A DNA stretch of 64,000 nucleotides, taken from assembly GCF_949628265.1 (NCBI RefSeq), contig NC_088787.1, forward strand, positions 28,696,501 to 28,760,500, given 5' to 3'. Position numbers and translations under genes: made by a program. The stretch comes from Cloeon dipterum (taxonomy: Eukaryota; Arthropoda; Insecta; Ephemeroptera; Baetidae). Position 1 is the stretch's first letter. Every line of letters starts with the position of its first letter. Below are positions 1 through 64,000 of this stretch, piece after piece. The notes under the pieces are model-generated. The model searched no databases, was not told the DNA's origin, and worked only from the letters and a program-made list of their open reading frames with translations.

Positions 1-3000
1 AAAGCCAAGTGCCGTTGCTTTTTGCTACGCGGCGAGTGAAATTTCGTCTATTGCCAGCGCTGTATCTTCACGTTTAAGCACACGGTGATCGTGTTTTCAA
101 GATACTCCTCTTTTTCTACTCTCTTCATTGTCGGCAGCGTTTTTTTTTTACCGAGACTCAACTCGTTCTGCGTAATACAAAACTTTCCTCGGCTCTGAGC
201 AAACGCACAAAAGCAATTTATCACATTTAAATTTATTCTGCGATTCTTAAAGAGGTGTAATTTTATAATCAGAACCAAAATACACAAAACAAAAATATTT
301 CACAAATTATTTTACACGTCCACGGCAAGCCAGTATGAAAAAGTCGACGTTGACTCTCACGAATTTCATATTTTTAGCTACAAAAGTGGAAATTTTTTAG
401 CGCTGTCACAAACAGCGAGTCGCGACAGCACAATCTAATTATATCAGCTTACTGGGCCGAGCAGTCCAAAATGCAACAGCGAGTGACACACAAAGCGCTG
501 GAGAGTGAGTATGTGTGTATAGACACACAAACGTACACAAGCAAAGAGAGTGGCATTCATTGATGGTGCGGCAGTCAGTCATCCGGCGTAATTAGTGGCC
601 ATTAATGCAATTGCAACTGCAATTTCATCCGGCGCACCGTGAAAATTACAATTGTTAACGAGCTCTCCTCTCTCGCCACCAGACAGCCCGATAAATTTCC
701 GTGCAAATCATCTGCTTGCTGGCTGGCTGGCGAATCCGCTGCATGTGCACACTTCGCTTCATGATTTATTGTTTGCTCTCGTCGTGATTGATGTTGGCTG
801 GCTAATTAGGCCACTTCAAAAAGATGGAAATCAGCAACAATTTGTGTCACAGGTACGCTCGAGTTTGAGGCCCTTGCGGACGCTGCCTGATGGACCGGCA
901 GAGACTGATTGTGTAATGCACACCAGACGCCAGCTGTGCAATTGATCTGCGAGCTTGCATTACCATGGGAAATTTCATGCAAATTTACTCTGTCGACTGC
1001 ATTGATCAAACACACTGACCAATTAGTCTTTTCGCTTGATGTTTTGCTGGCGTCACTGGATACTCGGTTCTATATTGATCAGAGTTTTCATAAAATAAAG
1101 TTCACGATGTAAATTGAATTCTTCAGCTTATTTTCCGATTTGTGTGGAGGGATGAGTCCAATCAAGCACACTTATAAAGCCATTCATTATCAATTTTTTT
1201 GTGCTCTGCCACTTTTTTCTAAATACTTCCAACAAATTTGCTGTTCAAACTAATATCCGCTGTATAATGCGTATAGATTAAAATAAACCCGTAACTAATT
1301 GTAACCCCAAACATTAACCTAGCAACGAACCAAAATTTCACCATAGTGAAATATTAGTATGCTGGTAAATCGATTCAAGAAACCGTTTACAATTTCAAAC
1401 AAAGGATGAGATAAACGTATCGGTTTGTTCATTAATTAAATTTACGTAAGGGTCCTGTTTTAACATCAGACCATTCCTACACGAACTAGCAAAACATAAA
1501 GTAAATAAATAATAAGAAATAAGGTTAATAAAATGTTTAATTAGAATATAACTTTTCTAAACCAAAGTATTACTGCAAATTCTAGGCGGTAAAAGTTATA
1601 AATTAATCATTACACTACCCAAAGGAGATATACAAAATAATGTTACACCGTAGCAACTAATACTAAATTTGCTATAGCTAGAACAACATCTATTCAAGAG
1701 AAGCAAAACACCTCGTTGAAATTAAACTTGTCACATAAAAAAATCAAACTAATACACCACCGAAAATATACGAATAAATAAAATTATCAGCTAAAACGCC
1801 CATAGCTATACCTACGATAAAAGTGTGTAAAATTAATCCTACACTCATACTAATCCGATTTTTAAAAATTTATGACAGGAGAAAATTATTAAATAATCAA
1901 ATTATCAGTTTTGCAAGCGTTCAATATTATTTGTTCTTGTTGATGTTAAATTGTTGTAAAACATTTGCAGTAGACGTTTCTAATATTCCCTTTTACGAGC
2001 AGAGTTCACCACAATACTCTGCGAAAGTTTCCGAACAAGCGCATTCATGTGTGTACAGTAATATGTGTGTGTGTGATTGTATTGCAGCTCTGAATTTTTT
2101 GTGTGCAACAAATGGAAAATCACGTTTAACAGGCTAGAACTTTCGTGCTGAGCATCAGATGCAGAAAGGCCGCTATCGCGAATGGCAGTCGCTGGCGGAA
2201 ACTTTTGATGCAGTGCGGCAAACGGTAGCGTCTGATCCAGCTTTGCATGCAATAAGACAGCCGAGACACTAATTAAAGCAAATCTTGCGCAGGTAATTAC
2301 GCCAATTGCACTTTTGACTTATTAATCGCGTCGCTGGTGCAGCGGAGGCATAGCAAAAGTTGCAATCTAACTCAGCTACGGTGAATGCTGTCGGAGTTCG
2401 GTTTGATTCTTTCTTTGAAATGTGACTAGCATAAATACTTGACGGCCTGCAACCTCGAGCTGAGCTCACGGACAGCAAGCCTTTTTGCTACTTATTTACT
2501 AATGAAATTCTTTGCCAGTAGCTTTGACAGTTGACTTGAGGATTTCTTTTGCTACATCCTGTTTTTGACGTAGAAAATCTATATAATCAGCACGGGGACA
2601 GAGTAAAAAGCTTTTGAATTAGATTAAGACATGGGATAATCCTTTTTTCAACAAAAAATATACCATCAATTAACCACGGGATAAGAGGAAGATAATTGAT
2701 ACATTAGATTGGAGATTAAATGTGCTCATGAAAAATAATTCATAATACTCAGTTCATTTAATAGGCATACTGTATCCTAAAATTATTGCGTTCCTAAAGT
2801 GTATATCCTAAATCATCCAAAACTAGAGGAAAGTTTTGTACATAACTCATGATCATGATCAACTTCGAAACTTGATGTGGATCAGCTAATAAAGTTATAA
2901 CAGGAAATAATATCTAAAATAATATATGTGAGTGAATACAAGGGTGACACATTTATGTTATAATTTAGGAATGCAACGTTGCAGGATAACCATAGTTTTT

Positions 3001-3230
3001 GTCTGTAATGTTTATTTTCTGATTTTTATTTGTTTTCAATCTTGCCAAATTGATGATTCAATTCGAATCAAAAGATTGACCAAAAGCCGTTTGTAGTGTT
3101 AAAATTGCTGATATTTAATGCACATTTTTTTGCGAGTTTCATAACCTTGTATAAAATTTCTTGAACTTAATAAGGATCCTGAAAAAACCAAACATAAATA
3201 AAGCAGAATTATAGATCAGCATTTAACTTT
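1..3230. other. Non-coding DNA, no gene seen
   Basis: No open frame here resembles a known protein. A GC-richer patch at about 440-1,020 contains the 9-mer CATCCGGCG twice (starting near 580 and 626), with homeodomain-type TAATTA and ATTAATGCAATTGCAA cores between and beside them, which suggests regulatory DNA. About 1,110-2,140 and 2,480-3,230 are AT-rich and show no structure I can name. Confidence 0.5.
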
Positions 3231-5330
3231 GAGGCTAATACACAGACTGACGATGGAGCGTGTTTTAAATATGTCTGCCGCTGCCATTTTCCAAAATCCC
3301 GCTTGCGTTAACAAAGCATGTTGATTTTATTCAGTGCGCGGTTCCAGGGATTCTAGGCACATTCGGCCCAAAACAAGAATTTACGAGCGCTGCACGCATG
3401 CATTTAATCCGGAGCGGTTAATTCCAATAAAATCGGCGCACAAATCCCAAAACAAGTTTGAATAATTTGACTGGACAAAAGCGCGCACGCGGCTGCGTAA
3501 ACACACACACTTACACACACACACGGAGAGGCGTACACAGCGGAGCAGGTTAATAAATGTAAAATTGTAATTTACGGTTATCGTTCTAATAAAGAGCGGT
3601 CGAGCCGGCTGCCTTGCCACGGGCAAAACGCAAACACATGCACCTAATAATAAATAATCCCGCCAGGCTGAATAATAATCGCGTCTGAGCCAGGCGTGCT
3701 GCATACACACCCAGAGCCAGCGCTCCTTTTCGTCTTATTAACGCATTTCGCATAAACAAGGCAATAATTCATGTTCGCCCTTCTCGTGCGTGCGTATTAT
3801 ATTCCGTTTAGGCGTCCGCAAAGTTGCCGCAACGCCTGGGTTAAGCAAGCATGCAGCCGGTAAGTACCTTTGTGCTCCTTCTTTCCTGCCCAATTCCTTT
3901 TCCTCTTTCTCTCGCGCTCGCGAGCGCTCTCTCCCTCAGCGAAATTCAATTGTGCTTTGTGTTTGTGTGCGCAGGCACGGCCGGAGTGATCGTGTGTTAC
4001 GCTCGCACGGGATAACAAACACCGTAAAACGCCATTGCCCCTGTATACCCAGTTAACTGCAATGACCTACCTTTAAAATCATCCGTTTAAACCACTCCAA
4101 ACTTAAGACATTTTTTCATCAGAGTTTTTACTACCGAAGCGCAGACATGATATTTATTTAAAAACGGTTTATTAATAGCCAATCATGTTTCTAGAATATG
4201 CCTAAGACAGCCATCAGTTGGTGCTTTTATTATCTTTTTGTGAAAATATTTGGCCAGAAAGTGCTGGAAAAATCAATCTCTGTTTCGCATTATTCAATTT
4301 TCAACTCTTATGTTCCATTATTATTTGTCATTATGTATTATATTGTTGTTTATTCAAAATATTATCGAAAATTTTTAACGTTTTTCTACATCGGAAGCGC
4401 ATGTTTGCATAATTACAATTAGAACAATTAAAAGTGCATTCAATATATATGTTCAATATAATATCTCTAATAATTTTTTGACTGAGTGGAGTAATTACTC
4501 ACGAATGTTTTAAATGAATATAATTCGTTTTTTTCTAGATTTATTATCTCCTTTTGCCTGTGCAAAACTCGAGCATGGTTTACCATATTTTTTCCTCATT
4601 TTATTCCAGGCTTTCGAGTCAGTCGTTTTTTATTAATGAAGCTAAATTGTCCAAAAGGAAGCTCATTCTTGCCCACACGCACTGTTCAGGGAGAGTCTTT
4701 GATAAAGCCAGGTTTCATTAAAAATTCAGAATTGAAGCTTTCAGCCCGACATCAGGAACACGCACGCACGCACTCCTCCATACATTTAATCGCGATGGCA
4801 TAATACATCAGAGAATTCCATTCGCGTCTGTGCTGTTTCCATGCGCGTCGGCAAACAGCACCAAAAGCTGGTGCCACGCCGATTTAAATTTACGTCCGAT
4901 GCAGACGTCTGGCAGAGAATTCATATGTACGTTTCTCCCGTCGCACAGCGCATTTCGCAAACGCTGGAATTGCTTATCTCAAAAGGTGAACCGGTTCGTC
5001 TCGGCGCGTGCATTTGCATGTCAACCCGAATTTCAATTACCAGCGACGCCAACTCGAAATAATTTCGTCTCCTTCTTCGCCTCTTCCATTATTTCGCAGC
5101 GGCGCATTCGGAGCGGACCCGCAGAAAATTCGAGACGAGTAAAGAATCTGCGAGAGCGGAAATTCGCGTCTGTTCGCTTTTTCGTACAGAGTTTGGTTGG
5201 CGCACGCTTAATGAGCCAACTGACAGGCACACGTTTAACAAGCTCTCTGCTGTCACTAGCATGTGTGGACAAACAAGACTTACACGCGGGACGCAGTTGA
5301 CACTCGCCTTTGGATTTGTATGAAAAAATA
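3231..5330. other. Non-coding, two GC-richer islands
   Basis: Islands at about 3,240-4,060 and 4,740-5,300 are separated by AT-rich DNA. The first contains short AC-dinucleotide runs at 3,500-3,510 and 3,513-3,524. Open frames up to 156 codons occur on both strands at 4,830-5,300, but they overlap one another, match no family I know and have low-complexity composition. I read the islands as candidate regulatory DNA, not exons. Confidence 0.45.
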
Positions 5331-8300
5331 CATGCCACATTTTTTGGGAAGTAATAGGCTGCAGGACCATTTATATTGTTTATTACTAGCTTTAAAGTCA
5401 ATTATTTAATGTTGGAGCAGCTTTTTAACATATTTTTAAATGATACAAAAAACTTTATTAGGACCTTTACAGGTCAACAGTTATCAAAATTTTCGATTAT
5501 TTCGCTCGAAACCAAATATAATTTAAAATCAAGATAATGCCTAAACACAAGCTAACCAAAGGAGTGTGGGTTTACAAAATAAATCTTCTAACTAGTCAAA
5601 TGAAATACTGACTTTAACTAGGGATACAGAAGTCCTCACTTGATATGCACACTTTCTGGCCAGTTATTCGCTCGAAAAATTTAACTGCAACCCGAGTAAA
5701 TTTTAGATTATATTTAAATTACAGAGACAGTCAGAAATAAAATAATTTTCTGAATTGTATAGAGCCTATATACATAAACTTTTGCAAGATTTATTTGTTT
5801 TTGTTTAGCATGAAGTGTAAAAATTAGATGCATAATTAAACTTGAAATTTTGAAAATTTGCTTTCTGGATTAGTGAAGATGAAATTTATTTTAGCATTGA
5901 ATTTTTATTACTATATCTGAATAATTATTCTTTGAGAATAATTTTACTCATAACCCGAAATGTCTACGCGGATAAGACATCTGTATATGAACGAGAACTC
6001 AAGTGCATGCAAACAAAAGGTTAGCCAAATGTTTCTTGCCAAATACTGAACTGACTGACTGATTTTACTTTCCCTCTGTTATCAAAACAAAAATGCTTTG
6101 TTATATTTTTGTGTGTTCTGGATGTGAATGTATGGGGCACAGTTGCCCTGCTGATCAGCAATAAATAATTTCTGAATCTAAGACACAAATTATTATTAAT
6201 TTACTCTCCTTTCGTTTTCTAGCATTTACAAAAAGAGCAAATTTTAATACTATGATATAAACAAGCAGTTTACACAGCTAATATTTTTAGATGTTGATTT
6301 CCAGGCATTCCAACCACCTAGTTGATTAAGGAAAATTGTTTGATCTCTATTTGAAAAATGATTTATTAAATCCATTAAAACTTATTATTAAAAGTCTTTT
6401 AAACGTTGATGTATTGGAAAATGAAACGCAGACATGGAACTCAAAGTTGGCATTGTTATTTTCAGCGCGCAGCTCTTGCTAAAGAGTAGTAGCAACAGCG
6501 CGGCGTGTTTAAAAATGCTGGGAGTCGGCAGCTGCAAAAAGTGGCTGTCACGGCGCTGGAAATTAATTTTCGACCCGTAGATCACACAGCTTAGCGGGCC
6601 TTTGAGGCAATAAAACAATCTCGCTTTGCTGTCTGGCTCCCTTTTTGCCCATACGGCCCATACGGCTCGCGTGGCACAGGAGCAGCTTTTTCCCTGACAA
6701 CCGACGAGTGAAACGCAGCAAATAAAATCCCAGAACAACAATGACCATCCGAGTACACCAGAGCAGGAAGCGTAGAACTAACTCAATTTGGGCCGTTTTA
6801 GTCGTGCCGCAGTGGGGCAGCAGAAATGAAAGAGAAAGCATCATCCAATTGAGATAGATCAGCACCCACGCCTATCCGCGCTCGTGTGTATGCGAAATCT
6901 GATTACCAGCGCCTCGTGGTGTGAGCAAAAGGCCCATTTTAGCCCTGCAAACGCCATCCGACCGCACTCGGCCGTCGCTCGCATTCCCACAAGGCAATTC
7001 TGCACACGATTTTTGCCCCTCACACTTTGCACACTCGCACAACCAAAGCCTCTTCTCCAGCTTGTACTCGTTGAGTGCTTTCTGTACTTCTTGCACATCT
7101 ATGTGCAGTGAGAAATTTGTTTCCATCCTATATATAGCAGACGCTAGAAATCGTTTTATTTAGAATGTTCTCTAAAATGATAAAAAGTATAATAATTTGA
7201 ATATCAAATGATCTTGGTTGCTCAGTCAAGAAAGAAATAAAAATATGAGTAGCTGTCTGATGATAAAAAGAAAATACATTTATTCAAAGATATAATAGTA
7301 GCTCGAAATGCAGTAAAAACCCTTTAGTTTCTTTATAAATTTATTCATTGAGAGTTTTTGACAAAAAATTGACCTACTTTTCAAGAAAATTGGCAGCTAA
7401 CGTAATAATGTACGCGTTGTGGTCCCGGTCTTCCTGCTGAATGTTGACTGTCAAAATTCACATAAGGCAAATATCAACGAGAAGAAATCAAAATGGCCTC
7501 ACCGTGATAAATTTCTTAATTTTACTTGATCGAACGTTTGTTAAAGGTCACAAAACAAGTATTGTATGGCTGTTTTGCTAAATTCTATTGTTTTTCGAAG
7601 ATAAGGTCGTATTCTTGGGATAAACAAAGCTGCTTGAGTAAAAAAGGTTTTTCTTTATAAACAGTCTAACATTGACATGACATTGTTAAATTTTTAAAAC
7701 TATTGGCTTCATTATATTTAGTGCATGATTGTTCAGCTCTTAGCAATCTTTTAAATGTAATTAATCAAAATTTCCCAGAAACGTCCATGCAGACTTGTGA
7801 TTTCACTGTTTCTGCAGGCAAACTATTAAACCCTTTGGTTAGTTTTGACCCTGCAGAACGTGTTTCCAGTGTCAGCGTCGAGAGGGTTTCATTTCATCCC
7901 CCTGGCCACGTTTCTCCCGTCGTGTTGGGCCAGCTCGCTCTCGCACCCGTCTGTGCGTGTACACACATTTGGCAAAGAGCAAGCAGCAAGACGCACACCA
8001 CACGCGGCGCCTTTTGCAAACGCGCTGTTTATCTTGTTTATCGAGTCGTGTGCACGCAAAGTTAACTTATGGACGCCTGCAGACTCACCCGAGGGGACCC
8101 CTCTCAAACCCTGCACGTGGTCAATCTGGACGAGCTTCGCTCTAGATTTCAAGGGCAATCTCCCGCAGAACGTAGAAGGCAATTTTTTATTTATTTAATG
8201 AACAGTTAAGACACAATTAACAAAGGCAGAGTTAGTAAGGATTAATTAATTAACCGTCACGAACTTTTGTGGTTAGAAGCTATATGAAGTAGACGAGGCT

Positions 8301-11150
8301 GTGAGATTCACGTAGCTCAAAGGAAGAATATTGCAAAATCCCTGCGACTCCCTAGGAAAGACTATTTTCTTTGAGCGCAAGCAGTAGTTGCTTGCATGAA
8401 GAGGAATGTCACATGGATATTTTTCAACGCGTGGGCTTGTTGTGAGCGACAAGAGTGCCGATAAGGAAGATGAAAACGAAGAGCAGAACAATTCAAATGG
8501 AAAATAAAAAGGACGGAGGAGAATCCTTTTAGCTCTTGTCAAGCGGTGCGTGCTGAGCGCATGGATCTATTTCATTTCTATCGTGAGTCAATCACAGCAC
8601 AGGACGAGGAATATCAGCCCTGATGCGCTGCTATTATGTGTTTATTCTCGTTTTTTTATCTCTTGGAATTTTCAGGGGATCGAGATATTCAATGATAAAT
8701 TACGTTTACCTTTATTCAATAAAAGAAGTTGTACCAAAATTTCCTCATTGAATTTTAATCGGAATATATGAGAAATTTTGAAAAGAACTCATGTGGTACA
8801 CTTTTCAGGAACAAAAAGGACAGTTTTGCTCCAGCTTTTTATATGCTGGGTTTGGTCTCTAGCATTCATAGACCTCCCGTCTGGATCTGCCTTCAACTAA
8901 ACAGATCGTGCTTTTGTTCTCTAGCAAAGCCATAATTTTGCGGCGAGCCAGTTTTGGCAGTCGAGCATTGCAGGCTAATTCCTCACGGAACTCGGCTTCG
9001 ACCACCACAAATCATGCATTCAGCATTGTGCACAAGGCGCGCGGCATTATTATTTTGTCAACAGGCCATAAAGCAAATTTAGTGTCCAATATCGTCGGGC
9101 AGCCGAGTGGCAAGGCTCCATTAGCAATATTGCAGTTGCTCTTTCTCTCACTGCTTGGGCCACTTTCCCGCGTCTGCAACGCTCCGAATCTCAAAGAAAA
9201 AGAGGTGCGCTGTGAAATTTATTATAATACAACTGCTGCAGCAGTGATATAATGCCATGTTGGCTCGCTATGACTGCTTTCGCGGTATATATTGCCCTCG
9301 CATATTGCCGATATTTCATGCGGCAGACAAACTCGAGTTGCATCGTCTTTTTCTCTCCCTCGAAATATAATATCACGGACGGTGAATTTATTCTTTCGAT
9401 TTTATTTAACACCACCTTTATTGTTTCAGCGATTTCGAATCGAGAGGCTTTGGCCTTGCGGCCGGTTTACACACCTCCAAAATGCAAATAATAACGATCG
9501 GCGCCGCTTTATGTACGGCGAGAGGTTTTACTTGTCGTGAAAAAGGTGAGGTCCCTGGTTGCGTGCCGCTGACGTGAAAATGCCATAAACAAACGTTTGC
9601 TTTGAATAAAAAATACACTGAAATGATATTCTTGTGCCATAGAGACCTTTGACTGCAAAAGAGAGGACAAAAGCACACAATAAATATTCGCACTTTGCTT
9701 TACTGTCATAAAATATAATTTTTTGCAGGGTCTTAGACAAAATATTGTTCAATTTTAACATATTTCATGTTTCTATTCAGCCACCTTTAAGACAGCTGTA
9801 GTGTATTATCATTTTTTTTTAATTAAAGCATTTCATTCAAAAACAAAATTGAGAAATAGTATAGGACGCAAAGGCCGGATAAGAAGAAAAAACGAATTTA
9901 GGTGAAAAGTTTGCACAGGGCTGAAAACTTTCATTAGACCTGAAACGCTGGCTTGTGGCATCAGCTGGAATGCCAGAATGCTAATGGCTCTCGGAATTCA
10001 AGCAAATTTTGCAAAGAGTAGATTCAAACCTGTAAAATTAGAGCAAAGCTTATTAAGGTTCAAGATATATCTGAAAGATCATGTTAATCAATTGAATTCT
10101 TAGCAATTTTGGACATGGAAAAAATCCCACCAATTTGCTTAAATGCTTTTAACTTTCCCATCCAACTATGAAAAGAACCCCCAGCAAAATTTTCAGTTTA
10201 ACGTACAACAAATTATTATACTGACCGAATTCTTTTACAATACGTTAATACACTGTTTAAAAGTTTACCTTTCAAGCAACTGGATATTCTTAATAAAATG
10301 CCTAAAAACAGATTGGTATTTTAATCCCACTTAAAGACCTAGAAAATATTCTTCATTCTTAACCGGTATAGGCAAAATTCTATAATCTCCTACGTGAACG
10401 GGTGAAATTGGTATTTTAACATTAATTAAACATGAAAAATCATTTTTTCTAAAAATTGGACCTATAGTTAACTCCTACTCATCGTTGTGTAAATGGCTGT
10501 ATGTTGAACTCATGAACTCAGAAACTTCTATGAGCAAAAATACTTGTTTCCAATCGTGGATATCCATCTCCAAAAGGAACATCAAAATCGAAGGTAGTGC
10601 TGTTTAAGGGGACCAGTAAATGTATTATCTCGAATTTCCTGTAAATCACATCCTGAGGGCAAAATGGAATGTTTACCAAGTCAAAGGACACAAGAGAAAC
10701 AGAGGAGCGAAACACACGAGCCAAGTGCCTTTGTTCTGCTGCTGCAGCAGTCGCGTGTCCAATAATTTTCCACGTGACGTGAAACCGAGCCGGTGTGTGT
10801 TTGTGTGCGGCGTAATTAGGCGCCTTACTCTGGCCCCTCGCCCTGCCTGCTTTGGTGCACACACACAGCCCGGCCAGTCAGCAGGTGTTTGCAGACGACA
10901 CGGTCGCCGACCGCACTCTGGGCGAATATAATTCGCGCGAAAGGGTGATTGCAGCTGCTGCACACACATGCACTCTCGCAACTTATTCACATGGCGTCTC
11001 GTTTAAGCGCCATGGAACACGGCCGCAGCAAACATTCGAGCCATCCGGCTGCACCGCAGCTGAGGATGCCGGGTGCGGTCAATAATTGCCACTATTTGTG
11101 TCTTTCACCCGGTGCAATTGGCCTCTCGTAAAATCACAATTATGTATTTG
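5331..11150. other. Non-coding, alternating AT-rich and GC-richer DNA
   Basis: GC-richer islands lie at about 6,400-7,130, 7,780-8,170, 8,890-9,540 and 10,620-11,130. All have overlapping short open frames on both strands, which is what stop-poor GC-rich DNA gives by chance. No frame shows a recognisable domain. A TTAA-type run with the sequence ATTAATTAATTAA sits near 8,240. The rest is AT-rich. Confidence 0.45.
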
Positions 11151-13147
11151 AAGTACACTTTTTCCCTCATACGGTAAACTCTATTGATGCAAATCGGATG
11201 TTTTAGATCAAATTTAGATTTCAGATTTAATTTTGAATTTGATTTTTATAAGAACGTATGTGTGATCAAAATTATCAAAAACTTTTGCCTAAGAATAATA
11301 CATAATACTAAAGGTCTCAGACGCGAGATATAAGGCGGCGGCTGGCGGGACCAGCTTAGCCGATTTTTTTTTGCCCTGCGGCTGATGCGTCTGACAATAT
11401 TTTAAACGTAAAGTTTGAAAATGCTTAACGGACCGAAGGGCCGAAAGTGGGTTTTTCCTGTGCTTTTTATTTTTTTACCCTTTCTCACTGGCGTAGCTGG
11501 CGCAGCTTAAGCCAGATTCACGGCGGCTGGAGGCTGCCCACGTGACCCAAAATTTGCCGGCTGGCTGAAATATTTAAAAATCAAATTTTTTGAAAACAAC
11601 GAGTACAAGTCTGATTTTTTCTTCAACATGTGCATGCCTCAAGTGAAGAATTCTTCAGAAAGATATTTATTGTTGTTTATTTTTATCCAGGTTTGAAGGA
11701 CATTAATGGTACATAAACAGTCACACATTTAAATTAAGAAGAGAAAATGAGAACAATACAACAAGTCTTTTTGCTTTTTAAAACATATGAAACATATTAT
11801 TAAAAATAACATCGATTAAAAATGTGATAGTTTTCTGTAAGTATTTTTAAATTGTTTTTTTTTAAAATTTATTATGACCATTTTTTATTTTCTATGAAAT
11901 AGGGCTGCAGTGGGCAGCCAAAACTAGCAAGAGTCATGGGGTCAATCCTATTTAGAACAATGAGTTTTTCTTCTTCCATAAACGAATTCTTGAGTTCCCT
12001 CCATCATCAACATATACGCGTTTTAATTTGAAAATCCTGATTTTTTTAAAACTCCCCTAGCTTTACCGGTGATTGGGTGCGCGCAAGGGGAATAATAATA
12101 GCTTGTTTGACTCAAGTTCACACACCATCGCGTCTTAAGCGAAAGCAAAGCACGCTCCTCGTCCAGATTAATAAGAAACGCTGAATAGGGGAGTGGGACG
12201 AAAGATTGAAACACATAAAACATAGTTTTTACGCATCCGGAATCTCAGTCGGGCAAAATAAGAGAAGGCGGGAGCGCGCGTTGGGGTGGAACAAGAAAAC
12301 GGGTAGGGTGTGTTTTATATTCATTTGCTGAGAGATAAGGCCTGAGTTTGCTCGAGCAATCTGCTGCAGGAGCTGAGCCCGAATTAATGCAAGGTAAAGA
12401 AAGCAGCGAGCGCAATTCATAAGCGCGAGGGCGATTAAATTCCTACTCCTGCAAAAGCTTTGTTTTCGGGGTTGTTTTTTTATTTCATTTTCTAGCTCCA
12501 AACGAAACATCTCTCGCTCTTATTTTTTGGCTCGCCCTCAAAAAACGATCATTATCCTCGCCTCAGTGCCGCTGTATCGTCAAATTAAATTGCTTATAGA
12601 GCAATGAAAAGGATTTTGAGGCAGTTTTCCTCTTCAGAAAGCTCTGCTCTGACTGAGAATTGAATTAAATGGTTGTTCAAGAATTCTTTCATACACGTTT
12701 TCACAGGAATGAATTAAAATGTTTTTAATTATATTCCCCGAAACCCATCCAGAACGAAATTTGAATTTGGTTCAATTGTTTGGTTTAGCATTCTCCTTCC
12801 AACAAGCCATTTATCATTGAGACAGCCACATCCAACGCGAGTTAATAAACTCGATTTCTCAAGCCACAAAATCACCTCAGCTGAGCGTAGAACTGGAACA
12901 AAAGGGGTGAAAAAACGAACGAGATCATTGTCGCTGTCAGGCTGGATAAAGAGAGGCAAGAAGAATAAACCATTACTCCTCGGCGTAATAATGTGATTGT
13001 CACAAAATAAGAATGGTGTCTGAATAAAGGGAGATAAATATTGCCGGCGAAATAGATACGTGAATGAAATGCCAGCGCTTTTGCTCTTCTCGGCGGCGAG
13101 AGAGAACTAGACGGCCAAGACGAGAATCTATCTTTTGCCCCAGAGAG

Positions 13148-13151
<4 letters not shown>
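11151..13151. other. Non-coding, no gene seen
   Basis: Mostly AT-rich. A patch at about 11,320-11,560 is rich in GGCGGCTGG and CAGCTTA(A)GCC words, but I could not assign it to any element. About 12,050-12,540 is moderately GC-rich and again has only short overlapping open frames. Confidence 0.4.

Positions 13152-13200
<49 letters not shown>
13152..13200. repeat. (GA)n microsatellite
   Basis: An uninterrupted GA dinucleotide run of about 49 bases. The open frames reading through it (Arg-Glu repeats on the plus strand, Ser-Leu repeats on the minus strand) are a product of the repeat and not genes. It should be length-polymorphic between individuals. Confidence 0.95.
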
Positions 13201-13201
<1 letters not shown>

Positions 13202-16200
13202 ACATTACTCTCTTCGTCGCCGTTCTTGCGAGGCGGCGTGCCCCGCCATCGCTTGTTCTTCTTGCCGAGCCTGACATCATTTATACACAAAAGAATTAGG
13301 GTCGTGCAAGGTCGGAAAGACAGCTTGACAAATGAAAATACCTGGTGAATACGTGCAAGTTTGCTAGGAATTTGCGACTCGCATGTTGAATTTTTCTCCC
13401 TTTGGTGCGTTTGAAAGGGAACGTGTTACTGCTGGTCTTTTTTGTGAACGCGTCCGCAACAGTTTCGACACGCCCCACAGAATGAAAAGACAAATTCTAC
13501 CCCCAAAGCCTGATGCACGTTGTGTAATTTGTGCCTCTATACGCGTGAATTGAATTTTTGCTGGTGTTTATTAGTCTTTTTGACGATGCCATTTAAATTC
13601 AAATGAGTTTTGAACCCTCCACTTTGCTAACACTGTGCTCTGTAAATAATTGTGTACTTTAACTTGCTGTAGAACAAAATTGATTCGCTACAGAACATAA
13701 TGACTGAACTTTGTTCTTTGTTCCCCTGGCAATGAAATATACATTTATGGTGTAAATTTTTAGAAGACTGACCACCTAATTCAGAGTTATTCAATTTGCA
13801 CTTTAGCAATTTTGAAAAAAGCACAGGTATTTATTATGTTGATACAAAGAGAAATTTGAACCTTTTTGCTTTTTGTTTTAAATATCTCAACCAGAATAAA
13901 ATATTTTATATTCAACGATTTCATCTTCAGGAATAAATGAGCGGAAATATCAAATATTTATTTGAAAAGGCAAATCTCTCTTTGTCAGTGGCAGCTTTTC
14001 CTCCGAGATTAAATGATAGTATAAATTTGGAACAAAGCAGCCTTTGTCTTGATGACCTGAATGAAGGAGTCAAAAGTGAAGTCTAGAGTTGCTCCCGCAG
14101 CGAGAAACTTTACCTGAGGGTTGTTCAAGCGAGCAGTGCGTGCTAACTGGTCCGGAGCGTGTCGATATATCAGAGGGGCAGGCGGCGCAGAACGAGAGGG
14201 AAATAGAGGATGCTGATCAGAAAATTTAGTCAGCTGGGATGTGACACTTGATTTAGGTTTTACTTGCACCCTCTCTCTTCTATATTAGATGAAGACATCA
14301 CACGCACTCGGGAGAGCAAGCAAGCGAGCAGGCGAACGGCGAAATCCCAAAGGGGACTCTGGCTGGAGCGAAAATGGAATGACATTTCTTCTGTTCAAAT
14401 CTTCGATTTGTAGGCGTTCGCCCACGCTGCTCGCCGTATCGGAAATTTATGGAACAACGAGCACTTGGCTGACTGACTGGAAAAACAACCTGCCTGTTTT
14501 ATCAGCCAGAGAAGTTATGTCAGCCTAAAGACGGCGCGCACCAGTGAGAGACACTTTGAATGCAACTTTTGTTGCTGCTTATCATAATATTAGCCCACTC
14601 TCCCGTCTTAAGCACTCTCCTCTAATTTGATTCTCCGCCTCCAGCTAATGGATAAATCTTGCATATTTTCTATCTTGTGCTGCCACAAATTATAACGCTT
14701 TTCCTGGAAGCATTAAGTAAAAATACTTGTTCAGCTTTCAGTCAGTTGAATTTGATCATTGAATTATCATTAAATTTGGTCTCTTTCGCATACTAAAGGA
14801 TGCTGGGACATTCCTACCTTATATTGACTAACAATACAAAAATTAATTTTCTCTTTTTCTGTAAACTGTTTTTTAAAGTTAGCTAGACTAGCATGGTCTA
14901 TGCATATTGAATGTTTTACAATTGAAAGTGTCGCATTATATATGAGCCCTAGCTCCACTTGAACATGTGCCTGAATATGAACAAAGTTCTTTCTCCGAGA
15001 TTACGAATTTATTTAATTTAATTATAATGATAAAATATATCATTCCTTTAGTCTCAATGCTCCTCGTTCTACACGTTGTCATTTGTTGAAGTTAGAAGTT
15101 ATGAGGCAAAGTTGACCTGCCAGCCCCCATAGGACACGTGTTCAAGATAGACAGATAAACTGTTAAAAGAAACCACAAGGCTTTAAAATCGATTTTAGGA
15201 ATAAATATTGAGAGAAGTTAAAATAAATTCTAAAGTGTATACCGTGTACCTGATTTTTAATATTTTAGGTTTGTCAATTTAATTGAGGCCAGTAGGCGGT
15301 ATAGCGCTTCTTGTTAGCATGGAGAGCATAATTCCCTTCGCATTGTTACACACTACACAGGCCGACTGACTAATTTAGTGCGTGTCTCGAGAATGTTGTC
15401 TTTGGAAGCAATTCAAATGCTACAAGTACACTTGTCAGAGGCAAGCTCGAGACTAAATCAAGCTTTCTTAGAAATCTACTGGGATGCGGGAAACTCAGCA
15501 GCAGCGCTGCTGAGAGGGCGTTTGCAATATTGGAAGCGTTCCCTGCGGACTCGAAAATAGTGAAAGCCTGGTTAACTTTTTCGCATTCACATTGGTTTTG
15601 TGGTGGGCAGAAGCGAATAACATTTACGCGCTGTGTATGCGAGAGGTGAAAGCGGTCATTGGGTGCTGTGCAAAACCACCGCTTTATTATTCAACACTTT
15701 TTTCTCTTTCGGCCTTAATGAAAAGTATAATGTGGGGCATGCATACACACAAGCATTTTATGTGTATCGCATACATTATGGTGTGCAGTTCGTACGGTCG
15801 CCGTGGTAATGCATGAACTTACACTTTGCACGCTCGCCGTCTTGGCAGAATTTTATTAAAAAAGTTGCCCGGCCGTTTGGTTTAAAATTTGTGGTGTGGA
15901 TTAAACTTGAAAATATTTAATACTTCCCGAGCACTTTGCGGCATGGAATGCCAAGAGACGGAAGGAAATTGCTCGGGGTCGGACTGGGAAAACAAATTAT
16001 AACTTCTTGTTATTGTGCAATATATCCGCGAGAAATAAAGCAGACTAAAGATGGATAGGCAACCGGTCGAGCTGTGATGTTTAGCGTGATGCATAACTAG
16101 CTGCTCGACAGGCGTTCTCTCTTGACTGAAAGCATGAGTTACCAACATGCAATCTTTATAAGACACTCACTTGCAACATAAATCCTCTTTGTAGTGTGTC

Positions 16201-19200
16201 TGGAAATTGTGCACCATTTAAATAAAGTACGAGTAAATTCGCACATTTTGAAGAAAAGATTATGAATATTAAACGAAAAATAGGTTGAATTTTAATTTGT
16301 TGTTACAACCATTCTTAAACAAAATTCATAAATGGTGCATAAAAATCAAACGATTTTGCGAATAACGAGCCTCTCCAAAACTCCACTTTTAGACTGAATT
16401 GCAGGGAAATGAAAATCCTTGTCACACGAAACTATTATTTCGATCATTAAACGCCGCACAAGTTATAAATCACCAATTAGGAATGCAGCCAAAATCGGCT
16501 GTAAAAAGTGCTGCATCAGAAGCTAGAGTTCAAACGTCGCCTTTTTTCTTCGCCGTTGCCCTCCGCCCGTCTGAATTGCGCGAACTCAAACACGAGGCGA
16601 TTTCGCGAGCGATTTATGGGGTGGAAAAAAGTACTCGGAAGGGGCGGGGGAGGCAGAGTGGCCAGGTACGCAGCCACTTTCACGCCGGAGAGCGCGATCA
16701 GCGATATTTTCGGGTCCAAAACGAACTACCAGCTCGGAAGGGTGGTTTTTCCCGCCATTAATGCAATTTGGCAGTACTCTCTTTGCATGATCCGCGAGAG
16801 GAAACAATTTCCGCGGAGATGCCTTTTTCTATCTCTCTTTTGTCCTCTCTTTGTCTCTCTGTGTGCGAGTGAGCAGCCTTTTTGTTGTCAGCTTGCAGCG
16901 GAAGGGAGAGGAAGAAAGAGAGACATGACATGTCACTCTCAAGCGCACCCACCCCCGAAGGCAACCCTTCATTCGCCAAGAGAAATGCTCAAATTGTGAA
17001 TAGAAAAGAAAGGCGGACGTATTCATTTCGAAGGAAGTCGGCCGTTGGAGCTGTTTTTGCCCATTTATTTGGATAATATATCGATTTCTGAACTAAATGG
17101 AACGGGAATATGAGGAAGAATGTGCATTTTCGTGCTCTTTACAAAGTAGTGACTTAAATCATATGTTTGAACAGCTCGGTGACTAATTCAACAGAGATCT
17201 CTCTAGGTAAATGATCACCTAAAACCAAAAAATTAAAAATATGTTAAACATGGTTCATTTTAGATAAATTTGCAATAAATAAACCATAAACTGCGAAGTC
17301 AGTGGATTATCTATTTTTATAACGTGTCACACAAGTTGCGTAAAAACCACCAACGTATCAAATTTCTCGCTTTTCTTGCTCTAATGTTAATAAAAAGTCC
17401 TTCTAAATTTAAAGTTTTACATTTATATTTTTCTTTCTCTGGTTGTTGTCAGGTAATTTGTTGGTGCTTAAGAACACCTAGAGCTGGTGATTAATAAATT
17501 CTTCAAGTGTCCATTGTCCATTATTGTAGTGGATGCGGAGCCGAGCTCCTTCTCTTTTTCATTTTTGGTTCAGGGTATCGTTAGTTTTTATTGAATAATT
17601 ATTGTTAGGCGTTATTTGTTTGCAATTCGCTGCAACAGAAAGATAATTGTTAATGTTGATCAGATTTCGCCGGTCTCGCGAGCAGTTAAGTCGCATTTCT
17701 AAGAGTGCCGAGCGTTTAAGTGCGAAAGGACCCTGCTCAATCGGGTAAATTCTTTTTCTATTTTGAAAGTTGTTCTTAATTTGACTTATCAAATTCATTT
17801 CTTTTAAAATTTTAACTTGTTTATGTTTAAAATTGATAATTGATGTCAATAATTTTATTGATTTCGATTTCAATTCTGCTTAAAGGTCCTTGTGTTCTGT
17901 TAGTCATAATCGACAAGAGACTTACTGATTAAAAGAAGCATTGCTCAAGATCTAAAAGGGATTATTTTTCACCTCTCTCCCAAAACATTCAACATGTTCT
18001 TTAAGTAAAAAATCACCGACTGTTTGTTCAGCAGTTTTTGTTTGCGTACGCCTGTGGAAGGAGAAAAAGCTTTGTTGAAAGTGGTAGACCGGCAAGTTTA
18101 CAAGTGGCAGAATGCAGTGTGTACTGTAATTCAGCGTAATGAAAACGAGCGCGCGCACAAAGTAAAAGCCGAATGGCTGCAAGCAGCACTATACTTGACT
18201 CTGCTGCTTTTACAGCTCGCCTAAGTGAGTTATGTTGTCGGAATGCATGTTTTATGGTAAAGTCAGTTGGAGATAGATGGATTTAATTCGCTGGCGGGTG
18301 GTGGCGGTGGTGCAGGCGGCAGACTTTCTTTTTCCCCGCGCCGTGGCGAGGCAAGAAGTTTGTAATTGCTTGCCGCGGCAAAAGCGGGGCTCCCAAGTAT
18401 TAAAACCGCCGAGCGGCGAGTGGCACCTTGCACACGGGGCCAACCGCCGTACATTTCAACTCGAGACAGACTGCAGAGCAAACCGAGAATAGATTCGCCT
18501 CTCGATCCGCAGCCTGCAGCGCGCACCGGCTCTAAATCAATCCACAACTTGGGGCTAATTTCATTAGTTTGACTTTAGCTCCCGGATCGTTCGCAGATTT
18601 TCTAAGAAAATTACTCCTAACGAACCTCGGTTTTAGATTGCATTGCGCACGAGAAAAACAAACAGATTTTCAACTTCATTTATGCATGTGATTCAATCAG
18701 ATATGTTTGCGCAGGGTAAAAAACACCGCGTTTACCTCCCGTTCCGAGCGATGGTTGGCGTTTTCTCACACTCTAATTAATTATCTAGTCTGATGAGAAG
18801 CGCACAGCCGCAAACTTCGCAGAAATCTGGCTTTCCCATCTACGCAGCGAAAATAACAAAAGATTGAATTGAGTGGTTTTTGTTTGTTTTGGAGCGCGCT
18901 GCCGTTCTTGCTGCATCGATTCTCCGCAGTGTGAGCGGCCGAAAAAAGGTGAAAAGGCCTCCTTAAGGAGCGGCGTCGGCGAGAAAGCACAAAAAGCATT
19001 CACGTCGCTGCTGTAAATGTCATTAACACGCACATAAAAAGCAACGCGAAGGAGCGGAAGCCGGCTGCTGGGAGGCAAGCGAACACCAACGCGTTGCAGA
19101 TCGCGAAAAGGTGGCAACCAAAATCTTCTTCTCCCTCTCGCACCTTGCACGTTCACCTCGGCAAGCGTTGGAGCACAGATACGTTATTGCTGCTCTTTCA

Positions 19201-20122
19201 GCGGCTGCGGCTTGAAATCTGTGCTCCGCCTTCTCTCCAGGTTTTATCTACAAAAACTGAGAGCTGCAGCCTTTTCATCAAGTATGCAAATATACCACGC
19301 TGCTATATTATGGAAAGTCAACGAGCTCGTTGATTTTGCTCGTGAATTTGGATTGAGTTTTCTCAAAAGGCAGCAAAAATATATTTTGAGATATTTTTCA
19401 TAGAAAATTTAAAAACTTGCAATGAGGATAATAAGAAATGCTACAAAAATGATTAAACACATCAAGAAATCTCTCGCCGCACTGATTGTGAGTAACAGTG
19501 AACAACTATTTATAATATCATTGATTTCTATGAGAACTTGTATCTGGTTCAATTGACCAAAAGTTAATTTTAATTTTCGAAATTCCTTAACATGATATTC
19601 AACTCTAGGTGAATGTTGTTTTACTTTTTGCCCTAAAATTTAGGCAATAAAATTTAGTTGAAACGCTTCACCATCATGTAATAAAACGTTAATTGCTGAA
19701 TTTGGATAGCATATTTGCAGGAAAATATTGGCATCTTTTTTATATTATTTTGTTCCTCATAGCGGCATCGTCTCAAGAACATTGCTGGTAGATGTTAATG
19801 AAGGTTCTCATATTTTTCAGATGGTATTAAATTCAGCTTTCTCGTTGCACAGCAAAAGCTGTTTATTTTCCCAGCACGGCTGCTTATTGTATTATTAAGT
19901 GTTCCATTATACCATTACAGCAACCAGCAGCCAAAACTATTGACCAGGACATTTAAGCATGCGGAAAAATAAACACTGAACACCGATGACGCTGCATTTA
20001 ATTTCAAATGAAAACTTCCAAAAACAAGTTTTAAATAAACCCATTAAGTCAAGATACCAAACTGTACAAAAGACAATCCTCTAACAAAGAATAAACAAAA
20101 CTGATTAAAAATGAGTGGATTA
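13201..20122. other. Non-coding, no gene seen
   Basis: AT-rich DNA with GC-richer islands at about 14,080-14,540, 15,360-15,720, 16,500-17,060, 18,250-18,560 and 18,700-19,340. The longest open frame (16,508-16,999, 163 codons) has overlapping rivals in other frames and strands and no recognisable domain. Nothing looks like an RNA gene. Long-range regulatory DNA or a large intron or intergenic spacer is the simplest reading. Confidence 0.4.
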
Positions 20123-20132
20123 CCCCCCCCCC
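20123..20132. repeat. Poly-C run
   Basis: Ten consecutive C residues in an AT-rich setting. Noted because homopolymers of this length are prone to length error and polymorphism. Confidence 0.9.
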
Positions 20133-23100
20133 ACATTTTCGTGCTTATAGTAACACAGAACCTTTGGAAGAAAGAATTTAAAAATTCAGTGGAGTGAAAT
20201 TCATGAGTTTGATTATCTTTTGGAGGCCGGGAGAGAAGGGGGAAATTAAAGTTGGCGAGAATTTAATTTTCCGAGTTAAACAATTTCGTAAATTGTTGTT
20301 ACTGCAGGTTAATAATCCCCTCTGGCATCCGCTTTGAAATTCCGCGGAAATTGCTCGCGTTAAAGTAAGCGACCAAACGGGTGCGCGCGGTGCAAAGCTG
20401 CGGAGCTTATTCTTTGTGCCGGGTGAAAAGCGATGACGCGGCCAAATTACACGCCAATCTGCGCAGAGGCATTTGCAAAATGAGGCTTAATTTGTGCCTG
20501 CCTAATATCATTCATTTAGCAGACGAGCGCGGGCGAGAGAGAACGCGCGCGCGGGCTAAATGGCTGTCGCCTGCCGAGCGGCGTGCGTGCGAAATCTTAT
20601 CTTGAAGGGTCCTTTATTACACCTTTTTAGCGGCAAAAGCAGCCATTTTAAACTCGCCTTTTGCACGCACATTTGCCCGCGTTCTTTACTCAGTCACACC
20701 GCGCGCGCGACAGGAGTGGAAATGGAAAGTAATTTCTGCACACGTCACCTCAAAATTCGCGTGACCTTTTCAACGAACGCACCACCGCGTTTGCTGAAAT
20801 TCAAATTTACTACGCTTTTTGTCAAAGTAAAAGGTAGCAACCTTTCTGTTTGCTTTTCACGCAGTTTTTTTCAAACACTATTTAAACACTTTTATTGTTG
20901 GCACTCTTTGCCCTTTATTTAATAGTCTGCATTATATCAGATAATTATATATAAGTAATCAAAAAACAATTTACAATTTCAAATTCAAAATTTCCTTTAT
21001 TCATTAAGTCGGAATATTTACAATAACTTTTGAATAGTTGTTAAGATATATTTTAAAATTTTAAAACATTCCATCGTCAAAATTACACACCCATGTGAAG
21101 TGAATCCCGCTTTTTTCAGCTTTGTGTCTATGAGAGGTATGTTAAATTATACCTTTGATTTTGAACGCGGTGTCTATAGGAGTAAACGGGTTCAAGAGTA
21201 GCTCCGAGTGCCCATGGTGGGCTTTTTGGGTGACAACCGACCGATTTTGTTGCAGGATTGCTTAAATTATACAGAGTTATACCGACCTGCAGATATTTTG
21301 CACTCATGCCACAACACTGCTGAAAACCAGGGCTCCGATTTGCAATGTACGAGGCATCAGCATTTGCTTGACAGAGCAGTTTAATTTGTTGCGGCGAGGT
21401 GCGAAGGCAAATAGAATTTAGGGCGAGCGAACAGAATTGGCAAATGTGTGCCGAGCGGGCGTTGTGCGCGCCGGCTATCAGCGCAGCCATTTGAATTAAT
21501 ACCCGCGGCAATAAATCGTCTTATCTCCAAACGGCACCAATGGCACGCGGCTGAATTACGAGAGACACATTATTTGCATGCAGATTCGAATAATTATTTA
21601 TTCGCCAACGTGCTCTAGCTGCTCTGGCCGATTATTTTTAAGCCAGTATATATCTCGGGGTGGTAGAAACGCCGTATTCTTCAGAAAGCCGATTCGTGGA
21701 ATTATCCTCTCCATGGAGCGCGCGGGTATAGATAGATTATTTAGAATTAGCTGAGAGAAAATTGTCTTTATTTATTTGCAAGGCTGAAGCCGAAGCGCGG
21801 TGAGAGACCTATTTGCACAATCAGCCGGTAAATTGCACATTACGTATTTCCATCTCCGTTTTTTTGAAGACAAGAACAATTCCATCTGTGCCCCACGCTT
21901 TCGCGGTAGATTGATTGCATGAAAGGTTTTATTCTCTTGCACTACAAAATGCACTGAATATTAACTATATATATTCAGCTTGTCCCATCAGCATTTTTAT
22001 TAGAATTTTAGATTAACATTTCACAGTTTGGCATTGAGATCGCAAGATTGAATCACGTGACTGCCCAGACTGCGAGTTCATTTCTGCTCTCGCTGGGTTG
22101 TCGCCTGCTGTTGCTGTCGTTTCTTTCCAGACAAAAAGGTGCCATTTCGAACGCGAAATTCTCGGTCGCATTATTGTCTGCGGTCGTGGTTCCAACTTCC
22201 TACTTTTGTTGCAGATCAACTAGGGCGCTTTCGTTTGAGACCAATTACGACGCAGGCGACTTCAGTAATTCCGATACGACACAGAGCTGCCGGCATGAAC
22301 TCATTTAACATGGGAAAATATAATGAATTGGATCCGCGAAGGGTGAATACGCGTCAGTTCGCTGTACTGCACAACTCTTACCAGGAGCACGGTAGCACGC
22401 CATTGCAAGACAAAAATTAAAAAAAATAATACTACTGTAAGAAAAGGAGTAACCGATTAAATCGGTTGATATTGATTTAATGAGATAATAGTTGGCATTA
22501 TATGAATGGTTGTATTAAATGATAGGATAGTTTCTAATATTATGGATGATATACACACTATTGAGATTATTCATATGAGTTCAAAATTAAAATTAAATTT
22601 TATGATCACACATCAGCTTTATATTCATGAAATAAATACAATCAGAATTCAAACTGACTTCATTGGGTATTGATTTCATCGTCTCCTCTGCAATCGCTTT
22701 TCCATATCAAATTTAGATGTGTATAATCATAATCAGGCAGCAAACTATCACGATACAAAATTTGTTTTGTTTTTTAGGATGATTTTACCAAAACTATTTT
22801 CTTGGAATGAAATTAATTACCCAAGTCATCTGCTCTCTAGCCTTTTTTTTTAATTTTGATTAGATGGTTTCAAGATGTAATACGAAATACAAATTCTTCG
22901 ATCATGAAATTTAAATATGAAATGAATTTAGGTGTGCAACCTGCTAAGCTAGAGGGCAAAGCAAAGGTGTTGCATAATCGAATCTCAACTCTCGATGTGG
23001 CGCCTCTAATGAAATTTCTTTCTATGCAGAGCATCTGGACAGCTAGCCTCTTCTGCGCGGCGGCAATCAGCGAGTCCAAAGCACTTTGTTGAGTTTGTTG

Positions 23101-26100
23101 GCGAAGCCGCGGTGCTTGTATACACTTTGCAAACGCAAAGCACGAGCGCAAATAATGAAAAGGAATTCCAGTGTGTTGCCGGCGCTTTTATTAAAGCAGC
23201 TTTTCTGCGTCTGCAGTGCAACAGCAAAAACACACAGTACGCAAAAACAAGAGGAACAACCAGGGAACAAAAGGTGGAAAGAAAATTATACGAAAACAAG
23301 TCGCCAGGGGAGAGGGGAGCGAAGCGTTTAAAGATTATCCACGGCACTTTGAAAATACTCGCTATTAACGTTGGCTGCTGCCGCTGCTGCTGCTGTTTCT
23401 GCTGGGAGTAGAGGGCGCGTTTACATGCCGCGTGTTTTCGCTGGAAGCAATCGTGGCGGATAATGAAGGCTTGCCTCCCGTGTGTCCTTGTTGCACACGC
23501 TGCTACCGGGGGGCATCGAGTTTTGCGCGGAAAAGGGTGTGCCTGGCGGAAAAAATAAATTAAGCGGCGCCCTTTTTCGCTCTAAAAGGGTGCGCAAGAA
23601 TTGAGTGCGTGCCTAAGTTATATCTGCATGTTCTGCTGCTCTCGCATCTCGAGAGCCTGTTTTTATTATTACGTTCAATAAGTCAGCCTTTCAGCCTTCC
23701 TGCGTGAAAAAGGCGGAAAATGGAACGCGACATGGATCCAGTTTGCGCGCAACACGTTGTTTTCTGCGCTGACTTCGTTTTCTTAAAAGCACACTGTTTG
23801 CGTAAAAATCTGAAAAATGCTGTCGCGCTCAACATGCTTTTCAGGAGATTTTTTACATTAGATTACAAAGGCTTCCAGCTCAAAAGGTCTGTGCTATTTT
23901 CAAAGGTGCCAATTTGGATTCTCGTCGACATATTATAAAACAAAAAATTTCATAAAATGGCTTGTTGATATCCTATTTGCTGGAGCTTTGAATCCATCTA
24001 AATTTCGAATTTCTGAATGATTTTATATAGATCGTAATGTATCTTTCACTGTTCACAATTGTTAAAAAAAATGTAAGCAAGTATTGAAGACCCCCTGATG
24101 TGCACGATTGACACCGTTTTTAAATAATAATTTAGTTTGTAATTTTGCTGTCAGGTTGCAACAAATGCATTTGAATGCATAAAACAACTTCCTGACATTT
24201 GAAATCCAAACAGGATGCTTATTAATAAAAAAATTAGTAATCAGTAGGACTTCAGCTTTAGATAAAAAAGCTTTGATAAAATTAATTAAAATTGTAATCT
24301 ACATTATGAAACCAAACAACTGTTGATTTGATAAATTTATATTTACTACCATATAGCAGTGATAATATTTTAGTGCAAAAAACGCAGATATTAATTTGAA
24401 TTTACTCGCTGCGTGGTGGAGATATTTTCCGCTGTCACAAATCCTGTGCCAAGGCCTCTCTTGGGAAATTATTACCGGTATTCAAATAGCAATGGCAATT
24501 TTCAACAGATTGGGCAATTAGTCGGCTACTGGACGAGCCAGAATCCGCTTTGTGTGTTTGAATGGCTCTCTGCTGCTCGACGGCGACTTGTTGATTTATT
24601 TCCAACGAAAATAAAAGACGTAAAAGTCAGTGCAGGCATCTCTCAAGATTGGCAAACTTTTTATTAGGTGGCGTGTGGTATTTTATTTCCACTGCTGCCA
24701 GCTAGCCACCCCTGATTAAAGGAGTTCCGCCTGCGGTCGGCCGACGAGTGAGGGAAAGCGTCGAAAGCCGCTCTCATTCTCTCGACCCGGGCTAATATGG
24801 AATTTAATAGAAAAACACATCCTCCAGGCAATTAACGAGACCAAGGTGTGTGGCGGCAAAGTTTTCCAATCTGAAAAAGTGATGGAATTTGCGCAGCCAC
24901 GCCCTCGCTGGGGTGGAAGTAGCCCTTTGTGTGTCGGCTGTGGCGGAGAGGTGTGTGTCATTAATTAGTGAGAAAGTACGCGCTCGATTCGCCCGCGACG
25001 GAAATAATAGCTCTCAAAGCGGCCAAGTTTTTGCTGCCGTGCTTGAAACAAAATCGTTTTTCTTTCCACCTGTCAACTCGCAGCGGAAACTTCTTCTTCT
25101 CTTTCCTTCTGGTGTGCGCGAAAGAAAAGTTTCACTTAAACCTTGTCATCGGGTGGAAAGAATATTGGAAATCTTAAGGAATGCCCCGTCGCCATCCCGT
25201 TTCTCAGCCACGCGCGGAATGAGATTTTTTCGCCAAACTTGTTCTTTGAACTCGCATTTTTCACCTGCTAATATCTTTCAATTACCTGCTACTGCTGTGG
25301 CGGTAGCACTGGCCGCAAAGGACACACAACTTCTTGGAGAAAAGCAGCATTCCGACCCTTTCCAGCTTTTTCTAGCGAAAAAGTATCCTTTGTTTGAGTT
25401 CCTGTAGGAAAGAATAAGAAAGATTGTAATAAGATGCGCATGACATTGCCTTTGTTAATCTTTTGCTTTATTTTAAAACCAAACTGATGGTATTAACATT
25501 GCAGAGCAAAATGACCTTTCAGTGCCATAAATTGTTCAAAACTTGTGATGTGTTTATTCAGATCACCAAAAATTATATCTTTTTACTCTGCATCTTTGAC
25601 CCCCGCTTAATAACGAGCGGTTTAGATATCTTGAATATTAGAGGTTATATATAATGACTACCACTGGCTGAAAAATAGTCTGTGTCTTATATTACTAAAT
25701 CTTAAAGCCCACAACGCGCGCTCAACAATTAATCAAGCTGTTTCGGCATCTCAAAGTCTTATCAACAGTAATCTACCTGCAAAAAAATTAATGGCCATAC
25801 AGAATGATATCCAAAATCACAGGAAGTTGAAAACCATCGACCTTACTCATTGTAATCACTGATGAGCCCATAAATAGAGAGAACATTTTGTGAAATCCTA
25901 TGTATTTCGTTCTACTTGCAAAAAAATCTAATTGGCAACAATTTTCGAGTCAAAAATTTAATGATTTATTTTAAGCGCTTTCAAATATTGAGTGGGATTC
26001 TGCTCCTAAAACTAACGAAAGTTGATTGATTCTTGGTCGATTCATGAAATTTGAGTCAGCACGTGAGCCGAAAAATCTAAGGTCAAAAACTCAGGCTGAT

Positions 26101-27291
26101 TGTTGAGCGTGCTGAGCGGGCATTTAATCAGTTGGTGCACTTGGCCGGGCGAATATCACTCCATCACGTCGGGCGAGAAGCGGTGCTGTATAAATTAGAT
26201 TCCATTTAATTCTGCGCCTTTGGTGTATCAGCTAGGCAGGCAGGCCCAACCGCAGCAGCCATTAATCATTCACACCTCAATGCAAGTCCACGCGCGCGAA
26301 TCGCAAAAGCAACAGCTAGGGAAATAGACGCGCTTCACGTCACTCCAGAATCGCTCGACCCTAGCTCTCCCTGTTTCTCTTATTACTACATAGAACAGAC
26401 CCCAAGGAACTCAGCGGGGCGGGAGAGAACCATTCTGCCTGATATTTTTTGCGTGCGCCTTCCACTCACCAAATTCCACAGTAGGAATAGTTGTTGCCTT
26501 TCACTTGAACAAAGTCCTGCTTCTTTGGTGATGAGTGGAACTCGTGAAATATGGGAAATACATTACAGCAGGTGCGTTGCGTGCGTGGAAAGGATACTGA
26601 GAACAAACAATTTGTTCCCAATTCCAGGCTCGCTGGAGCAAAAGCAATTCCCAATCAATATTGGCAGCGACGGCACAGGGGCGCAATATTCAGTTGAGAG
26701 AACGCGACTCTGCAATATCCAGCTAGAAACAACGGTGCGCCGCCCATGTTTCCTTATTTATTGCAATATATCATTGTTTTCATTTCTCCCTTTGTGCCTG
26801 GCGAAGTCTGCGCGCACAAAGTGGGCCCTTTATTACTTTACTTTCTCACAGGAGTGTTTTTTCATACGCTCAGGGAGCAGACCTGTGCTCCTTTCCCTGC
26901 AATCGGCTTCTTTGAATTGAATGTGTTGTTTGATCCACAAGCCATTCCTCCCCGTATAACAAACGAATAAAGCAGAAAAATTGCAGCAGCCAACGGCTGT
27001 TAAATTCGCAGGTTGGATCTACTTTGTCTGATAAATAAAGGGCTCTTGTTGTACAGATGGCTCTGACTAAATACCCTAAATATTCAGATACACAATAAAA
27101 TTTACATTATATGACGGCTGAAGATTTTTAAGTATAGCATTATAAAGTATAAAACTTGAAAAATCTTTAATTAAATAAATTAGACATTTATATTTAAAAA
27201 TAAAATTAGGAATTTACCCTGATTGAGTGAGTTCCGTTTAGAATTGGAAAAAATTACGGTAGCAGTCTGACTCACTACTGATTCTTTTCAG
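20133..27291. other. Non-coding, no gene seen
   Basis: GC-richer islands at about 20,320-20,720 (with GCGCGCGC-type alternating runs near 20,535 and 20,700), 22,040-22,300, 22,980-23,720, 24,400-25,340 and 26,090-26,960. A short GCTGCT-type triplet run lies near 23,375-23,402. A 172-codon open frame at 24,889-25,407 (plus) matches nothing I recognise. The sequence between the islands is AT-rich. Confidence 0.4.
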
Positions 27292-27486
27292 CACGGCTGG
27301 ATTATTTTCATAAGCTTTTTAATAGGAGACATTGGTGCGGGGGGCAACAACAAGGTGGTCCTTATTAGGACTTCGGCTTCTTCCATTGAGGCTCGTTATA
27401 TAGTTCATTCTTTATACATACTATTGGGACGCAAGTTTTCGCTATCAGGGGGTGCCTATCTCACAGAAGACATACCGATAAAATAA
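27292..27486 (+). CDS. Doubtful terminal-exon-like open stretch
   Basis: Sixty-four codons with no ATG near the start, preceded directly by a good splice acceptor (pyrimidine tract ending TTTTCAG) and ending at TAA, with AATAAA overlapping the stop. The predicted peptide begins HGWIIF, includes a GDIGAGGNN segment and ends EDIPIK. I do not recognise it. No upstream exon with a matching donor was found and open runs of this length occur by chance, so this is a weak candidate for an orphan last exon or a transposon fragment. Confidence 0.12.
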   Translation, partial: HGWIIFISFLIGDIGAGGNNKVVLIRTSASSIEARYIVHSLYILLGRKFSLSGGAYLTEDIPIK

Positions 27487-30400
27487 AAATCCTTGGATTT
27501 TTGCATATCCATTATTAAATAAACTAAACCTTTGTAAGTTGTTTGATGTTTATTTTCACTAATCACTATAACAAACGTACGTGTGAAATTAATTTTCCTG
27601 ATATTTCACTTATACTCAATCAATTCGCGCTTTTTAGAACCATACTTTTATAGTTTTCAATATTTTATTGTATTGTTGGTAGTTTGATGATTGCAAAAGA
27701 ACATTTTATGCAGTTTGCAAGATTAAAAAGTTTATAATTTATAATTTTTTTGTATTTCTGTAACTCCGCTAACATGTCCTCAGAAAATATTTGGACTCAA
27801 ACAGCCATTTTCAAGGGTATCCGAGGGGCTTTGAAACCGAAGTTCCTTGCGGCTGTCTGTTTCTTCCCATGTCGCGCTTTGAATGCGAAGAATAATTACT
27901 CTGGCAAAATGAACCGCCCACCCTCTCTTATTTAAGCAACCCTTTTTTGTAGCGCTCGCGCGCCGTGTTTTCTTTCGTTTTTTACTCAGTTCCTCCTTGA
28001 CTTGGCAAAGAAATTGAATAAGGGAATGAGTGACTGGTGTGGAGCGCGCTCGCGTGTGCATAAAAGAGGCGGACGCGTTTCTCACAAGACCACCGCGAGG
28101 CATTATTTTTCCGCTGTAAAAGAGAATCCAATTACAGCCAACCTGCACGCTGCCTAAATTTCCACCCAGCGCAGAGCAGAGCGCTGTTGCTCCGAAAACA
28201 AAGGGATGAAGACACGGCGCACACACTCGCATTTTTTTAAACTCCTTCATCTTCTCTCCAGCACTCTTCTTTGAAACTCTAGAGCAGCAGTGGGGACAGA
28301 TTTCGCTTTCGTTTTGCCAAAACATCGCGTATTATCTAATTGCGAGGGCACCCCAGCGAGTGGACTCTAAACAAAATATTTTGCCCTGTCTTTTGTTTTT
28401 CCATCTTCTGCAAATATCCGCCGTGCAAAAGCTCCAGTTGACGTGTTTTAACTCTTTCCCGTGGATATTTTCTGATCCTGCATAACGACAATAATAAGGC
28501 TGCAATCAGAGCGTGGCTAAATAGAAAATCGTCGTAAAAGTGACGGCAGGCGGAAAGCTCAAACGAGGTTACACTCTTGGAACAACTGCTGCTTTTAGTA
28601 ATATTCCTTGGAGCTGCTTAAGCTGGAAACATTCAAGAGTGAAGCACTCGTCGGCGAAGGGTATAATGAGTTGTCACGCTTTATCACAGTCGCTTAAACC
28701 TCAAAGCTCGTCATCTGAGTTGAAAGCGTCAAAAGCGGATAAATTATTATTATCTTTCGCCGCACACATTCAACGGCACAATGCAAAACACGAGACACGA
28801 CGCTATAAAGGACATGCAAAGAACGAAGCAGCTTAATGAAATAAATTCATGGCTACGAGAGATGATACTTCAAAAGAGCTGCAGGTTGCCTATGCTGCGC
28901 TAACAAGATTGGCAGTGTTTTGCGAGCGACTCGTGTCGTTGTTGCTGTTGACGTCGTTGCAGGAGCAACACGTCAAACTCTTCATTTGCATTTAAACGAG
29001 ATGGAGCAGCGAGTGCATGTGCAGTAGAGAGCAAAAAAATTATATAGCAAAGATTATAGGACAGGTGTGCTGAGCAGACTCTAGGAAGGTGGTTTTCAGT
29101 TGAACGGAGAGGTAGTCATTACCTCATCCTTGCCTGTTGTGTCTGGAGCTTAGAGTCGCTGAGATGACGGAAGCGTTTAATTGCTGTAAGAGGGCTAATG
29201 TTACAGATGCTTTCAATTAGTTTGCTCTAAAAGTCTAAAAATATTTATAATTTTCAGACCCACTTCAACTCTGCACGAGTTGAGATAGAAGAAAAAAGCA
29301 ACTACGGCGGATCACGTAGCAGTATAATAAAATTTTTGTAGAGTTTTCATTGTAATTATAATTAATTGCTGAGAGGCAGAAGTTTCTTTTTTTCTATATC
29401 ACAAGACAACACAATTTTATGAAACAAACAATCACTAATCGTAGAGTCATCGTTGTACCTGTCAATCGCAATACTTTGAAATATTTAAAGGATTCGTTCA
29501 ATGCAGTAAGTAATTTGCATTCAACACTACTTTGAAAAAATTGTTGTAACGTCAGAGATGGTTTAGAAGTTTAAAAATATTATGGTTTCATAATTATTGT
29601 AAATGGTCGATGTGGAATTTCTGCAAAAACTCTGTGTCGGAAGAGATATGTAAATAAAAAATACAAACAAATCATTATTAACACGCATGTTGGGGTAACC
29701 AAAGTATTAGCAGATTTCATTTCGGAAAATTACATTCAGCGAGCCAACTATTAATTCTTTTCAAGCTCAAAACTTCTGGTAAATATTATAAAGCCGCCAA
29801 GGCGATGGGTAGCAGAATTACAGCAAGCAGCTTTGTCGATTTTTCGAGTGGCTATGAGAGCCGTAAAAAATTAAGCCGGGTGCGGAGAAATTTGTAATTA
29901 GAGCGGGCGTTAGCCGTGCTCTCTGGCTTGAAGGTATAATAAGCCGAAGTTGGCCAGCTCGGAGCGGAGGTAGCGAGCGCGCGGCACAAACTTTGGGCTC
30001 GGTAGCGCAGGCAGTGTTGTCTGCAATTAATATGCAGCGTCAGGCGGCACACAACACGGCCGCTTATTCCCGTAATTTCCGGATACTTTTCCACCGAGGC
30101 CCGCACGCCGACCCATAAAACTGTTTGTAAACAGCAATTATTTTTAAACTCGAATTAGGCGGCAGCCAGCGCGACTATTTGCTCAACTTGTGCGCTCGCG
30201 CGCGATATTATTATTACACGTATGTATATTACCGTGTGTGTTGTGTGTTGGCCGAGCGCAGAGGGCCCGAGCAGATGAAAAGTGCCAGCAAACTAAGTCT
30301 GGAACTGAGTGCGAGAGCAAAGGGGAGCGGAAGAGTGCGGTCGGCATCCCTGAGGATCGGCGCAAAGGTTAACAACGCTGGGATCCATCTTGAAATTTGT

Positions 30401-30540
30401 TGGTTCCGGAGCTTTCTAGTTTTCGCTAATTCATTATTAAGCCTCATTTTCAAAATTAATTCCATGAATTTTGCTGAAGTTTGGGAACAGATACAGAATT
30501 CAAGCTCCGCAAACATTTTGCTTTCCGTATAACACTGCAA
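27487..30540. other. Non-coding, no gene seen
   Basis: AT-rich to about 27,770, then GC-richer at about 27,850-28,330, 28,530-29,030 and 29,800-30,380. A minus-strand open frame of 181 codons at 27,780-28,325 is the longest in the first 33 kb, but its sequence has no domain, no signal peptide and no convincing splice context, so I do not call it a gene. Confidence 0.4.
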
Positions 30541-33015
30541 CTTTCATTGCTTTTCAGTACCTAGCCAAACGACTTGGCAATTTTACGACATTTTTATTTA
30601 ATAACTGTTTAATGCACATATTTTAATTATTTCAACAGCGTTTACCGACCCAACGTTTTGTTGGTAAAAACCGATGCAATATATGTAAAAACGCTGTAAA
30701 TCAATAAAATTTAATTATTGTAATTGTATATTGTAAAATTTTTAATCTGTCAACAGTTGTGCTGGAGCATGCAAAAATGTTATGTCTTGATAATGTTCCA
30801 AATCTTATGCATTCAACAAGGCTCCAAAGAACGAAAATTAAACTATGTTAAAAATTTTGCATAATAACCAAGGCAATGAATAATGTATATTTTAATGTTT
30901 ATGGTTTATGAATTGCACTATCGTAGTCAAAGAATATCAACAATTCAAGAACATGAACTAAGGCAAAAAAAATGACATGCAGAAACTGTATAAAAGCACA
31001 ATACAAAAAAATTGAGTTGATTGTCATGTGCCGTAACAAAAGTTAATAATTTAATTACATCACACAAAAAACTTTAAAAATTTCAACACAGTAGTGACCG
31101 CTAGCACAGATAGGTGAATTTTGATGCGTCGCTGTCTTTCAAACTATCCTTCAAAATCGGTGGCAAGTCGTTCCAGGGTTTACAAATCCTGTATGAAAAG
31201 GCGCTTCAACCGAAAGCGGTTCTCGCCGGGGGCGACTGGAGGCGGTGATGGGCCGTGCTGTCACCTCTACGCGAATAGCGCTTCACATAGACTGAAGAGT
31301 GATGTTTTAATTAAAAAAAATAATATTGAAAATAATGCAAAATTTTGAAGAAAAAAAACGTGCAATGCGTTCTGGTCTAAAAAAAGGGGGCACGGACTGA
31401 CAGACATGCTTCAGTTTTCCTAGTGGATGCTTTGCTCCCAATTAATTTGCCAACATTTGGTTTTTATTTTTTATGGAATACTGGATCAATTCAATGTCAT
31501 TATTTTTAATACTTTTAGAGGAAAATCATTTAAATATTAAGTTCTTCACTTCATGAAGGTTGGAAAAGCTGACACTTGCACTGATTTGGCAAACAGATCT
31601 TTTAAATTATCGAGCTTGCCTCTTTGAATAAAAATTGGATAGAAGCTGTTTCTCAGAACATCAAAATTATGTAAGAGACCTTTTCATGTCAAAATTTCTT
31701 AGAAATCTCTTTTACAGACCGCATTCAAACTTCTAAAGTAAGTTTGCCCTTCGTCGTCAGAAAATTTTATTTATAACTCACTTGCAAAGAAAAAGGCAAA
31801 AGAAAGAAGGCCAATATAAGAAATAAATTCACTCAGGGAATGCTGGCGATGCAGTTGAGCTGCCATCTTTTCCTCTGTCCCCAGCCAATTACTCCCTTCC
31901 AAAGTGAGTTTGCCCACTTTCATTCTGCATAATTTTTGTTCCGCCTCGACGTGCACAGAGTTTACCATGTGCAAACCGTATTAGCGTGTATACACACACA
32001 CAACGTTGAGTCGAGTACTTTGCCAGACAACTTAGCTGCAGGAGCTGGCTCGTCGGGCTTATCGTTATCTGCACAATGTCTTCTTCTCCTCCGAACGGAT
32101 TAAACGCAAACTTGTTTTCACTCACAGTTGCAGCCACTTTTCCGGCTGTGGTGCTGGAAAATCTGCACAACAGATTATGCGCCTCTGAGAGATGCGATTT
32201 GTGCTCTTTCGCGCGTATTAACAAAGCTAATTAACCAGATGCACGCTGATCTTCTTTTAATATATGCTGCACAAATGAGGTGGTAAAATTTTAATACGAT
32301 ATAACCATGATTTGGTGTTTTTTTTTATAGGAATGAGGTTAATTGTTACGCGATTTTAAAAGTAGCCCATTCATATATTTACATTATGTTGATGAGGATA
32401 TCATCCGTCAAATGGTATGCAGTTTTTGCAATAATTGTGACGGTTAGAACCCGAGATTTATCGGTGGAAATAATAGCGAAAATTGAAAAATTATTTTTTT
32501 TTAGTTTTTTTACCTCCGATATCTGTTGAAAAAATAACAATCTCATCTCTTGCCCTTTACCATTATGTTTTAAATAATTAGGGCATCTTAGTTAACTTTT
32601 ACTCAAAAAAGTAATCAAAAAGCAGTATATTACAAAATTATTTACCTTATTTTTAGAGATAAAAATATTTTCTTAGAGAATATATGTTTTTCATCAAAAA
32701 TTAAGTTAGGTTGTTAAAAAATTACCTCTAAATTCCAATTTGGAGCGGAGATGATATAATAAAAATCCAAATTACGAATTTTATTCGCGTTACTTTGAGT
32801 GCTGGTTTACAGCAGAACTACATACAGTATATTAGCTTTATCTGACTGAAATTTCCAGCGAATAAGTTTTTTGATGTCCTCGATAACATAATGGACAATC
32901 GGAATGGGCGCATTATTTTTAAAATCGCTATAACAACCTACACTCAATCCTTTAAAAAAGACCCAATTTTGTATTATGTGTTTACAAAAAAACTAGTAAT
33001 TATAGAAAGTTTGCC
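30541..33015. other. AT-rich spacer downstream of lipocalin A
   Basis: Strongly AT-rich with no gene seen. A GC-rich patch at about 31,120-31,290 stands out sharply from its surroundings. On the plus strand it reads as a basic peptide segment (KRRFNRKR) but shows no recognisable domain. It could be an inserted fragment of unknown origin. Confidence 0.4.
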
Positions 33016-33021
33016 TTTATT
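33016..33021 (-). terminator. Polyadenylation signal of lipocalin A
   Basis: AATAAA on the minus strand, about 55 bases past the stop codon of lipocalin A. The position fits a short 3' UTR. Confidence 0.6.
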
Positions 33022-33075
33022 CATTAGAAATTTGCACAATGTAGCATAAATTGTACTTGATGTGAGTTGAAAAGT

Positions 33076-33782
33076 TTAACATCCAACTTCATTTCTAGAA
33101 TCGACAATGGAAGTTACGTCTACTCCGTTATCTATCAGAACATTCTTCAATACGCCGAATGTGTGGTCGTCAAGTGATCTCGACCTTGACCAAATATATC
33201 CCCACAATGATGGCTCAAAATTTTTCTTATCAATGTTGAAGACCGGGGAGCACAAGATCGCCACAGCATAATTTTCGTAATCGGTCGCCACGATCGCCGC
33301 CTCGTGCACGTCTAAATTTATAGATCAAAACCAAATTATGCTGTTAATAAAGGAAATGATTTTCAAACCTGACCAAAAGTCGGACTGAATTCTCTTTCCG
33401 GCACTATAGAAGAGACCAGGTAACTCAGGGTCGAAGTTCTCCGTTTTCATGGTGACGTAGATTTTCCTACCATTCGATATGTAACTGTAGAGGTAGGCAA
33501 GCTTGTTCAAGCCGGAAGTGCTTGATTTGCTGGCGGTCACATTGAACTCGGCGCATTTGATCGTCCACGGTCGGTTTGCATTGATGTTGTATGCGGCGTA
33601 GTACCAGTGACCGCTAAACTGCGCGACAGAAATGATTAATAATTAAAAGTGCCGATGGATTATTCTAGCTGCTCACGTACCTTTTCGGCATCAAAGTCCG
33701 TTTTTCCTTCCAACTCGGGGCAAAAACTTGCCAGCGAGCAGTGCGCGAGGAGGAGCAAAAAGAGCGCGTCCAGATGCAGCAT
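33076..33782 (-). CDS. Lipocalin A, secreted, three exons
   Basis: Coding exons 33,681-33,782, 33,369-33,618 and 33,076-33,311 join to a 195-residue protein. Both introns (62 and 57 bases) are GT-AG, with phases 0 and 1. A hydrophobic signal peptide covers about residues 1-18. The lipocalin GxW motif is at F35-SGH-W39 and the second signature at T127-D-Y129. Cysteines 21, 56, 138 and 195 match those of the four neighbours and fit the two-disulphide pattern of insecticyanin and bilin-binding proteins. One N-glycosylation sequon (NVT) lies in exon 2. Known for the family: an eight-stranded barrel carrying a small hydrophobic ligand, secreted. The ligand cannot be read from the sequence. The start was chosen because it gives the signal peptide. 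Unlike its neighbours it has no TATA box within 150 bases of the ATG. It is the last gene of the array and codon use is mixed. Confidence 0.9.
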
Positions 33783-35115
33783 ATCGGCGAGTTGATCTCT
33801 CGGGATCTGCCGGGTCAGCCGCTCTCCACGATTGCCGTGCTGGTTAAACTCGTTGAGCTGAGTGGATCCTTGCTAATGCGAAAATTGCTAACAATTGTTT
33901 GCCCATTTGATCTGTGTCCGGTCACTGCAGTCAAACACAAAAAAGCAGGGCTACCACGAATCCTCCTATTGTTAAAAAAGGGTTTATTAAATGCAACACA
34001 AATAACTATATTTTTTATGAAATTATCAATCCGATCTGAGTTATGTCGTTAAAAGTTCAATTCACTACGTGCATTTGTTTTTGCGTTAATTATGCAATTA
34101 ATATCATTTAATCTCAGCATCGATCCGTTGACCTAAAAATTTAATTCGATCGGCAGTTTTTTTACCGAGCTTTTTGGGTAGCAACTGACAAAAATATTGA
34201 TAATGAATTGCTTGTTTCAAAATGTTGACTTACATAACCAACTTCTTAAGTTACCACACGGACGCAATAAATAAGATAAAAAATTGACAAAATTACTTAA
34301 ATTTGTGCTGAAACAAAGTAATGTGAATATGCTTCCAAAATTTTTGTCGGAGAAAAAAAATGACAGCAATTGGTGGATATTTTTTGGCCTTACTTAAGTC
34401 ATAAATTTCAACATGTTCAAGGGGGGTTTTACTCAGTGGCGTCTGAAGTGTGCGCACTTTCGGAGGTTCGAGCTGACTCCCTTGTTGGCCGCTTGCTGAG
34501 CATTTATACCAAGCGAGATAGCGCTGCCTCGCTGCTTGATCAGTTTCGTGAGGTTGTTTCGACTCTCCTCGTATTGAAGTGTCCCATGGCGAGACTCCCA
34601 CAAAATTAACGAAAATTTTTAATGAAATAAAGAGAAAAATATGTTTAAAATACAAATTGTTATATTTAAAAATTGCATGTTCTGATTGCTGGCTGAATAT
34701 TGATTTCTTTGTGAACTATGCAATTTATCAAAAAAAAAACTTTGATTTTTAATATACTTTTTTGCCGCAAAAACTGTTTGTCTGGCAATCGCAATCTTCT
34801 TCTCAATACTGCATAATGCACCTCACACACAAGCGCAACTCTGAAATAACTGTAGCCTTTTAGAAGTAACGTGTATAAATAATTTTTGAGTTCTTTCCAT
34901 ATTATTCATTCCATGATATTGCACTTTGTATGTTTAGTATTCATTTTTTTGGAAAGAAAATTTAAAGAGCTCTTTTTAAGATAAATCCCATTTTGCTATT
35001 TTTTATTATTCAATTGCATACTAAAATAGCACTCGCAAACTAATCACACTTATATTTTATTTTATCTTAAAATAGATGCTTTTCAAATGAAAATTTCAAA
35101 TTCTTTTTAAATTCT
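33783..35115. other. Spacer between lipocalins A and B
   Basis: It holds the possible distal promoter and 5' leader of gene A (34,394-34,508, with a possible leader acceptor giving an exon at 33,783-33,806). The rest is AT-rich and no further exon was found. Confidence 0.4.
34498..34508 (-). promoter_or_regulatory. Possible distal promoter of lipocalin A
   Basis: On the minus strand this reads TATAAATGCTC. About 30 bases further is an initiator-like TCAGCT, then a possible donor ACTTAA|GTAAGG (last exon base 34,394). A matching acceptor GGCAG at 33,807-33,811 would join a 24-base leader exon to the A start codon at 33,782. Gene A lacks a nearby TATA box, so this is a reasonable candidate, but the leader intron is inferred and not proven. 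Confidence 0.3.
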
Positions 35116-35121
35116 TTTATT
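35116..35121 (-). terminator. Polyadenylation signal of lipocalin B
   Basis: AATAAA on the minus strand, 100 bases past the stop codon of lipocalin B. Confidence 0.6.
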
Positions 35122-35220
35122 GTCATGTATCATTACTGCTTATCAGTTGCTGGTTGTTCAGTTATGATGTAAAACATTTTCAGGAAATGCATTTCGGATT
35201 GTTCAGTCGTGGCATCGGAC

Positions 35221-35914
35221 TTAGCAGTTGGTGTTATCGATGTTCTTGATGAGGTCGATGCTGATGTCGTAACCGCTGAGCACGTTCTTCAGGGTACTGT
35301 AGGTGTCCTCGCTGAGGGAAGTGGATCTTCCAAGGATCTGGGCGTACAAGGATCTGCCGAAGGTCTTGGTCTCGGCGTCGAACTGAGGGGCGCACGCCAC
35401 AACGATAGCGTAGTTTTCATAATCGGTGGCCAAGATCGAGGTCACGTAGGGCTCTAGGAAAGAAAAATTGGAAATAGTATAATTATCAACACGAAAAATG
35501 ATGTGGTTACACACCTGACCAGGTGGGAACGTTCTCGCCCTTCCAGGAGCCGAGGAAGAGTCCAGGGAAACCGGGCCTGAAGGCCTGGGAGATGATCTGG
35601 GACTTCGTAGGCTTGTCGTTTTGGATGTAATCGTAGTTGTAGGTGACGGTGACCTTTCCGTCGACCTCGGCACTCACAACATCGATCTTTTGGCAACGAA
35701 CGATCTCAGGATGGTCAGCGCGGTGGTTGTAGCCCAGCAAGTGCCAGTGACCAGCGAACTGGAAATTATCAAGTTGATGAGTATATTCATCAACAAAAGA
35801 AGAGTAAATTACCTTCGAGGGATCAAAAGGATTCTTTGAAGCGAGCAAAGGGCACCTTTCAATGGCCTGAGCAGCCGCGAGGCCAGCGAGCAGGAGGAAA
35901 CAGAATCGGAGCAT
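35221..35914 (-). CDS. Lipocalin B, secreted, three exons
   Basis: Coding exons 35,813-35,914, 35,515-35,758 and 35,221-35,453 give 192 residues. The introns are 54 and 61 bases, GT-AG, phases 0 and 1. The signal peptide ends near A17. GxW is at F35-AGH-W39, TDY at 125-127, and the conserved cysteines at 21, 56, 136 and 192. Exon 3 reads LATDYENYAIVVAC, a strong lipocalin signature. Intron 1 is a multiple of three with no stop, so the unspliced frame stays open through it; the 54-base removal is preferred because it restores the spacing seen in all four paralogues and has good GT and CAG sites. Codons end mostly in C or G, as in gene E, which suggests high expression. A TATA box lies 67 bases upstream. 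Role: extracellular small-ligand carrier by family; ligand unknown. Confidence 0.92.
35759..35812 (-). other. In-frame 54-base intron 1 of lipocalin B
   Basis: Starts GTAATT and ends TTCCAG, with length divisible by three and no stop codon in the coding frame. If retained it would insert 18 residues immediately before the GxW motif. Confidence 0.8.
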
Positions 35915-35980
35915 CTTGTGCTGCGATTGATCTCTCAGTGCGGAGCGGTCAGTGTGCCTGCCACGGGGAGAACTGGCCAC

Positions 35981-35987
35981 TTTTATA
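35981..35987 (-). promoter_or_regulatory. TATA box of lipocalin B
   Basis: TATAAAA on the minus strand, 67 bases upstream of the B start codon. The spacing fits transcription starting about 30 bases further on and a 5' UTR of about 40 bases. Confidence 0.75.
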
Positions 35988-37119
35988 ACCGATCCTGTGC
36001 CCTTGGCCGGTCGTGGGTGGGGCAATCACCCGGACCTAGTCGGCTCTGTCACCAGGCAGACAAAGCCACATTGTAATTTTCCATCAATTACCATCAAATC
36101 CCGAGCTCGTCTACCACTCCGTCTTGTTTGACTCGGATATGAAGGCGAATCTCGCATTGTTTCTTTGGGCCGCGCGTACCTTGCATAAGAAGCGTGCTCG
36201 CAGGGTCTTCGCTAATTTATGCGGCACATTGAATTGGCGCGTCTACTTTGACGTCACACGTTCACGCTGCGATCCCATTTCAATTTGGTATGATTGTAAT
36301 ATCAAGTGGTTTATTGTGTTTCGCATCTCGAGCGCGCGCCGACGATCTGCTCTCTCTGTGCGAATAATGCAAAAGGCTTTTTGATACCGAAGAGACACGC
36401 GCGCGTGCTCCCTGCTCCTCCTGACAGATGAAACGACGGGCCTAATTATTAATTCATCTCCACGTGTTGATCAATACGAGGTGCTTTCCGTGTCTCACTT
36501 CCACCAAGGCGGTTACATGTCGCGATTATTTTCATATTGGAAAAAACAGTTTATTAGAAAAAAAATTCAATTCACTGCTATAATTACTTTTTTCTCTAGG
36601 TGCAAGCATAATTTTTATTACTCCCGCTTGCAAAATTAATCTAAAAGAGGAAATTAAAAAAATATGGATCATGGCAAAATGCAAGCGGACTTTTGATATA
36701 GTTTATTTGCTCCTAAAATATTTTTCAAACAAAGCAGCCAAAAATTGTGTATCGAAACTTTTTAGAAAAATGGTAATTATTTTTCAGTGTAACATATGAT
36801 ATTGCTTTTTCAGTTATTCGTGCTTCCACTAGTTTTATTTTGCATTTTCCTTCAATCTAATTACTTCTTAAATGGGTTTCTTTTCGTCTATTTAAGCAAG
36901 AGAAATAACACCTGAAGTGAAAAATAGTTGAAAATGCTAAATGCATCTAAGGGTTAGCTTTCATGGTCTTAATTTTTACTCTCATTAATAATTTTACTAT
37001 GGTTGTTATTATTTTATTCTTTTACAAATAAATTTGTTCAATATATATCAAGTTGTAAAACCAGATCGGTTAATAACCAACTCAAATAATAATCATAACG
37101 ATTCATACATGTATTTTTC
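35988..37119. other. Spacer between lipocalins B and C
   Basis: A GC-richer part at about 36,100-36,540 is followed by AT-rich DNA to 37,119. No exon is seen. The GC-richer part lies just upstream of the gene B promoter and could hold its enhancer; that is inference from position. Confidence 0.4.
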
Positions 37120-37125
37120 TTTATT
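37120..37125 (-). terminator. Polyadenylation signal of lipocalin C
   Basis: AATAAA on the minus strand, 22 bases past the stop codon of lipocalin C, implying a very short 3' UTR. Confidence 0.55.
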
Positions 37126-37146
37126 AAAATCAGAATTTTTCCAAGC

Positions 37147-38470
37147 TTAATTGTTGCAAGATGAGCTATCAATGTTTCTTATGGATGCCAGTGGAATGTC
37201 ATTGCTGACTAGGATTGCCTTCAGAAATTCCAAGCTTTGAGGAGGCAGGGACGGTGTCCTGCTCATGATCTGCGAGTAGTATGACCTGACGAACGTGTTG
37301 TTCTGTTCGAGATAGTAGTGGGCGCACACACCTTCAACGGCGTAGTTTTCATAGTCCGTGACAATGACGCTTGATTCATAATTGCCTGTGAAAAAAATTA
37401 ATTCACACATGATCTCCTGATTACACCAAAGCAAATTGAAGGAACTAAAATGTGCAACAAATTAAAAAGCAGTAAATCTTTTTATTTTAGAGCCTCTGCT
37501 CAGCACATCCCGTGGGTTATGAGCTCACCGGGTCCCATAAGACCGCCGAGAGGATAACATGGGGGCCCGAGTGGCCGCAGAGGAGCTTTTGGGCCCAATG
37601 TGGCCATCTTTTCGACTGCCCACAGCCAAGGCATTTTATTGAAACGCCAACCATTCGTCCCTAAAGCCGCTGGAGAGGTGCGGAAACAGCAAGTGGCGAG
37701 TCGGCGCCGGTGCGCCTTCCAGCCAGTTAAGCTATTTGAGCATTTATAGTCACTACTATGTCTGACATTAGATATATAGATCCCAGCGATATATTCAAAT
37801 ATATCCCATTGCTTCGGCTCTCCTGAGAATCCTTTAACAATGCAAGCCAACCGGTTTTTTTCACGTTTTCCGTTTTTAAAGTGCAGGTTTCATTTGAACT
37901 TTATTTACGAATCAAAAGAGTTGTGTCTGAAAAAATTCACCCAAAGAGATAAGAAATTGACAAATTTGAAAAGATTGATCAAGAATGAAATATAATTAAA
38001 AATTAACAATTCACCAATGGACTGATATAATTAATATTTTGGAAAAAAACCACTCACTGGACCAGGTGCTGGCGCCATCCATTCGCCACACGCTCTGAAA
38101 TCTGCCCGGATTCTCAGAATGCAACGCCTGCGCCACCTTGTGCGCGGTGCCCAGCTGGCCGTTCTCGACGTAGTTGTATTTGTAGACTAGGGTATCTTTC
38201 CCCGCCACGTTTTTGCTGTGGGCAATCTCGATTTTTCCGCATGACATCTGTCCTGGATGCGTTGGGTGTTCTTTGTACGCCACGCTGTACCATTTACCTG
38301 CGTACTATGCAATTTTGGGTGTGAACATTTTTTTTTAAATAGGGGTTTCTAATTTGTCGTACCTTTGCTGCGTCAAACGGTTTCATGTAAGAAAATGTTG
38401 GGCACGTGTCTTCTGAGAATACGGGCGCAAGCGATAAGAAAATCGCGAATAATGCAAAAGCCGCTCTCAT
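37147..38470 (-). CDS. Lipocalin C, secreted, three exons
   Basis: Coding exons 38,363-38,470, 38,058-38,304 and 37,147-37,385 give 197 residues. Phases are 0 and 1, both introns GT-AG. Intron 1 is 58 bases, but intron 2 is 672 bases and holds a GC-rich block. The signal peptide ends near S19. GxW is at Y37-AGK-W41, TDY at 128-130 (VTDYENYAV), and cysteines at 23, 58, 139 and 195. The protein ends in CNN, two residues past the last conserved cysteine. A sequon (NNT) follows the TDY region. The surface loops differ from the neighbours and codon use is mixed. A secreted ligand carrier is expected from the family. Confidence 0.9.
37386..38057 (-). other. Long intron 2 of lipocalin C with GC-rich insert
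   Basis: The equivalent intron is 57, 61 and 85 bases in A, B and E. Here about 37,490-37,830 is GC-rich against AT-rich flanks. On the minus strand it carries TATAAATGCTC (37,738-37,748) and the 13-mer AAATGCTCAAATA (37,733-37,745), the latter also present in the gene D promoter. A minus-strand open frame of 116 codons crosses it but resembles nothing. It may be an inserted fragment or an internal promoter. Confidence 0.5.
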
Positions 38471-38511
38471 TTTGGCTCAGACGCTTGTTGTTGCCTCGGT
38501 GCTTGACTCCT

Positions 38512-38540
38512 GACTGAAAACGAACGCGAATGATTTTATC
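38512..38540 (-). promoter_or_regulatory. Core promoter of lipocalin C
   Basis: On the minus strand, GATAAAA (38,534-38,540) is followed about 24 bases later by TCAGTC (38,512-38,517), a match to the arthropod initiator TCAKTY. The initiator lies about 45 bases upstream of the ATG. The TATA element is non-canonical. Confidence 0.5.
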
Positions 38541-39408
38541 GCACCAAGCATATCGCATGCATTGCTCTTTGGCCTTTTGAACTGCATTTAGAAATATGAT
38601 CGTTAAAGCCAGCTAAAAATGATAAATATCAATTGTGCGTACTTTAAGATGGAGAAAGAACATAAAACGAGAATGCATCATTTAAATTAAACGCTTGTTC
38701 ACTGTTTTTCTTTCAGACATGAATTGCTAAATCTATATAATATAGCATCCAAAGGTCTGTTTCTAAGCAATTTTATTTTTGTTTGATGGAAATGGATCTT
38801 AATTACATTTTCATTAGAGTCCAATTACTATTATTGTGGTATATTAATGGATAATTGACAAACTATAAAAAATTACATCTACTCATTTGTAATGTATCTT
38901 GCTTCTACAAAAAACATGAAGAATTTTACCAATCTGACAGTATTTTATATTTTTAATTATCTAAATTGAACCCATATTAATTTAAAGATCTGCCATTCAT
39001 GGAGTTTTTCACTATAGCTTTGAATCCTTCTCATCTTAATTTGAATTTATGACAATTTTTTAACATTAATGTACTTGAGACTTGGAAGAGAATAAACAAC
39101 AATATATAAATTATTAAGTATCATTTTAGGGACATCCTTGCTATCATAGTTCTTCACCAAAAATACGATCATTGAATTTAATAACTTGATTTAACTGGTT
39201 TGAATGAAAGTTGTTGAGCCTTTAACATATATACACAGTACTATTTTTTTAGTACGAATATTTATTCAGTTAAACCAGTTGGGTTAAAGGGTAATTTTTT
39301 AAGGTCATTGAGTAAATTTCCTTTTTACTTTAAAACTTATGAAGTGAATTCATAAATCCACAGCGAATGGGAAAAATATTTAAATATCAAACGTTCTAAA
39401 TTTTAAAA
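38541..39408. other. AT-rich spacer between lipocalins C and D
   Basis: No gene or recognisable element seen. A near-inverted pair (ACTGGTTTGAATGAAAG near 39,195 and AAACCAGTTGGG near 39,275) hints at a weak hairpin, but it is not long enough to name. Confidence 0.4.
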
Positions 39409-39414
39409 TTTATT
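39409..39414 (-). terminator. Polyadenylation signal of lipocalin D
   Basis: AATAAA on the minus strand, about 90 bases past the stop codon of lipocalin D. Confidence 0.5.
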
Positions 39415-39502
39415 TGTCTTGCTAGAAGCACGGTATAAAAATGAAATTTTTTCGCTTTAGTTCTCCCGCTCTGCAAACACCAGCAGTGTTTAATATTTAA
39501 CT

Positions 39503-41310
39503 CTACTGACAATTAGAGTGATCCATAATTTTCATTGATGCAGTGTCAATGTCGTAGCTACTCATGATGTTGTGCAGAATTTCCAGCGTTTGTTGAGGAA
39601 GGGTTGTATTTCTTGAGTAAACGTGAGCGCACATAGAGCGGTCCATCTTCATCTTTTCTTCGTTGAAAATTGTTTTGCAGGAGATTGTGATGGCGTAGGT
39701 GTTGTAGTCCGTGGCCACAATATACTTTTTGTAGGGATCTGTAATGGAGAACCACATGTCAGATTTATTATTTTAATTTTTTTAAATTTAAATATGCAAA
39801 CATTTCAAACGAGAGTTTTAAAAATAAACTCGATTGCACTGTCTGAAAGTAAAAGTTATGTGTTTCTTAAATGTTGATTTACTTTCAACGATACCGTTTT
39901 ACCGCAAATCAGATTCTATGTTTTAATAATTCAACTGGAAATTAACTACAGGACTTTAGAACCAAAAGATCTTTCACTTTATGCGAAAAGAGGCTTTTCC
40001 ATTTTAATTATTCCATTTAAAATATACTCAATGTTCGGAATCATTTGATTCGTCTCTCATGCAAAACCACACCAGTACAATCAGTTAACGATACAAGCTG
40101 ATTTTCAACATTCTGCCTCTCGAACTGCGCCAAATTTAAGCTTATTACTCTCTCAGGCTGCTAGAGACTTGAAAGCAGCAATATCGGAGTGCTTGGTTTA
40201 TCTTAATAGTCCGTGTATGCCGTTGTATTCAGGTTATTAATTTGGAGGGTCGTCGGCTGTAAATTCGGTGCACTACTTGCCTGACCACTGGCCGCCTTCC
40301 TGCTTGAACACCGCAAACGACTCGGCCGTTTTGCCCTTTTCCGCCACGCTGTAGACTTCGTCCGTTTTCAGTGAGCCGTCCAGCGTCTTGTGCGGCAGCT
40401 GGTAGTCGAGGATGGTCGCTCCGTCTTCAGTCGTCTTCACGGTTACATTCATCCTGGCGCACTTCTCTTCGGTCAGTTCCGTCTCCATGTACGAGATCAT
40501 GTGCCAAAGTCCAGCAAACTGAAAGATCAATATATTTTGAAGAAAACCATCAGCTCCCGTCACTAACAGGAATTGAAGTCAGGAGCAACGGAATAAAATT
40601 TTAAGCATGATTCACAATAACTGATTTGATAAGCCTTCTTTACATAACCAAGATTAAGTCTTGTTAATAAATGCTTTTTGTCATTCGTGTATTAGAACAG
40701 ACAAAATTTGGTTCAAAATTCATTTTTACTTGATCAAGCAATCATCAGCAATCTGGAAATTTTAATTTAGAAAAATATGATAAACGTTATTCACCTATCT
40801 AGCCAAATTTACTTGTATATTAGTGTGCAAGATTAAAAACTTCGTTAAGCCTCTCCAAACGGGGCATGTTTTCTAGATGAGAAGATTTTTACGAAACATA
40901 TTTTTTACTCTCCGCAGAAAAACTTATTATGAACTCAACGTAACAACAGCAAAAATTTAAGCTATAGAAGTTCGGCTTAACTTTGAGTTCTAGTTCCAGC
41001 CCTCCCAGCCAATCTTAAAAGCAATGGAACGGTTAAAAACTTAAAAAGAGTTAATCTATTTTGAGTCTTTTGTGAATGCTTTTATTTTATATTTTGTTTA
41101 GATTTGATCTATGATATATTATGAAAGAGGCACTGCAAGTTAATCCAAGCAACGTTTTTCAAATGAAATCGAAAAGGAAATACGCACCTTTTGTTGGTCG
41201 AACGGCGTCTTGCCAAAAACCTTTGGACATTTTCTGACGAAAGCCTTGTTCTTGTTCTTCCCAGCAGCCACGACGGCCAGCACACAAAAAAGGAGCACCA
41301 GGAATTTCAT
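39503..41310 (-). CDS. Lipocalin D, secreted, with a GC-AG intron
   Basis: Coding exons 41,188-41,310, 40,281-40,518 and 39,503-39,738 give 198 residues. Intron 1 is 669 bases (GT-AG, phase 0). Intron 2 is 542 bases and starts with GC instead of GT (TCAG|GCAAGT). The nearest GT, four bases on, would put exon 3 out of frame, whereas the GC site restores the family frame exactly. The signal peptide ends near G17 and is followed by a basic KNKNK segment not seen in the other four. GxW is at F42-AGL-W46, TDY at 130-132, and cysteines at 28, 61, 141 and 197. Two sequons (NVT in exon 2, NTT in exon 3). It is the most divergent member in exons 1 and 2. TATA box present. Confidence 0.9.
39739..40280 (-). 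other. GC-AG intron 2 of lipocalin D
   Basis: The donor is GCAAGT after TCAG, and the acceptor ATTACAG is normal. GC donors make up roughly one per cent of introns in animals and usually keep a strong match elsewhere, as here. Frame and comparison with four paralogues both require this donor. Confidence 0.8.
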
Positions 41311-41393
41311 TATTACTGCTCTCAGGCTATAAGGCTGGCTGCTCTTCCCGCGACGCTGAAGAACGAGTGAAAAGCGCTTCACGTGCCGCAGCC

Positions 41394-41400
41394 TTTTATA
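41394..41400 (-). promoter_or_regulatory. TATA box of lipocalin D
   Basis: TATAAAA on the minus strand, 84 bases upstream of the D start codon. The 13-mer AAATGCTCAAATA lies a further 18 bases upstream (41,418-41,430). Confidence 0.75.
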
Positions 41401-41417
41401 TCTTTGTCTGCGCTGAG

Positions 41418-41430
41418 TATTTGAGCATTT
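41418..41430 (-). promoter_or_regulatory. Shared 13-mer upstream of the D TATA box
   Basis: AAATGCTCAAATA on the minus strand. An identical copy in the same orientation is at 37,733-37,745 inside intron 2 of lipocalin C, and the shorter form AAATGCTCA is at 34,496-34,504 in the possible promoter of A. It could be a binding site kept through duplication. B and E lack it. Confidence 0.4.
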
Positions 41431-42703
41431 GCCCCGTGTTAAATAATAGCGACGAATTCTATTCAGGTTGACCCCCAAGAGGTGCCAAGCGGAGCCACTG
41501 ATTAAGTGCCATTTTCGCCTCTGCATTGTTTGCCAGAGTGACATTGGCGTTTGCAAAGTGATTCTCTTTCCTCTTTCGGTTAATCGAGGTCGTTGATCCT
41601 GTAACGCATATCTAATTGCAAATTTAGATTTTCCCATTCAAATTATGTGGCACTTTTGTTTTGCGAAAATTAAAATTTTAGTTTTATAATAACATGTTTT
41701 CGTTCTGATAAAATATCCGTTTTTTTGTTATTTTAAAACTAGCAATTTGTTCCAGGGTTAGAGTGATACGTTTTATACCATTGTGTATTTAAAATATCGC
41801 GTGTTTTTTTTCATGAAACAAAAATATAGATTGAACGCAATTTATGTGAAGAACACTTTCCTGTTTGTGGGATATTTTTCAATTGAAACGAGTTTATATC
41901 AACAAATAACTGCGTAAAATATTACCTGAGTAGGAGGAAATAGGTCAACGCAAATTCACAGAACTCCTTAAATTCTATCATCATGTGACTCTGATACGTT
42001 GAAAATTTAAAAATAAATATACAAGAAACTTTTAGAATTAGTAGATCTAATAACACAGCTATAACGTAATATTCAATGGGATGATTTCAAGATTTATTTA
42101 TATTAACTGTTGCCAATAATAAATTCTAACGCTTGTAATTGTTTGTGTTTAATAATTAAAATTCATATAAGTTAGGAGACTTTTACATGATATTGATAGT
42201 TTTAAGATTTTCATCAAATCTACTCTAAATTTTAAGTGCTTGTATTAAATAATAATTTTTTTTACTTGTGTGGCACACAATTACGTCGACTCAATTTTTT
42301 GTTTCGCACTCATGCAGTTACTGATTGTCATTTTGATCTTTGTTCACGTGACTTCAATAGTTTATTTTTAATTACAATATTTCAAATCAGTATATCAATG
42401 AACGATTCATAGGCGAGACCTATCAGCTTTTAGTAAGTAAAATAATTTATTTTCTTAAAATATTAGGAAATTAAGGCATATATTTATACTTTAAAATCTG
42501 TCAAGGTGTATTATTGAGTTCCATAAATTTTCGAAATTTGTTCAAATATTTTAAGTCTATTTTGTGCAATGAACGATCGTGGTATTACTTCTTTTTACAT
42601 ATTTTTTATCTACAGCGTCACAACTTTTTGATGGTTGTATGATTTTCCCTGGTGGCAAATATCTTTAAAAAATCAAAGAGCAACATTTTTTGGGTTTTTT
42701 GTC
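41431..42703. other. AT-rich spacer between lipocalins D and E
   Basis: About 41,431-41,640 is moderately GC-rich and may be upstream regulatory DNA of gene D. The rest is strongly AT-rich and nothing is recognisable in it. Confidence 0.4.
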
Positions 42704-42709
42704 TTTAAT
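42704..42709 (-). terminator. Possible polyadenylation signal of lipocalin E
   Basis: ATTAAA, the common variant signal, on the minus strand about 170 bases past the stop codon. No AATAAA lies nearer. Confidence 0.35.
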
Positions 42710-42877
42710 TATAAAAGAGTTCTCACATTCAGGTCATTTTATCATTTCGTAAAAAAATTAACTCGAAATCTTCAGTTTGTTCCATTAAAAACTACACAAT
42801 CTATGAGCGCTTAAATGCATTTTGTTTCTTAGTCAAGTTTCAGTCCAGTTTTCTTAGCGGGAGTCGTCATGTTAAAT

Positions 42878-44345
42878 TTAGCAAGAGTTGTCGGCCAGCT
42901 TGATGCTATCATATTCGATGTCGTAGCTGGTGAGAAGGCTCTTCAGGGTCTTCAGCTTCTCCTCAGGGAGGGTGGTGGTGCGGCTGAGGATGGTGGCGTG
43001 CAGGTCGCGACCGAACTCCTTGGTCTCCTCGTTGAAGGTGGGTCTGCAAGCGAGGAACACGGCGTAGGTATCGTAGTCGGTGGCCACAATAGCCTGCTTG
43101 TACACGGCTGAAACGGAAAAATATGACAAAATAAATTATAGAAGAAAACTCACGGCGAATTCTTTCTATTCGTAATTTATTTTTATGCTTACCAGAGAAA
43201 CTGCTAGCCTCCTCCTTCTTGTAGGTGGCGTAGGCCATGGCTCCCTTATCACCCTTGCTGAAGGTGATCATCTCACCAGCCTTGTTCTTGCCGTCCTGGA
43301 TGTATGTGAACTTGTAGTTCAGGGTGGTACCAGACTCGCCCTTGAAGGACGACACGCTCAGCTTGGTGCACTTCTTCTCGCCGAACTTCTCATTGGGCAA
43401 GTAGGCGACGGCGTTCCATTCTCCGGCGAACTGTGTGACAGAAGAAAGTAATGATGATTACTCGTAAGCTGCGAGTGCGTGCCAGATTGCTTTTCTATTC
43501 AATTGCTGAAGGAAAACGAGCGTCCTCTAATGGAACCGATCGCATTAGGCACCCGCTAAAAGGGCGAAAATAGAATGATCAATCGCATAAAGGAAAAACT
43601 ATAGCGATGATTTTTTTGTTTGTGTAAATTAAATTTCACAGCTACTAATTGGAAACTAATTTGCGTCGCTTTGAACAAGGTGCTCATGTGTTTCAAGTAC
43701 TTTGCCTAGTCCGCACTAATCGTCAGCCTGCTGTGCTTTGACTGACACGTAATCGAGCAGCTAAAAGGCAGTAGACTGCTCGAGAGTGATAATTGATTGA
43801 CTGCTCCATTAAGGCAGCGAGCAATTACACACAGGACACGACTGATTGCTTGCGTGTGCATGTGTGGCAAAAGCCGCATCGATCGGCGCCAATTCAAATG
43901 ATACCGGGGCCTCGAAATAGTCAAACTGCAGTGAATCGAGGGCGAAAAGAAGGGTGTTCGTTCGAAAAGGAGGCGCTCGGAATTAACGAAGCCGCGCACG
44001 TAAAAAGAAGAGAGCTGATATTTCGCTTGAGATGAGAACGGAGCGGCTGGGCGGGACGCTCTTTCTCATTCAGCACGCGTGCGAGGCGCGTTGCATAAAT
44101 ACAATCTCCTCTCCGCTACTGATTTCAATGAGCGTGCGGCGATAAATAAAGAAATTACTCGCTCCGTCTCCGATTTCAATTTGAGAACCGAATTTCGAAC
44201 CGAATTCAAACACGACGGAGAATTTTTGTCTCACCTTAGCCTCGTCGAATGGGAATTTGCCGATGGTCCAGGGGCACCTCTTAAAGTGGTGGTCAGCGGT
44301 AGCGACGGCCAGCAGGGCGGCAAGGACAACAATGTAGCTATTCAT
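42878..44345 (-). CDS. Lipocalin E, secreted, three exons
   Basis: Coding exons 44,235-44,345, 43,193-43,430 and 42,878-43,107 give 192 residues. Introns are 804 and 85 bases, GT-AG, phases 0 and 1. The signal peptide ends near A17. GxW is at F38-AGE-W42, TDY at 126-128, and cysteines at 24, 58, 137 and 192. All twelve lysine codons in exon 2 are AAG and most third positions are C or G, a bias shared only with gene B and suggesting strong expression. It is the first gene of the array in transcription order, has a TATA box 56 bases upstream, and may be close to the ancestral copy of B; a tree would tell. By family, a secreted carrier of a small hydrophobic ligand. Confidence 0.92.
43431..44234 (-). 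other. Intron 1 of lipocalin E
   Basis: Eight hundred and four bases between GTGAGA and CACACAG. The GC-richer stretch at about 43,730-44,060 differs from the AT-rich remainder and could hold an intronic enhancer; no exon was found in it. Confidence 0.5.
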
Positions 44346-44400
44346 GTTGGCTGAACGACTTGTTGGCCTGATGTGGGACGAGACACCGGCCGGCAGGTCC

Positions 44401-44407
44401 TTTTATA
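44401..44407 (-). promoter_or_regulatory. TATA box of lipocalin E
   Basis: TATAAAA on the minus strand, 56 bases upstream of the E start codon, implying a 5' UTR of about 25-30 bases. Confidence 0.75.
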
Positions 44408-47400
44408 CAAGAGCCAGAGCATCAGGAGAACCGGCTCACAACACCTTTTGGCATTGACCTTGGATGAGAGCAACACCGAGATGGGCATCAGGATGGGTGG
44501 GAGGACCGCGTGTGCTCCGAGCCTTATCACCGTGCAGAGAAGAAGAATTTGCCGCTCATGCTTTATGTTGTGTGAATTTGTAGGTTTCTTTTTGGTTGCC
44601 AACAGCAGACAATGTGGTGGATGATCCTTAATTTGCTTTTTGCTTTACTGAAGGTTAAAATTAATTCAACTTTTTCCTTATACATTTATCTCCTTCATCT
44701 CCCATTGTTTTTTTTGCAATTTAAATGGCCTTGCAAAATAACAGCACACTATGTTCCCTAAATGTCACTTAAAAATAATAATTATATAATTCTTTCTCCT
44801 ATTTAAATGAGGTAATAATTTTGGTAAGTGATATTTTCTGCATATAAGCTGTAAAAATAGAGTAATTTAAAATTTGCCTATATGAGAAAAGCACTTTACA
44901 AAAAATATTCGTCGCCCGGCCGCTTTAGCAACATGTAAACAAACTCACTGGGATATTTATTATTTATATTTCTAACAAGCTGATTTTCTCTAAGATTCAA
45001 ATTAAAATCTTGAAATCTTTTCTTTGTTTGAATATAAATACGTTTGGGATAGAGCGGCTTTACTCAATACTTATCTGCAATAAAGATATGAAATTATATA
45101 GGAGGGCCATTGATAAGCTTGACTTTGCTACATTATTTTGTGTAATACTGATTTTTACTTGAGCAAGAAATTCTCATATAAAAATTTTCCAAAAAGAGAG
45201 CTAAGAATATGTGTACAGCAAAATTAATATGAGTTGAATGATTTTTCTCACAAAATATTTTCATTTGTTTAATATTTATTTGTCAATTTCTGCCTCACAA
45301 TCAGCCAATAATAAATTCGGTGTTACGGTACAGATTTAGAAAGTTCTAGAATATTTAATCAAACGAATGTCAGAGTCTCTCTCTCTCTCTCTGCAGCAGC
45401 CAAAAACCTCTAATGATCGAGATGCCCATTTGCGTTCACCATCTCGTGCATGTGAAATAAAAAGAGGGAGTTGAGAAAATTAATCATGCGGCGAATGCAA
45501 GAGATCGTGATTTCGGGCGAGAGAATTTTTAAAGGGCAAGAGTGCGTTGACCGTTCGTCAGAGAAGAATGGTCGCTCTGTAGATTCATATATTATTTTAT
45601 CTCTCTGCATCTTCTAAAGTCACTTGTCAAAAGCGTTCGCCAAAGAGCACTCGAAAGATATTTACGATGGAAGCATCCAAAGGAAAATTAAGAATTGCCG
45701 GGCGGCCAGCCGCTCAGGATTTTTAAAAAATGCGTTACATTGATGGCTCAGAACATTACGCAATACTATTTATATCCCATTTAACTGAATTAACTGATTT
45801 CGTCTCTTTTTTCATTCATTTGTTCTGCGAAGAAATATTCAGCGCATATTATCAAAAATAAAGTAATTGTAATATCATTAAATAAATATTTTTTCATTAA
45901 AAAATAAAATTTGACTTTTTTGATATAGTTGGTGCCTTGTTTACAACTGAAATAAATTTATGCTATCATGTTCTTGGCAAAAGATGTTTTATCGTTAATC
46001 GTACTTTTTACAATACATGTTAAATCATAAATCGACGTATTGCCCACGGGCATGCGGCATGACATAGAGCTTTTGTTAAACGTAATATGCGCCACCAATT
46101 ATGAATACAAATTTAACGTCGAAAGTTCCAATTTTGAGTCCCTCGCAATTGGATGAACTTAACGAGCAATGATAATAAAAAATGCAACATTCCGCTGCTT
46201 TGAAATTTTAATATCTATGTTATAAGATGGTACGAAATAGAATGATCGTACCAATCCAGATTTAGGCATTATTTGCATCAAGTAAAACATGCTTGAAATA
46301 TTTTTATATGTAGCATTTATTAACTTCATAATATTAACCACATACATATCATAATGCGATTAATTATACAATGCATGGACAGAGAGCAGCAAATTACTCA
46401 TGTGCAGTATTCGAACTTGAAAAAAATGGAATAAAGTTAAACAAAATACACATATCGCTATGACTAGCAGAACGTGAAAACCACGACAGACTTGCAAAAT
46501 GAGTCAACACTTTCGTTTCGCGAGGCGTCATGTGTGCTCTTTGGTCGGTACATCGAATGTTCGCGAGAGCCGAAATGTGCAGACGCGGTCGTTGGTAGTG
46601 GTGTGATTTATCTCGCAGCCTAGTCTGTTACCAGGGAACGCAACCTGAGCAGGCGCATCTGCCTGGCAACAGAAAGAGCTCATCCTTTCCAGATGTACCT
46701 TCCTTCACCTTCTCACAACAAAGACGCGCCTCTCTCATACGCGTTGCTCGAGCGAATTAAATAAGTTTTTTGTTCTCTCCACGGCACTTCGCACTCGCGA
46801 CGCGAAATTTTACTCGCTTGATGGCTCTCGCTGCAATTATACGCGGCATGGAGACGACTTACATAAGCACGAATTGTTACATACACGATAATAATTGCTT
46901 TTATCGCGCTGCTGCCACTGCCAGTATGTAATTAAATCCTCTTGTGAGTAGTATTTGATGATACATTTTATTCAACGCGCAATAAAAAATGTATTCGCTC
47001 TTCGCCCTGGAATTGTTGTACCTTTTTTCTAAGAAGACTGAGTTGACTATTAGATAACGAACAGTTCAATGCAGATATTTTTATGAACTTGCAAATTTTT
47101 GCATGTGCTGTCACCATTTTGAAATTGTTTTAATCCATGAAATAATGAAAACAAAAATATCTTTTTGTACGAATCAATTAAAATTATTTTTATAAATAAT
47201 TAATACCTATTGGTCAAATCCATCCTCTATGTAATAATTCAAGCATTTTATTTTCCTAAATTGATTGCGAATATGAGAAGATGTCTGCGCGTTGGTGTTT
47301 TGTTGCGACGCTCCCAGATCGCAGCATCCGCCAATTCAGCGCCCTTGTCTGCAGGGGCGTAAAATCGATTTTAGGGTAGCAAGGGCGCAGCAGTTCACTT

Positions 47401-48929
47401 GCTGCTCTGCAGAGAGAGCACAAATCCACTACGCTACAGAAAATTGCGCATTTAAATTGAATGAAAGCGGTCTCATACCAGACTTGATATTTAATATGTG
47501 TTTTAGAGATGCTAATTATGCCAAATAAATATAGAAGTGCTTTATTTATCCTTGCAATTAAAAAATACATATTACGTAATCTCAAAATGGTGCTTTAAAT
47601 TAAACAACAATAATTTTCTACATTGCTATATCAGTGGCTATATATATTTAACCTTCAAAAACGTTTAGTTAATGCAAAATTGTAAATGAAATCAACCTAA
47701 CATGTTTAAAAAAATGTGGTGATGTTTATCTGTGATTTTTCTCCGGTGAGGATCTTTTTATGCAATATTTATTTTCAAATCTATTTTCTCGATCTTTGTA
47801 ATACGCAATGATTTAAAATAAATTAATTCTTTTCTTAAATGCCCGAGCCAAAATTTAGAAACTAATTCCGCAATTATCTCGGGCTGAGTGTTCTGTTTTT
47901 TTGGTTATTAGCAATATATAATTATAATTGTGAGAATCGGATTTGTGCCATTTGTGGGATTTGGAGCTAAAGTCACAGGGCGAACAGAGGTCCAAGCCTA
48001 AGATTCCACACTACTAAATTAACAGCCACAGCACTGGCCAACTCACTTTCTTTTCAGTGATTAAGATTAAGTTAATTTCAAAATTCGAACCTTGTTTCGT
48101 ACTCATTCTAATTTCGTTTTAATCTGTTAAAGCAGTGCAAATAATAATTAAACTTCACAATCTTAAAATTTTAGGATAACTCTATGAGATATTCAAGCTA
48201 ATAATACAAATAATGTCTAAGCCTAAAAAATTAAAAGTCAGTTTTCCCACAATATCATCGAAAAATTAACTTGATTGCTGATGAGAAGCAATCAAAAGAA
48301 TTTTGCTCGAGAAGTTTCTACGCCTTCATTTGAACTTCAACTTTTGACATGCGAAAAGCCATCAGAGACAGCTGATTGCACGATGATTAAAAAGGCTGAT
48401 TACGACGGATAATTCTCTGCGGCCGAAAGAAAGATGAGTGGGGATGCTCCCGTCATTCAAGTGATAAAAGCGCCAGCCTTGATGTGTGTGCATTTGCTTC
48501 TCGTTAACTTCTCTTGTTTCTCCTCACCCATTAGGCCCCTATTCAAGTTTCGGGCTCATCCAACCAGCCAGACACTCTCCCGAATATTTTGGAACATATA
48601 ATATCAAAATTACAACTGAGAATGTAGCACTCCCATCACCAAAGCAACTGTCGTAAACCTGAAATTTACATATTTGCTGAATCATGATGTATATCATTTA
48701 TTCATATTTTGAATAAAAATGATTGCACTAAGCAGAGAGCAGAAGTCTCTACCCAAAAAAAATTGGTTTGCTATAAATGTAAATTTTTACATGCATTTAA
48801 TGAAAGAAAAAAATAGGGGTTTGGGCAGAAATCGACTAGCGTTTGGTCGCACCAAGGTACACGTCTTCATAAAAAGTCGCACATTTTAAATTCCTTTCTG
48901 TACTTACAATGGTAATTTTAATGCAATTA
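44408..48929. other. Non-coding, no gene seen
   Basis: AT-rich DNA with GC-richer islands at about 44,410-44,630 (just upstream of lipocalin E), 45,400-45,720, 46,440-46,960 and 47,280-47,430. A (TC)n run lies at 45,376-45,392. No open frame shows a family signature, and no sixth lipocalin or lipocalin remnant was found upstream of E. Confidence 0.45.
45376..45392. repeat. (TC)n microsatellite
   Basis: A short uninterrupted TC run of 17 bases followed by GCAGCAGC. Confidence 0.85.
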
Positions 48930-48988
48930 CGTTACGCGTCCGGAAAAAAAGTAAATATGCATTGTGCGTCAGCGGACAAATGGTACAT
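48930..48988 (+). repeat. Left inverted arm
   Basis: Contains GTTACGCGTCCGGA and, further on, TGTGCGTCAGCGGACAAA. Its inverted partner is at 51,037-51,095, with only a few mismatches over about 59 bases. Confidence 0.8.
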
Positions 48989-49663
48989 CTGTCAAAAGGT
49001 AAATCGTGAAAATGGTAAATATGCACTTTTGACGCAAAACGATTTTATTCCACCAATGAAAAATTCGGGTCAAAATACATGGGGTGACTCATTTTTTCAT
49101 CACTAGTGACATCTATATGCAAATAAAGGAAAATTTAAATTTAGCTTATAGCCTGACAAAAGATGTCATTTGCAAAAATCTGTGAAAAAGGTGAAAATCA
49201 ACAAATTTTTGTCCAGGGATCAATGGACTTTGAAGAATTTTTTTTTGCGCAAAATTTGCCTAAATTGACCGAGAAAATAGTTGAAAAAACTCCGAATTTC
49301 TAATTTTTGCGGGTTTTGCGGGCGTTCGAAAGTCAAAATCTGGGAATTTTGAGTACTTTGTAACTTTGCTCAGGATGGTTCTAGAACAAAAATTAAAAAA
49401 CCGTTTAACTCGTCTCAACATGGCAAACAACTTTTATATTGACCTCAAAGTGGTAGGTCAAAGGTCAAGGTCATAAAATTGATTTTTTATTTAAAACTCG
49501 AATTTGAAATTGAATATACTGAAATTTTTTATTTTTTCCATAGCCATTTTGTAGAGTACAGAAAGTTTAGTTAAAAACATTAAAATTTGGATTGGAGTTT
49601 TTCTTCGTTTTATTAAAAAAATGGAAATTTTGAAAAACCTTGTTTTTCGAGGTTGTTAAAAAA

Positions 49664-49970
49664 CGATGATCGACTAAATCTCGACTTCTAATCATCTGAT
49701 TTTGAAAAACCGCATACCGTTAGACTCGTCTCGACGTCCCAAAGTGCACTAAAGGGGTACGAGACCCACTAACCCCCAACCCCCATTTAACCCCCTCAAT
49801 AACGGGAAATTTAGCATTTTTTCGTCTGTTTCAACACATTGGCACGACGTTGACGAGTAATTGCCCTCTTTAAACCCATTCAGTTACTTAGTTCACTTAA
49901 AAACTAGTCAAACGGTACATATTTTTCGTAAATAGGACCACCACAACCCGAGATTCGGGTGCACAAAGCT
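49664..49970 (+). repeat. Tandem duplication, copy 1
   Basis: About 307 bases, from GATGATCGAC to the CACAAAG after the palindrome, repeated at 50,003-50,309 with a period of 339 bases and visibly about nine bases in ten identical. Contains the 15-base palindrome ACCCGA-GAT-TCGGGT at 49,946-49,960. Confidence 0.85.
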
Positions 49971-50002
49971 TTTTTTATCAAGACGCGATGCAATAATATG
50001 CT

Positions 50003-50309
50003 CGATGATCGCCCAAATCTCAACTTCTAATCATCTGATTTTGAAAAACCGCATACCGTTAGACTCGTCTTGACGTACCCAAGTGCAATAAAGGGGTATG
50101 GGACCAACCAACCCCCAACCCCCTTTTAACCCCCTCAATAACGGGAAATTTAGCATTTTTTGTCCGTTTCAACACCTTGGAACGACGTTGACGAGTAATT
50201 GCCCTCTTCAAACCAATTCAGTTACTTAGTTCATTCAAAGACTAGTCAAACAGTACGTATTTTTTGTAAATAGGACCACTAAAACCCGAGATTCGGGTGG
50301 CACAAAGTT
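50003..50309 (+). repeat. Tandem duplication, copy 2
   Basis: Second copy of the unit at 49,664. Its palindrome is at 50,284-50,298. The copies have diverged by scattered substitutions, so the duplication is not very recent. Confidence 0.85.
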
Positions 50310-51004
50310 CCAGAGGTAGAAAAAAAGCAGAAATTGGGGTTGGTGGGGTAGGTGGGGTAGGTGACCACCCCCAAAACCCGTTGGCTGTCTAGGGGAGGTT
50401 GAGACGAGCCAAACGGTGTTCAATTTTTGCAATTCTGATGGCTCAAACCCGAGATTTGGTGATGCGTTTTATTTGATAAAAGCGGTTAGTTGCGACACAA
50501 TTTATCAGAGTGCTTCATGGATAATGCACGAAAACTTTGCAATTTATTTTTGATAATTTATTGTCAACAGATGCCGCAACCTCAAATTGCAATCGCTATT
50601 TTAATTTAAGAGACGAAAAAAGACGCGTTCCAGAGTCTCGTATTTTTTGCTCAAGTCAAAAATCGACAGATTTCTTTCTTATATTGGTTTTTTAATTCAT
50701 TAAATACCGGTCGTATTATGTAGTTAAATCGGTTGGCATTAGTTCTGTGTCGTGGAAATCGGTTTATCAGCTTCGCTTTCTATTTTAATTTTGAAATTTG
50801 ATCGATTGATTTGCTGGCTCTCGTGCATGCTGGCAGAGAAATGTGCCATTTCTCCGTTTCTGTTGCATGTATCAAGTCGAATCATTTTTTGAAATGAGCG
50901 GCATTCAGTCTCAAATTTAATGTCTGGAGTCGTTAAACCGGTTAGTTTTAGGTAATGTCAGCAAACAAATAAAACCTCCTCCTGTAAAATCGTGAAAAGT
51001 GCAG

Positions 51005-51098
51005 GTTTACCTTTTGTTCGCTGACGCAGAATGCATATGTACCATTTGTTCGCTGACGCACAATGCATATTTACTTTTTTTCCGGACGCGTAACGAAT
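51005..51098 (-). repeat. 32-base tandem units in the right arm
   Basis: Two abutting 32-base units (51,005-51,036 and 51,037-51,068, about four mismatches) and a third diverged unit to about 51,098. Each full unit has TTTGTTCGCTGACGCA and ends in AATGCAT. The inverted arm at 48,930 contains matching units in the opposite direction. Confidence 0.8.
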
Positions 51099-51929
51099 TA
51101 CAATTTTATCTTTGTGCATAAATGTCAAAAGTAATCCGCTCATGTCAATGAATTGCATATACCGTAAATTTGATTTCAAAACCGGATCGTACAAACCTGA
51201 CCCGTCAAAACCAGTTAGTTTTGTGCAAAATCTCTCAGCAATAAAATCAGCAACGCTAACTGTTTGCGGGAGTAACAATCTGGTGTGCCACGCCTTTGTA
51301 TTATTGTTGTTGCTGATCTGGTGGCAACGACCTTTGTGTTGCTCCCTTGATACATCTTCTCCTTCGGTGCACTTAAATCGGCCAAACAAAATAAAACTAG
51401 TCGGCACAGCAAATGTCTCAGCTTGGTGTGACAAAAAAGAAGTGCTTCGCGAGCTGTTCTGTTGAATAATTGACGATCGAGCAACTTCTGATCCTTCGCT
51501 GAAGAGAGTTTTGCGCACATAGAGATTCTTCTCACTCTGTGTACTGAATAGGTTTTACAAGTGAATTCTTATCCATCGCTCTCACTCAGAAGACGACATG
51601 AGAAAAATGGACATTGAAAATTTCACACTTGAACTGTTTTCATGTTGGAAGTTTGCATTTGTCGCGACTAGATGCATTATGCATGTTGCCAAGTTAATTG
51701 AATTTACGTGCTGCAAAGAAAACTACTACTATACTTAAAGCGATAGGTATATATCAATAAATTTATAGGGCGCTGAAGGGATGTGTAGTAAAATAATTAC
51801 ATGTCAAAATCCAACTTAAAGATACAGCACATATTTTGAATTCCTGTGAATATTTATTATGATTTTAATTTTTTTTCCTTCCAAGTCCAATGAAATAGAA
51901 AACACTGGACGATCCGATAGCAAAAATGT
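51099..51929. other. Flank of the repetitive element, no gene seen
   Basis: Open frames on both strands at 51,112-51,518 overlap one another. The minus-strand one (50,958-51,518) runs into the tandem units of the repeat and is not a gene. The remainder is AT-rich. Confidence 0.4.
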
Positions 51930-52117
51930 TGCACCAAAATCTCTGCAACCCCGCCTGTGAGCAGTGTTTTTGGCAAGTGAGCTTTTCCTTCAGGGTGGTA
52001 AAACCATGGAACTACCTGCCACTCGAAATCAAGGACTGCACCTTGGCTGAATTCCACTTCCTTTGCAATAAGGGCAAAAAGCAAATGTGGGATGTGTACA
52101 AAAAAAGTGTCATTTAG
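51930..52117 (+). pseudogene. LINE reverse-transcriptase tail, decayed
   Basis: The peptide reads SFSFRVVKPWNYLPLEIKD followed by a TLAEFHFL segment. This is the RVVxxWNxLPxxI...F pattern found at the C-terminal end of the reverse-transcriptase protein of many non-LTR retrotransposons (CR1 or Jockey-like). Only this last part is left; upstream frames are broken and no palm-domain motif is readable. It is probably a 5'-truncated insertion, which is usual for LINEs. The match is short and made from memory of the pattern. Confidence 0.45.
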
Positions 52118-54110
52118 TCTATCTTTTTTGCAAAAATTTGCTAGCTCTGTTTGTCATTTCTTCCGTTACTTTTCTTTTAATTTTGATGTTCCTTGTATCA
52201 AATTTGCTATATAGAACAAATGTAAGAACAATCGAGTATAAGGGTCCACTGAATTTCTGCATAAATGAAAGCTCGTATTATAGTATCTTATCCTTATCCC
52301 TTATGTAGCAAGCCATCTTCTTTAAGGAACGTTTGCGTTAAATACAATTACACCTCTCTATACCTGCCGTCGGTGCTCTTTTACCATTAGTCCAATAATT
52401 TGTTCACTCTCACCCCATCGCTAGACTAGATACCTTCTTCTCTGCATTCACAATGAGCTAATTAACCAGCATAGCAGATTATTTGAAAGGGACTTGAGGA
52501 AATAGTAAAGATATAGTTGTAGCTTTAACTCATAAATAGCACGACACGTAATATAGCATGAAAGATTTGAGATTTAATGTTGTGAAAAATGAGTATTTTA
52601 ATTAAGAAATCCCTTAAAATAAATATTATCTTTTGCAAAACGAAATCAAAACATTTTTATTTTTTTAGATATTTATTTTGCAAGAAAAATCTGGTTGTAA
52701 GAAGCTTAATATGTATAAAATCCATCAGGAGAAATTTAAAATAATATACAGCAACTTTTTATGTTTCAATAGTTTGTCAGTGTAGAAAATGAAACAGATT
52801 TAAAAGCATATGTACTTTTTCTCCATTTATTCACAACCTGTAGCGTTTTTATAAAATACACAACAATAAATTTCATTTGACTAGCTGGGAATCAAAGGTC
52901 ATTTCTGTGATTTCATTGGCTAGAATTCCGCTGGAAAAAACATTTTGCAAAAATTAGCCTAGGGAGAAAGCAATACTGTGGAACACTTGTGCAACTCAAT
53001 TACTACTCGCCATGCACACAATATCGCCTCGCGTTTCAATCAATTTTGTCGTCTCTCTTTATCGTTACATCACAGTCGTCAACAAAAATACAGAATATAC
53101 ATGTTCATTTCCGTTTGCAACCAGTGAAAACAACAGTCAATTAATTAGGTATTTTTGTACAGAGAAATCAACTCTATCAAACGCGGAAACTGATTTTAAT
53201 GAAAATTATTTCCTTGGCGTCATTTGTGGCGTGTGAGTTAAAATTTACTGCTTGCTGATTTGATTATGTATTTACAGATTAAGGTTTATAGACACATGTG
53301 TTCGTTGTTTTCCAAAGAAATAATTTTCCTTTTAGCATTTGACGCACGAGTTTTAAAATCTCTTTGCCACATGATACGTTTCTAACATTTCAAAATTATT
53401 TTATATTTTGTTTTCATTATGTTCGCTCGTTTCGGATATTAAGGATTCGATATGTTTTGATCGAGTTTTTTTTAAACCAACGCAGCAAAAAACCATTTTT
53501 ACCTCATCTAATCCACTGTTAAATATTTGGCACAAAAAATAGAACATACTATTTGAAGACTTTCATACAATAAATACAAATGGGAATGAGCATCATTCGC
53601 AGATTTTCCACCGCCACAAGACACTGGAGCCAAAGCTGAGATGTCAGATTTATCAGTTCACGACAAACTCATTTATTTTACGATTACAAATCATAATTAA
53701 TTAAACATGAGCAACAATATGATCAACACTTACACAATACAAATAATGCTTTCTGTGAAATAGATCATTAAGAGATAATTTGACTTCTGGCTGAATTGTG
53801 ACATGAAGTGATGCCCAATTTACCGGTTTGTTACAGCTGCATGCAAATAATGCAAATTATATGTTGAGTTTTTCAATAAAAAAGATAAAATTTGTTTATT
53901 TAATAATTCAGTTATTTGGTTCTCTTACTACTGACATTTTTTCTTTTCCACTAAATTTTCTCTCCTTATACTTTTGTAAGAACTGAGTTAAAAGAAATCA
54001 AATTTAAGTTGAGTCATGTCCTTGATGATTTAGATTTTCTCGTCAAACTCTCAGCCCATGCACCAGGTCGATCAGACCGTAACAATTTGCTTAAATGTGA
54101 GTGAGTTTGT
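52118..54110. other. AT-rich spacer, no gene seen
   Basis: The first 200 bases may be the 3' UTR of the LINE fragment. From there to 54,110 it is AT-rich without a recognisable exon or repeat. It lies between the LINE remnant and the end of the immunoglobulin gene. Confidence 0.4.
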
Positions 54111-54116
54111 TTTATT
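54111..54116 (-). terminator. Possible polyadenylation signal of the Ig gene
   Basis: AATAAA on the minus strand, about 200 bases past the stop codon at 54,313-54,315. Confidence 0.45.
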
Positions 54117-54312
54117 ATAACAATTAACCAACAACTTTCAACGTTCTGCTCTCTCACAAACACACTTCACCGAATCAAGTCAGTGTCAGTAGCATTCACT
54201 CGTCGCCTCCTCTGACTTAGTCTCTGAGAAATAATTTTGAGGTAAAACGTGCACACATTCTCGCTCTCTTTTCTCACTCAATTCCTCTTCAGCAGTCTCA
54301 TTTTTCACAATG

Positions 54313-57300
54313 TCATCTTGCGGCGGCACTCATTAACAACAACACGACGATGGTGGCGACGATTGATCGGCACGTGGGTGTCGTCTTTTGCGCCGAGGCT
54401 CTGCTCGCGTCGGCAGTCACGTCCTTGGCGTCGGCCTCGTAAGCCAGCAGTGGAGGCGCTGCAAGCCAAACAATCGCTCATGAGACTTCCCTCTGATTAT
54501 GTACGGCGAACGGGGTAATTAATTTTTGGGACTACGCGTTCGCTGAAAGGAACAAATCGACGCGCTCGTTGGCTCGGGTTTCCAATTTGGAGAATTCATT
54601 TGCGGGATTATTGATTGGTGACAGCAGAGTGATTACAGAAGCTTTGGAAACTGAAGAAAGAAAGCCCTGTCATGTGAATGAAATGAGATAGAGGTGCCTG
54701 CCTAATGGAATGATGGAGTTCAGATTTTGTTGAAAAAATGAGATTTTTTCTAATCTGCCAAAAAATGATATAGTGCGTACCAGAGTATTTTTTTCTGGGA
54801 CTTATAAAAGCAAATTAAAATCGTGATAAATTGCGGCATTACACAAATTGAAACAAATTTGGCAATAAACTCAAAGTAAATAAGTGAGCTGTCTTCACTA
54901 CAAGATGAAAACCCTGCTACTGGCAGCATATGCAACCCGCTAGACATGTCAGCCTCGCAGGTTGCAGCAACACTAACTTATACATATAATACTTCAAAGA
55001 GATTGAAATTCTAATCAAACTTTATAATTGGTATATCCTGAGAGGAAGCATTTATTTTGTCTCTAATCGGTCTGAAAATATTAAAAGTAAAAAACCATGC
55101 GTCTTTGTATTAAACTAGATAGAACACAGCTTTAAGTTTTTCAGAAATAAATTAAAGATACTCTTGCACTCACTGGAGAAGTAATTCACAAGCAACCAAA
55201 CCCAATTTTTTAGTACCACAAATTTTTTAAACATATCCAGAAAGCGGTGAAATTTGAAATGAATGAAAATTCTCAAGAATAAATGTTTAAAATTTTTAAT
55301 TGCAAGTTTGAGATTAAATCCGCTGTTTGCTTTGTATATTTATCGTTGTTACGATATAGTATAACAGTGCTAACAGCCACCGTTCATAAAGCCTTCACAT
55401 TGTAAATTTAGGTCTTTGGGTCGTTTTACCGGACGTAGTGGTGAAAACGCATTTAAAATTAAGCACATGGTGGGAAAGCCTGGCTTGATAGTTACCCTGC
55501 GATGGGGTCGCCAAGTAGTAGACTTCTTTGATCTTAGGAGCCCTAGTTGGCCTGCGGGTTGTTGTGCTTGTTGTTGGCTCTGGAGTGGTTGTTGCTGAAA
55601 CATCCAACAAGAGTATAGCTTGCACGCAGGCGAAAAGTGATTTCAGATCTATGTGCCTGGCACAAAAGGGTTACCAGAGCGCGGTGATTGTACGGTTTTG
55701 TGGTGAAAACTTACTTGGTGTAGTTATGATTGGAGGCTCGGTTGTTATCACTGGTGGCCGCGTCGGAACTTTAATTTCTGCGGAACAAAGAGAGATCGAC
55801 TTACACTATTTGTAAGAAGGTCGATTCCGCGTGCATTTTATACGACGGCAATCGCAAAAAAAGGAAGTCATCGAGTAAAATTCGTAGAAATGAGATTCTC
55901 ACCATACAATCGAACTGTGCCATCTGCCTTTCCCATCGAGTTTGTGGACACGCAAGTGTATGTGCCGATATCTCTTTTGCTGAAGTTGCGAATCGTCAGC
56001 TTGAAGTGAACTCGGTACGAGTTCTTCACTTCGTCCACCACGTACTTTTTTCTGCAACACAAACGAAGGAAATGAGAAAAAGCTGCTGGGCCAAACTCTC
56101 GGTACAAGCTGTTGGACAGGCTGCGTAGAAAAAAATCAAGGGTTTGTTGTGTCAAATGGGAGTTAAGTCGAAAAAGTATCAATAGAATTCCTTTCAATCT
56201 TACACAGCGAGCACCTTTTTAAAAAAACGGGGTATTTGGATTTCCAAAATAGGTGATAGTTTTTAAGAATGCCATGATAGCAAAATTTTAATCTCGATCG
56301 GATGTTTTAGATTAAATATCCAAATAATGAATAACATCTTCCACTTTTTATAGCATTAAATAATTACGTAACAATCCCCCATAGCAACTTCTTAGCGGAG
56401 AGACAAATTTAGTGGTTATTTCACACCACATTTCCTGCAGTGTTTCCTTGCATAATATCATTTAGTGCCCAAAAGGCTATGCAAGTGTTTCGCAAATTGT
56501 TCAAGGTGAGTCAAGCCTCGCAAGGTGGAACAAAAGAAGTGGCTACAGAAATGTAATGAATGCGAGAGTGGCGTCATTTGTATTCAGCACAGACGACATT
56601 ATTCCGAGCAGACGAGGAGGTGGATTAAATAGCCGTGAAGAGTGCAGAACCAAGATAATTTTTCGCCGGCACCCGTAGGTACGAATGCAATTATGCACGC
56701 AAGAAATCCGAGCGGAAGCAGAGTGCGGCTGGTGAGTTACGCTCGCTTGCGTCTGAAATCGAGCTGGAAAAATCGCGGGTCGAGAGAAGTTAGCGAGACT
56801 TTTGCTATTCTTGCCACCGCGCGTCCAAACACAAACACACAAGTTAAAGACTGACGAGTCTGCCGCGCACTTTTGCACTTCCAGCTCACGTTCGGATGCG
56901 TTTTATTCGCGTATTTACACACGGTAAACCGAGTTTGCCTGTTTTTTTCCCCCGGCAACAAGGGCTAACGCCAGCTGGCTGGGCCATCAGTCAAGTCAAG
57001 ACGTACGCGTGCAGCGTGATAGGGAGAACTGGATTGAGGTTTCAAGGGTAGTGTTAAAGTGCAGTTTGTATAAAAAATTATAAGTAATTGCAATAAAAGC
57101 GAAGAATCATGATGTGATGTACAAGAAAAATGAAATTTTTACTCAGATTTTTTTTTTGAAATTTTTATCTTTTAAATGGCCATTCAAATAAAAATTTATA
57201 TTTTAAGGCTTTTATTAAAAATGAGTTAGTCGTAGACTTAAGAGATTTCATCACCCGCTTCTCCTTTTTATCGTGCTCAGCAGTGACTTCAGCAAATACC

Positions 57301-60300
57301 GTGGCGTGAAAGCAGTGAAGCATTTCTGACGATAAGAATGGTGAACAGTAAGAGGAAAAGAGTTAATTTTTTCTTCTTCTTTGAAGCTGTAATCTGAATT
57401 ATACATAACATTAGATTGCATTAATATGGCTCATCTAGGGCACGAAAAATTGAATTATTGATTTTGAGAATTTTGAGCGATTTTCCTATCGAATTTCCCA
57501 AAGTTTCATTTTAGTAATGAACGCAATTCTAACGAATGAATGCAGAAATATTGTTGGATTTTCTATTTATGATACCTGTAACGACTCTAAACCCCTTTTT
57601 CGAGGTTGTCTAAAATTTGATGTTTGTGATGTGAGCAAAATGGAAACAATGTATTAAACAATAAATATCAAAACAAATATGAGCCAAGTCATTCCACTGA
57701 GTATATACAAAGCTTTTTATTTCGATAACCCACCAATTTGATCAGATTAAGCCAAAATCTTTGATACACTCAGTCGCCAATCAAATTCCAATCAATGGAA
57801 TTTTATTTTCAAGGTTGCATGGCTATAACATATTCATGTAGTTGACATACGATAAAATATGCTTATGATAGCTATTGTATATTTTTCACAATCAGGCGTC
57901 ATACACCAATCGTGTGCAATCAAATATTTACGAAAGAATTAATTTAGTAATCCTCCAATAGGAAGGTTGAGCAGATTCCTCTACGAACCGCACTCCCGAG
58001 TGAGCAAAGCAGAAGACTGACGGAAGGAAGAGTGAGCAATCAATCAGATTATTTTGAGGAAAGCGGATTAGGGCGGAAAAGCGGTCCACTAGTCGAAACA
58101 AAATCGCTCAAAGGAGAGGGCAAAAAGGTTACGCTCGGATAATTTGTCACTGCCCTAACAGTGGTAAAAAAAGGGGTGCACAACACACAAACGCAGCAGC
58201 AATCTCGTCTGTCCGTGAAAATCATCGAGTTGGAACCGATCGGCGCCCTTTATTTCATATTATCGGCCCTTTCGCAGGCAAACAAACATATCTGGGCCGC
58301 GTGCTCGGCCATATTGATTCAGACTGGTCAACTGGAAGAAATAGAGCAGAGATTTGATCCACCCGGGATGTGATATAAATTTTATAAGACACGCAGCTTT
58401 TCTTCTTCATTATTTTTGCCTCCCTTGTTTCTCTCCAAATCGGATTTTTTGAATATTCTCAAACCACGCTGGAGCAAGTGGATCGAAGCCAAATGAACAC
58501 GACCGACACTTTTCCCCATTTTGAGCTTATCTTTTTCGCTAATGCAGTGGGCGCTGAGTCAGATTTATCATTTTTTACAATTGGAAACGAATCCTGTGCG
58601 ACACGGAAACCATCGACAGCTCACAACCGCGATTATACGAGGTAAATTATTGCGCTTTGCCGCGCGGTCTGTAAATTAGATTTTCTCATTATATTCCCAG
58701 CGTAATTATTTGCCTAGCGCTTGGATTTGTTTGTTACAAATTTTGCCACCTGCATATCTCCAGTGGCTTGACAATAACTTTGAAAATTACACATTGAAAT
58801 TGCTTAAGGAGTGTATCATTACAATTTCTAACAGTGATTTAATTCAGTATGATCAATAAATTTGTCTTTAAAAATTCAAAATTTAGGACGAATTAAGGAA
58901 AAGAGACGCACAATGTGTGTAGTCATAATCACTTTGTTCCAATTACAGCGTCGACTCTTACATGAGAGTATGCTTAATAAAATAAGGCTGTAAGTTAAAT
59001 TCGGCCGTTACCAATAAGGGCCGCGCTTCATTACGCGCGCGTAAATGGTAATTGCATTTTGCGCGCCAGCCAGCAGCCAGCCGACGGACATAAATTGTGC
59101 GGATTAAATTATTTAGCCACACGGCACATGCTGCCGGCTGAATTTATTATCGCATCGCGCTTCGCAATTCGCACTTTGCCAATTCTCGTGCAGTAATGTT
59201 GCGTGTTCGAATCCTGCGGGAAGCGAGCACTCCCGAAAGGCGGTTGCTTCATTTATTTAATGAACGACAAACACCAGCAGCCTCCCTGCCCGTGTTTATT
59301 GTCCAGATCAATAACTAACCGCATAAAATGCTGGGGTGAAAAATTCGCCCGCTGATAATTGGTAAAATTTTAAAAACATTACAAAAAATACTTTACTCCG
59401 AGCCTTAAAATCATCAATTATATGTTTCGTTGTGATGGATTTTTTTTGGGAAAATTTTTCAACAAATATTTTTCGATAGCTCATAATGGAAATATTTAAA
59501 TTATTTTTCAATCATTGCTAATATTCATAATAATTCCAAATATTTCTAACCCTTAGTAGATTTTTTCTCTCCAAATCAATTAAATTGGTCAAAGTGTTAG
59601 TGCACTAGACTCTTATCCATGTCACACTTAGATATGTGAACTTTCAAGTTTTCAACCAGTGCGCTGTTTCCATATTTGACCAAGCAATGGCGAAGAAATG
59701 ACCACAAACGAATCCAATTGCAGTTAAACGTTGCAATATTTTAAATCATAAAACTGCAAGAAAAAAATGAAAAGATCTAAAAAGGTATTTATAAATCTAA
59801 ATTCAAATTTAAGTTGGTGTAAACCTAATTTGCTATCGTAATGGCAGCTCAAATTATATCATTAATGGTCTATATTTTGCTGAAGCTAAGACGCGTAATG
59901 AGGATGAATGCTTGCCTGTAAAAACGGAAATCATTTGGCTTTCCGCAGCACTGCACCTTTTAATAATCGGAGACAGCGGAACAGCGCTGCATACAACTGC
60001 TGCAATCAATGTGGTATTTTCATTTATTCAAGTATGCACAAAGGTTTTGAGACGTAACCTACTTTCTTCTTTCTTATTTGAATAATACTTTAACAAGCAT
60101 TATATACAGCTCGATCCAGCATGAAGGGATTTTATCGGCTTTCACGGTAAAGGCAGATTGACAAACGTCACTGGATAATTGCACATTGCCTGCTCGTCCA
60201 ATTTCATTTTAAATTACCTCAAGTTTTTACGTCGAAGCACATTTATTATGAGGAAAAGTCATAAATAGAAAATAAAGAAGCATAGCAAAGGATTCGAAAT

Positions 60301-62978
60301 AAGCCAATCACAGTGAAATACGAGTTAGAGCGATCACGACGTTAACTGGGATCTCACATTCTCCCTCTTTGACGAGACTCCCTCTAATTAGCCTTGCGTA
60401 AGCCAGTCAGGTGTGATTAAAGTATTTGGATGAATACGCACGAACTCGGAAATTTGTAATCAAATCACTCCCTTGTCAGTCACTGACTCGGCTGCAATCA
60501 AAATGGGAAGAGCGTCTTTCTGCCGAGAAGCAGCGGCAGGGGTGGTATTCAAAGTAATTCAAAGCCACCACCGCGAGCACGTGGTAGGACCGGAGCCACC
60601 CACCCCGTTCAGCTCACTACGGAAGGCGCTATTGGCAAATGATCCGCGTCGAAATTGCAGCAGACAAGCCGTCAAGGTGAAAACTCATTTAATATTTCAA
60701 GTGGCTGCAGCCACGGCGACGGCTCATCTTTTTAAATTACATCCTCTCGTTGCTGTGCTGTCCGAGGAGCGAGAGAGAGCAGTCAGCGCGGAATGAGGAA
60801 GATTTCCTGCTGCGTGTGTCAGGGCGAAAACGCGCACACGAATCCCCGGAATGCATTTTACGGCCCCTTGGACGGCGGCTTCCACCCTCGTCGCCGACGA
60901 AAGGGTTAATCCCACGTGGTCGCTTGCCTTCGCCCTCGGCCGCTGCTCTCCGCCGGGACCGTCTTGTTTAGAGGGGCTTCCGCCGCCTAATTCGGATTAA
61001 CTATTCTGCAATTAGCGGCTGGGGACACGTGCACCTCGACTGGCAGACGCAGTTGTGCTCGAATTCTCAACCTCTCAAGCGTCGGTAATTTCTAACCTCG
61101 ATTTCGACCTAATTAAGTATGCAGCCCTCAGGCTTGGAGTTGAGTATAATGTGCCTCCGTCTTTAACAGACATGCAAAATTTATCTAATAAATTACTCCT
61201 GTTGAGCAAATTACTATAATTATTATGCGAAGTGATGTCTTTTTAATCTTCAGTCAAATTTATCGGAATTAGGAAATCCGAGGTTATAGAGAATTTAGAT
61301 TTAATTTAAAAAAATCTTAATTTTGCCAAAAAGTATTGGCTTGAAACTGTAGGGTTGAAATTTAAAAACAATTCATAATTAATTACGTATCTCTTATTTA
61401 TGATTTAGAATGCCTGTCTCAAAAACGTCTCTTTTAATCAGTTTGCTCTTTGGCTGCTTTGAACAAGTTTGCATCGTAAATTCGTTTATTTACGCCCAAG
61501 ATAGGGACAGCTGAGTATTGCGCTGCCGTCAAGACTGCTTTATATCTCATTAATCACGCTTTACGGCGGGGCCGAGCGAGCAGAAGAGCAATTTCGGTTT
61601 TCGCTCGACAAGGAAACAAGGTCGTGCTTTTTTCGGGGCACTTAAAATTTTAATTGCGTAACGACTGCCGCCTCTCACGCTCGCTCATTACCGGCGGGAG
61701 AGGATCAAGCGCAAGTTTACTGCCCTCCAACCTCTAACAAGAGCAGACACAATTTCAAAGTTGCGCGCAGGTGGAACTGCCAAAAAGGGAAAGAGAGAAG
61801 AGAGAAAAAAGTGGAGGGATTTGCGCAGCTTCCAAGTGTGTTTTCCTTGGCTTTGTGGTTCTCTGCTGCTCGCAGTTTTCTTTTCGCTTGCCTTGCAAAA
61901 GTTGGTGATAAAAGGTTCCGGCGCTCCCTCCTTTGAAATTTCTGCTCTACTTTCATTTGTCTGGCTGCCTCGAATTAAGTAAAAAATGCTTTTGAATGTG
62001 GGATAGAAAAATATCATGCAAATTGCGAGAGAAGTTTTAACAACTTCTCGAGCGGCGAGAAAATGCCTGAGTGAGTTCCAACCAAGCGTTCGTAGCTTTT
62101 CGCTTTCAAACTCACCCGTGGAGGATCATTTCACCCCTGTTCTTGGACCAGTAATTAATGGTGTTGGGGAAGGCTTCAATGAAGCACTCGAGGTGGACAT
62201 CTGTGCCGAGCGGTGCCCCCAACAGCTGGTTTGGCACTTTGATCACCGGAGCGACTGGAAGCAGAGGCAGATTCAAGAGTTAATTAAATCAAAACCGCGC
62301 ACCTCCAACACGTCTATTTAATTCCACCCATGTTTAGGAAGTCCAAATGATCGAATGTCATGGAGATGGTCGTTTTAAATTCCCGAAAAACAAACCCGAG
62401 AGGTGAGTTCAGCACAGCCAAATGTACCGTTTGCAAATTCCTTTGAAGAATGGCCGAGCTTTTGAAAAATATCCGTAGAAACTAATTTGGAAAGAGCAAA
62501 TACACGCGCGCATCCTCTCTGCCAAAATTACCTCCCTCGCTCCACTTTGAGGCCTTTAAAGAGCGTCTATTTTTTATCAAAAAGATCGGCCCTAGCAAAA
62601 ATTAATCAGGTCGTGTTTGCAGAGAGAGAGAGGGAGCGCAACGCGCGCCCAACATTCATATTTACAGGCGACTGGTCAGCTCGGCTGGCGATCAAAGTGG
62701 ACGAGAGAGTTAATCGCAGAGTTGCGAGAACTCTCCAGCCCCAAAAAGGCGGCATTTGCATGTGAAGTGTGCACCGGCCGCAGCCGTACATCGCCGAAGA
62801 GGGCGTATGTGTGTGCAAGTGCAAATAAGGCGTTGTTTGCTCTACTTACAGTTTACATTGAGCGTAATCCGCTTGCTGACTGCCGGCGGGACGTCGTTGG
62901 AGGCGATGCACAAGTAGGCGCCCATTTGCCTACGCTCCAGCTTGAACAGCTGCAGAGTGTCTCCACTGAAGGTGTCCA
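54313..62978 (-). CDS. DIP/Lachesin-type Ig cell-adhesion protein, 3' part
   Basis: Six exons in frame: 62,850-62,978, 62,116-62,254, 55,903-56,051, 55,715-55,777, 55,496-55,594 and 54,313-54,458 (725 bases, 240 complete residues plus a split codon). Exon 1 here ends Ig domain 2 (MGAYLCIASNDVPPAVSKR). The next two make Ig domain 3: IKVPNQLLGAPLGTDV, Cys in LECFIE, Trp in NYWSK, then LTIRNF and DIGTYTCVSTN. A Thr/Pro-rich stalk follows. The last exon ends in a hydrophobic SIVATIVVLLLMSAAA segment plus Arg-stop, as in GPI-anchored proteins. Intron phases 1, 2, 1, 1, 1 all fit. In Drosophila, DIPs are three-Ig neuronal surface proteins that bind Dpr partners in synaptic matching; Lachesin is close in sequence, so the subfamily is not certain. 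Signal peptide, Ig1 and the start of Ig2 lie beyond the window. Confidence 0.9.
54459..55495 (-). other. Last intron of the Ig gene
   Basis: One thousand and thirty-seven bases, GTAACT to TTGCAG. The first 102 bases continue the upstream reading frame to a TGA at 55,395, so failure to splice would give an alternative C terminus. The rest is AT-rich. Confidence 0.7.
56052..62115 (-). other. 6-kb intron inside Ig domain 3
   Basis: A phase-2 intron splits the third Ig domain between MILHG and KKYVV. It contains GC-richer islands at about 56,500-57,010, 57,950-58,340, 58,970-59,300, 60,310-61,100 and 61,560-61,980, separated by AT-rich DNA. No further exon is needed or seen. The islands resemble those of the first 33 kb and could be regulatory. 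Confidence 0.6.
62255..62849 (-). other. Phase-1 intron between Ig2 and Ig3
   Basis: Five hundred and ninety-five bases from GTAAGT to TTCCAG. The split codon (T plus TC) gives Phe in the junction VNFAPVIKVPNQ, the usual Ig2-Ig3 linker of this family. Confidence 0.75.
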
Positions 62979-64000
62979 CTGACCAAACAGAAAGAGCGAT
63001 GCATGAATTTCATTTTGCACCACATACATGACTGAGTGAGAAAACTAACTCTCAAATTATTATTAGTTTGCTCTATTTATTTTCGCGCGAAAGTTTCATC
63101 ATAACAATACATTGAATTTTTGGGCCTCCCAACTGATTTGCGATAGGATTTCCGATTACGGATTTCCCAACAGACGAAAAACAAATTTGACCCCATTCCC
63201 TAATTAAAATTTAACACGCTTCTGTTAATTAAAACGAATAAGCCAGAGTGAAAGCACTAATCAATCAATACAAAAAGTTGCACCACTAATTTAATCAAAC
63301 AAACATGCTCGTAGCTCTTTGTCGCGTAACGTACCAAAAACCAATTAATGCACACCCCATTGCCGAGTGTTCATCAGGGCAGCAAGGGTAAAAAGAGAGC
63401 GCAAAACGTGACCGTAATAACCGCTTTGGTGAGTGACATCAGGTGAAACCGATAATTTGTTGCCGCAAGAAACAAAATGCGGCGCGCCGACGTGCACCAT
63501 TAATCAAACCCAGCGTGACGGTGCACCGACCGCAAAGGAATAATTTGAATCCAATCAGCAATCGATATATTATATGTATTTGACAACGCGCCGTTTCCAA
63601 ATTGTAAAAGCGCAAAAAGCGAGTGTTCACAAAGCGGGTCGAAACAGCGAGCTAGGTTGGACGGGTCGAAATTAATTTTGATGACAGTTGATCTGCTGCA
63701 TATGAGCCTGCTGCGCGCCGCATGCATTACATGTGATCCATCACCTAGGGTAGCCAGTGGCGTCGTCAAATTGGGTTCATGGTGCTCGTACTTTTAAGAA
63801 TAATAAAAATTGGCAACGGTCATTAAATACTTGAAATAAGAAGGCTAGTTTGTGACGAGCTTAATTAAAAAATTGATATTGTTTGGCATTTTCCTTTCGT
63901 GAATAACAAATTGGTTTTGTTTTACAAATTAAACTAAAAAGTTACCCTGCATATCTGCAATACAGTCAAATTTTGAACATAAGCTATTTATTCTCACGGA
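62979..64000. other. Upstream intron of the Ig gene, no exon seen
   Basis: Neither strand shows the first half of an Ig domain or a signal peptide. The missing exons must lie further along, past position 64,000. About 63,430-63,750 is GC-richer. Confidence 0.45.

Follow-up and report, generated by a model that had tools for sequence, protein, structure and literature searches.

What is a row of five similar small genes doing in this 64,000-nucleotide stretch of DNA (the window), and what might their products carry? From the sequence, we consider it highly probable that the row is an old tandem cluster whose genes encode secreted lipocalins of the ApoD type; these would act as carriers of hydrophobic ligands, and their pockets would have diverged. 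The array occupies positions 33076-44345 of the window, and the following gene models were rebuilt from the sequence:

33076..33782, minus strand: gene A, 195 aa; exons 33782-33681, 33618-33369, 33311-33076
35221..35914, minus strand: gene B, 192 aa; exons 35914-35813, 35758-35515, 35453-35221
37147..38470, minus strand: gene C, 197 aa; exons 38470-38363, 38304-38058, 37385-37147
39503..41310, minus strand: gene D, 198 aa; exons 41310-41188, 40518-40281, 39738-39503
42878..44345, minus strand: gene E, 192 aa; exons 44345-44235, 43430-43193, 43107-42878

The first-pass annotation had described five one-strand genes of 192-198 residues with common intron places and phases, the GxW and TDY motifs and four cysteines, and the rebuilt models and their invariant columns confirm this description. 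Each gene has three exons. A phase 0 intron 1 before GxW and a phase 1 intron 2 before TDY are found in all five, as are G37, W39, T127-D128-Y129 and the cysteines at 21, 56, 138 and 195 (gene A numbering). Gene D has an additional cysteine, Cys157, in its mature part. The annotation had also proposed that the genes duplicated repeatedly and diverged while each copy stayed intact. This holds: pairwise identity is 28-40%, all five genes read uninterrupted from ATG to stop, and none of the stop codons that would have spoken against the models was present. Hydrophobic leader-like N-termini, read by eye, occur in all five proteins. GC3 was 0.75 for gene B and 0.81 for gene E. Nine of the ten introns are GT-AG; intron 2 of gene D is GC-AG (GCAAGT...CAG), which the first-pass annotation did not mention. 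Upstream of the array genes, these elements were noted:

35980..35987, minus strand: TATAAAAG, probable TATA box of gene B, -73 from ATG
38532..38539, minus strand: ATAAAATC, TATA-like element of gene C, -69 from ATG
41393..41400, minus strand: TATAAAAG, probable TATA box of gene D, -90 from ATG
44400..44407, minus strand: TATAAAAG, probable TATA box of gene E, -62 from ATG

The TATAAAAG octamer occurs eight times in the window (both strands). Three of these occurrences are in the 120 bp upstream of array genes, one each for three of the five (B, D and E), at 62-90 bp from the start codon. No TATA-like element was present within 200 bp of the ATG of gene A.

Chance similarity or a spurious gene call was ruled out by cross-recovery among the array genes. 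A genome search with only gene E as the query returned the best exon of each of genes A-D at E values of 6.8e-7 to 5.3e-18, and with only gene B as the query, A, C, D and E were recovered at 5.4e-11 to 2.6e-17. Weaker exons of the same genes scored up to E 0.065 in these searches. In Pfam, genes A and B matched Triabin (PF03973), a lipocalin-like family, above the cut-off with 28.3 and 22.5 bits, and gene C matched both Lipocalin (PF00061, 25.3 bits) and Triabin (23.1 bits) above it. Lipocalin was above the cut-off in genes D (32.4 bits) and E (28.5 bits), with Triabin unreported in D and below the cut-off in E. When the alignment profile was compared with PDB entries, it matched ApoD at 2.9e-18, insecticyanin at 7.9e-15, sandercyanin at 6.4e-13 and crustacyanin A2 at 8.9e-9. 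Kernel lipocalins are defined by GxW near the N-terminus (SCR1) and by TDY (SCR2), and the motifs and the profile matches both place the array in this part of the lipocalin superfamily.

Two relatives lie outside the array: copy F on contig C3, an intact duplicate of gene E, and a further relative, H, on C1. GxW and TDY are present in all seven genes. A seven-member profile was run on 2,783 open segments of at least 15 aa in the window. Fourteen segments were above the threshold, together covering the 15 array exons, the next segment fell below it at E=0.065, and no leftover or decayed lipocalin exons were found elsewhere in the window. Since this profile contains the array genes, the scan tests for leftovers and is no independent proof of the family. 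Pfam gave no match at E 0.01 on 20 chosen ORFs outside the array (112-236 aa; 12 in the left 33 kb). An exon-by-exon genome search with PF00061, a kind of search that misses multi-exon genes, gave one match only, at C5:7940931 (29.8 bits). It was rejected as a family member, as tblastn with the array proteins gave no match at that site at E 1; its reading frame resembles what we take to be a cytosolic fatty-acid-binding protein. The exon-by-exon search for odorant-binding proteins, a very large family in Cloeon (167 genes are mentioned in PMC7250882), likewise gave a single match; this lends no support to a mayfly source but, with multi-exon genes escaping such searches, is compatible with one. 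A COX1 search matched only a fragment of 46 positions, interrupted by stops, on C2.

The relationships of these genes were examined in a tree of 15 rows: the seven genes and eight other lipocalins, four from elsewhere in this genome and four from the PDB, crustacyanin A2 being absent. The seven genes, H included, formed one clade with support of 100/99, and E and F paired at 100/99. The five array genes by themselves were not a clade. Except for E and F, branching inside the seven-gene clade is weak (bootstrap 61-71), and constraining the array and F as one clade gave a p-AU of 0.346, which neither shows nor rejects that grouping. The expected grouping of the five is seen in part, in that all five fall within one clade, but that clade also holds F, the sister of E, and H. 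NG86 dS between array genes was 1.1-4.7 for nine of the ten pairs; the remaining pair gave no computable value. Synonymous sites are close to saturation or have reached it, which marks the array as an old cluster and not a fresh burst. In a self-comparison of the window, no DNA similarity between array copies was detected at E 1e-6. The dN/dS ratio across the array was dropped as uninformative because of the saturated dS.

Where did the shared architecture come from? ApoD/Lazarillo-like genes are located elsewhere in the genome, at C4 28.58-28.59 Mb and C2 20.7 Mb. Read by eye, the C4 gene (C4c) has both array introns in unchanged phase, the one ahead of GxW in phase 0 and the one ahead of TDY in phase 1, and each lies at most about two codons from its place in the array. 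Two additional introns give it five coding exons compared to three. The four cysteines of all seven genes align with those of ApoD. The introns, cysteines and motifs of the array look inherited from ApoD/Lazarillo-type genes. Repeated duplication, which had been offered as the origin of the common plan, stands as a process, but the plan itself is partly inherited, as C4c has both introns.

The pocket residues tell the genes apart from this source. Trp127 in the pocket and the antioxidant Met93 are named as ApoD/Lazarillo features in the available text of one study (PMC8530192). At the Trp127 column the seven genes read Y/Q/Q/H/T/T/N, and at the Met93 column S/S/S/S/S/T/E, so none of the seven has either of the residues expected of an ApoD/Lazarillo orthologue. 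Trp is present at the first column in ApoD, insecticyanin, bilin-binding protein (BBP) and two of the four other lipocalins of this genome (C4c and the C2 gene); Met93 is also missing in insecticyanin, BBP and sandercyanin. As every one of the seven has another residue in place of the pocket Trp, their shared ancestor may already have left the ApoD pocket. Sandercyanin is likewise without it, so this loss is not unique to the seven genes.

On the reading of an old cluster of carriers, the leader peptide would export each array protein, which would fold into a calyx of eight strands with two disulfide bonds and, in the extracellular fluid, would carry a small hydrophobic ligand. From lipocalin topology, we take exon 2 to encode most barrel strands and the mouth loops, and exon 3 to encode the TDY region and the helix. 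Divergence after duplication would have been greater in exon 2: its identity was lower than that of exon 3 in 15 of 15 pairs of six distinct members, with a near tie in the C-H pair (25/78 vs 25/77). From this difference, it is probable that either the ligand or the tissue of action differs among the copies.

The latest duplication involved the following segment:

41681..46031, no strand assigned: 4.35-kb segment around gene E, with an inverted copy on C3 at about 8040414-8045723 (blastn, 4 collinear blocks)

The E/F duplication is recent, and the segmental copy is intact. Noncoding divergence between the two is about 7.6%. Across 3,497 aligned noncoding bases, 51 indel events were counted; the 579 coding bases, in which about 8.4 would be expected, contain none, so selection keeps the reading frame of this pair. 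The dN/dS ratio was 0.72 (0.048/0.067), so protein-level constraint since this duplication has not been strong. Replacements were found in 13 of 79 codons of exon 2 and 4 of 77 of exon 3 (Fisher p 0.038, for a contrast picked post hoc), and the replacement:silent counts of 13:2 in exon 2 and 4:4 in exon 3 did not differ significantly (p 0.13). The tree branches were 0.091 for F and 0.022 for E. Despite these lengths, faster evolution of F is unsupported by relative-rate counts, which were 4-4, 5-3, 3-1, 2-3 and 2-1 (F-E) with outgroups D, B, A, C and H. As a recent duplication, the pair is suited to the question of whether a lipocalin that has moved alters its ligand pocket.

It is possible, though less likely than not, that the genes are carriers peculiar to a single early-branching lineage of insects, probably the mayflies, and that the ApoD pocket Trp was lost in their ancestor before ligand-by-ligand specialization. 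If so, the transposed copy of E on C3 would represent ongoing divergence on the pocket side (exon 2). A literature search found no study of lipocalins in mayflies or dragonflies, and the word lipocalin was missing from the main text of the Cloeon papers searched. A role as semiochemical carriers, of the kind proposed for arthropod lipocalins that have expanded, is a rather doubtful alternative; the proteins would then bind odors or pheromones in antennae, legs, gills or glands. A clustered multigene family with strong within-species divergence matches the first criterion and the within-species half of the second in the available text of Zhu et al. 2021 (PMC8214410). The scheme further asks for divergence between species and for expression in chemosensory organs, and its authors still call for binding and localization evidence (PMC8214410).

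Pigment carriage is unlikely. Such proteins would bind bilins or carotenoids, like insecticyanin and BBP or crustacyanin, and would color the body or hemolymph. Insecticyanin is the second best profile match, and there are matches to sandercyanin and crustacyanin A2 as well. A Bombyx lipocalin, Chbp, has a name that presumably denotes a chlorophyllide or bilin binder. In a table of Zhu et al. 2021 (PMC8214410), it shares chromosome 25 with five others. However, insecticyanin and BBP form a clade (98/96) apart from the seven genes, and both keep the Trp that the seven have lost. As sandercyanin is a chromoprotein without this Trp, its loss does not by itself exclude pigment binding. It is very improbable that the genes are true ApoD/Lazarillo orthologues in lipid handling and stress protection, even with ApoD as the best single match and the same four cysteines, with TDYENY as in ApoD in genes A, B and C, and with a grouping of the seven with ApoD that was not rejected (p-AU 0.251). 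The ApoD/Lazarillo-like genes of this genome sit on C4 and C2, Trp127 is kept in C4c and the C2 gene, C4c has more introns, and the seven genes, without Trp127 and Met93, are on a long separate branch. Lineage-restricted secreted effectors of the triabin/nitrophorin type, which would bind amines, heme or proteins rather than ordinary lipids, are the reading that we consider least probable of all. Triabin scored above the cut-off in three array genes (A, B and C) but not in D or E, Lipocalin scored better in C, D and E, and the probable host is presumably not a blood feeder.

Among known systems, human ApoD (PDB 2hzq) is matched over almost the full mature length, with GxW and TDY aligned to those of the array; the seven genes differ from ApoD/Lazarillo in pocket residues and in forming a separate clade. 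Insecticyanin (1z24) and BBP (1bbp) of Lepidoptera, both secreted lipocalins of insects, share the CP..FD..GxW start with the array and have a TD.KNY motif. The match to crustacyanin A2 (1gka_B), over profile positions 20-186, is weaker than those to ApoD and insecticyanin. A parallel in arrangement comes from the moths Bombyx mori and Helicoverpa armigera, in which the available text of Zhu et al. 2021 (PMC8214410) describes clustered, strongly divergent lipocalins, with most within-species pairs about 20-30% identical. In these species, 9 of 12 and 5 of 8 lipocalin genes, respectively, are in two clusters each (PMC8214410), whereas here a single cluster holds five of the seven members found for the clade. 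This lipocalin array is an ordinary kind of insect gene cluster.

Five lipocalin genes (A to E) were rebuilt from the raw sequence, all on the minus strand between window positions 33076 and 44345. Each gene has three coding exons and no internal stop codon, and the proteins of A, B, C, D and E are 195, 192, 197, 198 and 192 aa long, respectively. In all five, intron 1 is phase 0 and lies immediately 5' of the GxW motif, and intron 2 is phase 1 and lies a little 5' of TDY. Pairwise identity among the proteins is 28-40%, and the unchanging columns of the five-protein alignment include four cysteines, the glycine and tryptophan of GxW, and the TDY triplet. Nine of the ten introns are GT-AG. The only GC-AG intron is intron 2 of gene D (39739-40280; GCAAGT...CAG, donor context AG/GCAAGT). 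The first-pass annotation had described an intact five-gene tandem array on one strand with common intron phases and motifs; the rebuilt models agree with its coordinates and counts and add the GC donor in gene D, and this observation is confirmed. An abundant interspersed repeat has one of its copies in intron 2 of gene C (37470-37890). It has 2083 initial candidates in the genome; among the 40 that were scored, other copies are 75-84% identical.

At the sequence level, assignment of the array proteins to the lipocalins is secure. C, D, and E exceed the Pfam Lipocalin cut-off and A, B, and C exceed that of Triabin, a lipocalin-like family. Against the PDB, a five-protein profile matched ApoD (2.9e-18), insecticyanin (7.9e-15), sandercyanin (6.4e-13), RBP4 (6e-9), and crustacyanin A2 (8.9e-9). 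The array goes beyond chance, since in searches of the 190 Mb genome two single queries each recovered the other four genes: gene E hit A-D, with E-values of 6.8e-7 to 5.3e-18 for the strongest exon per gene, and gene B hit the remaining array members, A, C, D, and E, with values between 5.4e-11 and 2.6e-17. When a seven-member profile (A-E and the relatives F and H, listed below) was run against the window's 2,783 open segments, 14 exceeded the threshold, together containing the 15 array exons, and the next best had E=0.065. Therefore, no leftover lipocalin copy was found among these segments. Comparison of the window with itself (blastn, E 1e-6) gave three pairs of repeats; no pair links one array copy to another. 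A direct repeat of about 305 bases lies at 49664-50307, with two copies 91% identical and 34 bases apart.

The genome was searched for relatives with B and E, two of the five proteins, as queries, and only the best candidates were scored. The family has at least seven members. The following genes were found on other contigs (C1 to C4) of the same genome:

C3, 8042427-8044597: F, a close copy of gene E; reading frame intact, introns as in E
C1, 21399251-21399999: H, a further relative; intact, intron phases as in the array
C4, 28581000-28590500 (about 28.58-28.59 Mb): three ApoD/Lazarillo-like genes on one strand; a second, more diverged lipocalin cluster
C2, near 20.7 Mb: one ApoD/Lazarillo-like gene

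The C4 and C2 genes were first picked up by weak Triabin matches under the cut-off and were backed by tblastn and frame reading; C4a is the weakest of these candidates. A Pfam lipocalin match on contig C5 was rejected, as its frame reads as a fatty-acid-binding protein.

A thinly sampled tree of 15 rows was built from the five array genes, F, H, the four other lipocalins of this genome (with approximate exon joins; C4a is a long branch), ApoD, insecticyanin, bilin-binding protein (BBP), and sandercyanin. A-E, F, and H form one clade (support 100/99), as do E and F (100/99); the rest of the branching order within the seven is weak (bootstrap 61-71). The five array genes had been expected to group together. 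They do so in a broad sense only, since the clade has seven genes and a tree that unites the five with F and leaves H outside is not the best one, yet is not rejected (p-AU 0.346). Grouping of the seven with ApoD is not rejected either (p-AU 0.251).

The array is old, because dS between its genes ranges from 1.1 to 4.7 in the nine pairs, out of ten, for which it could be computed; for the same reason, dN/dS inside the array is uninformative. Its exon plan was probably largely inherited. C4c, one of the C4 genes, reads by eye as five coding exons and four introns, two of which agree with the array's pair in phase and lie within about two codons of the same positions. The two extra introns may reflect either loss from the array lineage or a gain in C4c. 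In the C2 gene, an intron occupies the GxW position and none directly precedes TDY. The earlier interpretation is partly supported: repeated duplication with divergence and with every copy intact holds, but the five are not an exclusive clade, as F and H fall inside.

F belongs to an inverted segmental duplication between chromosomes, in which gene E was copied together with its flanks. Window positions 41681-46031 match C3 at about 8040414-8045723 in the opposite orientation; blastn splits the match into four blocks that are 86-92% identical, and beyond either end the similarity is lost. When the two copies are aligned globally, 252 of 3,497 aligned noncoding bases differ (a corrected divergence of 7.6%). 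The noncoding part also has 51 indel events, including three in which the copies differ in length by 363-405 bases. Among the 579 coding bases there are 29 substitutions and not a single indel, where the noncoding rate would predict about 8.4 (P about 2e-4), so selection has kept the reading frame. Codon changes are protein-altering in 21 of 29 cases (NG86 dN 0.048, dS 0.067). Replacements affect 13 of 79 codons in exon 2 and 4 of 77 in exon 3 (Fisher p 0.038, a contrast picked after viewing the data); set against silent changes (13:2 vs 4:4), the two exons do not differ significantly (p 0.13).

The N-termini of the array proteins are leader-like by eye, suggesting putative secretion. The exported proteins would fold into a calyx with two disulfides and may carry small hydrophobic molecules. 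Exon 2, which by general lipocalin topology presumably encodes most strands and the mouth loops, is less conserved than exon 3 in 15/15 pairs of six distinct members, with C-H a near tie. Features described for ApoD include the pocket Trp127 and the antioxidant Met93 (PMC8530192). Both are absent in all seven members of the clade, and the pocket Trp is kept in insecticyanin, BBP, and two of the four other lipocalins of this genome, which argues for a pocket change early in the seven-gene lineage. Loss of the Trp names no ligand, since sandercyanin, a chromoprotein, also lacks it.

GC3 is 0.75 in B, 0.81 in E and F, 0.60-0.66 in A, C, and D, and 0.50 in H, with a window GC of 39%; the high values of B, E, and F are as would be expected of well-expressed genes. 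B, D, and E each have TATAAAAG 62-90 bp upstream of the ATG, and these account for three of the eight such octamers in the whole window. A TATA-like element is present in C, and none was found upstream of A. On the right flank (about 55.5-63 kb, 55500-63000), on the same strand as the array (minus), are probable Ig-domain exons of a neural-adhesion-like cell-adhesion gene. Of three scanned, one exceeded its Pfam cut-off (I-set) and two fell under theirs; in the PDB, one exon matches Roundabout, contactins, and Dpr-interacting proteins, among others. In the left 33 kb, a Pfam scan of twelve ORFs found no match.

Among open-licence papers, nothing specific was found on mayfly (Ephemeroptera) lipocalins or on lipocalin expansion in dragonflies. 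Expanded, divergent lipocalins are described in many arthropods, and a semiochemical role has been proposed for them without proof (Zhu et al. 2021, PMC8214410). The same paper reports clustering of 9 of 12 lipocalin genes in Bombyx and 5 of 8 in Helicoverpa, with two clusters in each. Beside these, the present array is a further case of divergent clustered lipocalins.
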